The notes under the pieces: model-generated | Told to the model about the DNA's origin: nothing | The model's input: the letters and a program-made list of their open reading frames with translations, nothing else | Databases searched by the model: none | Origin: Scatophagus argus | Taxonomy: Eukaryota; Chordata; Actinopteri; Scatophagidae | Direction: 5' to 3' | Assembly (NCBI RefSeq): GCF_020382885.2 | Contig: NC_058513.1 | Location: forward strand, 15,029,641-15,093,640 | DNA: 64,000 bases | Shown: positions 1 to 64,000 of the stretch, in pieces | Numbering within the stretch: the stretch's first letter is position 1 | Layout: every line of letters starts with the position of its first letter | Position numbers and translations under genes: made by a program

Positions 1-680
1 TTATGTCATAGCGAGAGTTTTCCCCGTTGTGTCCAGGGAGGGGGCTTCGTGTTGTTTCAGCTCGGTGTGTGTTCCACGGAGCCCGTCCTCTCTGCACTGC
101 AGTCAGCTCTATACTCGCACATTAGGCGTAGGAAGGTCACGTTACAAAGCGGCTCGGCACTAGCTGCTGCTGGAGAGAGGAGGACTGCGCAAAAACCACG
201 GCCCGGATTTGTGCCTGTCTGACGTCATGTGGAGCCACAGACCTCTCTGACAGGATCCAACAACGAAAAGCGCCGGGGGTATATGATCAACATCCAACCG
301 GGCCGGGAGATGTCGACGAGCACATCGCTGTTTTGTGTCACATACTCGCCGGTCAAGTAAAGCCAGGCGCGGAGATTTCGCTCCGCTCGATTGTGCGGTC
401 GCGACGCACTATGAGAGCGCTCGTCTGCTATTAAAGGGACTACAACGGCCGTTTTCTGACTCAAAACGAGCTGCACTGTTGACCAGAGAGGGATAAGCAG
501 CCAGAGAACAACTGCTAATCCCCCCACGGGCGGTCACATTCACGGCGGGGCTCGGACCCGAGAGAAATGGACAGGGCAGCACGAACTGGATTAAATGATA
601 GGGAATAAAGGAGACGCGGCGAACAAAGCGAACCCGAAGTGTTATGTCCGTTAACCCGTGTGGTCTTTACATGACTGGAA
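1..680 (+). promoter_or_regulatory. rnf157: CpG-rich promoter and 5' UTR region of rnf157
   Basis: The first ~680 bases are visibly richer in G+C and CpG than the following 3 kb intron, with many CGC/GCG-type words between 120 and 560. This is typical of a vertebrate CpG-island promoter. The region runs directly into the start codon of the first rnf157 coding exon at 681, so it should hold the transcription start and 5' UTR. No TATA box is obvious. Two minus-strand open frames cross this region, but they have no recognisable protein content and are explained by the high GC. The exact transcription start cannot be placed from sequence alone. Confidence 0.6.
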
Positions 681-3600
681 ATGGGAGCTTTAACGAGCAG
701 ACAAAACATAGGCGTGGAAGAAGTGGACATTCCGTCCAATTCGGTGTACCGTTATCCACCAAAATCTGGTAAGTCACCAAACAACAGGTCATACTGGGGG
801 TGGGTGCCAATTACATGGCCTCAAAGCTTCACTCCAGATGATTTATCTTGTGCTTTATAACAAAAGTGGCCGATACATCACCATCAAAACCATCACCATC
901 GTACCTCGTAGCTGACAGGCCTACGGAGCCTTTAACCTGGCGGAGCTACCTGTGGACAGATGACCAATGTCTGCTTCTTCTGAACGCCCCTTTCTACTTA
1001 ATCTTCCCTTTAAGACATATACTTTGGCTTCACTTTATGTTCATTTATTTAATTTTTTGCATTTTATGGTTTTAATTTATCTCTGGCACTGCAGCACTGT
1101 TGTATTGTCCATGGGGGCACTCTGACAGCAACACAGAGACGTGTTTTCTGCATTGAGAATGCCCCTTATTATAATCCATATTTATACAAGTTAACCTTGT
1201 ATATTTTCATTTATTTTAAAACTATGCTTGGCTCTCATCTTGCTGCATCTATTAGCAGGTAGTCGGGCTTGTGTTGATGGCATGGCAGACTGCCTTAGTC
1301 TGTCTGTAAAATAAATAAGTCATGGTGGATCCTGAGAGGATGCAAATAAAATGACCAACATCGCCATCAGCAGCAGCAAATCAAATTAGTCAGTGTAAAT
1401 GAGTTTGTTTTATTTTAATCAGCACTGCAGCCAATGGTTATTTTCATTAGGTTCTGTTTTTTCAAGATTAAGTGTCAAAATAGTGACTGTCCCAGAGCTG
1501 AGGTTGATGTCTTACAATTAAGTGTTTGTTTTGTCTGACCAAGAGTCCCAAAAACACAAATGTTAAATTTGTAATGATATAAAACAAAGAAAAGTAGAGA
1601 ATTTTAAGAGTTTAGAAGCTGGAAATTGATAGTTGGCATTTGTTTGCCTTATGAATGAATTAAATTATTAGTAATTTTTTGAGTTTTGTTCTGCTGAAAG
1701 AATAACAGATTGATTAATTCAGTAATTTTAAGACAAATTGTCCAGCAAATGTCTGCCACATGTGTAAATTGTTTGTTTTGTTTGACCAAAAGTCCAAAAT
1801 GGAAATATCTTGTTTTCTTTTGGTCTGGTTATCATCATGGGAGATGACGAGAAAGTACAAAAATTCACATTTGGGCCCCAACGGAAGCTGAAAATTGTGA
1901 ATTTATGCATTTTTTGGCTTCAGCTAACTGTTTTCATCTGTAATGAAAATCCATCTTGTATGGAGTTTTGGTCAGATTCCTGTTCCTGTTTACTTATTCT
2001 TTGATCAGTGACTTCCTGACTAACATCATAATTTTTTTAAATTTTTATTATGAAAGCCAAGTTCGTGTAGAACTGTTTGCTTTAGGACTCCGTAAACCTG
2101 GACATTTAAGAGGCTTCCCTCAGTGTTGAGATGTTTTAAAGGTTCATGTTGATACCAGATTTCAACTTTCACATTGAAACACCACCAAACCTTTATGTCT
2201 TTGCAGTCAGATCGCCTGACCCATAAACTGGCCGTTGGATTTGAGCTGTTTTGAATCTGTCTTGTTATTGCTCCTCTCTGTGACATTTTATGATCGCAGT
2301 ATTGCGTTCAGCTCCCTACCAGCAGCCAGGGTTCAACGGTAATCCAATATACCCAAAAAAATCTCATTGTGAAGAAATAATGTTATTGCTTTTTCAGTTC
2401 TATCATAAGCACAGGCATAAAGTAAATTAAAATCTCGCACAAAATGAGAGCAGGAACACAGTTTTATTATACTCAGACTTGATGTGTTTCGGCTATATTC
2501 TAATATCGTTATAATATTTGAGATTTATATCAATATTATAAAAAAAGAAAAGAAGGGAAAAAAAATGGTTGACTTGTGGCTGCCATTAGCACCCTGCTCG
2601 CCACACTTTGGCTGAATTAGTCACAAGGCTGCATGAATTTGTGATCTATCAGTCCTGGTTGCAGCCTGAAGGAGGGGTGGTGGTGGTGGTGGTGGCGGTG
2701 GCGGTGAAACCGATCTGTCAACCCCAGTTCCTGTTTCTGGGATCTGGTGACAAAGCCTTGGCCCAGCTCGCCTCTCCCACTGGTTGTAAATAAAAATAAG
2801 GCGGTGAAGACAGTTAGAGAGTCGCCATCGGGTTTTTTTTTTGGTTAGCTCATGATCTGTCATGTTATGAATTTTTCTACAGTGCAGAAAAGGCTTTAAG
2901 GTCAGAGCATCCAAACCCTCCCCAGCATTAATAAGAAGACGGAGCAGACCAGCTGATACATGACTGGCCTGCCCAGCATGTATTTAAAGACTCCGAACCA
3001 CCATTACAGTCTTAAGATATTAACTCACCCTGTGATTTAAAGGCAGAAAGTCTGCTTAGCCTTGCTGTCATCAACCCAATATCTTGGTAAACAGGTGGAC
3101 ACGCTGCATGCCAATAACAGCCCGGCTTCGCTTGTCTTCTGGAAATAAGAAGAAAAAAAACAAGTCTACTTGTTTGATGTAATTTCTTGTCTTACCCGCT
3201 GCTTGTTTTTCTGCTGTTTGAGGTCAGGCAATTTTAGGTCCTTTGACCGGAGGTCATCTTTGGATACGGGAGCCAACTAAGTAGTTTAAAGTGAAATGTA
3301 AATGTATTATGCCAGTAAAATACCAACTGTGTAGAATTAACCACAAAAAGAAATCTTAATTTTTAACAGTCTTTCTGGGTTTGGGCCCTAAAATATTAAT
3401 TAGAACAATGAAGGGTTCCCTTTTAATAGAGTTGCCCATATAAACTAAACCTCATAATAAGACTGTATTGCAGTTTCCTTTATTTTTTTTAATTTTGGAT
3501 TTTCAGGCATTTTGGAGTTAGACAAATAAAAATCAACTTGTTTACATATTTACTTTGCTTTATATATTCTTGATACTGTAGTACGGAGATCTGCCGTATT

Positions 3601-6600
3601 TTGTCCTGTTTGGAGATATTGTGGCATTAGTTTCTTAGTGTTGTATTTGATTAAGGAAAATAAAATGTCCAGAAAGCTAATGAGACCAAATCTGCAACAA
3701 TTTCTCATAGAAGAGATTACTTAAATGTGCTCACCATTAATGTTTTTTGTGACCTCAGATTCAGTGATGTATTTTGCATTAAGTGTGTTTAAAAATGAGT
3801 CTGTCTGTGTGCAGGGAGCTACTTCGCCAGCCATTTCATCATGGGCGGAGAGAAGTTTGACTCCACCCACCCGGAGGGTTACCTGTTCGGGGAAAACACA
3901 GACCTTAACTTCCTGGGGACCAGACCTGTGGCGGTAAGGTGTTCTCACACGCTAACAGGTGGATTAAATGTCTAAAACTTTCAATAACATCTCACGTAAA
4001 GATCAGTTTTTGTCTTCATATAATAAAATTAAAATAAATTAATGTCAGAAAATAGTGAAAAATGTCCATCACGATTTCACAGAGCCCCAAATCTCTTGTG
4101 ATGTTTCCAATTCAACCAGCAAAACAACAACCCAAACAAAAGGTGTTAAGTTTATGAAACCGAGAAACGCAGCAAATCCTCCCATTTGAGAGGGAAAAAC
4201 AGCATTTTTTGGCATTTGTGTTTGATAGATGACTCGATTGTCATAATTTTGATAACATAGTGTGTGACTGATTAATCGTTTCAGTGTAACTGAAACAGAA
4301 TATATCAAACAGGAGTTTATCCATTCAGCAGCAGTGACCCCTGCGGTGGCAATTAACAGGCTTTCAGAGTGTGTCTGATTGAAATTTATTTCAGCGTCTC
4401 ATCCTGCCAAACGTGAAATGACAGTCTGCTGGGCCTGTGCGCTGCGAGGCTGATAAGCAATTGTTCCTCTGGAAGATTCAGTCAAATTAATCACGAACCT
4501 GAAGGTCAAAACGAATGAGAGCTGCAGATCAAAAAGAGCTCAGATCCGGAGAGGAAAGAGAGAATTTGACACAGACTGAAAGGCTTGGAGGTGAAGCCGA
4601 CATGGAGGGACTCTGCTCCATCCCTCTGTGTGCTAATCTCACTCGGGCTGCTGTTTCTGTCTAGACTCGGGCTAAAATTAGGAGTGCAGTTTTTCTCCTG
4701 ATTATGTGGGTGTTTATAATCCTCCTGTGGGTACAGAATTCAGCTGGTGATGCTGTGTTTTATTTATTTATTTATTTAGTTTCCTTGTGTGACTGAAGCT
4801 TTACCAGCATTATATAATGTTTGGTGGTTTCCAAGCAGATGGTGCGGTGGAATCATAAAACCAACCGCAGTTGTTGTGTTCTCAGTCTCCTGCCGTCGCT
4901 CTACAAATATGATAATGGACGGGGTTATATTTAGGGGTTTTCAGAGTCTCCCGTGTGAAACGCATGGATGTACTAAATGGATTTTTAGCCACATTAGCAA
5001 GTCTCTGGATGGCACTGCCAGTCAGTCCACCACTTTAGCCCACACTGAAATATTTCAACAACTAGCGGATGGATTGTGGTGAATGTTTCTGCAGAGCTTG
5101 TTAGCCGTCATTAGCATTTAGCTCAAAACACAGCTGTGCTTAAGTGCGGTCCTGTTGAAGGTGTGTTTTGACAAAGCATCTGCTTACACTCACCTGGATT
5201 TGAAAAGAACAATCTAACCTTTTTAGTGTGAGCATGTGTGAGGAGTTACAGACTGTTGCTCTGATGTTTCCTTGTTTTTTTATTTAATACGTTATAGGAC
5301 CTACAGTGCTGCTTGTGAGTTTCCTAATGAATGGCTCTTTTCAGCATCTGTTACTCCGAGAGTGTGTGTGTTTGTGTAGTTTACAGGCGTGACTCCTGCC
5401 GAGCCCAGATGCGTAATAGTGCTGAATATGGTACCATTCAGAGCCACACAAACACGCAGACAGATGAGGGGTTGTAGTGCGGAGGTATCTGACCACATCC
5501 TGCATGTTTTCTCCTCCAGTGATCCTCAAACCACTTCGGCTCTCACTTTACACTCGCTCAGCAACTTCTGGATTCAAACACACGACAAACTGAGAAGTGA
5601 ACCACAGATCGGGTCAGGCTTGCAGGTTACGCGTCGATTTTTACGCCATGGTTCTTAATGTTGGGTATTATTGTGGTGAATAGTGCAGAAAAGCAAGCCC
5701 AGAAGGCATTCCTCATCCTTATCTGTGACTTGATGCCATCAAAACGCTGCTGCTGCAGTGAACTTCGCCCATCTGCTCCTTTTAAACAGGCTTAAAATAA
5801 AGACGAGCACTGTTGGACCTTGGTCTGTTTTGCACTCCTGTGGTCCCTGCGTGTGCAGAAATGTTTCAAACAGTGTCTGAAGTGTCAGCCTCGTCCCTGG
5901 AAAGACACAATCTGAGCAGATTTTTTGCTTTGGCTCAGCACTTGTCAGCATGGATCTTGCTGGTGCTGACCAACCAAAACGCTTTTGTGTTAAGGTTAAA
6001 CCTTATGTAACCCCGAACCCTGTGGTAAAGAGAGGAATGTCGGGGCGGTCGACGGAAGATGAGCTCCACCGCTCTTCAGTCTCATAGTGTATATTTTACA
6101 TCTATAATTTTTTTCTTTTGTTTTCAGTTCCCATATGCAGCCCCTCCACCTCAGGAACCAGTGAAGACGTTACGAAGCCTTATAAACATCCGTAAGGACA
6201 CGCTGCGGCTTGTACGGTACGCACCTCTGCCCACCTAAGCACATATGTGACCCGTCATTACATCACTGCTGTGTAATTGTATGTCCACCGAGCTATTTTT
6301 AGGGAACAAGCCACAACTGCCAATTTAAGGGAAGGTGTCAAATCATGCAGGTTTTTTTAGTGTAATTCAAACTTTTTATTTTCTTCAGGCGTACTTGTAT
6401 AACCATAAAATCCAATTACAAAATTCAAGCCAAAAATAAAAGCATAAAATTATTCCTGAAAATAGGACAGACATTCACACACACAATAAATCACTCTATA
6501 TAAGTTATTCACAGATAGAAATTCCTGTGACAAGTGACTTCTAACAATTAATCAGAAGTCGTGTCAGTCTGCAGCAGATTGTTTCTGCTTGAACACTGGT

Positions 6601-9600
6601 GCGTAAAGGCTTCTATAAATTCAGTTTCATGCCTGTTTTGTAAGTGCACACTCACCATGACTCAAACACCAGTAAATGCTCACGCTTCTCTTCTCCACTT
6701 GTGAAACTTTCCCCCTCGTCCTTGTCTCCTCGTCCCCTGCCGCCCGCCTCTGCCACCCGCAGGTGCAGCGAGGACCTGAAGCTGCCGGGTGATGAAGCGG
6801 CAGGGAAGAACAGGGCCTGCTACAACATCGAGTTCACCTTCGACGCAGACACACAGGTGGCCATAACCATCTACTACCAGGCCATGGAGGAGTTTCACAA
6901 CGGAGTGCCAGTGTGAGTGGGAATGTATTTTCTGTACACTGTTGCCTGATGTCTAAAATATTTGCTAAAATTATTAGCACATATCTGGTTTGAATGAGTA
7001 GCATTTGTAGGCTACAAACAGTTTTTAGTGCCACAGTATTCCCTAATTTCAAGTTCCACCAACATGGTCTTGCATATGTTATACAGTATATCTTGCAGAA
7101 CAGTGCATATAGTTCTGTCCAGACATTCATCCACGTCGCAAAGACAGAAACATCTTAATACAAGCAGAGAAAATGTATGTTGTAACACTTGCAGCCACAA
7201 TTTTAACAGAAATATCCTATTATGGTTTAAATACATTAGACTGTACAAAAATGTGCAAGAGGTGCATTCTCTTCCTGATACCGATAAGATGAGCGAGCCA
7301 TCGTTCACCCAGTACATCATGTGTTTTGTGCAGCTGTGTGCACTGACTAACTGACTGTTTTCGTGCAGTTACCTGCCCCAGGACAGCTCTCTCCAGTCTG
7401 AGACGGTGCACTTCAAGAGGGGAGTGTCCCAGCAGTTCTGTCTGCCCTCTCACACCGTCAACCTCAGCGAGTGGGCTGACGAGGAGGTAGGAAGGTCGCG
7501 TGCCCGTATGAGGCTTTTCCCGAGATGCCAGTTTATGCATCATGTCAGACAGACCTCAGCTTTATTTCCCTCCTCACCTCCTCGTTTTCTCCTCAGCTGC
7601 TGTTTGACATGGACAAAGAGATTTTCCCCATGGTGGTGCAGGCTGTAGTGGACGAGGGGGAGGGTGAGTCAACGTGTATTTGTCCCACTGATGCTCTGAG
7701 GTGAAAGTAGACCTGCAGAATTTTAAGCAAAGACGTGTCTTCTGCCTTCTTATGTTTGCAGAACATTTGGGCCACTCTCACATACTGCTGGCTACATTTG
7801 AGAAGGTAAGAAAGACGCTTTTTGTGAGAGTCCGAGCCGATGAGAAGCAGACACAATGTGTTTGTAGGAATTTGCTGTCAGTACAGACATCAGCAGGGCT
7901 CTCAGCGAGAGCTGGAACAATTTATTGACTGAAATTATTGACAGAAAATCTTTCAGCAAACTACATTCATGATTGATTAATCATTAATCTACTAAAATGG
8001 CAAACACTACTACTGGTACCAGCTTTAAAAATGTGGGCATTTTCTGCTTTGCCCTGTTTTTATTGCAGGTTAATTTAATATCTTAGGGTTTTGGGCAACT
8101 GATATTACTGTAAAGACTCGTTCATTTATAATCGGCAGAACAATCATACACATTTCGGGGGATTTTTTATTGAAAAACATCACGAAGCTCATGGAAATTC
8201 TGTAATCCTAAGATGCATCTTGTTTCTGTAATTTAACGTGACATGAGAAGTCACAGCATTACAGTTCAGTCAAATCTTGAGTAAATAAATATAATGAAAA
8301 AGAATGAAAAATGAAGGACTCTTTGAGCCTGAAAAATAAATATGTAGGCGTGTTTGTGTATGACTTCAGAAATAAAACTGTTGCTTTCTTTGCCAGCACA
8401 TGGACGGGAGCTACTGTGTGAAGCCTCTGAAGCAGAAACAAGTGGTGAATACTTTTCCTCTCTCTTTTCCTTCCTCCTTTTGTGTAACTTTTTTTATGCC
8501 TTTGAAAGACAAAGAAAGCCCAATGCTTTGTGTCCCTCTTGAACATTACGCCTGGCGTCTGAGACCTCCTGACTTTATTCTTCGCTCTGTTCCTTATCCC
8601 CAGGTGGATGGAGTGAGTTATCTACTGCAGGAGATCTATGGGATAGAGAACAAATACAACAGCCAGGAATCAAAGGTAAATCTCAGGCAAACAGAAAGGT
8701 TTTTCTGCTGTCTCTTTCTCTTTGAGTGAAATAAATCAGTGACTTGGAAATTCTCTTTCTTCTTAACATCTAAGTGTTTTTTTTTGTTTTTTTAACCTCC
8801 AGGTTGCTGACGATGAGATCAGTGACAACAGCGCTGAGTGTGTGGTGTGTTTGTCGGATGTGAGAGACACACTCATCCTGCCATGCAGACACCTGTGTCT
8901 CTGCAACGCCTGCGCAGACACCCTGCGCTACCAGGCCAACTGCTGCCCCATCTGCAGACTGCGTGAGTTCTCATCAGCTGTGAAGAATTCCCTTACAAAA
9001 TGTTGGCAAAGCAGGTGTCGAATCTGCAGCGTTTTGTCCAACGGACACAGAGAGGACGCACAGAGACAATAGCACACAGAAACAGTGAAAGAGAAGGACA
9101 GGCTGTTTCTTGCACTTGGCTCCTGCTTATTTTTCCTGATTTTAATGTCACTGTATTAAAACTGAAGCAGCTAGTGGTACTATATTCTGTATGTGGTTAA
9201 AGTAATAATCTAGTCAAAGGAGTTTTATGCAAAAATCTTAATTAAAAACTTCATTTTGAGCTGATAAGACAGCTGATATGACCCTCACTTATGTTCAGCA
9301 ACATTAAACACTTTCACGCTCTATTTCTTTTTCGTGTCAAAACAGCCAATTCATGCTCGAAAGTCTCATTTATAAAGTGCAACCTAGAAAATATTTCATC
9401 TTAATTTTTTCCATCTTGGCACAGTATATGTTTTTAAATTGTGGCCTTGAAATGTATCAGTTCTTCTTCTGAGGGGTTAAAGTAATTGACACTTCAATTA
9501 ATATGACATAAACACAGATCATTTAAATGTCTTTTATTATTATTATTATTTTTTTAGCATTCAGAGCTCTGCTGCAGATCCGAGCCATGAGGAAGAAACT

Positions 9601-12600
9601 CAGTCCTCTTTCACCTACCAGCTTTAACCCCGTCATCACGTCACAGACATCTGATTCAGAGGAGCACTCGGTGAGGCAGAACCGACAGACACACACACAC
9701 AAGGAGAAAACTAATCACCGTTAGTTCCCCGCAAACTCACATCCTCCTCGTCCTCTCCTTGTTTGCAGGCATCTGAGCACATCCCTCCAGGCTACGAGGC
9801 GGTGTCTCTTCTGGAGGCGCTGAACGGACCCCTCAACACGTCCTCGGTGGTCCCTCCGCCTCTCCACTCGGGTCCCAGCCACGTCTCCAGAGCGCTGCCT
9901 CCATACAGCAGCGAGCCTCACCCGGCTCCGGCCCGCTCCCTCTCCCCTCTGGACCACTCCAACGCCAGTCAGGGACTCAAACTCAAGAAGAGTGGTTCAA
10001 AGTGAGTATTAGTGACAGTTATTATTTATTTATTTATATTTTTGTTTGTTTGTTTGTTTTTTTAAAAGGCAAAGTCTACTCCATCCAGAATAAAATGTGT
10101 CAGTTACAATGCATTTAGTGCAGCTGGATTTGTGCCTGGATTTTATGACCCAAATCCAAAATTTGATGTGTTTTCTCCTGCAAGAAGGCACAGTTCACCA
10201 CAGAGGAAGCTCTGAATACAAGTGTGAGCAGTTAAAATGAAAGATAGATGAGATAAAAAATCAGCTCCTATGTTTGCACTCAGATTTTTATTCCTATAAG
10301 CTGATTTTATTCTTACTTTATTGTGTTATTGATTTTTAAAACAAAAAATTAAACAAACGTGAGTAAAGTGGCTTAGAAACTGAAAATAATGAGCCATTAT
10401 TACAACATACAAAACTCAAAGATGCAGAATCATCTTCCCTTTCATTTCACATCTACGTCTGAACCGACTGAGATCTTACGCTTCTTAAATAATCTCCTGG
10501 TCTGTGCTGTTTTCCTGTTTCTAACGAGTACAGGTACATCAAACTCACTCCTGTTATTTTTGTCTGAATGTTGTCCATTATTTTGTTTATTTTAGGTCAC
10601 TTTCCCAGAATTCCTCTGTGCTTCCCGAGGAGGAAGATGAGAAGTCTTGCAGTGAGTCCGAGGCCTGCCGCCACAAACTCGCTGTGGACCCGCAGGAGGT
10701 GTGTGTGTGTGTGTGTGTGTGAAGCAGAGAGAAAATACTTTTTTGTTTATCTCAGTGTCAGATGTCTCCACAGGCTGTGGGTTTGTGCATGTTTGTTTGT
10801 GTGTGAGTGTTGTGAGGGTCATGTGGTGCTGTGAGCTCCTCTCTTACTGCTGCTCTTGTTGTTTTCCAGAGCGGAGTGACTCCAGACAGCGAGAACCTGA
10901 CGCTGTCTTCGTCTGGAGCCATCGACCAATCATCCTGCACCGGGACGCCGCTCTCCTCCACCATCACCTCTCCTGAAGGTACACAAACACACACACAAAC
11001 ACACGTACGTTTGCCTTTCTATACTTGTGAGGACCCTGGTTGATGTATTGCATTCCCGAGCCGCTAACGCCAACTTTCAATGTCTCAGGGAAATTCCCAA
11101 CCCCAACACTTACCTCCAACATAATCTTCGCCATAAAACTAAGTCTTAACTTCTAAACAGTCCTTTGAAATAATGAGGACCGGCCAGAATGTCCTCACAA
11201 TGTAGAGATGTTATGCTGACAAATAAAGTGAACAATAAAGTTGGACGATGCATCTCCACTTCCTCCCACTGCACAAAAAACAAGCCAAAATATCCCGGAT
11301 ACAAGCGCTGCCGTCACTTGAAGCCAGTCTGTGCAGTAGTGATCGGCTTGTCGTCGTGCTTCATATTGTATTTAGAAGAGGCTCTTAATGTTTTTAAGCC
11401 TCTTTCAGACATGCATCTTATCGTATTAATGTGATGACAGTCACTTTTAGCTCAGTTTTTGCATCACAACGCTGCCAACTCTCACACTTTTGTCTTGAGA
11501 TCTCATGTCGATCAGACAAATGTAGAATTTAGGCTCCTTTTCTTTGACTTTATTAAAAAGCTTCGGTCATCACAGAACAGCAGACACAGCAGTATCTTCA
11601 TTAATTATTTAATCAGTCCAATATAATCACTCACTGAAACAAAAAATAAGGAGAGCAATAAAAAAGATATTTATATTTATGAATGGACAGGAATTTGGTG
11701 TTTCAAAATGTATTTGCCACTTGCAGTGTATTGAAATGGGCCTGTATATCTACTGTGTTGTTATTGTCTTTTTGACTTTACAGTGTCTCATGGATGTGAA
11801 CTTTTTCCCCTTCAAAGTCATTTAAACAGTCGTTTCATCCAGCAGCACCAGGTGCCAAATATCACTCCCTCTCACTAAATGAATAAATCAATAAAATAAA
11901 ACCATAAAAGTCATCCATGTCTGAATGACAAAATTCATAAAACTTCATTTTAGCAGCTGTTCTCCTTTTGCTTTATGAGACACAATTTCTCTGATAGGGG
12001 TTAAGAAAGTTTATCTTACCTTTAATTTGAGACGACAGCTCACATGTTGTTTGTTTCTCCTTGTTTCAGTCTCTATGTTAAAAGATTTCAGTTTAAGCTG
12101 TGCTGTCAGGAAACAAAAACACTTTAATCAAAGTGTGGTGGGCAGCATTTCTGAAATTTGGCAAGAAAGCTAAAAGCAAAGAGCTCCAGGTTCTGCATGG
12201 AACATTTTGACATAAATAAATCACAAGTTTGAACCACCTCAGCGTTTTATGTTTGTGCCACTGGATTAGATTTTATGGGAAATCTGTTGGATGGCATTTC
12301 AGCACCAAACAGGAAGAGATGACTGTTATTCCAGCTGGAATGAAAGACTCAATGTAATTGTTTATCCTCTTCTACAAAGCTAATCCCCAAGTAGTCGAGC
12401 TCCCAGCTTGTGTTGCTGACAGAGGCCTGGAGTGAATTTAGTCAAACAGCTTCAGAAATCTTCATTGAGCTGTGAGACTGAAAATGGCCGCCTCTCTGTC
12501 TTAAAGAGTTAGATGAGAAGATGGATACCACCAGGTGGTAGGTGATTAGCTTAGCTTAGCATAAAATCTGCAAGCAGGCGGAAAGAACTAGCCTGACTTT

Positions 12601-15371
12601 GTTTAAAGAAAGATGCATTTTCCCAAATGTTTGACCAATTTTCTACTGTTGATAATTCAGTGACAGTAGGGCTCAGTTTTTTTTAATATAAGTGGTGGAA
12701 ATCTCCTTTGGCAAACAACAAAAAACATTCCCCCGACCCCGAGCCATGATGTGTGTCTCCGTCTGTCTGCCAGACCCAGTGAGCAGCAGCCTGGTCCAGT
12801 CAGTGATGTCCATGGCCTCGTCCCACTCGCAGCACTCCCACATCAGCACTGACACCATGTCCTCCATGTCAGGGTCCTACCTGGCCGGGGCTGAAGGCGA
12901 GCCTGGGGGTGACGACGGTGGAGACGTGGACGGCGAGGAGAGCCAGGATGCTCCTATGGAGAGCAGAGGACCGTCGCAGCAGGATGGGGTGAGGAATCCG
13001 GGAATGGAGGGATGAATGGATGGAAGAGAAATTGGGACTGGGATTTAGACGTATCCTCATTGGATTGTCTCTCTTTTGTTAATCCAGGAATTTTCCCAGG
13101 AGCCAAACGAACAAAACTACTCGGTGGCTATAGAGGAGCAGGACTCAGAGGTGACTGCAACACACTGATGCTGAACAGGTTGTGAGTTTTGATCGTTTTT
13201 TTTTTATTCAGTTAATTTCTGTAAAGCTTCACAAAGCTTTCTGTCTTTCTCCAGGGGAACGAAGTCACTGAAGAGGACTGCTCCTCCCCGTCGAACGGGA
13301 AAGGTAACTATGGTCACCATCCCTCACCTTTCACCCCTGACCTCCTTCCTCCCTTTGCATTTGTTGCTCTCAGGCCACATGAAAAAAGACCTTTCATATA
13401 AACTACATACTGAGTGGTTGAGCTGATATCTTGTTGCTATTGGAATCATGGCTAATGAGTACTGGCAACCCTTTCAAAATAAAGGGAATAAATGTCTGAT
13501 ATTGTCCTCTAGATGGGGCAATCCCTTGCATGTAATGTTGCAAGCTGAAGCCACCACAACATGCAGTATCCAAACTGGAGTGAATGACCTCTCACACAGG
13601 GTGTGTGCACCAGAACCTTGATCTACTATGCGTTGAAGACTACATTAAAATAGAAAAATTATTCTCTATTGTGACTGATTGTCTCACTGAAGTCTTCTTT
13701 TGTGGTCACAGAACCAGACTGGATGTAGCCAGAATTGGCTCTGTCAGTGCGGTTCTAATACTTTGATTAAAAATCCTGTTGTAGATTAGAAAAGAACTTT
13801 GAAGTCCTCTCTTAACTCCATTAATCAGTAGAATCCGGCTGCAGGCTCGAAGACGCTGCCTGAGTGAGTCCCTCTGCACAGTTTGTGAAGGGATGGACAG
13901 GAACATAAATTGCTGCAGGCTGTGAACCAGTTCAGGGACTGGATCCTCCAAAGTCTGTGTTTTCATTTCAAATTCTCCCCCATATCAAGCAGAGAGATTA
14001 AAGTTTCTTCCAAACTTAAAGGACAAAAATGGTGTATCCCTTACTGTTGGGAAAAAGAACGTGGCCCCCCTTCAGTCACTGGTTAATATACACATCACTG
14101 TAAGACCATAGAAAAAACTCCTACTCCATACTACTCACAGAAAAAAATAATGATATTACTTTTTTTTCTAATAACAAGAAAAGAATCATCATTCTTTTGC
14201 TGTTTTGGTTTACCCTCAGTGTTGTTTTCAGCTCAGCAGGCTGCTGTTTTCTGTAAGAAAACTCTAAAAATCCACAACCTGCTCAACAGACAGACAAGGT
14301 TAATGGTAAACAGGGGAGTAGAGACCAAAAACAAACATCTAAAAGTGACTCAATATTGGGCTTACATTCATCAGACACAACACGACTCCAAATGACAGTT
14401 TGACTCCTTAACTGTTGGATGTGGAAATAAGCTGCTGGTTGCTAACAAGTTAAACATTTCAGGTTGAAAGATGATGATATGTCAGCGGTCTGTTCACAAC
14501 TTGTTTCCACTGCCCACAAGTGCCTTTAAACAACTTTATGTACAGAGAATGAAAATGAGAATGAAAACAACCTTGTGGTTCAACAAGCAGCCAGCCTACG
14601 CTTTTACTGACCGTCGATGGCTGGTTTAACTTTACCCACAAGCCAGCTGATAACACACAGAATGTAATGAAGACAATCTGGGAGCATTTCTCCCGTTTTC
14701 CAAGAAGTTAACCATCCCTCACCTCCCATTAGCCTCAACAGTAAAAAATAAAAGACCAACCCTGCACCCTTTGGAGGATCCAGCTGATGAACTGTTACAC
14801 GTCTTATTAATGAGGCAGTGAAATGTCTGTTTGAAGTACTTTTTTTTCCATTCTGAACCTACTACTTTACAATCAGCGTTTCCTTATTGGTGAATTTAAT
14901 GCCTGGTAATCAATCAATTAGTAGCAGATATCGACTGATTCCCATTGATCGGAGCATCCTTTTATTCATGACAGGAAATGAGCACGATCAGGCATCCTGA
15001 GTGGTTAAAATAAGGTTCTGCTTCACACCAGGCTACTGGCTTGCACTTGCATGATTTGCACCTCGATATATAAATGTCTCTGTGTGTTGTATATGTATGA
15101 GATCTATGATTTACAAGTTCTTTCTAAAAAAAACAACCCTCTGCATGGTGCGTTTGTTGTTTTTTTTTTTAGCTGCTGTCATGAGGTGAAAGCTTCCACA
15201 TCCACATCTGTGTGTGAGTGTGTGTGAGTGTGTGTGTGTGCTTGTGTGTGCGAGCAACGCTGTGCTAAAGAAAGTGTTGTGGTGTGAGTCAATGAACAGA
15301 AGGGCTTAAAGCAAAAACAACAAGGTCACCTTCATCGGACATTTTGTACATGTAAATTAGTTTCTCCATGG

Positions 15372-15409
<38 letters not shown>

Positions 15410-18400
15410 CGGACACCTCAGTCCGGACTGAAACACCTGTGAGCACCTGTGAGTTACTGAATGACCTCTCAGTGTTTTAGGAGACGAGTGGGCCCGTGCT
15501 GCCTGACAGACTGTGAATGTGCACACGCGCTGTAGGATGTTTGCTTGCACATGTGTGTGTGTGTGTGTGTTCATCTGCAACCGGCGCTGCCAGACAGCTT
15601 CTGTATGTGTCCTGTCTGTGTCTCTGTGCTGAGCTGCCAGTCATCCAGTCATCTCTGCTGGTTTCCTCTCTTTAGCACACACACACACACACACACACAC
15701 TCGCTGCAGGCATGAGGCATTCACACACATTAAACATGCCAGTATCTGTTATCTGGCCATGCTGGATAAGACAGAAAGATGCTAACCTGTGGAGTTTTTA
15801 TTAATGTGTCTGTCAGTTTACTTCTCATTAAATCAGTATCAGCAGACACTGTTTTGAGTGATAGCAAAGAAACTGAAACACAGTGGCAGCTTTTAAGCAA
15901 CATAACGAGTCTGGTGGTTTGGGGTAAATAAAAAAAAACAAACAAACAAAAAAAAAAACCCTCAAAAAAACTAAATTTTAATGAAAACACCTATACACTG
16001 TCTAACTTTCAAACTACCATGTGGTGTGAGATTTCGGATTGGGCTGCAGCTTTAAGGACAATGTGTACACACAAAAGAGATATTAAATAATATCGCCCAA
16101 CCCTACATGGTAACAGTGTCTTTTCATTTAATTTTTTTTTTCATTTTTCATAACAAACGGTGGCTGTATTTGATATGTTTGAGTATCACGTGGATTTTTC
16201 CATCATGTTCCTCCTTTGGAAGTCAGACATTTTGTCTCAAGTCTCCCAGACAAAGCCAAAGTACTTATTGTTCCTTATGAAGGATTATCTTATCTTATCT
16301 CTCTTCTCTTTGGTTTTACACACTGGTCATGTGTGAGAACCCCACCCTCCCCGTCTGACAACCACTGGATTATCATATGACATATTTCTTTGAATTTGAG
16401 GAGCGATGGGCCAAATGATATAAAATAATCAGCACTCTGGATGAGCTTGAAGTGCCGGCGCCAAGACAAACTCCATGCATCCGCTCCTTTATATCTCACA
16501 TTTAAGATACATGATGGTAAAATATGCAGAAATATTTAACATTTTTTTTTATTTAATGAACATGGCTTTCCAGCATGGCCAACCTCCACCCCTCCACCTC
16601 CACCTCCCTCTTCCCTCCCTCTCCTCCCTGCCTGTCCCACCCCCACCCCCACCTCTTCCCGCTGTGCCTGGCTGCTCTTGTTTGACCTTTGCCCTCGCTT
16701 GCAGGTGGGCGGAGCAGGTGTCCAGAGTTGGCCAATAACAATCAGGGCGTCGCCCTCTGTGACACGCCCTCTTTGGGGTTGGATAATGAGCAGGCTTCCG
16801 ACAGCCGATTCGCCGGTGAGTGGCAACCTCTCGAACATGGACCGATGAGAGCTGAGCACTGGGCATGAGAGTGAGGGGGAGGAGAGGAGAGGAAGAGTGA
16901 GGAAGAGTGAGGGGTGGGTGACGAAGGCAGAGTGCATGAGTTGTCACAAGACTTAAGGATTTCTGAAACTATAGCTTGCTACGCTAACACGCTAATGCAA
17001 GTGAGAGCTATAAAGAAACCAGAAAATAAAGTAGATTTTTTTTTTTAATTTTGGCAGATTTAGTGGAAGTTAATGACCAGAGAGGAGGTTTCGTAGCATC
17101 TTAGCCCGACATGAAGATCTGGAGCCCTCCTTCTTCTCTTCATCCCCGCCCTTTGGTGTTGTGATGCTTCATTGCTTTGACAGTACCAGTTAGCTGTGCA
17201 CTCTCTCCCTCCTCTCCCCTTCAGCTGAAGCCCTGGTGTGTGTTTCTGTGTGTGTGTGTGTCTGTCTGAAGAGTGCTTCCTGCATGCTGTGTTTTCTGTC
17301 CGTGTGTGTGTGTGTGTGTGTGTGAGAGTGAAAGAGACAACGAGTCTGGTCCATCCCAGAGTTGACGTTCATGTTCAGCGTCTGCCAGCTCCGAGCCGCT
17401 TTGCCAAACATCTGCAACTCATTGTCATTCCCCTCCATCTCCCCTCCTGTCCTCTCCTCATCCTCCTCCCTGCTTCTTAACACTCGGTGGGTTACTGTGA
17501 TGGGAACTAAAGGTGTCAGTTTTGTTCTTGATTTCATACATTTTTGAGTTTTGGGTGTTTATTTAGTAATTTTGCTTTCAAACTTGCTTCACAGCCTTTA
17601 GCTCTGCATCATTCTCATAGCCTCCTCCCCTCTAAAACCCTGGTTTACCTCCATTCCCTTAAATCACCCCTTTGGTCTTTTATGCTCGATGGTGTGACAT
17701 GTTTTCTCTTTCTGTGTCGTAAAAGTGTTCTGTTATTTCTCTCTTTCTCTGCTTTTTCCCCCCATCATTCTTCACATTTTCTGCTGTCTTCTCCCGGACG
17801 TTTTCCTTTCTACTTCTTTCTTCTTTCTTTCCTCTCCTTTTTCTCTCTTCCTTCTCTCGGCTTCTTTCGGATGGACAGATGAGGAGTCGTGCCCAGTGCA
17901 CATTGAGGACTAGGTATGCAGTTATGGTTAGATGCTAGAACAGACACCGGGATCATATTTTGTAGTTTTCTTCGCGTGTTACTTTTATGCACCATAACAA
18001 TCACTTTCTTTTTGTTAATTACCTACTTTATCCATCACGATTCAGTTTTATATAAGATTACACTAAATAAAAATGTATTCTTGCTCTTTTTTGTGCAATG
18101 TTAATCTTTTCTCAGTCACAGCTCGGAAACTGCCTCTCATTATATTTTGTCGTACTGTATTTGAGACCTAAACCTAGTGGTAATTACTTTTATTCATCAC
18201 CTGAAAGCTGCATTTATTCTAGCTGATATTGACTGAGTCAGGATCTTATTATCAGTTGTTCAACAAACAAGATATTCAATTAAATTCAATATCATTTGCG
18301 GTGCAGCAAGTCAAGCAGCCAAGATTTAATCTTAGTAGGGTTATAATCAAGGATGTTTTTATCCGGATGTACATATTGATCTTTCTCCTGCACCTGCAGT

Positions 18401-19355
18401 GTCCCAGCTGCTGGTCTCCAGTCCAAACCAGACTGCAGCATGAGTCATCAAAAATGTGCTTTCACAGGATGAATTTATGAACGCTCAAAATATAAGCATT
18501 TTTACACATCTTGACACGTAGCAAGAGCTACACGTAATGCTTAAAGGATACAGGATAAGAAGATAATTTGGAAAATGTATGTTTCATTTCAAAGGAATTA
18601 ATTCATTTTGCGTTAAGAGTAGCACTTGAGTCGACCACGGGGGCGAAGGGACACCAGTAATGCCAGGATCAGACTGTGTCTCTCTCAGGTGATCCTGGTG
18701 CCTTCACTTCCTGCTTTGGCTTAGCGAGAGACACATCTAACATTATGTTAAAAACCCAACTACTCATTGTGATTGTCAGAACCTGCACAACCAGACTGGA
18801 CAGGGGGGGGCTGGAGACAAACCTGGCGCGGCAAGGTGACATAATGGCAGTTAAACCTCAGACAGTGGAAAACAGGGTAGAAAACTGTATTTATGTTTGC
18901 TTCATGTGTTATTTTGAGGAACCCTCCACACAGATCTGGAGTTTTCGTCTCATCAGTGGATGCTGCTTTACGTACATCACACACATCACTACTGAAGTCT
19001 GTTTCCACTGCACTTTGTCACATTGTTCTTATGCCCACTAGAGAATGAGTGAGGTAGTCCTCCACTGTCCTGTAGCTGATGTCTTTGTGTGTGGGGGGAT
19101 AAATTTGCACTGCTGAAATTAAACTCTGGTCTCACCATGTGTGGAGGAAATGTCCTCTGGGTTGGCGAGCTAACCCTCCTCTCTCTCTTTATCCTCTCCC
19201 ATCCAGGTCTGATGTACCTTGCGGGCTACAGGCCTGTTTTGGAGCCCCTCCCCCACCACACCTCCACCAGCAATATCAACCTGGAGGAGCAGGGGGCCCA
19301 GAACAGGGACGGCCAGAGTCCTAAACATCCCCGCCGTGGACCACTCATTGTGTAA
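681..19355 (+). CDS. rnf157: RING finger protein 157 (mahogunin-family E3 ubiquitin ligase), spliced
   Basis: Coding exons read by eye: 681-768, 3815-3933, 6128-6216, 6763-6912, 7369-7486, 7597-7663, 7762-7805, 8397-8444, 8604-8675, 8803-8962, 9558-9670, 9769-10001, 10596-10698, 10870-10978, 12774-12988, 13088-13150, 13255-13303, 16705-16815, then 19207-19355 (699 aa) or 17879-17913 (661 aa). All junctions are GT-AG and the frame stays open throughout. The protein starts MGALTSR, a Gly-2 N-myristoylation-type start as in MGRN1. An N-terminal mahogunin substrate-binding region (about aa 30-260) is followed by a C3HC4-type RING (Cys278-Cys316, exon 10) and a long Ser/Pro/Glu-rich tail. Tail stretches such as SPTSFNP and LTLSSSGAIDQSSCTGTP match RNF157 rather than MGRN1. 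Human RNF157 is about 679 aa. The family acts as a cytoplasmic ubiquitin ligase with neuronal roles; the identity is clear but the exon ends are inferred from splice consensus. Confidence 0.95.
769..3814 (+). other. rnf157: rnf157 intron 1
   Basis: This is an AT-rich, 3 kb first intron with a GTAAGT donor at 769. It has a GGT/GGC trinucleotide repeat at about 2,677-2,705, which accounts for a proline-run open frame on the minus strand. No conserved coding segment or structured RNA is recognisable. Confidence 0.6.
3934..6127 (+). other. rnf157: rnf157 intron 2, with a dispersed fish repeat
   Basis: This is a 2.2 kb intron. The stretch around 4,990-5,150 looks like a repeat common in fish genomes, recognised from its phrases about 'cactgccagtcagtccacca' and 'atttcaacaactagcggatg' and the following Ttagcatttagctcaa-type sequence. 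A related copy in the opposite orientation lies at about 45,740-46,190. No gene is seen. Confidence 0.5.
8803..8962 (+). other. rnf157: rnf157 exon 10, encoding the RING finger
   Basis: This exon encodes an acidic lead-in, then C-x2-C, a CRHLCLCNAC block and a closing C-x2-C (CPIC), which is a complete RING zinc-binding pattern. This is the E2-docking part of the ligase. It ends in phase 1 within the codon for Pro, completed by the next exon at 9558. The position before the penultimate Cys reads NCC, where I recall mammalian RNF157/MGRN1 having NNC. That adds one cysteine but breaks no ligand. Confidence 0.93.
10979..12773 (+). other. rnf157: rnf157 intron 14, with two dispersed fish repeats
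   Basis: The intron carries a repeat at about 11,005-11,205, recognised by its 'acttgtgaggaccctggt' start and 'atgtcctcacaatgt' end. A second at about 12,500-12,640 has 'gttagatgagaagatggata' followed by repeated TTAGC. Both resemble interspersed sequences widespread in teleosts, but I cannot name the families. The rest has no recognisable feature. Confidence 0.45.
13304..16704 (+). other. rnf157: rnf157 intron 17, microsatellite-rich
   Basis: This is the largest intron of the gene (3.4 kb). (GT)n runs lie at 15,213-15,240, 15,376-15,408 and 15,555-15,571, and an (CA)n run at about 15,675-15,700. A C/T-rich tract at 16,575-16,675 precedes the acceptor at 16,704. Minus-strand open frames here are low-complexity translations of these repeats. 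No coding segment was found. Confidence 0.6.
16816..19206 (+). other. rnf157: rnf157 introns around the alternative terminal exon
   Basis: Apart from the 35-base exon at 17,879 this stretch is intronic. It contains (GT)n tracts at about 17,237-17,262 and 17,301-17,324 and a long pyrimidine-rich run from 17,700 to 17,870. That run, whose sequence is dominated by TTC/CTT, forms the polypyrimidine tract of the alternative exon and is a plausible site for splicing repressors. No other gene is seen. Confidence 0.55.
17879..17913 (+). other. rnf157: rnf157 alternative terminal coding exon (short C-terminus)
   Basis: This is a 35-base exon with a very long pyrimidine tract upstream (about 17,800-17,870) and an AG acceptor at 17,877-17,878. 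Joined to exon 18 (phase 1) it reads DEESCPVHIED and then TAG, and the TAG is followed at once by a GTATGC donor. The stop codon is therefore the last codon of the exon. If used, it gives a 661 aa protein, and the next exon becomes 3' UTR. Because the stop sits at the exon junction, nonsense-mediated decay is not expected. I recall that mouse Mgrn1 also has alternative 3' coding exons, which would make this an ancient family feature. Confidence 0.75.
19207..19355 (+). other. rnf157: rnf157 last coding exon (long C-terminus)
   Basis: The acceptor is ATCCAG at 19,201-19,206. Read in phase 1 from exon 18, the exon gives 49 residues ending RRGPLIV before TAA at 19,353. Human RNF157 ends in a similar WGPLAV, which supports this as the ancestral last coding exon. 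It contains an RPVL (RxxL) sequence followed by a Ser/Thr run and is basic near the end. It is used when the 35-base exon at 17,879 is skipped. Confidence 0.85.
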
Positions 19356-21240
19356 CACAAACAAAAGCGCGCCCGCAAATGACACCCAGACTTACTTATC
19401 CAGAGTCAGCTCCTCTTACCCTGCCATAGTGCTGCATTGCTGGATACTGTCCTCACTGAACAGGGACACCCCTCCCCATTCATCCTCCTATTCATCCTCC
19501 ATCCTGTCTGAACATTTCCTGCATTGATTGTCTTTGCTGGCGCTGAAACTCCTCTCCAGTGGGAAGAGGAGAGAAGAGGAACAGAGCAGCATCACGTGTC
19601 AATCATCCATGCACTTTTATATCGCAGAAGTTTTAGTTTTTTTGTCTGTGACCTAATTTGTTGTGAGAATGATTAGCCTAGTGCTACACTATTATTTATT
19701 ACCTGTAGGTCTAACCAGTGAGAGCTTTGTTTTTTGACATTATCTCTAGAAAAATCCATGCTGCTCCTCTCCTTTCCTCTCCTCTATTACCAGCCAAACA
19801 GTCAGGGGCTACTGTGATCGGCAATCGGATTTATTACTAACGTGCTTCTTCTTCTTCTTCTTCTCTGTTATAAACTGTATGTTGATTGAGTGGTCAGACA
19901 CTATTTAAAAGTCAGCTCACACCGGACTACCTTACCCGAGCTAAAACGTGCTGACTCCACTCCTCGGATCAGGGAGCTCCCGTCTCAACTTCGCATGCAT
20001 GCATGCATGCGACTTCTGCTGATGTTTTTCCTCTCACTCCAGCCGTGATTTTCAAACACCTCTGCTGAATGTGAATACAGAAGAGGTCGGACTTGTAAGG
20101 TGGCAGATGAGCCAAGAAGTGGACTGAAGGACAAAAAAAGACGTTACACAGAATGTAGGACGGTGAACGTGGATCTCTTTAGAAGGGGAATGTACGTGAC
20201 ATTGAAATCATCACCTAAACTGGAATTAAACTTTGAACCCTGGTTCGCCAAACACACAAACACACACACACCCTCCTCTCCTTCTGCAGTTCCATCTTAG
20301 CATGTCAGTATTATTGTAGTGCAACTGGAAACCAACAAGTACCACCAAGCAATAAAGATGCTGCAGCTGCTCCTTTTCTCCCCTGCTGGAGGACGTGCAT
20401 TTTCGGTTCAAACAAAGACTGTGTTTGCACTGTCTTGTCACATTCAGTCAGACATTTCAAAGTGTTTGTCATTTTTTTTTTTTTTTTAATTTTGCCATTG
20501 TAAAGGGATTTATTGTGAGAAAAATATTGTTTAGTGAATTTGAAAAAGTGACCTTCGGGCCACACTTATCCTCATATTCCCTGTTGTTATTATCATAATC
20601 CGAGCCCTTTTCTCTTTGTTTGTGAAGCTTTTAGTTGTTTTGGTTTTGTACAACTTTGACGTATAGCTCACCTGTTGCTGATGTTCTCCGTTTCTGTGTT
20701 TTAATTTGTTGCAAAACACTGTGTCGTTTAATGGAATGTGGATGAAAATATGTGAAAAATTTGTAAAGGTTTACACACTTGCGCACACGCGTGTGCTCAC
20801 ATGACAAATAACTGAAAAGGGACAATATTAACATTTAATGCACTATTAGCTGTTTCCTAGACAACACTTTGTGGCGCATGAGGCGACAGTAGAGTGAGCA
20901 TGTTAGTCTAGGTCAGCCTGCACCCTCCTGTAGAATACTTGATGATGGATCACTGCACACACACTTAAAGCCGTACCATATCCGTCTACAGTGTTATATA
21001 TCGGTTGCTGGCTCCCTATTTCCCTTGGCCCGAACTGTTATGGTCAAGAGTACTGCACTACTATATCCAAGCTGCAAACAGTCATGTGATTCAGTCCGAA
21101 TGTTCAGATGAAGCCGCTCTCTGGCACCAGTCGCAGTATGATATCAAAGGAATGGGTCCTGACCCCACTTTTCTAAAACTACGAGTGAAAATGTCAAAGA
21201 AAACATCAAACGGACAATAAAGTTTTTGCATCTAATCAGT
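19356..21240 (+). other. rnf157: rnf157 3' UTR with polyA signals
   Basis: After the TAA there is no further coding sequence. Canonical AATAAA signals occur at 20,351 and 21,216; the second, followed by a T-rich stretch, is the better end of the transcript. The region holds a CTT repeat near 19,850, a 16-base GCAT tetramer repeat near 19,995 and a T-run near 20,472. Nothing else gene-like is seen on either strand. Confidence 0.6.
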
Positions 21241-22944
21241 CACTCAGTGGTTTGGTGTTTGATTTAAATGAGAAACATTCATTGATCAGCGCAGGGATGT
21301 GTTTTGGTTCATGTCCCCGGATGTGAAGCGCAGCTCTGAGATGTTTTCTAACGTGATCAGCTTCACTGAAACTCTCATTTCTCATCTGTCAAAATCACAA
21401 ACTCTCCCACCACAGAGCTCAGTTTGTATTTTTGTCTCTAGTAAAAACAAACTATCTAATTATCTAAATCTAAATGATCCAAATCTAATTCAAGGAAAAA
21501 AAAAAAACCCAAAATGTCAACAATTTTACAGTAAAGAAACAAAACCAAGACATAAACTCAGAACTTTTTCATTTTTAAAAGACATATAGTAAATAATGAA
21601 TTAATTAACCAATGAATCAACTTCTTAGCTACTCAGTCAAATGAAACTTGACAATTACTTTGATAATCGAATGTTGTTTAAATTATATAATAAATTATTA
21701 TTAATTAGCAAAAAATGCAGAAAAACTTGAAACATTGCTTAAATTTTAATTTTGGACGACTGATGAGAAAATATGTGAAGGCATCACCTTTTTGTTATTT
21801 ATTTATGTCAAAACATTTTTCACTATTTATGACTAAAGATTAACTGAGCGGGGCGGCATGGTGGTGCAGTGGTTAGCACTGTCGCCTCATAGCAAGAGGG
21901 TTCCAGGTTCGAATCCCGGTCTGGGCCCTTCTATGTGGAGTTTGCATGTTCTCCCTGTGCCTGTGTGGGTTTTCTCCAGGTACTCCGGCTTCCTCCCACA
22001 ACACCAAAAACATGCACATTAGGTCAATTGGCTACTCTAAATTGCCCCTAGGTGTGAGTGTGAGAGTGTGTGGTTGTCTGTCTTTGTGTGTTGTCCCTGT
22101 GATTGACTGGCGACCAGTCCAGGGTGAACCCCGCCTCTCGCCCGTAGTCAGCTGGGATAGGCTCCAGCTTCCCCGCGACCCTGACGGATAAGCGGTATAG
22201 AAAATGGATGGATGGATGGATTAACTGAGCAATCTGAAAATATCCAAGCAACAATCAATAATGAAAATATTTAGCCGCAGCCCTTTCCAGCCCCCATCTG
22301 CTCATAAACTCTTGTGTAAGCACAAAGTCCATTGAAATATCAATAAATTAAAATTGACTTACCATACAGAAAGAGGCTTTTTTTTTAACTTTACAGAAAT
22401 AATAAATCACCTCTAATGCTTGGCTGCCTGCTGTGATGCTGGCACTGGGAGACAAAGAGTGGGTTTAAATGGCCTCAGAGTTCATAATGTCATTATCATG
22501 TTACCACATTACCACCTAATTGAATTTAACGTTCTCATTTGTCGTGTCGAGTGCACTCACATGTACAGCCAGTATCCTTTTGTCACCAGCATCACATAAG
22601 TTGTGAGCAACATGATCGCTCCTTCGACACTGAAAAATCACCCCACCCGTCTTTGCTTTTGTTTTATTATTTGTTACTCAATCATCTTCAGTCTCACCTG
22701 CCACGACAGTCAAACTGAGGCCTGATGTGTCCCCCTCCTCTGTTAACCTGTTACATCAATCCATGCCGTCCATTGTGGGATGGGTTTCTCATTTCAGTCA
22801 CTTGACAGAGTCGTTTGTTCTGCCCAGCCCAGCTCAGCTCAAACCAAAGGGCAGCATCTGAGAGCACCGGGTCTGGTCTTACAGCAGGGATACACTCAGT
22901 CGACTGGAAGCTGCTCCAACACACACAATCCCACGGCTGCAGAT
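21241..22944. other. Intergenic region between rnf157 and the channel array
   Basis: This is AT-rich sequence with a SINE at 21,850-22,219. The 3' end (about 22,780-22,944) should hold the promoter of channel gene A and contains TGCCCAGCCC at 22,821, a word shared with the upstream regions of the other array genes. No open frame with recognisable protein content is present. Confidence 0.55.
21850..22219 (+). mobile_element. tRNA-derived SINE, complete copy with target-site duplication
   Basis: The 5' part has RNA polymerase III promoter boxes: TGGTGCAGTGG (A box) and GGTTCGAATCC (B box). The body is a sequence very common in teleost genomes, and the 3' end is a GGAT tetranucleotide tail. The insertion is flanked by direct repeats of attaactgagc at 21,839-21,849 and 22,220-22,230, which marks it as a relatively recent retrotransposition. 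The tRNA-like head is not a functional tRNA gene. Confidence 0.85.
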
Positions 22945-24141
22945 ATGAGGCACGTCGCTTTTCTCCTCCTGCTCGTCTTCACAGGTATGGCTTAGAGGTG
23001 TGTTTACGTGTTTGAATCTCTTGAAAGTGATTGATTTTGTTTTCTTCACGGAGACAGCAGAGTGTTGGTGATGTCAAAAGGGTCTGGACGTTGTTTAAAA
23101 CTTGTGTGTGTGTGTTTGTCCGTTTTGACCTGTCCTCAATTGAAAAACTTCATGGATTTTTGAAAATGTGTGATTATCCTGAATGTGATGCCAGCAACAT
23201 GCTTCAAACAAGTTGAGACAGAGGCAAAAAAGACTGGGAAAGTTGTTAAATACTCAGAAAACACCTGTTTGGAAACAGGTTCATTGCTAACAGGTGATAT
23301 CATCGTGATTGGGTGTGATAGGGGCATCCTGAAAGAGCTCAGTCAGTCATGAGCCAGGATGGGACGAGGTTCACCACTTTGTGAAACACTGGATCATATA
23401 CAGGATATGGACTCAGGAACACTTTGTAAAAACTGTCGTCAGTAAAAACAGTTTGTTTGCAAACGATAGCGAATGCGTCCCACCTTTTTTGTAATCGAGT
23501 TGTACCTTCCATCAAACTGTTCATATCGGATGTACAAACTGAGGCTGCAGAGCCTCTTGGTGTTGTTAAACACTTATTTTACATCACTGACAGAGCACAT
23601 TTTAAACTAAAAATGGTCAAACTCAAAGCCATGACTTATTTGTTTTGCCTGCTTCATGCTGCTGTCATTTCTTTTATGCCTCTTGATATAAAATCCAGAA
23701 ATCCAGACGCCCGCCTCTTATCATCCATGTAGCATCCATATTTAAAAAATGTACACAAAGATTAGTCTAATAGCTCTCTGTCACCCAGCAGAAATGGTTT
23801 TTTTTCTGAACCTGCAAAAGAAGCTAATTTGAGCATAAAAGAAAATCACGGCTTTGAAATAGTTTTCCTTTGGGTTTAAAAATAAACCAAATCAATGGTA
23901 TGGATGTTTGAATCTTGGTTTTAGCTGGGGCGCCCTCTGAGAAAGTGTGCAGTTACCAGGACATTCTGGACTACCTGAAACTGACCCCAGATAACACTGT
24001 GTATAAACTAACCCGGCCCGTCCTGGACCACACACAGATCACCACAGTAGAGCTGGACATCATCCTGTACAACATCCTGGCTGTGGTAGGTGCATAAAAA
24101 AATAACTGTGTTTCATTCAGCCACGCAGCTGGTCCACTCTG

Positions 24142-24179
<38 letters not shown>

Positions 24180-27100
24180 ATTACCAGACTGAGAAAACAC
24201 AAACCTTCATTCCCTTCATCTGGGCAACAATGGTGAGTGACTCTCCGCAGCTTTTCAAAAAAAAAGAATACAAAAAGCCTTCTTGTGTGAACAGTTTTGT
24301 GAACCTCAGCTAATGCTCAATTCGATCTACAATTTGTGTGCAACTCCTCCTCTTATTTTTCTGATAATTCACATTTAATTTGCCGCAGATATGGAAAAAT
24401 GAACGCATCTCATGGGACCCTTCTCAGTTTTGTGGAATCACCAATATTTCAGTTCCCAGAGACATGCTCTGGAGACCAGACCTCTTCATCTACGAGATGT
24501 GAGCCTGCAACACACACAGACACAAAGTACAGGTTATGGAAAGATGCACAAAAACAAACACAACATCTGACTTTAAAGGGATAGACATCATCTATCAGCA
24601 TAATCGCTTTCTTGCCCGGAGTCAGGTGAGAAGATTGATACTGCTGTCACATCCATATCAATGCTAAATGTTAGCAGCAGTCCGTTAGCTTGCGAAATGA
24701 CAGTAGGAGAGCCTGCTGCTAGCAGGTAATACTCACTGCTCCTAGCCAAGAATTAATCAGTACACTATATAAACAAGTAGTATTGGTATGGGGCCATTCT
24801 TTCAGGAGTTGGGCTTGGCCCCTGACTTCCAGTGAAGGGAGGTCGTTTCAGCATACCAAGACATTTTGGACAATGCTATGCTTACAACTTTGTGGCACCA
24901 GTTTGGGGAAGGGTCTTTGTTATTCCAGCAGGGCTGTGCCCCAGTGCACAAATCAACGTCCATAAAGACATGGCTGGATGATTTTGTTGTTGAAGAACTT
25001 GACTGGCCCACACAGAGCCCCATCTTCAGCCCCATCCAACACCTTTGGGATGAACTGGAATGGACATTGTGAGCCAGGCCTTTTGGTCCAACATCAGTGT
25101 CTGACCAAAGCTCTCTGTGTATTTAGAATGCAGTCATTAAAATCCCTGTTGGTGTAATCGTCAGGTATCCCAAATACTTTTGTCTATATAGTGTAATAGC
25201 AATGTTTGTTTAATTCAGAAGTGTAAAAATAACGTGATGCATAGCAGTAGCTTCATATTTGTCATACAGACACAAGGGCATGTCAGTGTTACTCTATAAC
25301 TGAGATAGAAATGGCCATCAATCATCCAAAAATCATCTTTATAAATCAAAGGTTGGAATAAGGAAGTCCAGGACCTTTTTTGTTTAATCCCAGCCCATCC
25401 CTGGTGGTAAACACACACTTTGTACATTAGGTAATTTAATATCTTGATATTTACTGATGTCTCACATCCTGCGTTTGTTGAGAAGGTAAATAACTTGAAT
25501 GTGTGCTCACATTTATTAGTACTACACACAACAATACCATCAAGCATAATAATTAGTAAGTGCTTTATTCTGAGGTGGCGACAGAAGAAGCAAACATACC
25601 ATGAAAAGCTTTTGTATGCGTTTGTGTGATGCCCCAGGATACAGAAAGACGACTCCCCACTGAACCCCTACATGTACCTGTCCAACGATGGGACGGTCAC
25701 TTCTGAAGAGGACATGAAGGTGGTTAGCACCTGTAGGATGGACGTCCACAAATTCCCCTTTGACACACAGAGATGCAACATCACTATTGGATCTGCAATG
25801 TACTGTGGTGAGGAAGAGGGTGTGATATGTCACCACTGTACTGGAGTCATTGTTTTGCCTCCTTTCACTCACATTTTCTCCTCTCATCTCAGTTGATCAA
25901 ATGCGTCTACTTCCGTTCTCCAATTCCTCCCGAGCCACAAAGTTTTCCCGAGAGGTGATGAGGACGCAGGGGGAGTGGGAGTTCCTCCATCTCGCCATCA
26001 CCAGCACCAATTTCACCTTCCATGACAGACACTGGGAACAGCTCATATACACTGTATGCAACACAGGGACAGAGACAGATGCATGCCAAATTAAAGGAAA
26101 AACCTGAGTGAACATACTGGTAACAGATTATTTGATTTAGATTTCAATCCAGTTAAATATCCATGACAGATTTCAGAGCATTGTGTTAGACAAAGCTCTC
26201 TGCCATCAAAACGCAAAGTAAGGTAATGTTTTGGTGTTTATCCCTCCATTAGAGAATTGTAAAACATGTTAAGAGCTGGTCTCAACACCTCACTAAGAGA
26301 CTTAATGTTGTTTTTTCCTTTAACTCCCATGTACGCATTTCTGTTTTAGTTTTAAAAAGGCTAGTAAGCCTCAGGATGAGCTTAAAATGAACGGCCAATT
26401 TGTGTCCTCAAACTGTTTAAACTGTGCTTCGTCATTATTAGCATGCAAACTACAAAACAGACAATTTTATGAATTACTTATGTGTGCACTGAATGACCTT
26501 CTGTTGTCATTTGGTTGATCTCGCCTGATCCTTGATCCTGTTTTCCTAGTTCACCATGAGGAGGAGGCCCCTCCTACATGTCATCAACTTCCTCTTACCC
26601 GTCCTGTTCTTCCTGGTCCTGGACCTGGCCTCCTTCTTCATCTCAGACCATCGAGGAGAGAAGCTGGGCTTCAAAGTCACCGTGCTGCTGGCCATCTCTG
26701 TACTGCTGCTCATACTGAATGACATCCTGCCCGCCATGTCCAACAAGACTCCACTCATAGGTACATATTCCAGCCAGAAGGGTCAGTTTTTTATTATGAT
26801 TCACACAGTCAGGAGAACCAGATGCCAAAACAAAAAGTAGTTATTGCCTCCTTCCTCTGCCCAGCGACCTACTGCATTGTGATTTTTGCCCTGATGCTGC
26901 TCAGTCTGCTGGAGACCATCTTGGTTACGTATCTTATGGAGAAGGAAGCTGCATCCCAGCGGAAGCTTAGGCTGAGGGGCGACTGCAAGGACAAACTGCA
27001 AAAACTCAAAAATGATAACGGTAATCTCAGAGGCCTTAAAACTTAATTTTTCCCAATTGGCTGTTTCCTTGCACCAGAATTTAACAATATAAGAATTTCC

Positions 27101-28248
27101 AAGCAGGTGCCACTGTTGATTGAATCCAAGACACTTTCTTACTTTCTATACTTTGCGTCTTTCATAATTAGTCACCAAACAACAATAAAACACAGTACAT
27201 GGATCTGAAAGTCGTTCTGAGAGTCATTCTTGTGACAAACCTGCTGTGTGCTTTCAGAGAAGAAAAGAAAGGCCTGCTGTTCATGCATCTGTAAAGTGTC
27301 TGACGGTGATAAACAGCATGAACTGCTGCCCGTGGCTACAGAGGTACACCTTTAATGGTTCTAATACTTAAATATTATTGTAAGACAGGGGGACAAAATC
27401 ATCTTCATTTCATTACATGCTAAAATCTCCAGTCACATCAGGTTAACGTTTTGGACCTTAAAAAAACTGTTTACATTCATTTTCAACATCATTACTGCTT
27501 TCAAAAGTGGGGGCAATCAAATTTTCCATGATTGACCAGTGTGGTACAGCCACTTTCTTATTATTTTACAGTAATTTTAGTCAGGGTCATAGCACTCTTA
27601 AACTGCCCTGTACTCTCCTGTAAAGCTTTTCTGAATGAGCTATTTCTTTTTTCAGTTTAAACTCTAATAGAGATGGTGCCAGAATATCAAGTCTAGTAAC
27701 CCATGAAAGCCAGTTAGTGAGTTTTTATTTATTTGTGAATTAAAAAACCTGAGTGGAAATGCTGTGAATACATGATAAACTGAATTGAAACATATGTACG
27801 CAAAGCATGTTCAACACCCACTGGAGCTTCAGCCCCACTGCAGATAAAAAAACAGCAGATGCACTATAATGTTGCGTTAATCATTGCATAAAACAAACAA
27901 TTAAACATCCTTCATGATAAAATGCACTTAATGATATTGTCCACCTGGCTTGTAATACACCATCAGTCTGAGCATGGGGGCAGGACTAGACCCATTCTAA
28001 CATGACCCTATTGATCCGTGTGTGTGCAGATTAAAAGCAGCATTCAGTCAGGAGAGTCTCATGTGTTGCTGCTGATCCTGGAGGAGCTGAAGGGGCTACA
28101 GAGAACTCTGGAACTGCACCTGGGCTGCGGGGAGGAACAAGGGAAGTCCTACCAATGGGCCACGAGAATCAACAAAGCCTTCTTCATTTTCTACATCACC
28201 ACTGTGTCAGTGTTTCTACTGTTCATCTTCATAGAATGGAACAATTAG
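22945..28248 (+). CDS. Cys-loop ligand-gated ion channel subunit, ZACN/5-HT3-like, array gene A
   Basis: Exons: 22945-22984, 23925-24085, 24188-24232, 24389-24498, 25638-25807, 25893-26053, 26550-26760, 26865-27020, 27258-27343, 28030-28248 (452 aa). The start encodes a hydrophobic signal peptide (MRHVAFLLLLVF). The extracellular domain has the Cys-loop at Cys151-Cys165 with FPFD inside, and a QGEWEF motif as in 5-HT3 receptors. M1 follows RRRP (aa 233-236). M2 begins GEKLGFKVTVLL (Glu266 at -1', Thr 6', Leu 9'), which predicts a cation pore. M3 is in exon 8, a Cys-rich cytoplasmic loop (CCSCIC) in exon 9, and M4 at the C-terminus. It is the most diverged member: Ala replaces the loop-B Trp, Gly is at 2', and Asp is at 20'. 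It should form a plasma-membrane pentameric channel; the ligand is unknown. Confidence 0.9.
23130..23490. repeat. Possible interspersed repeat in gene A intron 1
   Basis: The stretch containing 'catgcttcaaacaagttgag' through 'gcgaatgcgtcccacctttt' reads like a non-autonomous DNA element seen repeatedly in fish genomes. I cannot see clear terminal inverted repeats and cannot name a family, so this is a tentative call. Confidence 0.35.
24590..24760. repeat. Possible dispersed fish repeat in gene A intron 4
   Basis: The phrase 'gtcaggtgagaagattgata' followed by a TTAGC-containing stretch matches the same kind of sequence seen at 12,500-12,640 in rnf157. It lies just upstream of the Tc1-derived element at 24,762. 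The family name is unknown to me. Confidence 0.4.
24762..25197 (+). mobile_element. Tc1/mariner-derived non-autonomous element in gene A intron 4
   Basis: Imperfect terminal inverted repeats are visible: CACTATATAAACAAGTAGTA at the left and a complementary ACTTTTGTCTATATAGTG at the right. The interior translates in part as the C-terminal portion of a Tc1-type transposase (FQQGCAPVH, then LDWPTQSP and PIQHLWDEL). The aspartate expected in FQQDNAPxH is Gly here and the expected catalytic Glu in PIE is Gln. The N-terminal half of a transposase is missing, so it is inactive. The same family occurs in introns of genes E and F. Confidence 0.75.
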
Positions 28249-30822
28249 AACAATACCATGCTATGCCTCGGTCTCTGTAGCTCAGTGTCGCTTGCTGCTT
28301 GTAAAAGCATATGTTCTGTATCTACGGCATCTTACTGTATGTCTGTGAAGTTGTAGAAGAGGTTAATTTCACACACAGATACCAGGATTAAGTGAAAACA
28401 AAAAATTGAGATTGAAGAAAGATAAAAGAAAAACAATGACTTCTTTATACTTATGGAAAATGTGAATTCATGATCACTTAGTTGGCTGAAATAAATTAAA
28501 TGGACCTAAAAATGACCTGAGAATGTTTTTAAATGAACACTCTTACCATCCACTACATCAAACGGTGGTTTCATTGAAAGACAATTGGAGGTGCAGCTGT
28601 GTCTGGCGGTTTATGATGTAGGAGATTAATATTTACCCCAAGATGCCCCTCAGTGTGGTCACCACCATTTCCCAAGATCACATGAGCGATGTGACACGAA
28701 TAGAACCAAATCTAATCTAAACGTAATTCAATCAGGACAATCGATTGCTGGAGATTACAGAAGAAACTTCGCTGCTTCCACTTCAAATCCTTCTATTTGA
28801 CAACAGTCTCAGTGTGTGTATGTGTGTGTGAAAGACTAAAAAAAGCACACAAAGCCACTGACTTCAATTAATGTCATGTTTTACACACTGCAATATTTCA
28901 CATTATCTCGTCCTCTCCTCCTGTGCTGTTTCGGTCTACTTTCACCTCACGGCTCATCTGTCACTCTCAGGCTTCTAACCAATTACATTCATCCTCACAG
29001 CAGCCTGATATCCTCGGTGTCATAAACACAACATCTAAACGGGGGGGGGCTGCTCGACTGCCTCGTCCATCACAGTGTGAATCTGCCATCCTGCAGTGGA
29101 CACACTCAGTAACGAGGGTAGACAGAGATGCACATTCGCCACATTCAGTCACACTGGACGTTGATTTGTTTTGTTTCAGCTATGCCAGCAGGCTTGGTTG
29201 ATGAGGCATGATTGATCCCTGCTCCCTCGGTTATGTTTCTTTTTTCATGCCATTCACTCATTCTTTCCTGTTTTGAAACACTCACCTCTTATTTCAGTCA
29301 CTTAAGTTACCTCTCCGAGTGCCTACCTTGCCCTGATTAGTTTTACCTGCTCCTCGTTAGCCTGTGCTCCAATCCCAATGTACTTGAGGCCTGAACTCTC
29401 ACAGACGTCACCCGGTCAGTGTATGAAGGCCTACAATGGTACAAATATAAACGGGAATACAGCATATCGCATCACTTTGTCGGTTTGGGACGTTTTATCT
29501 TATGTTTTTTACTTTCTTCATAGGACAAAGACATTTAAGGGATGAACAACCTGAACTAAATGTCTTTCAGGCTCTTTCATTATAGGATGAGAACCAATTT
29601 ACTCGTTTACGTCAAAACAACGTGATCCAATTACATGTCAGCTTTATTTCATGTAGCTGTTCCTTCCATGTTTATTTAAGTTTAAGTAAGCAGCATCATA
29701 ATGAGACTATGCATTCAAGTACATTATAGCAGCGCAGATCAAATTTAAATGACACAAATACATACGAAGAACATAAAATGAAAGCATTAAAAGACAATTA
29801 CATGAAAAAAAACATGAGCACAAGTACAGTAGAGTACAGTCTCTACGCAGTTCTGGGAGAAAGATGAGATTCCCGTTAGATAGGAAAGTTCTGTTTGAAT
29901 AAAAACATGGCACACAGAATAACAACATCAGATATTCAAGAGCGCCATCATGTGGCTCGCCAATGTTTTTTCCAGGCCTGCCCGGTAACTCTGCATTTTG
30001 CATCACAATGCAGTGAGAACTGAAATCTGCAGAAATGTGGACTTACAGAAAGTGGCCAGAAGCGGCTCAAAATGTCTGCTGGAGAGCCCTCATGCAGTGG
30101 ATTATTTGACAGTGAGAAAGCCCTAAAGCATTTACAAGAAGACCAGAGGACCCCATTCACGGTTCCCACATGCAAAGGGATGCTAAAACATGCTCTGATA
30201 TGATGCTCATGTCAATAAAGAATATGATTTAATCAACCATCAACATAATTTTAATCATACATGATATAAATAAATGCTACACCTATTCTATTCTTTTTAT
30301 CTTATATACTCCTAATTACCACTTTAAATTACTTTTCTCTCTTTATCTGTACTTATTTCTATCATTGTGCAGTTCCCAAATTTCAGCTTCTGGGGATCAA
30401 TAAATAATCAATAATCTTCCTTTGTCTTATTGACTATTTTCTGCTTCACATATGTGGGATTTGTGTGCAAAATGTACAGCCTATTTTTGTCTCCATCAGT
30501 GGCCTTCCTGCTTCTTTTTCCTCACATAAAATAAACAAGAAAAAAAGAATCTGCTGAGATGATCAGTGTGGGAGTGATCATTATTTCCAGATGGTTGTCA
30601 GACTGAACAGACAGAATGAAATTATTAAAAAGAACAAGAACAAAAACGTAAACCTAAAACTAAAAGAGCAGTCAAGCAGCTTGCCCAGCCCTCTTCCTGT
30701 TTGAGGCAATGGTATTATTACTGCAGCAGACTTGGTGACACTTCAGGCAGTCCTGAGGTCAGGGACACACACTGACTGCACAGACGCCTCACTGACTTCG
30801 GATTCTCACAGATGTTGCCGTC
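28249..30822. other. Intergenic region between channel genes A and B
   Basis: The 3' UTR of gene A probably ends after AATAAA at 28,490. Beyond it lies AT-rich DNA with a 10-base G run near 29,040 and a possible LINE-type tail (ggggatcaataaataatc) near 30,393. The last 150 bases are the upstream region of gene B and contain TGCCCAGCCC at 30,682. Short open frames on both strands have no recognisable content. Confidence 0.5.
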
Positions 30823-33800
30823 ATGATGCTCGCTGCTTTCCTCTTTCTGCTCTTCCTCTCCACGGGTAAGCGTTCAGCGTTTTTGCTGTGCTGACTTTCA
30901 CAGTTTCTCTGATGTGCGTTTACAGTTTGCATGCGTCTGCTTCGTGTTGAAGGAGCTAAACCATGTGAGCCATTAGTCACCACAATTCTTTCGAAGGTGA
31001 GAGTAAGACAGAATTGTCAAAAGGAAAAAACAAGAAGAAGGAGAAGGCTTATCAATATTAACATTTTATTCTTTTTAAAGAAGATGGCTTATTATAGCAA
31101 CGATTTAAAAAGAGGAATGTCAGACTGATGAAAAAGTGTCCCGCAAGAACCCTTATCACATCATTATGCTTTAAAACCAAGATCTGAAAATTGTGGCGTG
31201 ACAAATAGCAATTTATGTCTAATGTATGGATCTCAGACAGCCCCATCTAAACTGAAATGGCTGCAAGAATTCTGAAATTCAAAAATCATTAAGTGGACTG
31301 ATGAAATAAAACCCAACAGTCCTGCCAACGCCCATCTCATAATGGCCTTTCAGTGGCCACAGTCGCTGACTATTATGGAAGATATTTACGAGCTGGTGTT
31401 TTTTATGGTTTGATAATAAATTAAGAAGCAGAGAATACTTACCCACAGACACCAATGCTGGTAATTTCTTCTAAATTATAAGTAATTAAGAGCTCGTACA
31501 GTAAATTTGATGTCCAGACAAACTCCAGTCCTGATTTCTTTATTTTTAAGAATAATATCTACCATGATATTTTTGTTGTTGTTGTTTGTTTCTTTTCCTG
31601 AAGATGGAGTGTATCCTGAGCGTAACTGCAGTTATCAGGATGTTTTAAACCACCTGGAGCTGACCAAAAGCAATGAGTTGTATTCCATGACTCGGCCTGT
31701 TAAAAACTACAAACACCCCACACGGGTATTCCTGGAAGTACTGCTCTACGCTATCCTGGATGTGGTAACTGGCTAAAGCTTTACTCAAACGATAATTACG
31801 TCCTTTAATGAGGATATTTTATATTACTGCTCTTACTTGTTAAAAAATTAGTGGATTATTTTATGTTTCATTCAAACTTACTCAAATAGGTTGCCTGATT
31901 CCCGTAGCAAACTGCCATAACTCTTAAGCGTATCCGGCGCACATGAATGATTGGTGGTGTTTCCCTTATAATGTGCCAAAAAGTCACAAAGCAGTATGAA
32001 TAGCATGAACAGTTATGAGACTGGACGACTCACAGCGTACAATACTTTTCTTAATTACGCTGTTAACTTAGTGTCCTGTTAGCAACAGGAGGTGTAATAC
32101 AGCTGGTCTTGGCTATCCAACCAGCTAGCTTTTACCTGTTGTTTCTCTCTATAATTGACTGTGTCTAATAAATGTGATAAAGTGCAGTAAATGTAAGCTT
32201 GTGTTGCTTCCGTTACCGTCTGAATTGTTCACACACATTTCTTTGGTTACAGGTTGAGAAAGAGCAGAAATTCATTCCTTATGTTTGGACTGTCATGGTG
32301 AGTTCTGTCACTAGGTCATAAATCTCACATATCTTGTTGGGCAAATCAAATTTAAAGAAAACCTTTAAAGTAGTACTAATTTGTGTGTCCCCCCTCTCTG
32401 GTCTTTTCTGGTCTTTGTTCCTGTTTTTGACTCTTTGATGTAGAGATGGCACAATGAATACATTTCCTGGGATCCAAATGAGTTCTGTGGGATTGCTAAT
32501 GTTTCTCTTCCTACCGAAATTTTGTGGAAACCAGATCTCACCATTGAGGAAATGTAAGTGTGAATGTATTAGCATGTGCCCACATTGACACGCATGAACA
32601 CTGTGTGCAGTATGGAACACGTAATGTGGATGTGTAGAAGGAGTCATGTTTAAAATCTGATCCCACCTGACCCACAAAAATTATGTAATAATCAACCACC
32701 AAAACCCGTCCTGACCCACAGTCCTCCAGCTTTATCCGTTAACACTTTATAGTAAAGTTCATTATTGATATCTGCCTGAACAGATGCTACAAGGATTTGA
32801 ATTTATTGTACACCTTCACTGTTTAGTTTTAGCAGATCAAGCAGTCAGAACTGCAGTACACAATTAAAACTTGGCCAATCTTGTGATAAAATTCTGTGTT
32901 TACTTCATCAGTCACATTCATTAAGTCAGACTGAGCTTCCATCTCTGTTTTAGGCAAACCCTGACCTCAGGTTAACTTATATAAGAATAATATCAGTCGA
33001 GTTCACACACAGAAAAGATTTTGAATTTGGGAAAAAACAGATCACTGATATTGGGTGAATATTAGTGCAGCTTTAAAGCTGTAGCAAAACATGTGTTTCC
33101 GTATTCACACGTCTCCACGTGTCCTCACGCAGGACAGAGAAGGACAAGGCTCCTCCGAGTCCTTATCTCACCATCAATGATAAAGGTGACGTCGAAGTCC
33201 AGAACGACCAGGTGCTGGTCAGCACCTGCAGGATGCACATTTACAATTTCCCCTTCGACATGCAGAGCTGCAACCTCTCCTTCAAGTCTGTCATACACAC
33301 AGGTGAGAGTGTGATGAGCTGTGTTTATGACTGTATTCAAGAATTTATCATGACATGAGCTCAGTCTGGTTGCCTTAAGTAATATAATATGTGTATGATA
33401 TATACTGGTTTGGTTAAGAATCGAACCTCAGCGAAACATCACCAGATTCCACCACTTATCTTCCATTCTTTTCCTGTTATCTTATCTAAAAACACTCAGT
33501 CAAGGACATTCGTCTCCAGCCGAGCGACAACTCTTCAGAGGCCACAGAGTGGTCTCGCGAGGTGATGCGGACCCAGTACGAATGGCTCTTCATCAACATG
33601 ACAGTGACGACCAACAACGCCAGCGATTTGGAAGGACAAGACGTCATCATTTATACAGTATGTGGTATAGTAGTAGTAGTGTAAAGTATTCACACCGCTT
33701 TGCACATTTTGTTATTTTACAGTCTCATTCCAAAATTAATTAAATTCATTTTTTCCCTTCAAAATTCTACACAAAATACCCCATAATGACAAAGTGAAAC

Positions 33801-36800
33801 AAATTTGCTTGATTTTTTTTGCAAATTTATTAGAAATAATAAACAAAAATATAACATGTACATAAGTAGTATCATGCCAAAGAGTTCAATCTTTGTTTCA
33901 TCAGATCAGAGAATTTTGTTTCTCGTGGTCTGAGAGTCCTTCAGGTGCCTTCTGGCAAACTCCAGGTGGTGGGTTCTTGGTCACCTCCCCGACTAAGGCC
34001 CTTCTACCCTGATCACTCAGTTTAGCTGGGCAGACAGCTCCAGGAAGAGTCCTGGTGGTTCCAAACTTCTTCCACTTACGGATTATGGAGGCCACTGTGC
34101 TCTTTGAGACCTTTAATGTGGCAGAAATCTTTCTGTACCCTTTCCCAGATCTGAGCCTCGACACAATGCTGTCTCGGAGGTCTACAGACAATTCTTTTGA
34201 TTTCATGGCTTAGTTTGTGCTCCGACATGCACCGTCAGCACTGAGGGCTTATATAGACTGGGGTGTGCCTTTCCAAATCACACCCAATCAAATGAATTTA
34301 CCACAGGTCAACTCAATTCAAGTTGTAGAAACCTCTGAAGGATGATCAATGGAAACAGGAGGCACCTGAGCTCAATTTTGAGTGTCATAGCAAAGGGTGT
34401 GAATACTTATGTACATGTTACATTTTTTGTTTTTCATTTTTAATAAATTTGCAAAAATTCAAGCAAAACTTGTTTCACTTTGTCATTATGAGGTATTTTG
34501 TGTAGATTTTTTAGGGAGAAATTTCATTTAATCCATTTTGGAATGAGACTGTAACATAACAAAATGTGGAAAAAGCAAAGCAGGTGCACAGTATACAGCT
34601 ATTAATTAGTATGTTTATCTGACGGCTGTATTTTTGAGATTCATTGTCATAAGATAAAGTTCAGTATACTGCATTATGTCACGACTGAACTACGGACCTG
34701 AACCCAAAAGCATGACTGTCAAAGTTTCAAAGTAAAACTTCTATTCACAAAAGGTACAAACTGAAAATCACTCTTCACAGAGGAAAAAAAATCCTACACT
34801 AATCTAAGAAACAAAAAACTCCCTTGACTCAAACCAGGCTAAGAAAACAAACAGAAAGTCACTTGAACAAAGTAACAAAATAACAAGATCTGGCAGTGGC
34901 AAAGGAACAGGACAAAGGGAGACGAGGACTTTATATACACACAAGGTAAGAGCACAGGTGGAAACAATCAGGGCGGAGACAGGTAACCCCAAAGGAGGGA
35001 AAACAGACAAAGAGAAAAAGCAAATGTGATGGCAATAGACAAACAGGAAGTAATGACAAAGTAACTCAAGAAATCACAAGACAAAAACTGATTAAATAAA
35101 CTTAACATCGTTTCTTGGACATGACACATTATTTTTCCTTTTCCACCTTGTTGCGTTCTGTCCTGCCTGTTCTTTTCCCTTTCTTTGATTCCTTCTGTCC
35201 TTCTCTCTTTTCTCTGCCCATCAAACTGTCCTGTTTTATTCTTTCTGCCTGTTTTTCCTTCCTTCATTAACTGATGTGAGAGTATAAAAAGTCACCACCA
35301 GCTCTTCTTTTCCTTACGATTATTTTTTTCTTAAGTTCATTTGACTGATTTTTTACCATAGTAAAAATCTTAGTGTAAATTTGGTTTCTTCTCTTAACAC
35401 AGCAGATCTGAGCAGTTTGGTGCAGACTGCCTTGTTAGTTGCCCAGGTGGTTAACTTTCTCAGATGTGCAGGAGTAGAAACATCAGCAACCTAACCTTTG
35501 ACCGTCACTTCACAGATCAACATGAAGAGGCGGTCTCTCCTCTACATTGTCAACTTCTTGCTGCCCATCCTGTTCTTTTTGTGTCTGGACTTGGCCTCCT
35601 TCCTGATCTCAGACAGCGGAGGCGAGAAGCTCAGCTTCAAGGTCACCGTGCTGCTGGCCGTCACTGTGCTACAACTTATTCTGAATGAAATTCTGCCTTC
35701 CTCGTCAAACAGGATTCCACTTATAGGTAAATAAGCTCACGCCTTATTCGGACTGTGCTTCATATGAGCTTCACAGACTGACTCAGTGAGTGGTTATTTG
35801 TGTGCATTAACGATGCTGCCTGCCCCTCTCAGCGGTCTACTGCATCGGGATTTTTGCTCTGATGCTGCTGAGCCTCCTGGAGACGATTTTAGTGATGTAT
35901 TTGATGGAGAAAGATTCTTCACCCCAAGATGAGGCAAACAGAAACCAAAGCCTGAGTGAGGAGCCTAACAAACAGGACAAAACCAACATTCAAAGCTGTC
36001 AAAAAGGTGAGAAAAGGGGCCAGTTGCACCAGCAGTTCCTAAGTTCAAAGTGAGTCTAGTTACGAATAACTAGTCTCTACTAGTCCTTATGTAGAGATTA
36101 GTTTTTACAGAAACTTTTTAATCCTAATAACTGCCTCGTCCATCACTGTTGTAAAGCTGACTGCAACAGACAAAACTAGCCTGTGAATATATGACCCACT
36201 TACCGTTGGGCAGAAGAGAATATGAGTTGGCTAATATGGAAGATGATCGACAATCTGACCTGCCATGTGATCAGAAACTCAGCTTAATAGAGAGTAAAGT
36301 GCTATTAACTAAATAACCAATCAATATTAGTGTTAGGATTTTACACACAATTTGAGAAAAAGCTGATGCAACCTAATCCAAAGGTTATTATGTTATCTTT
36401 TAAGTATTTAAAAATACGTTTGTCAATTTTATTATTCTGAAACTGTCTTTGTGTCAAACATGTCCCTTCAGCAGTGCCCAAATGGACTCGGTGTACATGC
36501 ATCTATGATGTGTCTACTAGCGAAACTCCACTTGAACTGCTCCCTGTGGCCAAAGAGGTTAGACTTGGGTTCCATTTTTAATTCTCATCACAATGGACCA
36601 AATGTGATAATATTATAGTATAAACCAGAACCACTTTTGCAGGCCAGCAGCAGCAAATTGATGGACGAATGTCACGCGTTGGAGAAGCTCTCAGACGAGC
36701 TGAAGGAGATTGAGAAAACGCTGTCTCTGCTCCTCAGCGACAGGAAGGAAGACGAGAAGTGTGGTTACTGGACCAGAGTGGCTAAAGGAGTCAACAGAGC

Positions 36801-36873
36801 TTTCTTCGTTTTCTATGTAGCTGTGGTCAGCCTGTTTTTAATTGTTATCTTTTTAAAGTGGAAAAATGCATAG
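30823..36873 (+). CDS. Cys-loop ligand-gated ion channel subunit, ZACN/5-HT3-like, array gene B
   Basis: Exons: 30823-30865, 31604-31764, 32253-32297, 32444-32553, 33133-33302, 33500-33657, 35516-35726, 35833-36006, 36472-36557, 36643-36873 (462 aa). Two adjacent ATGs begin the signal peptide (MMLAAFLFLLFL); the first is used here. Features in order: Cys of NCSYQDV in the N-terminal helix, loop-D Trp in PYVW, DPNEFCGI, Cys-loop Cys152-Cys166, M1 after KRRS, M2 with Glu266 (-1'), Ser 2', Thr 6', Leu 9' and Glu 20', M3 in exon 8, a Cys-containing cytoplasmic segment (CTCIYD), an amphipathic helix and M4 ending in LKWKNA. The loop-B Trp of 5-HT3 receptors is Val (SFKSVIHT). It has N-glycosylation sequons in exon 6 (NSS, NMT, NAS). 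Exon 9 has a tandem CAGCAG acceptor; the first keeps the 86-base length of the paralogs. Confidence 0.92.
33678..34597 (-). mobile_element. Internally deleted Tc1-family transposon in gene B intron 6
   Basis: The ends are long inverted repeats: 'cattttgttattttacagtc' near 33,703 pairs with 'gactgtaacataacaaaatg' near 34,547, and the adjoining 'ttgtcattatgaggtatttt' type sequence is also mirrored. On the minus strand, 34,206 back to about 33,960 encodes the N-terminal DNA-binding part of a Tc1 transposase (MKSKELSVDLRDSIVSRL, then SIIRKWKKFGTTR). The catalytic domain is missing, so this is a non-autonomous derivative of about 0.9 kb. It begins about 20 bases after the exon 6 donor site. Confidence 0.85.
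34678..35135. repeat. Probable dispersed repeat in gene B intron 6
   Basis: The segment starts with tgtcacga and ends with catgacac, a short imperfect terminal inversion. Inside is an A-rich body with phrases such as 'gacgaggactttatatacac' and 'aggtggaaacaatcagggcg', which I recognise as recurring in teleost genomes. The family is not identified. Confidence 0.45.
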
Positions 36874-39231
36874 ATATAATCAAATGATCAATCAAATGTA
36901 AGATGTGACTGGCTTGCTCAGAGGTGGGCACAGTTTAGCAGATAAGGAGGCGGGATAGAGATTCAGCATTTCTTTCTTCACTGTTTTTGTATAAAAGAAA
37001 GTGTACTCCTGGCATTTGCACTCCATATTCAGACCAACTGACATCAACGAAGTCAGTTGCTATACGAAACAAAATAAATAAATAAATAAACTACAGGTCA
37101 CATGAAAAGAACTACAATCGAGGCAGTGCGCACACATGTCCTCCATATACAAGAAACTCATCAGTGTTTTCTTCTTAAGTCATTTTCAACTTTCTAGTTA
37201 AAATCTCTGCTGTCTAAAAAAGTCCCACAGCCTTCAGTCCAGTTTGAACTTTAGCCACAATCCAATTCACTCCTTCTGTTCAGCTTTGGGGTCATTTTGT
37301 AGTTCATTACAAATGAGCCAAACATTGCAAACATATTGTCACATGACAACACTGGTTAAGCCTTTGATTGGACAGTTGCACCATCAGCCCTACACGGATT
37401 CATCGGGAAAAATCCAAACAAGTTATGAACCTCCGTCCCAAATCACTGGACACCTGTATCATAAGCACTGGTTCTGTTAGAGTCCTGAGCACTTAACGGT
37501 AATTTAATGGGAAGATGTACACTGATGAAATCCTTGTTTTCCACAGCCTGGTTTTATGATGACAAAATGTGTACTCTGCTGTTCAGTTATTTTAAGTCCC
37601 TTGTTATACTGCAACTACTGAAGTGCTGATGTTTGCATGTTTTAGGCAGCCTGCGTCTACATTAATGCATATACACAGTATGAACTTGTGATACTCATAT
37701 GTTTGTTGTCTAAAATTCTAATGCACCAAAATTGTATCTAGTATTTACATGTCTTCAGTGAAGTTAATGGTGCTTGCTTTAAACTACATTATGTTATCAG
37801 GTGATGGAATAGCAGCTCTCATGTATGCACAGTACTGGTTTTGAAAATGTGTATCAGACTGTTCATATTACACAAATAAACTGCATTATATCTTTTCTCT
37901 CCTTGTGCAAATGCACACACCCAAACACATGTTTTGTCATTTGTGGGGACCACCATTTTTTGGTCACTTGTGAGGACCAGGAAAGCACAATGGAATTTCA
38001 GTGTGAAGGCCTCTGGCATACTATACTATTATTATTTTTATCCCTCTTTTCACGTATCTCTGTGAGCTCACGCCCTTTAAATCACAAGCATTTTTCTATC
38101 TCATTCTCCTCTACTTCTGATTACAACTTGTCACGTTCTCCTTTAGCCAATCACCCATGGAAATTTCTGCAACCCGCTGCCAATCCTTCACTGCTGCTAC
38201 CTTGGATGTCGCACCAAGTTTCATGTCAAGTCAGCTTCATTCCATCCATCCATCCATCCATCCATCCATCCATCTTCTTCTGCTTCCTCCAGGACCGGGT
38301 CGCGGGGGCAGCAGCTTGAGCAGGGATGCCCAGACTTTCCTCTCCCCAGACAGACACTTTCTCCAGCTCTTCCGGGTGGACCCCAAGGCGTTTCCAGGCC
38401 AGCCGAGTGACATAGTCCCTCCAGCGTGTCCTGGGTCTTCCTCGGGGCCTCCTCCCGGTGGGGCATTCCCGGAACACCTCCCCAGGCATCCAGGGGGCAT
38501 CCAAAACAGATGCCCAAGCCACCTCAACTGGCTCCTTTCGGTGTGGAGGAGCAGCGACTCTACTCCGAGCTCCTCCCGGGTGACAGAGCTCCTCACCCTA
38601 GCTTCATTCCTCACTACCACTAGTTCTCCAGAGGAAGTCTCCTCCATAATGGAAGCACCTCAGTTGTCAGAGTGCTTTCTGTAGTGCTCCGCTTCCTGTG
38701 AGGGTCTACATGCCAAAATCTTTTTTTTTTGTTTTTTCTAAATTTATCTTTCTTCAGTTATGTCTTTTTCTTTTCTTTCTTATTAGTCTCTCTGAATTGA
38801 AATGAACTGTGCTGTGAAAATGTGGTGCAGTCACCAGTCACACATGAGTCCAGACTGGATAATCATCATAAATCAATGTAAATTGTATAAATCCTTGGTT
38901 TGTGCTTGTTTGACACAAAACTACTTCCAGGAGCAGATCCTATATTGACTTACTTTACTAAACAGCCACATCAACGACAACAATAAGTAAACTGCTTTTT
39001 GTTTGATAGCAAAATTGATCTGCCCACAGGCTGTTAAGCCTTGAGGGTGTTGGCAGTTCTTGGCAGCTCTGCTGCATTAAGTGTGCTTCTACTGTGAGAC
39101 TAATGAGATTAAAAAAAGTGTGCATCATTAAACTTGGCCAGCCTTCTTCCAGTACAAGACAGTGCTATTATTCCTGCGTCAAACATTTCTAGACGACACA
39201 GAGAGGTCAGGGATGCACAGTTACTGTGCGG
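36874..39231. other. Intergenic region between gene B and pseudogene C
   Basis: The gene B 3' UTR may end at AATAAA near 37,073. The region carries a LINE 3' remnant at 38,240-38,650 and otherwise AT-rich DNA. Upstream of the C exon 1, TTGGCCAGCC at 39,134 corresponds to the promoter word shared by the array. No intact gene is present. Confidence 0.5.
38240..38650 (-). mobile_element. LINE 3' end (RTE/Rex-like), 5'-truncated and frameshifted
   Basis: On the minus strand, two overlapping frames together give the C-terminal reverse-transcriptase tail seen in fish LINEs: RSQLRWLGHL in one frame and CPTGRRPRGRPRTRWRDYV in another, so a frameshift is present. The copy ends in a GGAT tandem tail (CCAT at 38,241-38,272 on the + strand), as in Rex3/RTE-type elements. 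It is clearly dead. The family assignment is from memory of the motif. Confidence 0.7.
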
Positions 39232-40574
39232 ATGATGCTTGCAGGTTTCCTCGTTCTGCTCCTCCTCACAGGTAAGCTGGGACAATTTTGTATGCAGGTG
39301 AGAAATGTTTGCAGTTTACTGTCATATGATATCATTCCTGCTGCTTATTTATTTAATTTAAAAAAAAAATTAGGCTTAAGGAGCCAGAACCTCCAAGTTG
39401 CTTTGTTTTTTTAGTGACATGAGCAAGAAAAGACAACAGGCTGTTGTAGCTATGAAGTGTGTCTTTCACATCATGGATTTCAGAGAATACGATTAAAAAA
39501 AAATAATTGTTGTTTGTGAATGCGAGAAAGCTGGCCTCGCTGGTTTGAAATTTTTTAACATTTTTTCTTATCCCAACTGGGTTGATTTGATTAGAAAATT
39601 AAACTTCTTACCTTGATTTGAACAACATGTATCAGATGGATGAATGCGAAAAATGCTCACATTTAAAAATCTGAACTAATGAGATAAAACCTCGCAATCC
39701 TGCCAACGCCCATCTCATAATGGCCTTTCAGTGACCACAATCACTGGATAGTACTGCATAATATCTGTGAGCTGATGTTTTTCAAGGTCTGCTAATAAAT
39801 TTATCAGCAGTGGACCCACAGAGATTACTGTTTGTCATTTCTTCTACTTTATATGCAATTAAGAGCTTATACAGTAAATCAGATGGACTTCAAAGACAGG
39901 AATAAGTACACAATAAGAGTACAGGATGGACACAACAAGCTGCATGTTATGAATAACATTCCAGTCATTTCATTTGTTATCACAACTCAAATGCAAATGT
40001 AAATGTCATAGACAAAAAAACTAATGTAAAGAGTGATAATGTCCACACAGGTTGGAGGATGACGAGGTTGGGGTGATGGTTGGGTCACCTGACTTCTCCT
40101 TTCCTGCTTGTATGCAACAGTTTAATGGTGTTGATTGGCACAGGCAAAGCTTAATGCAGACTACGCAAAATGACACCCAGAAAGCTTAAAATGTGTGAAA
40201 TGACACGTGCTGGCACCCTATTTATATACTGTCCCACTGTCTATACTGTATACTGAAATAGCAAATGTAGCAGCTGGCAATCTTATATATTTCATAATTA
40301 TGTTAGTTACCCGTCCACTAAACCGTTTCTGCAGGAGAGCAGCAGCCAGCTGAAGGAGGAGTCCATTGCCTTGGAGAAGCTCTCAGATGAGTTGAGGGAG
40401 GTGGAGAAAACGCTGTCTCTGCCGCCCAGCACCAGGAAGGAAGAAGGGAAGTCTGTCTATTGGACCAGAGTGGCTGAAAGAGTCAACAAAACTGTCTTCA
40501 CTTTGTATGCCACAGTGGCCAGTTCATTTTTAGATCAGATCTTTAGTCAGCTTAACAATGCAGCTGGTGAGTAA
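39232..40574 (+). pseudogene. Deletion pseudogene of the channel family (array copy C)
   Basis: Only two coding pieces remain: exon 1 (39232-39271, signal peptide MMLAGFLVLLLLTG with a good GTAAGC donor) and exon 10 (40335-40574, ending TAA). Exon 10 still encodes the amphipathic helix (EKLSDELREVEKTLSL) and a degraded M4. Exons 2-9, meaning the whole ligand-binding domain and M1-M3, are absent. The first ~620 bases after exon 1 resemble intron 1 of gene B, for example 'cctgccaacgcccatctcat' in both, and the similarity ends near 39,890, about where B would be 95 bases short of exon 2. Exon 1 ends in phase 1 and exon 10 starts in phase 0, so direct splicing would shift the frame. No functional channel can be made. 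Confidence 0.85.
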
Positions 40575-41848
40575 TGCTAATGTTCAAGCCGGTTTTTAAT
40601 TAATGTTGACATTAACACACTTTACTCTGGACCAGAGAAAAAACAGCAATACAGGAGGTTTTGAACTAACTTATAACTACATGGAAAGTGCATGCAGAAA
40701 GTTACTATGACGTTCACAGATTACAAAGCCTTCAGAGTATTACAGTGGTATCTGATACTTTTTCATTTTCATTCATCTTTTACATTTTTCCTGTCTGTAT
40801 AGCTGAACAGTATGACATGTAAATGTGCTGTTTCCTCTGCAGATTGAGTGTATTGTACAGAATAAAGTCCTGTCATCTGGTTTTGAAAACATGTATCAGA
40901 CTTCGTACTGCTGAAGTAAACAATTAAGACAAAGATTAGATTTTGTCTGATGGCCACAAGTGGCAACTATAAACCCATTTCCTCCGTTGCCATTATCAGA
41001 AGTGTTTTCAAACAGATTTTTCAATTTTATAAAACTAATGACTCCAGGGATGAATAAATAACTGGATAGTTTCAGAAATGTACACTTGGTCATGCACTGA
41101 GCTGCTTCTCTGGGCTTTTCAGTGGCGTGGACGATGAGCCGCTGCATTCAAAAATATCTCTGTAGAACAACACATTAGAGTCCTAAAGACCAGTTCACCT
41201 TATGCTTTTATATTATAGAGACTAAGGACACAAGACACAAGACAAGACAACTTTATTTGTATAGCCCATTTTTACAAGCAGTTTGTCTCAAAGGGCTTTA
41301 CGGTACATAACATCAGCAACATCCTCTGCCCTTCGACCCTCACATCGACTAAGGAAAAACTTCCAGAAAAACCTTTAACAGGAAAAAAATGGAAGAAACC
41401 TCAGGGTGAGCAACAGAGGAAGGATCATCCCTCACCCAGGACGGGCAGACGTGCAATGGATGTTGTACAGGCAGGAAAGCAGTTAACAGCATGAGAGTGA
41501 CATTACTAGAAAGACAAGTAAAACAAAATCTCAACTGTTTAGTTTCACTTTTGATACCACCTCAATATGATTTTAACATTTCACAAGACTGAAATTAGAG
41601 AGATGACAAAATGAGGGAGGCTCACAGCTGTGGCTCATGGTTGGAATAATCATGCAGAAAAATTAATATGTGGTTGATGTCATTGGCTGGTGTTTCCTGT
41701 CTTTGGTGTTTCTCAAAGGGTTGGCCACACAGTTTGCCCAGCCCCTTTCCACTGTGAGGAAGTGGTGTTTTTACTGGGACCTGATATTTCTAACCAGTGT
41801 GGAGTGGACATGATGCACATTTGCTGATTTGTCACTGGTCCTGCACTC
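40575..41848. other. Intergenic region between pseudogene C and gene D
   Basis: This region holds a dispersed repeat at 41,226-41,530 and the upstream region of gene D, with TGCCCAGCCC at 41,735. The rest is AT-rich with no recognisable gene. Confidence 0.5.
41226..41530. repeat. Dispersed teleost repeat
   Basis: The phrases 'caactttatttgtatagccc', 'aagggctttacggtacataa', 'aaacctttaacaggaaaaaa' and 'cccaggacgggcagacgtgc' belong to an interspersed sequence that recurs in many fish genomes. I cannot assign it to a named family. It does not overlap a coding exon. Confidence 0.6.
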
Positions 41849-44800
41849 ATGATGCTTCCTGGCTTCCTCTTTCTGCTCCTCAACGCAGGTAAGGTGTTCC
41901 TGTTTCTTTGGATAATCCAAAGACCTCAGTGTGAACAGCTGTCACTGGAATTAATTTCTATCAAGGAAATGGTCTCAGTGAAAACTGTTCAGAGTGAAGT
42001 CTGCGGTTGTGATTGAAACATAAGAACTGAATCAGGTTTTCAGACAGTTCAGACTGCTGCTGGCCGTGTTTTGTCAAATTGCATTTGGTGATATATATGT
42101 ACAGCAGATGGATCTCTTCTGAAGAGCCTATTTGGACTGGCTGTAAAAAATCATTTAGTGGTCGAGTAGATGCAGTTGTACTCCACATGCCTGTGACCAC
42201 AAGCACCGGATACTATTGCAGATCCTTCTGAGCTGAGCTTCTGTCAGCGTTCATTTTGACAGATATTTCAGAATGAACATTAATTTGCAGATGGGAATGC
42301 GTTTTAGTTTTAGTCTCATTTTAGCCATCAAGTCTCCTTCATTGTTGTAGTCTATTTTTAACAGCTCAAAATGTTTTAGTCCAGTTTTAGTTGATGAAAA
42401 AACATTATTTTTTAGTTAAAATGTTTTCTCTCCTTTATCTAATTCAGCTAGGCTAATATAGGGATCAGATATCAGTATCTATAGTAACCAAACTAGAGTG
42501 CAGCATCTGTTGTACAGAAGCTTTGCAGGTTTGCAGGCAGCAAACTGCTCACTGTCTGAAAAGACCACAAGCCTCTGGAGCATCATGATCATCTTCAGCT
42601 CCATGTTTGCATGATTTCTTTTAAAACATGCTGGGCAGTTTGTTCCGTCTGTTGTGTATGTTGTACCTACAAATATTACCATGAAAATAACACTTGTGCT
42701 GAAATAATTAGTTTATTTTAATTAATATATCTACCTGGCCTTAGAGGTAAGGAATCATGCGCAAATATCTTTAAAATAAATTACCATGTAATCTTTATTC
42801 AGTTTAGTATATCTTTATACTGCCAAAGCACAACAAAAGGTATCTCATGACACTTTCCAAGTACAGCAGGTGTAGAGTAAACTCATTAATACAGTTCAAG
42901 AAACGACAGTTTGACTAGATATAGTAATTGCAATTCCCTATTCACAGCTTTAGATAGATAGATAGATAGATACTTTATTGATCCCGAGGGAAATTCAATT
43001 AAATTCAATTCAAGCTTTAGGATTTTTCTGGCATCAGATTTAGCAAAATTACAAATTCATTGTCCAAATATATAAATAAAGGCTATGAATTAGAGCAGCA
43101 ATAAATGATGCACATTTAGATGCAGTGGGGAAGTGAAAAGCCAACATGTTTTTGAACATGAAACAAAACATGTAATGATTTCATCTTAGTTGTTATTACA
43201 AGAGATTCATTTTTAATTTGTCAACGTCTTAGTCACATGAAAGGTAAAGTACATTTCCAGTATATTTCTGCATTTCTCTCTGTTTAAGATAATGTCTCTG
43301 GTGGGATTGTGTCCTGATGATTTTAGTTGTGGATGGGGAGTCCGTGTGCTGTTATCAGGATGTTTTAAACTACCTGAACTTGACCAAAAGCAATGAGCTG
43401 TTCTCCATGACGCGACCTGTTAAAGACTATAAACAGCCCACGCAAGTATCCCTGGAAGTGCTGCTGTATGCCATTCTAGATGTGGTAAGTGGTTAAAGCT
43501 TTAGCATGTTGTTAACGTTTACTTTAGGTACCATATATCTGTTACATCATGTTACACGAGAGATAGCAGTGCCACAGTGTGGTCATTTATAAACCAATAG
43601 TTTTCACTAATGATTCTGTCTGAACTGTTAGTCCGCTGGGAAAACTGGAATCATAAACACCATTAGTTGAACACGCTGGCTTTAAAGATCTTCTCATATG
43701 TTTATTTGCTTGTTTATAGAGAGAGATTGACCAGACATTCGTTCCTTACGTTTGGATTGTCACGGTGAGTTCACTCTGAGAGAAACGGCAAGCCGAATTT
43801 CTTTCCTTCATGATGGAATCTCTTTGTTCTTACCCAGACTATTTCATTTCTAATCAGTTCTCCTGATGTACTTCTTGTTTGTCTCGGCAGACCTGGCAGA
43901 ATCAATACATTCAGTGGAACCCAGATGACTTTTGTGGTATTGAGGCTGTTTCGCTTCCTACTGAAGTTTTGTGGAAGCCAGATATAACTATTGAAGAAAT
44001 GTAAGTGGAAATGCACTCACACTCACAAATTTACTTACACACACCAGCAACTACAGCAGCTGGTGGTGCTGGAGGGAATCGCGATACTGTTTAGAAACAA
44101 CAATACATTTAACTTGGGTCGACGAGACCCAAAGAGGTAAAGCCCCTCGTCCAACTCTCCATCAGAGCTTTGTTTTAGAGGACAAGCCCGAACTACTATA
44201 GTATTTCGTGTGTTTTTGCTTTAAGGAAATTGTTCGTATTACTGTCTTGAGTCTGTGTGCCAATATGTCCTGAATACGTGAGTGGATTTTGAATGGGTCC
44301 AAGCATACTCAGAATCAGTTCTGATGATGGAGTGCACCACAATCAAAAGGAAATGACAGATACTTCTTGGAATTTGTTTTTACAGAAAATAATCTTCTGT
44401 CTATCTCTGTGTGGTATCCCACAGGACAGAAAAAGACAAAGCCCCTCCAAGTCCTCATCTCACCATCTACAGTAACGGTTTAGTCACCGTTCAGAACGAC
44501 CAGGTGCTGGTGAGCACCTGCAGGATGCATGTTTACAAATTCCCCTTTGACATTCAGAGCTGCAACCTCTCGTTCAAGTCTGTTGTACATTCAGGTGAGT
44601 CCGTGACCAGTTGTGTCCCTGTGTCTTTGGTCACTGGTGACTGATTTTTACAGACTGTTGTCACTTGAACACATCATCAGATAACACCACATAGCAGACA
44701 CTCTCTCTCCACTGGTCTGCAAGGAAACCTCACAGTTTGTTTTTTATCTCCCACACCAGTCAAGGATATACAGCTTGTCCACGATCTGAGCTCTTCAGAG

Positions 44801-47773
44801 ATGTCGCATGCAAGGATGCGGACCCAGTATGAGTGGCTCTTCATCAACATGACAGTCAGCAACAATACTGTCTACATGTTAGACCTCAAACAAGATGTGT
44901 TGATTTACACTGTAAGTATTACTGGTAACAAACGTGCTGAGGTGAAAATTAAATACTCACTCACGTACGGTTTGAAGCTTCAATTCTCACAAGGACGAAC
45001 ATTTTTGTCTTCAGGGTTCATGCTGGCTCACTGTTACACAGCAATCGTTAATGCTATTAGAAACACCTGTGTTTTTCCTGCTGTCACACTCAAAATGTAC
45101 TCTGTGAAGAAGATCAGGAGGATGATGAGCAAATTGTGCAACGTCCCCTTAGACCACATCAGATGTGGTCCAAAGTCACAAAAAATGAAAGACTTGCATT
45201 CCCTCAGGTGATATAATATCAAATTCTACATCAAAATGCTTCATTGTTATTGATAAGTAAAGTGCAATGCATTTTCCCGCAATTAAAAGTTAAAAATTAA
45301 AACAATCTATGCTTCATCCTAAATGATTAGTATGTAAGACATAAAAACTGGTTTCCAAATCAAATTGTTACCTTTGGTGGGAGCAGATTGGTGCTACATT
45401 GCTCTATGGTTGCTACAGTTTAGCCTTTCTCAGACATGCAGGAGTCAGAAGATCAACTGACACATAAACGCCATTTCACAGATCTCCATGAAGAGGCGGT
45501 CTCTCCTCTATGTTGTCAACTTCTTGCTGCCCATCCTGTTCTTCTTGTGTCTGGACTTGGCCTCCTTCCTGATCTCAGACAGCGGAGGCGAGAAACTCAG
45601 CTTCAAGGTCACTGTGCTGCTGGCCGTCACTGTGATGCAGCTGATTCTGAATGAAATTCTGCCCTCCTCATCAGATAAGATTCCACTCATAGGTAAAGGA
45701 AGATAAAGAGCCTACTGTCATGCTAGCCACTCTGCAAAGCTTTACTTTACAAGGCAGAGTGCCGTGAGCTAAATGCTAATGTCAGCATGCTAACATACAA
45801 TTAAAATGCTAACACGGGCACGTTAAGTAAGTTTAATACAATCAGTAATGTTTGCATCAGTTGCTGATTAGAACTAAACACAAAGTACAGCAGGGGCTGA
45901 TGGGAATTTCCTTAATTTTGCAGTTTGTCACTAGATGAAATGTTAAGGCATCAAACCAAAGTCATTAAAATACATCCTGAGGGAAATTGGGAAATGAATA
46001 CCCATACAGTGTTTCATGAAACTCCATCCAACAGCCACTTGGACATTTTTGTCAATACCACAAATGCCAACTTCATGGTGGTGCTAGAGAAAAGTTAGGG
46101 GATCACCAAAATCAGAGGGCTTCATCCTCTGGGAATATCTGAACAAATGTTCTTCTTTTTGCATGCAATAGTTGTTGAGACAAAAACAAGGAATGTGAAA
46201 GTCTTGTCTTTATTTGACTATAATTCATACAAACAGAAACAGTCCACACTGATTCAATGTGTAAATATTCTCTTGCATTAATAACGCTGCGCCCCCCAGT
46301 GCTCTACTGTATTGGGATTTTTGGTTTGATGATGCTGAGCCTCCTGGAGACGATTTTGGTGATGTATCTGATGGGGAAAGATGCTGCATCTGAAGACAAC
46401 AACACAGACGGAGAGAGAAACCTGAGAGAAGACTGTGGCAGACAGAGCAAAGCCAAAAGAGGTGAGATCCATTGCAATGACGACATCATGAATATTCATG
46501 CAAACCAAGCCAAATTCTCAAAGAATTTCAGAACCACAAAAGGATTTCTTCAAGACAAGGTCTCTTCTTTGGGTGGCACGGTGGTGCAGCGGTTAGCACT
46601 GTCACCTCATAGCAGGAGGGCTTGGGGTTTTGAATCCTGGCCTGGGCCCTTCTGAGCAGAGTTTGCCTGTTCTCCCTGTGCCTGCGTGGGTTTTCTCCAG
46701 ATACTGAGGCTTCCTCCTACAGTCTCAAAAACATGCACATTAGATTAACTGGCCACTCTACATTGCTCAGCATGTGAGCGAGTGTGTCTGTCTGTCTTTC
46801 TTTGTCAGCCCTGTGATTGGCTGGTGACCAGTCCAGGATTTACCACGCCTCTCGGCCGTTGTCAGCTGGGATAGGCGCCAGTATAAAGGCGGTAAAGCAG
46901 TATAGAAAATGGATGGATATTCTTCTTCAGCAGGCTAATGTGTCAATAAGTGCAGAGGCATAGAAGACAGTCTACAACTCATAATGTGTAATGGTTGATA
47001 AGATTATAAACATCTTTAGTGTCTAATATAATAAAGTATCTAATGTCCTTCCAGATGACAAGGCAAGGACTGATGTGTTTGCTGATGAAACACCAGCTGA
47101 ACTGCTAAAGGTTGGAATTTCGTGTTTTATTTAGTCATGAAAAAGGTTTTGGTTTGACATACCAAGGTTTTCTGCTGTCTGCTGTGGATGAGAGAAAGTG
47201 TTCAACGCACTACAACAAGAAAGCATGCGAACAGACAGATACGCAAGCCAAATATCCTCAACATTTTGACAACATGTACCTTTCGTATGAATCCTTCAGA
47301 CAGATACAACTCAAGCCACTTGCAAACACCAGTTTGTGAGCACTCATCTGTATAAAACACAAGCAAATTTAAAAACACTGCATGTTAAATCAATAGCACC
47401 TGAACCGAGTTACAGGCACAGCAAAAGTTTCCATCCTCTCATCACTTATACTGTACACATAAATCTGAATATCTAATGTATCAGGTGGCGATGTTATTTG
47501 GTTCTTAATCACACTAATTAAACCCTGGCTTCGAAACCACCTCTGCAGGGTAGCGGCAGCCAGCTGACGGACGTCTTTGAAAAGCTCTCTGATGAGCTGA
47601 GGGAGGTGGCGAAAACACTGGCTCAGGTCCTCGACAGCAGGAAGGAGGAAGGGAAGCCTGGATACTGGACCAGAATGACTAAAACAATCAACAAAGTTTT
47701 CTTCATTTTCTATGTTATAGCTTCCAGTCTGTTTTTACTCTGCATGTTCGTCAGTTGGAATAATACACAATAG
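41849..47773 (+). CDS. Cys-loop ligand-gated ion channel subunit, ZACN/5-HT3-like, array gene D
   Basis: Exons: 41849-41888, 43327-43484, 43720-43764, 43891-44000, 44425-44594, 44760-44911, 45482-45692, 46300-46461, 47055-47110, 47549-47773 (442 aa). The frame is open across all junctions. Signal peptide MMLPGFLFLLL; N-terminal helix CCYQDVLNYL (two adjacent Cys, one matching the paralogs); DPN-type loop reads NPDDFCGI; Cys-loop Cys150-Cys164; M1 after KRRS; M2 with Glu at -1' and 20', Thr 6', Leu 9'; M3 ends SLLETILVMYLMGKD. Exon 9 is 56 bases instead of 86, a clean 30-base loss that removes the Cys motif found in the cytoplasmic loop of A, B, E and F. The loop-B Trp is Val (SFKSVVHS). The predicted role is a pentameric cation-channel subunit with an unknown ligand. 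Confidence 0.92.
42949..43015 (-). mobile_element. Short LINE 3' tail in gene D intron 1
   Basis: Read on the minus strand, this is 'ttccctcgggatcaataaag' followed by a CTAT tandem tail, a common 3' terminus of fish non-LTR retrotransposons. Only the last ~65 bases are present. It is a 5'-truncated insertion with no coding part. Confidence 0.55.
45740..46190. repeat. Dispersed fish repeat in gene D intron 7
   Basis: The stretch with 'atgctaatgtcagcatgcta', 'ttcatggtggtgctagagaa' and 'tgcaatagttgttgagacaa' corresponds to an interspersed sequence frequent in teleosts. A partial copy in opposite orientation lies at about 4,990-5,150. The family is not identified. Confidence 0.5.
46565..46918 (+). 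mobile_element. Second copy of the tRNA-derived SINE, in gene D intron 8
   Basis: This has the same arrangement as the copy at 21,850: the A box TGGTGCAGCGG, a decayed B box (TTTTGAATCC), a shared body and a GGAT tail. It differs at many positions, including several small deletions, and the flanking duplication is unclear. It is therefore older than the rnf157-side copy. Confidence 0.8.
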
Positions 47774-49656
47774 TACGATTGAACTATGGCTCCCTTTGTT
47801 ATTACTGGAGAGACTTATCGTCGAACAAAATGTGTGTATGTGTGTATTTGACATGTTCACAAGTAGTTCGGTATATAGAAAATTTAAAAATTCTTTCATG
47901 TTCTTTTGATGTTCTATCCTGCATCAACACAACTGTAACAATGTTTACTGCATGTTCCACACATCTGTCACATACTCTGTATACCATATCATAGTAGAGT
48001 CACATACCTTTGATATGTAATATGAGCAACACTCTTGCTCTTAATAAATCTACGAGATGCATGATAAAAATATGTAAGTATTCAAGTTTTCTTCTGTTTT
48101 TCTTGTCTATTGCATGTCAAATTCAAAGTCAAAGGGCATTTAGGGAGGAAAAGATTACAACAGTATTCTCCTCTGGTATGCAACACTGCAGGCGTATCAA
48201 CAAAATGAAAGTCCGTCATCCATCCCTTTTCTACACCGCTTGTATGTGCTTCGTCAAAGTGAGAGTTTTAAGCATTTTATTTTTCTTCATTTAGGGCTCA
48301 AACCATTTCAAATGTAAATAACACATTTAGCGTGTGAATTGCACTGCTTTTAACCTTTGGTAAAATAGCAACTATTGAAGAAAAGAAGAAAAACATCACG
48401 ATAAGGTTATAAACAGTATATATAAATCTGCAAGAAGTTTTGCTAAGTGCTTTTTAAGTTGCTGTAATTGAATCAGGTTTGGATACAGTTCTGAGTGCTG
48501 CTGGCCATGAGTCTATCAGCATGATGGCTGATGGATCTCAAATGAAGGGAATGTTTAGATTCAGCAAGTTGCAAAAATGCCCACAGAAATAAATCATTCA
48601 ACGGTCAAGTGGAACTGGTCCCAAAGCCTACTGATGCCCATCTCGTGATGGTTTTTGTCTGACCGCAATCACTGCATTTAACTGCAGATATCTGTGAGCT
48701 GCACTGAGATGAATTATTATTATGTAGTATTTGCTAACATAAAGTGCATCTGGTGAAGATGAATGCCCTTAGTCTTATACTGTCTCCTCGGTGTTACCTG
48801 AGTGTCTGCCAATTCAAGTGGATCAACGGACAGAACATCTTTTGCATCCCGCTAGCTTCATAAAAATCATCAATTCATTTCATTAAGTCAGAGGCAGTGA
48901 ATACATACAAAGATCAGATGCATTTTCAAGGTGTTTTTTTGCAATTTAAAATATTAATGTGCCCTTGTTACTGAAGATAAGGACTGGAACAGTCTTGTTA
49001 TTTGTGTAACCTCAAGGACAACATTTGTGATACAGATGTTTCCAATTTAAAAATCAAGGATGTGGACACAGTACGGGGGAGGGTGACAGCTTATATACAG
49101 AGTTTTTGGACATTTGCAGAAGCAGTTAAATTTTTTGGAATTTCAAAACTTTTTTTAAAAGAGCAGGCCATATTTGATAAATGTCTGTTTCAGAGAGAGA
49201 AAGAATGAACCAAAACAGTAAAAAGTTGCTGTCACAGCTGAAGAACGATAAAATGCTTCTCAAAACTGAAAAGAGCTGCACAGTCACTGGTGATTCTCTG
49301 TGGGTTCATCAGTAAGGACAAGCACTTTGACATAAGCAGTCATGAGATCCGTTATTGATATAACAGTATTGATTAGAGCCACTTGATCTAAATCCTCAGT
49401 AGAAATAAAGCTGGAGCTGATCCATCATCTCTTTTGTGGTTTTGTGGAGTAAAAGTACATCTGGTCAGGAAACGCTGCCTCAGACCACTGACATAAAAGA
49501 AAACAAGCAAAGGGTTGGTCATTCAGTTGGCCCAACCCTCTGCCACGGTGAAGATAAGAGCGAGACAATATTTAAGAAAGGCACAGAGGGCATTGATGCG
49601 CATTTGCTGTGCAGACCTCCCACAGGCTTCGGATTCCTGTCGGTCCTGAACTCAAG
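47774..49656. other. Intergenic region between genes D and E, with a relic segment
   Basis: The gene D 3' UTR probably ends at AATAAA at 48,043. The stretch 48,470-48,720 resembles intron 1 of B, C and D rather than an intergenic sequence (see findings). The last 400 bases, from about 49,260, are nearly identical to the region upstream of gene F and include TTGGCCCAACCCTC at 49,527. No open reading frame with recognisable content is present. Confidence 0.5.
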
Positions 49657-50958
49657 ATGCTTGCTGGCTTCCTCTTTCTCCTTCTTGCAGTCCTCACAGG
49701 TAAGGTTCACATCCTCACAGAGTCCCTGACGCTCCGGATCCACAGACCTGTGAACTGTGATCAGATTCCATGTGAATTCATTTTTACCAGGGAAGTCATT
49801 TTAAAGAGCAAAGTCTGCGCTAAGTTGAGATTAACGTGGACACAGCTTGCACGAGAGGTTGAGTGAGAATTTTTTTATTATCTTATTGGCTTTTACACTC
49901 AGTTGCCACTTAATAAGATAGTAAAACAAAGAGTACTACCTTTATGAAATTTATAATGTTCAGTTTTTGTATAAATTGATTGAGGGGAGCGTTGCAGCGT
50001 GGAGGCTGCAGTTGGTGGTGCTGTTATGGGAGACATTTCTGAAACTAAGCAAACCCTGACTGTTATAAGTATGGGGGACAAAATAATACTTCGTAATAAT
50101 ACAATACAACTCACCAGACCTCACACTTAATTTAGTGATGGACAGCAGATGTTGTATTAGACAGTGTTAACTGTTACCTGAACAACAGGCGACTGAGTTT
50201 GGAGGTCACATTTCCTTACACGAGATCAGAGTCAGATGTTGTTGTGTCAGTTGTATGGAAGTGTTCCTGCTTGCAATTAGTTTTCTAACACTGTTTTTGG
50301 AGGGCTATTTTGAATATTATAACAAAAACAAAGCAGGTCCAACATCATCACATGAGGAATTCAGAATCAGTGGACACACAAAATGATTTTCTCTCAACTC
50401 TCTCATAGAGAATGTGTCTTGTTGTTTTCGCTGTAGATGGGGAGTCCGTTGACAGTGAGTGCAGTTATCAGGATGTTATAAAGAGTCTGAAGTTAAAAGA
50501 AAGTACGCACGCCATGACCCGGCCTGTCAGGAACCACAGCAGACCTTTAGTGGTAACCCTGGATGTACTAATCTATGCCATTCTAGATGTGGTAAGTTGA
50601 TATGAACTCTGATGTTTGTAAAGTGTAACTTATATAAACAATGAACCTGGAAAAAACTTTGACTCAATTTTCTTTGCTCACAGAACGAGAAGGACCAGAA
50701 ATTTATTTCTTACGTCTGGATTGACATGGTAAGTCCTCTTTGAGGATGACAGATCTTTGACTGAATGAGTTCCCAACTGTCACTCTGCTGGGTAACATTT
50801 TTGTCCTTGTTTTCCTCTGAAGATGTGGACGGATGAATTCATTTCTTGGGATCCTGGCCAGTTCTGTGGTATCAGTCATCTTATTCTTCCGACTAAACAT
50901 CTGTGGAAGCCAGACCTAACTATTGAAGAGATGTAAGTTTAAATGCATATGCATGGTG

Positions 50959-50994
<36 letters not shown>

Positions 50995-53805
50995 TCACTG
51001 CTGTTAGAGCAGTTATTATGGAACAGGATTTAAACATGTTCAATTGACAATAGCATTTAACACATATGTGGTATTTATTAAATTTTTTACTGTTCAATGA
51101 CTTATCAAAGCCCAGATCCTTCATCAGTACTCTGTGTATATACACTTTCAGTTTATTTTCCATGAAGGTATAATAATTAATTCATTGTGTGAAAATTATT
51201 CTAAAGCATATGTGGTTGTTGGTTACAGGACAGAGAAGGACAAAGCCTCTCAGAGTCCTTATCTCAGTGTCAACAGCGCCGGTAGAATCTTACTTAGAAA
51301 TGACATGATGGTGTCCAGCACCTGCAAGATGCGGGTTTACAAATTCCCCTTCGACATTCAGAGCTGCCACCTCTCCTTTAAGTCTATCATTCACAATGGT
51401 GAGCCTGTGACTTGTTGTTCCTCTTCTTGTACTTGTTGATGTTCTCATGTCTTTGATGACTTCTACAGTTTGTTGTCATGTGAACAGAAATGCCACACAT
51501 TTCGTCTTTGTTAACCTGCAGGGAAACCTCACAGTTTGATTTTTTATCTCCCACCTCAGCTGAACAAATGAACTTTGTTCAACTGACTAACTCTACAAGC
51601 AACACAGAGTGGTCTCGTGCAATGATGCGGTCTCAGTCTGAGTGGCGCTTTATCAACATGGAAATCTTCAACAAAACTGTCAATAACTTTGGAGTTAAAC
51701 AAAGCGAGTTGGTTTGCAAGGTAAGTCATTGTGGATACAGACACAAAGAGGTGGAACATACAATTGTTTATTCCTACTTCTGTGCAAGCACAACAACTTT
51801 AAAGAAATATTTCCATTTTGAGTCTTTATACACTATATGGACAAAAGTATTTGGTCATCTGACCATTAAACCAACAGGGACTTTGCAAAGACAGCTTTGC
51901 AGCTGCAACAGCTTCCACTCTTCTGGGAAGGCTTTCCACAAGATGTTTTTTCATTTGTGACCATTCATGCAGTAGAGCATTTGTGAGGTCACACACTGAT
52001 GTTGGACCAAAAGGCCTGGCTCACAATCTCTGTTCCAGTTCATCCCAAAGGTGTTGGATGGGGTTGAGGTCAGGGCTCTGTGTGGGCCAGTCAAGTTCTT
52101 CCACACCAAACTCATCCAACCATGTCCTTATGGAGCTTTGCTTTGTGCACTGGGGCACAGTCATGCTGGAATAGAAAAGGTCCTTCCCTAAACTGCTACC
52201 ACAACACTGGAAGCATAGCATTGTCCAAAATGTCTTGGTATGCTGAAGCATTAAGATTTCACTGTTTCATAGATCAACATGAAGAGACGCCCTATCCTCT
52301 ACGTTGTCAACTTTATGCTACCCATCATGTTGTTCTTTGGTTTGGACTTGGCCTCCTTCCTGATCTCAGACAACGGAGGCGAGAAGCTCAGCTTCAAAGT
52401 CACCGTGATGCTGGCCGTCACTGTGATGCAGCTTATCCTGAATGAAATCCTGCCCTCCTCATCAGACAGGATTCCTCTGATAGGTAGAGACGCTCAGTGT
52501 TACCTTTATTGAACTGCATTTCTTATGAGCACATTATTGTCCACATTAATGGTGCTGCTTCCTCCCTCTCAGCGGTCTACTGCATTGGGATCTTTGGTTT
52601 GATGATGCTCAGCCTCCTGGAGACGATTCTGGTGATGTATCTGATCGAGAGAGACAACGAGTCAACGAGCCTGTTTGAGGACTGTAAGGGGAAATGCAGC
52701 AAAGTCAGTTTCCAGAATTGTTTTAGAGGTGAGATTCAAAAGAACAAACAGAGACGTTTGTATGTTTATGATCTCAAAAGATGAAGTCAGACACCTGATC
52801 AGTGCAGTAGTTACTCCAGATGTTCACCTATTGTTACTTAGATTGGATTCTCTGAAACAACTGCATGTAAAACATTTAATACAGGAAGATTAATTGCATC
52901 ATGTGTGTTTAATGCATCTTTTCAGATGTTAAAACATGTGTTCCCGGTGTCTGTGTGCGTGATGTGTCCCATGGTGAAACATCTTCTGAATTGCTGGCAG
53001 CGACCAAAGAGGTGAGGACTTATGTAGCATTTTTGTTTTCGAATTTAACCCAAATTACCACAAAGAAAATTTTGTTTACCATCATACCATGGCTACTGAA
53101 TTAAGTTAAAACAGTTGTTTCCTCCTTCAGTTGTGGTGCAAAACCATCCACTGCCTTCATAAAATCCAAGACTATGGTCAAACTGCTGGAGCTATTGGCT
53201 GATTTTAAGTACCCCAATGGGGGTAATATGTATGTTTCCCCAATACTAGATGTTAATGACATTATACATATGCGCCATGGTGTGAATGCGTGTTGTAGTA
53301 AAAACGTAATTATCTCACATTTCCCTCGACATTCCCTCCAAGTCTGTTTTACATTCAGTCATTGCAGTATGTGATTCTGGGTTGGTTTGCCTCCACAGAA
53401 CATACAGCTTGTCAAGTTTTGTCGATTACTTGCAGTAGAGCTGAGGCTGAAAAAATATCTGCACGTCTAGATACCTCTTGCATTACAATTATGAAAATTA
53501 ACGTCAAATTTAGAAACTGCCTATTAGCCTAATCACAACGTTTAACCACCATTACTTTTTAACAGGGGAGCAGCAGCCAACTGATGGAGGAATCCCACGA
53601 CTTTGAAAAGATCTCAGATGAGTTGAGGGAGGTGGTGAAAACTCTGACTCTGATACTCGACAGCAAAAAGGAAGAAGGAAAGCCTGGATACTGGACCAAA
53701 ATGGCGACAACAATTGACAGAGTCTTCTTAGTTTTCCATGTCATAGCTGCCACTTTGTTTTTAATCTACATGTATTCCTGTTGGACTGAAGAAGAAGTAA
53801 ACTAA
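49657..53805 (+). CDS. Cys-loop ligand-gated ion channel subunit, ZACN/5-HT3-like, array gene E
   Basis: Exons: 49657-49699, 50437-50591, 50684-50728, 50823-50932, 51229-51398, 51560-51720, 52273-52483, 52573-52728, 52926-53011, 53566-53805 (458 aa). Signal peptide MLAGFLFLLLAVL; N-terminal helix Cys in ECSYQDV; DPGQFCGI; Cys-loop Cys150-Cys164; M1 after KRRP; M2 with Glu265 (-1'), Ser 2', Thr 6', Met 8', Leu 9' and Glu 20'; M3 SLLETILVMYL; cytoplasmic CVPGVCV motif in exon 9; M4 followed by CWTEEEVN. Just before M1 it has LVCK, where A, B and D have IYT, so it carries an extra Cys. Exon 6 holds two N-glycosylation sequons (NST, NKT) missing from gene F. It is the near-identical partner of F. 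Confidence 0.92.
51829..52255 (-). mobile_element. Tc1/mariner-derived element in gene E intron 6, right end deleted
   Basis: The left inverted repeat CACTATATGGACAAAAGTAT starts at 51,831. The minus strand encodes a Tc1 transposase remnant (LDEFGVEELDWPTQSPDLNP, then IQHLWDEL), with Gln in place of the catalytic Glu and frame damage upstream. Compared with gene F, the right 215 bases, including the right inverted repeat, are missing. The deletion stops only about 12 bases before exon 7. The element is at the same place in F, so it predates the E/F duplication. Confidence 0.75.
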
Positions 53806-55059
53806 CTGTGCTAAAAGCAAAGCTGGTGAGGAAAGGTGCACCTGACTGCTCAGGTGGTATTTAGTCCTTCACACAAGGACGGTGGCTCACATCAAGCACA
53901 GCTGTTGTGCTATAATATTCTAGCACACTAATATGCCATGAAGAGGCAGACTCATGCTTTTGCGTTGCAGTAATCAAAGTCTTTTTTGCACAAGAAATCC
54001 ACCAATACAAATATTAAAATTACGGTTAAGCATGCAGGTGTAGGTGCTGTGCAACATTCACTGTGTTAATCTTGTAATCCATCAATAATCTTTGATGAAT
54101 CTCTTTTTAGATTGTTCTTCTCCTACTATGCATCAAACCTGCCACTTTGTAACTTAGGCTTTCTGTTACAAATCTGTTGTTGCCAAACCCAAGCAGAGAC
54201 GCCACATTTGAATAAGTTTCTGACTTGGCTCGTCTAGAGCCAAAGAAGTCATTTCAAAGCTTCTTGAAAAGACTTCATAGGTGGCCATTTCCTGTGTGAA
54301 GTAAATTGACTCTTAAGTGTAAAATTTCTTCAGTGTAACTGTCAGACTCATGAACATATGTAATATTCTGAAGAGATACAGTGAGTTTCGATATAGTTTC
54401 TGTATAGTTTCTGCAATATCATTGTGCTTGCTGTGTTCTTTCACATCTTTGTCTGCATTAGCTGATGTGTTCATAATTAAATGACAGTCCTGATACTGGC
54501 TCTCAAGAACGTATGAAACTCTCCCTAATGCAGAAATAAACAATAAAAACAAAACCTATCCTATTTTTCTGTCTGTGTGTGGTTGTGGTGAGAATGAACC
54601 AAAACACTAAAGTCTCCTCCAAGACAACCAAAACAGTGAGCTGAAAGAGGATAAAATGCTACTCACAGATGATGGGAGCTGCACAGTCACTGGTGATTCT
54701 CTGTGGGTTCATCAGAAAGGACGAGCACTTTGACATAAGCAGTCATGAGATCCGTTATTGATATAACAGTATTGATTAGAGCCACTTGATCTAAATTCTC
54801 AGTAGAAATAAAGCTGGAGCTGATCCATCATCTCTTTTGTGGTTTTGTGGAGTAAAAGTACATCTGGTCGGGAAACGCTGCCTCAGACCACTGACATAAA
54901 AGAAAACAAGCAAAGGGTTGGTCATTCAGTTGGCCCAACCCTCTGCCACGGTGAAGATAAGAGCGAGACAATATTTAAGAAAGGCACAGAGGGCATTGAT
55001 GCGCATTTGCTGTGCAGACCTCCCACAGGCGTCGGATTCCTGTCGGTCCTGAACTCAAG
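53806..55059. other. Intergenic region between genes E and F
   Basis: The E 3' UTR likely ends at AATAAA at 54,535, a signal also conserved after F (60,486). From about 54,590 the sequence repeats the region upstream of E, giving the tandem-duplication junction. TGGCCCAACC at 54,931 is the promoter word. No gene is present. Confidence 0.55.
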
Positions 55060-56837
55060 ATGCTTGCTGGCTTCCTCTTTCTCCTTCTTGCAGTCCTCAC
55101 AGGTAAGGTTCACATCCTCACAGAGTCCCTGACGCTCCGGATCCACAGACCTGTGAACTGTGATCAGATTCCATGTGAATTCATTTTTACCAGGGAAGTC
55201 GTTTTAAAGAGCGACGTCTGCACTAAGTTGAGATTAACGTGGACACAGCTTGCACGAGAGGTTGAGTGAGAATTTTTTTATTATCTTATTGGCTTTTACA
55301 CTCAGTTGCCACTTAATAAGGTAGTAAAACAAAGGGTCCTACCTTCATGAAATTTATAATGTTCAGTTTTTGTATAAATTGATTGAGGGGAGCGTTGCAG
55401 CGTGGAGGCTGCAGTTGGTGGTGCTGTTATGGGAGACATTTCTGAAACTAAGCAAACCCTGACTGTTATAAGTATGGGGGACAAAATAATACTTCTCAAT
55501 AATGCAATACAACTCACCAGACCTCACACTTAATTTAGTGATGGACAGCAGATGTTGTATTAGACAGTGTTAACTGTTACCTGAACAACAGGCGACTGAG
55601 TTTGGAGGTCACATTTCCTTACACGAGATCAGAGTCAGATGTTGTTGTGTCAGTTGTATGGACGCATTCCTGCTTGCAATTAGTTTTTGGGGGGCTACTT
55701 TTATTATTATAACAAAAACGTTTTTGTATAAGGAAATTACGTGGAGCGATGAGAATTGCCATCACACCTATTTATTATCGCTTGGACTGACTGATCCCCA
55801 CAGAAGCTGCTGCTGCATTTCATCACTTTAATGAGCTTATGAACACTGTTACCTGCTAGTATTACCTGCCGATGTTACCTGCCGGTTTTACCAGCCGGTG
55901 TTACCTGCTGGTGTTACCTGATGGCCTTAAGCACCATCAATTCAGAGTAGCAGTACAAATACAGATGATTTAGTTGGTTGAAAAGTTAAAGAAACAGATG
56001 GCGGTTTAATTGCTCATCACACCAATCTGTTCAGCAGTTCCTGCTGAGATATTTCTACTGAATAACCTTCTGCTAGCAGGTCCAACATCATCACATGAGG
56101 AATTCAGAATCAGAGGACACACAAAATGATTTTACATGAGATATAAGCAGCATAAACCAAACATGGGTGTTGTTCACAGTTCTAATTGTTCCAAGGCAAA
56201 AGTTTAGAACATATTAATCAGTGTCACATTTCATGATTTCTTACCTTTCATCAGGAAACTCTCTCATAGAGAATGTGTCTTGTTGTTTTCGCTGTAGATG
56301 GGGAGTCCGTTGACAGTGAGTGCAGTTATCAGGATGTTATAAAGAGTCTGAAGTTAAAAGAAAGTACGTACGCCATGACCCGGCCTGTCAGGAACCACAG
56401 CAGACCTTTAGTGGTAGCCCTGGATGTACTAATCTATGCCATTCTAGATGTGGTAAGTTGATATGAACTCTGATGTTTGTAAAGTGTAACTTATATAAAC
56501 AATGAACCTGGAAAAAACTTTGACTCAATTTTGACAAAGAAAAAACTTTGACTCAATTTTCTTTGCTCACAGAACGAGAGGGATCATAAATTTATTTCTT
56601 ACATCTGGATTGACATGGTAAGTCCTCTTTGAGGATGACAGATCTTTGACTGAATGAGTTCCCAACTGTCACTCTGCTGGGTAACATTTTTGTCCTTGTT
56701 TTCCTCTGAAGATGTGGAAGGATGAATTCATTTCTTGGGATTCTGACCAGTTCTGTGGTATCAGTCGTCTTATTCTTCCGACTAAACATCTGTGGAAGCC
56801 AGACCTAACTATTGAAGAGATGTAAGTTTAAATGTAT

Positions 56838-56881
<44 letters not shown>

Positions 56882-59812
56882 CTGTTAGAGCATTAAGTTA
56901 TTATGGAACAGGATTTAAACATGTTTAATTGACAATAGCATTTAAAATATATGCTGTATTTATTGTATTTGTTACTGTTCAATGACTTATCAAAGCCAAG
57001 ATCCACATTAAGTCTGTCTGCTTCACCAGTACTGTATATGCAAAGAATGTTTTTTTAAATTTGTTCCTGCATGTCATGTAAATGCACTGTAGTTCGTCTC
57101 ATACTTTCAGTTTATTTTATGTGACCGTATGATAATTAATTCATTGTGTGAAAATTATTCTAAAGCATATGTGGTTGTTGGTCACAGGACAGAGAAGGAC
57201 AAAGCCTCTCAGAGTCCTTATCTCAGTGTCGACAGCGACGGTACAATCTTACTTAGAAATGACATGATGGTGTCCAGCACCTGCAAGATGCGGGTTTACA
57301 AATTCCCCTTCGACATTCAGAGCTGCCACCTCTCCTTTAAGTCTATCATTCACGATGGTGAGCCTGTGACTTGTTGTTCCTACAAGCAGCTTATATGTTC
57401 TCATGTCTTTGATGACTTCTACAGTTTGTTGTCACGTGAACAGAAATGCCACACATTTCTTCTTTGTTAACCCGCAGGGAAACCTCACAGTTTGATTTTT
57501 TATCTCCCACCTCAGCTGAACAAATGAACTTTGTTCAAATGTCTAACTCTGCAAGCAACACAGAGTGGTCTCGTGCAATGATGCGGTCTCAGTCTGAGTG
57601 GCGCTTTATCAACATGGAAATCTTCAGCAAAACTGCCAATAACTTTGGAATTGACCAAAACGAGTTGGTTTGCCAGGTAAGTCATTGTGGATACAGACAC
57701 AAAGAGGTGGAACATACAATTGTTTATTTCTACTTCTGCGTAAACACAAGAACTTTAAAGAAATATTTCCATTTTGAGTCTTCATACACTATATGGACAA
57801 AAGTATTTGGTCATCTGACCATTAAACCAACAGGGACTTTGCAAAGACAGCTTTGCAGCTGCAACAGCTTCCACTCTTCTGGGAAGGCTTTCCACAAGAT
57901 GTTTTTTCATTTGTGACCATTCATGCAGTAGAGCATTTGTGAGGTCAGACACTGATGTTGGACCAAAAGGCCTGGCTCACAATCTCCGTTCCAGTTCATC
58001 CCAAAGATGTTGGATTGGGTTGAGGTCAGGACTCTGTGTGGGCCAGTCAAGTTCTTCCACACCAAACTCATCCAACCATGTCTTTATGGAGCTTTGCTTT
58101 GTGCACTGGGGCACAGTCATGCTGGAATAGAAAAGGGCCTTCAACAAACTGTTGCCACAACATTGAAAGCATAGCATTGTCCAAAATGTCTTGGTGTGCT
58201 GAAGCATTAAGATTTCCCTTCAGTGGACGTACAGGACTGAGCCCAACCCCTAAAACACAGCCCCATAAAGCTGTGTGTCTGAATACTTTTGTCTATATAA
58301 CGTATGTTCTTTCACGATTTCTGTTTTGAATGTGTTTTGGACCATGGTGGACGTGGACAGATTGGGACAGATTGGGACAGATTAGCTCGTTGTTTGTTCA
58401 GGATTTAGATCAACTCCCCTGACCCTTGAACACTGTTTCATAGATCAACATGAAGAGACGTCCTATCCTCTACGTTGTCAACTTTATGCTACCCATCATG
58501 TTGTTCTTTGGTTTGGACTTGGCCTCCTTCCTGATCTCAGACAACGGAGGCGAGAAGCTCAGCTTCAAAGTCACCGTGATGCTGGCCGTCACCGTGATGC
58601 AGCTTATCCTGAATGAAATCCTGCCCTCCTCATCAGACAGGATTCCTCTGATAGGTAGAGACGCTCAGTGTTACCTTTATTGGACTGCACTTCTTATGAG
58701 CACATTATTGTCCACATTAATGGTGCTGCTTCCTCCCTCTCAGCGGTCTACTGCATTGGGATCTTTGGTTTGATGATGCTCAGCCTCCTGGAGACGATTC
58801 TGGTGATGTATCTGATCGAGAGAGACAACGAGTCAACGAGCCTGTTTGAGGACTGTAAGGGGAAATGCAGCAAAGTCAGTTTCCAGAATTGTTTTAGAGG
58901 TGAGATTCAAAAGAACAAACAGAGACGTTTGTATGTTTATGATCTCAAAAGATGAAGTCAGACACCTGATCAGTGCAGTAGTTACTCCAGATGTTCACCT
59001 ATTGTTACTTAGATTGGATTCTCTGAAACAACTGCATGTAAAACATTTAATACAGGATGATTAATTGCATCATGTGTGTTTAATGCATCTTTTCAGATGT
59101 TAAAACATGTGTTCCCGGTGCCTGTGTGCGTGATGTGCCCCATGGTGAAACATCTTCTGAATTGCTGGCAGCGACCAAAGAGGTGAGGATTTATGTAGCA
59201 TTTTTGTTTTCAAATTTAACCCAAATTACCACAAAGAAAACTCTGTTTACCATCATTATAGCATGACTACTGAATTATGTTAAAACAGGTGTTTCCTCCT
59301 TCAGTTGTGGTGCAAAACCATCCACTACCTTCATAAAATCCAAGGTTATGACCAAACTGCTGGAGCTATTGGCTAATTTTATGCTCTAAGCTCTAACCTC
59401 CCAGTTATTGTAGTTGATTGCAGTCGATGATGATGGGTTGGTTTGCCTCTGTAGACCATACAACTCGAGTATTATCAATTACAATTAGGGCTAAGGTTGC
59501 ACATCTAGATGCCTCAAATTATCGTCAAATTTAGAAATTGTCTAATCACATCATTTAACCATTACTTTTTAACAGGGGAGCAGCAGCCAACAGATGGAGG
59601 AATCCCATGACTTTGAAAAGGTCTCAGACGAGTTGAGGGAGGTGGTGAAAACTCTGACTCTGCTGCTCAGCAGCAAGACGGAGGAAGGAAAGCCTGGATA
59701 CTGGACCAGAATTACGAAAACAATCGACAGAGTCTTCTTGGTTTTCTATGTCATAGCTGCCACTTTGTTTTTAATCTACATGTATTCCTGTTGGACTGAA
59801 GAAGGAAACTAA
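55060..59812 (+). CDS. Cys-loop ligand-gated ion channel subunit, ZACN/5-HT3-like, array gene F
   Basis: Exons: 55060-55102, 56298-56452, 56573-56617, 56712-56821, 57188-57357, 57516-57676, 58444-58654, 58744-58899, 59097-59182, 59576-59812 (457 aa). Exons 1 and 8 are identical to those of gene E and exon 7 differs by two silent changes, while the extracellular exons 2-6 differ by 22 amino acids. Domain order is as in E: signal peptide, ECSYQDV helix, DSDQFCGI, Cys-loop Cys150-Cys164, M1-M3, CVPGACV cytoplasmic motif, amphipathic helix, M4. Charge changes in the extracellular part include N to D, A to D, G to D, K to D and T to K. Intron 1 is longer than in E because of a ~350-base segment with a minisatellite. 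It should be a functional channel subunit; the ligand is unknown. Confidence 0.92.
55848..55923. repeat. Minisatellite in gene F intron 1
   Basis: About six imperfect copies of a 12-13 base unit close to gttacctgccggt occur in a row. It lies in a segment of about 350 bases (55,720-56,080) that is absent from the otherwise nearly identical intron 1 of gene E. It could be an insertion in F or a deletion in E. Confidence 0.7.
56836..56880. repeat. (AC)n microsatellite in gene F intron 4
   Basis: This is an uninterrupted AC dinucleotide run of about 45 bases just after the exon 4 donor. Gene E has a shorter run at the same place (about 50,960-50,990). A similar (TG)n run lies in gene A intron 2 at 24,145-24,176. 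Confidence 0.9.
57785..58303 (-). mobile_element. Tc1/mariner-derived element in gene F intron 6, both ends present
   Basis: The left inverted repeat CACTATATGGACAAAAGTAT and a right end ACTTTTGTCTATATAACG are both visible. The minus strand carries the same broken transposase remnant as in gene E (PIQHLWDEL, with Gln for the catalytic Glu). It is about 520 bases long and non-autonomous. Its site and orientation match the copy in E. Confidence 0.78.
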
Positions 59813-62086
59813 CTGTGCTAAATACTGTAGGGTTGAGTTCTAGTTCCCAGACTATGTCATCACAAAGTCACTTGATTCTGCAGGTAATGTGTCATGTGAC
59901 ACCATCTGGTACGCTGTGGTAATTTCAAAGTGTATGCCACCGTCCCTAACCACACGGCTCACAGATACCTACTCCTACTCCTAACAATCTTTTTCACATC
60001 TTCTCCTGCTACTTTGGCAAAGCTAATAAGGAAAGGTGCACTTGACTGCTCAGGTGGTATTTAATCCTATACACGCTTAGCATGTTTCATACACAGATAT
60101 TGTATTGTAATATTCTCGTACACTAATATGCCACAAGGAGGAAGATTTAAGTCTCTGCTGTGCAATAATCAGTGATTTTGAAGGACAGAAATCCACGAAA
60201 ACAAATATTAAAATAAAAGTTAAGCATGCAGGTGTACACAAATTGCATGTTGTCCTTCATAAATATATCTTTGCTGTGTAACATTTACTGTGGAAATCTT
60301 ATAATCCACCCAAAATATATTAAAACTAAATACAAAATGTGTTTCTATATGGGTTCAGTAAGTTAATTGTCTTTCTGCTGTGTTCTTTTACATCTCTGTC
60401 TCCATTACTCTGCTTTAGCTGATGCATTCATAATAACAGTCTGCATAATTGCTCTGAAGATATTTATCAAACTCTCTAATACTGAAATAAACAATAAAAA
60501 CAATACCTATCCTTCCTGTATTTTCTGTGTGTGGTGAGACCGATGAGGTGAGCTGCAGAGCCCCTGATGATTCTTTGTGGATTCCCATAAGTAGCCACGA
60601 GATCCGTTGTTAACATAACACTGATTAGAGCCACTCCTGAGAGGAGAAACTGCAGGAGATCCGGAATACGATCATCTCCTTTGTGGTTTCAAAGTGATGC
60701 ACCATACAAAATGCACACTTTCTGAGTGTTTCTCCTCCACTGATGACGTTGACCTCAGTTGACCGTGAACATACGAAGAACATGAATCCAGGAGGACCTC
60801 AAACAACTATTGCTGAACAGACAGGACCTGAGCCAAACAACGTCCTCAGCACCACAGAAAAAAGAGCCACCGATGCTCAAACATTCACACAGGAATGAGA
60901 AAACAAACTAACACACACACATAGAGAAAGAGAGATGAGGATAAAATGAAAATAAAAAGACTGATGAAATGGAAAACAAGCTTTAGAGAGTTCGCTCAGA
61001 CTCTCCCACCTCCTCACACATGAACAGCTGTTGCACAGTGGGCACGGCTGTTTGTTTTGCTGATAGTTACAAAAATTGTTGGACAAAACACAAGTAGGTA
61101 CGTTATTAACAAAAAAAAAAAATCCTCCAAATTTCTGAACTGGTAAATGCACACTTATGAAAATGCGTCCCCTCCAAGAATTGGCACCTTAACATGATGA
61201 TGAGTTTGTGCATCCCTGTGAACCCGGGACCTGTCATGGAGCAGTAGCTCTTTGTCCTTGTTGAAGAGCCAGACTTAAGATTATATTCATAGACGCTAGA
61301 TGAATCGGCCATGAGGAAGCAGTTGGAACATCTCCTCTTTGGCGGGGAAGGAACAATCATTGGTATACAAAAAATATAAATTGATTAATTGGTAATAAGA
61401 TGAATGAATGAATTTCCTGACAATCCATAGTCCATACTAAAGTTAGTTTGACTTGTAGAGCCTTTGTGTTGGGACGTCTCGGCTCCCTCTTGTCTACAGG
61501 CTCTGTGAGTCCTTTTGGAACCGTTTCCCTCCAGAATGGTCTCAAGGTTTTAACGGCTACAAATGCAGTGTATTTTATTTTTCTTCCCCGTGATCCCAAC
61601 TCACAGTCGTAGGTTTTATTAGTGGTATTTGTTTGTATTTATTGACGTGCTGCTCTGTTAGCCTAGCAGTACCACAGTTGTTAATGTTGTTTCTCCCAGT
61701 GCGCTGAGTCCTCCGGTCCTGCAGGTGGCGCTGGTCGCTTCAGCGTTAACGCGCTATCGTTCAGTTAGTGACGTGGATTTTCATTGAGGGCAGGCAGTGT
61801 TGCCAGAAACTCAGATTTGCCAACGTTTCTCAGCCTTTTCCACTAACTTTCTTCATATTTAGAAGTCGGATCATTCATTTACTTTCTTTCGCTCGTCCCA
61901 CTTGAACACAGTTTTGCCACAGCTTTCAGAAGAGGTGAGCGGATCATGTAAAACGATAATGTTGCAGGTGGTTTCCTGGTCTCTGCTAGTCAAAAGTATC
62001 TGCAGTACAAACTGTTAAAACTGGTTCAAAATTAACTCGTGTGAGTGTTTTTGTTTACATTAACTCTACGCTGTGTTTTCTCACAG
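59813..62086. other. Intergenic region between gene F and lrrc59, including the lrrc59 promoter
   Basis: The F 3' UTR ends near AATAAA at 60,486. At about 60,540-60,720 there is a diverged copy of the upstream region of E and F with no gene after it. A stretch at 61,160-61,220 ('cccctccaagaattggcacc') may be part of a fish interspersed repeat. A noncoding first exon of lrrc59 probably ends at 61,934 (AGAAGAG before GTGAGC), so the promoter lies at roughly 61,650-61,900. No coding region is recognised. Confidence 0.5.
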
Positions 62087-62094
62087 ACTCCAGA

Positions 62095-64000
62095 ATGAGT
62101 AAAAACAGCAAAGTGTTGAACCTGAAGGATAAAATCAGTGGCAATGAAGTGGACCTGAGCCTGTGTAACCTCACTGAGGTACCAGTCAGAGAGCTGGTAA
62201 GTTACTCATAGCCTCTGGGTGTCAGTTTGTCAGTGAAAATGTCATAAAATAAAACATTCATTACATTACATTAATGTTCTCTAACTTTACACATAAGGCT
62301 GCCCTACTGTGGTTGCGTGCTTCTTGGTTAAACTTTTTATTAAACACACAAGTTGAGCTTATATTAAACTGACCCATGCTGTCATTTATCCCAACAGGCT
62401 TTATTCACCAAAGCAACTGTTTTGGACTTGTCTTGCAACAACATTACTTCTCTTCCTGTAAGTACAGCCGCAGTCTTCCTGTGCTAAAACAGACCATTTT
62501 ACCCTCCGCGTGTGTGGTTCCCAAGCTTTTTTGTCTCGTGAACCTCTTAAAATGAAGCACTGATGTCTCACAGTGTGGACTCAAGTAGTGAGCAGTTCAG
62601 CTACAGAGTGATATTACCTGACATTACCTTACATCGTCCAACATCCATCCTTAAAGAGTGAACCCTCCTCAAGAGTATTGTATGTTTTAAACCCCCTGAG
62701 ACAAATGTGATAGAGGTTCCCATCTCAAATATTAAAAACTTGGTTGGTTCGGTTTCTTTCATGTAGCCAGAATTCTGCAACCTGACCCACCTGGTAAAGG
62801 TGGATCTGAGTAAAAACCAGCTGACCTGCCTGCCAGATGACCTGGGCAACCTGGCCGGCCTTCAACATCTGGATCTGTACAACAACAAGCTGACTGTCCT
62901 GCCTGTCAGCTTCTCACAGCTCAGGGTTGGTACTTCTCCTGGTAGCATGAAGTCACAGCATCAAAATCCAATTAACTTCCATCTTATATCTCGTTTTTTC
63001 TGTTCACAAAAATCTGCAAATTGTTTATCTGGTTTTGTCTCTGTCAGCACTCATTTTATTCATTTTGTTTGTGTTTCTTCAGAGTCTAAAGTGGTTGGAT
63101 CTGAAGGATAACCCGCTTGACGCCGGCCTGGCCAAGGCAGCAGGAGACTGTTTGGATGAGAAGCAATGCAGACAGTGTGCCTCCAGGGTGAGAGAGAACG
63201 ACGACTGAGAGGACAACAATAAAGTAGTTTACAGAGTAACTAAACAAAAACAGTGTAACTAAAAATACAAGTATTTTCTTCCAGGTTCTGCAGCACATGA
63301 GGACTATTCAAGATGAGGTCGATCGCACACGAGAAAAACGCCTTTTGAGGGAGAAAGGTGAGTGTCAGAACATCAAAAGTTGGTTTATGTCCCGTTGTGA
63401 ATGAATGTGAATGTCTGACCAACACATTTTACTTAATCTCCCAATCAGAGCTGGAGAAGAAGAGGGAGGCGAAGCAGAGGGAGCGGGAAGCCAGAGAGAA
63501 GGAGGCTCGCAAACGGGAGAAGGCGGAGGAGAAAGAGAGGAGGAGGAGAGAGTACAACGCTCAGATGGCGGCCCAGGCTGTGCGGGAACAGCAGAAGAAG
63601 AAGAGCGACGAGAAGAAGAAAAAGAACGGACAGGCAGCAGGTGGGACTAAAAGTCTGGATGATGCACCTCTTAAAGGGATAGTTTATGATTTTTATTTGT
63701 ACAGAACCATCAAGATGAACTTTCCCAGATCAATTTTGTTATGTATTGCACCCCGGCACTTGATCAGTATAGTACCATACCTTCAGTGTTTGTTTTTCGT
63801 GTTTTAGTTGTCACTATCTAATATCACTTAATTTGACTTCATCCCAGCAGATAAAAAAGCTGTTGTAGAATCGGCGCCCAAACCTCGACGTTCTTTCATT
63901 GGCCTGATGTTCAAGCTCCTCCTCCTGGTGCTACTGGGATTGGCCGGAGTCGCCGCCGCCTGCCGAATGACAGAGCTGAAGAAGGAGGCCATGTGCGTGC
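62095..64000 (+). CDS. lrrc59: Leucine-rich repeat-containing protein 59, 3' end beyond window
   Basis: Coding exons: 62095-62196, 62398-62457, 62767-62925, 63083-63187, 63285-63357, 63449-63640, 63851 to beyond 64000. The window covers about 280 codons; human LRRC59 is 307 aa. The start [13 protein letters not shown] follows an acceptor at 62,086. The LRRs cover about aa 18-125 with repeated [24 protein letters not shown] and [12 protein letters not shown] units, capped by [11 protein letters not shown] strongly charged coiled coil rich in KRE follows (exons 6-7), then a hydrophobic tail-anchor segment ([16 protein letters not shown]) and a short luminal end. LRRC59 is an ER tail-anchored protein linked to ribosomes and to nuclear import of FGF1. 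The last acceptor is a CAGCAG tandem, so one extra Ala is possible there. The exon 4 donor (AGG before GTTGGT) is weak. Confidence 0.95.

Follow-up and report, generated by a model that had tools for sequence, protein, structure and literature searches.

The exons of duplicated genes generally outpace their introns in the snake venom multigene families, which are the classic case of this kind. Tandem receptor duplicates such as TLR1/TLR6 in mammals and TLR2A/TLR2B in birds retain similar membrane and signalling parts through gene conversion, their ligand-binding parts are free to diversify, and a comparison of many species infers positive selection at some of the sites (PMC3125219). Among Cys-loop channels, the octopus chemotactile receptors are an expanded set, with tandem clusters, that has abandoned the ancestral neurotransmitter, and their positively selected sites concentrate in the ligand pocket, according to a review (PMC11526382). 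In fish, medaka olZAC, a proposed ZAC orthologue, is a Cys-loop channel opened by zinc and is equally close to 5-HT3 subunits and to human ZAC (PMC13036004). Among the matches listed, drawn mostly from the open literature, we found no paper on selection or conversion acting on an array of 5-HT3-like genes in a fish.

Here we describe two tandem genes, E and F, from a 64,000-nucleotide stretch of the genome of Scatophagus argus (hereafter, the window) that holds an array of such channel genes (Table 1). Like TLR1/TLR6, these are tandem receptor duplicates that appear to combine conversion with a diversifying ligand-binding part, but they belong to another protein family. In TLR1/TLR6 a portion of the ectodomain falls beyond the conversion tract, whereas in E and F exons 2-6 lie inside the apparently homogenised core and seemingly changed afterwards. 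The octopus receptors differ in being nicotinic-derived and cephalopod, with established function and structures; E and F are described here at the level of sequence.

Channel identity and the array

Gene E matches both Pfam families of the Cys-loop channels (PF02931, Neur_chan_LBD, E = 7.1e-41; PF02932, Neur_chan_memb, E = 3.3e-20) and has the Cys-loop layout, in which a four-helix membrane domain comes after the ligand-binding one. The Cys-loop of E and F (CKMRVYKFPFDIQSC) contains two cysteines, 13 residues between them and FPFD inside, and the cysteines and FPFD are invariant across the five paralogues. Frames are open in both genes, with GT-AG at 9/9 introns of each; the exon limits of F were transferred from E through alignment.

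Table 1. Features of the array (positions in the window)
Feature	Position	Strand	Basis or remark
Paralogue A	23925..28242	+	models for exons 2-8, a match for exon 10, weak evidence for exon 9
Paralogue B	31604..36861	+	exons 2-8 modelled, exons 9-10 by match
Gene C remnant	40317..40563	+	last exon alone found
Paralogue D, outgroup	43333..47770	+	models for exons 2-8, a match for exon 10, weak evidence for exon 9
Gene E (10 exons), 5-HT3-like Cys-loop channel subunit	49657..53805	+	open frame 458 aa, GT-AG junctions, Pfam
Gene E, exons 1-5	49657-49699, 50437-50591, 50684-50728, 50823-50932, 51229-51398	+	
Gene E, exons 6-10	51560-51720, 52273-52483, 52573-52728, 52926-53011, 53566-53805	+	
E exons 2-6, extracellular ligand-binding domain	50437..51720	+	Pfam Neur_chan_LBD = E residues 39-235
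E exons 7-8, membrane helices M1-M3 with pore	52273..52728	+	F counterpart 58444-58899
Apparently homogenised core of E/F repeat, 5' flank to exon 9	49274..53011	+	two-state model of neutral sites, clumping test, self-BLAST
E 3' flank	53817..54583	+	76-78% to F 3' flank in two self-BLAST pieces
Gene F (10 exons), tandem counterpart of E	55060..59812	+	open frame 457 aa
Gene F, exons 1-5	55060-55102, 56298-56452, 56573-56617, 56712-56821, 57188-57357	+	
Gene F, exons 6-10	57516-57676, 58444-58654, 58744-58899, 59097-59182, 59576-59812	+	
F exons 2-6, ligand-binding domain	56298..57676	+	
F 3' flank, counterpart of E 53817-54583	60017..60535	+	self-BLAST

Among solved chains (the best 60 of 345 PDB matches), E scores 198-205 bits with 5-HT3A and at most 149 bits with the alpha-7 nicotinic receptor; 5-HT3A is the closest solved relative among the matches listed, with 31-37% identity over 281-284 residues and the same domain layout. 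The serotonin site, however, differs: the aromatic-box residues W183 and Y234 (mouse numbering throughout) are absent from all five window genes (in A/B/D/E/F, W183 becomes A/V/V/I/I and Y234 becomes W/Q/Q/Q/Q), R92, Y153 and W195 are changed in 5/5 and Y143 in 4/5, while the serotonin-site positions W90 and E129 are retained. Given that serotonin-binding residues are missing, we do not class the array genes as serotonin receptors, and the loss of the aromatic box suggests that the array channels may respond to a ligand other than serotonin.

No ZAC chain appeared among the best 60 of 345 and of 379 PDB matches, and a further PDB search with a strict cut-off listed 5-HT3A alone. A RING gene (an MGRN1/RNF157-like exon at 8767-9069) lies within the same window; in human, RNF157 lies near ZACN. 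Outside the array there are 175 open frames with at least 60 residues, and among the 62 searched against Pfam only this RING exon and an LRR exon gave a match; Rfam returned nothing at gathering thresholds, and the last exon searched by itself had no meaningful match. A possible exon 1 of paralogue D lies near 41852.

Duplication and probable gene conversion

E and F seem to be tandem duplicates of considerable age. Where their 3' flanks can be aligned, identity is only 76-78% (an end-to-end alignment of the flanks has differences in 151/448 kept columns), and the duplication would thus seem older than the similarity of the core suggests. The core, in contrast, aligns as six self-BLAST pieces (49236-53207) with identities of 93-99%, and the neutral differences between E and F are strongly clumped (variance/mean 3.2; 0/5000 permutations as high). 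This contrast with the diverged 3' end, together with the clumping, suggests that gene conversion re-homogenised the stretch between the promoter and roughly exon 9. Divergence is still higher in short patches of that stretch, of which 50325-50441 is the largest, and the local neutral rate is most likely a patchwork left by conversion, which the earlier note on this DNA had overlooked.

Assemblies do fail at long near-identical tandem repeats, and F could in principle represent the other allele of E, or a copy that was collapsed and mis-polished. We consider such an assembly, haplotype or sequencing artefact very improbable, given the differing 3' flanks, the large indels in introns 1, 6 and 9, the distinct positions in the array and the expectation that random error would strike silent sites and introns 2-3 as well. 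We also considered whether the replacements had been supplied by short conversion events with A, B or D as donor, and set this aside: informal, codon-by-codon inspection showed no tract, and the Asp-Gly-Thr of F at 135-137 matches A in protein, not at third positions.

Divergence of the ligand-binding exons

The counts made by eye in the earlier note agree exactly with our recount. Between E and F, exons 2-6 (155+45+110+170+161 = 641 bases) carry 22 codon replacements (23 bases) and a single silent change, distributed as 2/0, 3/1, 4/0 and 4/0 (replacement/silent) in exons 2, 3, 4 and 5 and as 9 replaced codons (10 bases) with 0 silent changes in exon 6, and pore exons 7-8 show 0 replacement and 2 silent changes. 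Outside exons 2-6, the rest of the coding sequence has a replacement/silent ratio of 13.5/8.5, compared with 23/1 within them (Fisher p = 0.009, rounded counts).

Measured against silent sites, dN/dS (omega) in exons 2-6 exceeds 1, as the earlier reading in terms of selection requires: it is 5.7 by the counting method (one-sided Fisher p = 0.036) and approximately 5-9 by likelihood, with a lower 95% bound of about 1.2-2 on a coarse grid and a likelihood-ratio p of 0.002-0.028 that varies with kappa (the ts/tv bias). The value is poorly determined, given that a single silent change carries the within-exon ratio. Taken alone, exons 5-6 are significant (p = 0.003, likelihood) and exons 2-4 are not (omega 3.9, p = 0.13, likelihood). 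Across all 55 contiguous exon ranges, of which exons 4-6 rather than 2-6 score highest, the family-wise p is 0.006-0.054 and lies below 5% in 3/4 settings, the value of 0.054 coming from the setting with the lowest silent fraction; because the sites contrasted in this test are interleaved within shared exons, patchy neutral rates should leave it unbiased. Exons 9-10, absent from the earlier tally, carry approximately 13.5 replacement and 6.5 silent changes (counting method), and omega for the whole coding sequence is therefore 1.0 (counting) or 1.6 (likelihood), neither of which is significant. In the nine other pairs among A, B, D, E and F, which share history and in several of which silent sites are near saturation, omega is 0.21-0.49 for the same domain and 0.19-0.26 for the membrane part. 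The within-exon replacement excess is real but modest.

One way to account for this excess is that the replacements predate the conversion and were kept as selection purged the conversion events that would have erased them. The duplication is older than the core implies, as seen in the 3' flanks and in the silent divergence of exon 10 (0.16), but old silent changes would then be expected alongside, whereas exons 2-6 show 1 in approximately 124 silent sites, and, with the changes spaced approximately 29 bases apart, only still shorter conversion tracts would fit. We regard this explanation as quite unlikely.

The introns are a different matter. Introns 2 and 3 do lack substitutions over their 186 aligned bases, a single 28-base insertion in F aside, as had been reported, yet the broader statement that the exons diverge faster than their introns does not hold, given that they exceed introns 2, 3 and 5 only; in snake venom families, by comparison, the exon-over-intron contrast is general. 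In the masked alignment of E and F, intron 4 differs at 16/166 positions (9.6%), intron 5 at 3/120 (2.5%), intron 6 at 21/529 (4.0%) and all noncoding sequence, 5' flank through intron 9, at 77/2401 (3.2%), and the replacement sites of exons 2-6 differ at 23/515 (4.5%); gaps, AC repeats and dense patches were masked before counting, a step that can make the intron figures lower but not higher. Up to 60 bp from exons 2-6, intron sequence (5/362) lies below the replacement-site rate; up to 150 bp (28/606) it does not. Introns 2 and 3 were rejected as a selective choice of neutral standard, and the intron argument for selection fails, both because these two are the least diverged of introns 2-6 and because omega for exons 2-6 becomes 1.55 (p = 0.15) with the neutral rate taken from introns 2-5 and 1.41 (p = 0.20) from introns 2-6. 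The methodological lesson is that introns are a poor neutral yardstick for tandem genes undergoing conversion.

These figures bear on the main rival to selection, that is, relaxed constraint, in which one or both extracellular domains drifted at about the neutral rate after duplication (by some 3-4%, as the introns did) and the lack of silent changes reflects chance or a local low in the conversion patchwork. It would fit a replacement divergence close to that of introns 4-6 and of all noncoding sequence, an intron-based omega no different from 1, a silent deficit that reaches only p = 0.045 against intron sites within 150 bp, and the compatibility of exons 2-4 alone with an omega of 1. Against it, the 23/1 split is skewed for an omega of 1 in both the likelihood and the family-wise tests, replacement sites of exons 2-4 differ at 9/219 compared with 1/276 neutral sites when introns 2-3 between them are included (p = 0.004), and splice sites, frame, Cys-loop cysteines and W90 are intact in both copies. 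In favour of selection, replacement sites in exons 2-6 (23/515) exceed neutral sites in the homogenised state over that span (7/619), with a p of 4e-4 that is optimistic because this state was picked for its low divergence. Drift under relaxed constraint is a serious possibility, if short of an even one.

Positive selection on the ligand-binding domain, as first proposed, loses its intron-based argument and keeps that from the codon model and 3/4 corrected settings; because the replacement excess survives both of the latter, selection is a fair best guess. The almost purely protein-changing mutations in the outer part suggest adaptive change, short of proof, and we hold it about evenly balanced whether the ligand-binding domain of E and F came under diversifying selection after conversion while the pore was constrained.

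Proposed history and changed residues

We suggest that an old tandem duplication of a 5-HT3-like Cys-loop channel subunit gave rise to E and F, that gene conversion then re-homogenised the promoter to approximately exon 9, and that the ligand-binding domain of one or both copies may later have changed almost only at replacement sites while the pore exons would have stayed fixed in protein sequence (the counts are observed; their order in time is our reconstruction). The most likely cause would be diversifying selection on the ligand-binding interface, and the outcome may have been two subunits with the same pore and gating that differ in the recognition of a ligand, a metal or proton, a glycan or a partner. 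If selection is confirmed, E and F would constitute a natural swap of ligand-binding domains on one pore, and recording both subunits would therefore reveal the effect of the 22 selected residues; it would also bear on a question raised in PMC13036004, namely whether the fish 'ZAC' is the orthologue of mammalian ZAC, as against a 5-HT3-like radiation. A wider and rather doubtful conjecture is that the array represents a radiation, within fish, of Cys-loop channels for ligands other than serotonin, sited at or close to the ZACN locus. Conversion would then preserve a pore common to them and selection would repeatedly retune the ligand interface, so that the array would be the vertebrate equivalent of the octopus chemotactile receptors and perhaps the origin of the zinc-gated fish 'ZAC'.

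Positioned through alignment to 5-HT3A, 13 of the 22 changed residues map to the six binding loops (77/214 residues; p = 0.017, with the usual loop limits). Polarising the E/F changes by D, B and A is weak, given that these are far diverged. Two further properties were rejected as evidence of selection after simulation: the shift in net charge (-1 to -7) is no greater than random replacement gives (p = 0.105), and random replacement likewise suffices for the loss of two glycosylation sequons (p = 0.107). E has the sequons NST at 185 and NKT at 212, and F has neither; A and B each have one sequon in the column of NST 185 and one two columns from NKT 212, and that of D lies in the column of NKT 212.

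The 5-HT3-like array and its neighbours

5-HT3-like Cys-loop channel genes (A, B, the remnant C, D, E and F) lie in tandem on the plus strand of the window; in this array E and F are neighbouring, near-identical twins and C, the sixth member, is a decayed or deleted gene. E matches the Pfam families Neur_chan_LBD (7.1e-41) and Neur_chan_memb (3.3e-20), and among its best 60 of 345 matches to solved chains 5-HT3A comes first (198-205 bits), followed by alpha-7 nicotinic receptors with at most 149 bits. Over 281-284 residues, A, B, D, E and F are 31-37 percent identical to 5-HT3A. Gene content and repeats suggest that the source is a teleost. Upstream of the C remnant, open frames at 38226-38659 contain a phrase like GRPRTRWRDYVTRLAWKRLGV, of the kind that typically marks the end of a LINE reverse transcriptase in fish.

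Features of the channel gene array and of the flanking exons
Feature	Coordinates	Strand	Remarks
RING finger exon	8767-9069, with upstream stretch from 8376	+	Pfam zf-C3HC4_3, 2.9e-13
A	23925-28242	+	exons 2-8 modelled; later exons by match, exon 9 weak
B	31604-36861	+	exons 2-8 modelled; later exons by match
C remnant	40317-40563	+	last exon only found; no other exons nearby
D	43333-47770	+	exons 2-8 modelled; later exons by match, exon 9 weak
E	49657-53805	+	ten exons, GT-AG at every intron, open frame 458 residues
F	55060-59812	+	ten exons, GT-AG at every intron, open frame 457 residues
Leucine-rich-repeat exon	62767-63108	+	Pfam LRR_8, 6.8e-8

The RING exon and its upstream stretch are presumably MGRN1/RNF157-like, which is of interest because RNF157 is a near neighbour of human ZACN; synteny of the window with the mammalian ZACN region is therefore possible. 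The leucine-rich-repeat exon at the array's other end resembles, we presume, LRRC59. The medaka channel olZAC is reported to open in response to zinc and to be equally close to 5-HT3 subunits and human ZAC (PMC13036004; expression screen in PMC7979870), and ZACN is reported to occur only in mammals (PMC10513076). The array may include the olZAC orthologue.

Replacement and silent change between E and F

Alignment and codon counting bore out the tallies that the earlier note had made by eye: over 641 bases, exons 2-6, which encode the extracellular ligand-binding domain, show 23 base changes that replace 22 codons, along with one silent change; exons 7-8 (that is, membrane helices M1-M3 with the pore) show no replacement and two silent changes; and introns 2 and 3 show no substitution in 186 aligned bases, a 28-base insertion in F aside. 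Exons 9-10 hold ~13.5 replacement and ~6.5 silent changes.

By Nei-Gojobori-style counting, exons 2-6 have dN 0.046, dS 0.008 and an omega (dN/dS) of 5.7 (one-sided Fisher p = 0.036), compared with 0.44 for the remaining exons (p = 0.009 for the difference, on rounded counts). In a purpose-written pairwise codon likelihood model (fitted kappa 5.7), omega was 9.4 in exons 2-6 (p = 0.0019) and a non-significant 0.67 in the rest; exons 5-6 by themselves gave p = 0.003, and exons 2-4 an omega of 3.9 (p = 0.13). With kappa varied from 1 to 5.66 and codon frequencies modelled in two ways, p for exons 2-6 ran from 0.028 to 0.002, with a grid-best omega of 5 or 8 and a 95 percent lower bound of ~1.2 to 2; the noncoding transition/transversion count (51/26) suggests a kappa near 4. 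To allow for the post hoc choice of exons 2-6, a scan covered each of the 55 contiguous exon ranges: exons 4-6 were the strongest, and the family-wise p was 0.054, 0.019, 0.011 and 0.006 at silent fractions of 0.194, 0.24, 0.265 and 0.285, respectively. Among A, B, D, E and F, omega for this domain is 0.21-0.49 in the nine remaining pairs, all of them older, which sets E/F apart.

The intron yardstick and probable gene conversion

The claim that these exons diverge faster than their introns is wrong as stated. With gaps, AC repeats and dense patches masked, differences number 16/166 in intron 4, 3/120 in intron 5, 21/529 in intron 6 and 77/2401 over all noncoding sequence from the 5' flank to intron 9 (the patch mask lowers the intron figures; intron 4 without it gives 31/288), so that replacement sites in exons 2-6, at 4.5 percent divergence, do not outpace introns in general. 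Omega is 17.6 with the neutral rate from introns 2-3, 1.55 (p = 0.15) from introns 2-5, 1.41 (p = 0.20) from introns 2-6 and 1.68 (p = 0.04) from all noncoding sequence; the intron argument therefore hinges on the intron chosen. Intron 6 of E (51827-52259) and F (57783-58430) carries the same sequence, which we assume to be mobile-element-like, and ~215 bases of the F copy (58217-58430) are missing from E.

Neutral E/F differences are clumped (variance/mean 3.2 in 60-site blocks; 0 of 5000 permutations as high). Over the repeat and 3' flank, a two-state model finds stretches at ~1.9 percent and ~42 percent divergence, the high state also taking in misaligned patches, with a log-likelihood of -856 versus -1104 for one rate, a gain much of which comes from the 3' flank. 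The 3' flanks are only 76-78 percent identical (53817-54042 with 60017-60236, 54429-54583 with 60376-60535) and silent divergence in exon 10 is 0.16; the core of the repeat (5' flank to exon 9) includes six pieces between 49236 and 53207 at 93-99 percent identity. These patterns suggest that the duplication is old and that its front portion, from the promoter to about exon 9, would have been homogenised afterwards by conversion, a history that argues against F as a misplaced allele of E. Where the span of exons 2-6 is in the homogenised state, 7/619 neutral and 23/515 replacement sites differ (p = 4e-4, which is optimistic because low-divergence stretches were selected).

Positive selection, as read by the earlier note, is thus plausible and not secured: the within-exon excess stands, and omega tied to introns 2-5 or 2-6 does not reach significance. 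We consider diversifying selection on the E/F ligand-binding domain about evenly poised between true and false, and relaxed constraint a possible, more tentative explanation of the pattern. A membrane part held by conversion beside a diversifying ligand part is already known from TLR1/TLR6 (PMC3125219), and in octopus the pocket of an expanded set of Cys-loop channels is known to be under selection (PMC11526382).

Changed residues and the ligand

Aligned to 5-HT3A, 13 of the 22 changed residues fall in binding loops B-F (p = 0.017, on assumed loop limits; loops A-F make up 77 of 214 residues), at positions 89; 145, 147 and 149; 186; 195 and 198, with 195 standing for two residues of which one adjoins a gap; and 223, 226, 231, 232 and 235. 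F has lost two N-glycosylation sequons kept in E, at 185 (loop F; 57551) and 212 (loop C; 57626), which have counterparts in A and B in the same or nearby columns, and its ligand-binding domain is 6 charges more acidic; neither the loss nor the shift exceeds chance for 22 random replacements. By a simple outgroup rule, 8 of the 24 coding base differences of exons 2-6 arose in F and 5 in E, and 11 are ambiguous, so that both genes appear to have changed, with outgroups too diverged for this result to carry weight.

W90 and E129 are kept in A, B, D, E and F. Of the serotonin aromatic box, all five genes lack W183 and Y234, and R92, Y153 and W195 are likewise altered. PMC9977066 describes the human residues matching these sites as important for ligand binding, with high conservation of W184 across 5HT3A, three phyla excepted, and of Y235 in chordates. 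Given this loss of serotonin-binding residues, the array genes probably do not form serotonin-gated homomers; their products may serve as accessory subunits or form channels that respond to a different ligand. Cys-Gly occurs at E residue 96 and at the aligned positions of A, B, D and F, where 5-HT3A has Asp108-Asn109, and an N-terminal Cys is conserved in all five; an extra disulfide is possible.
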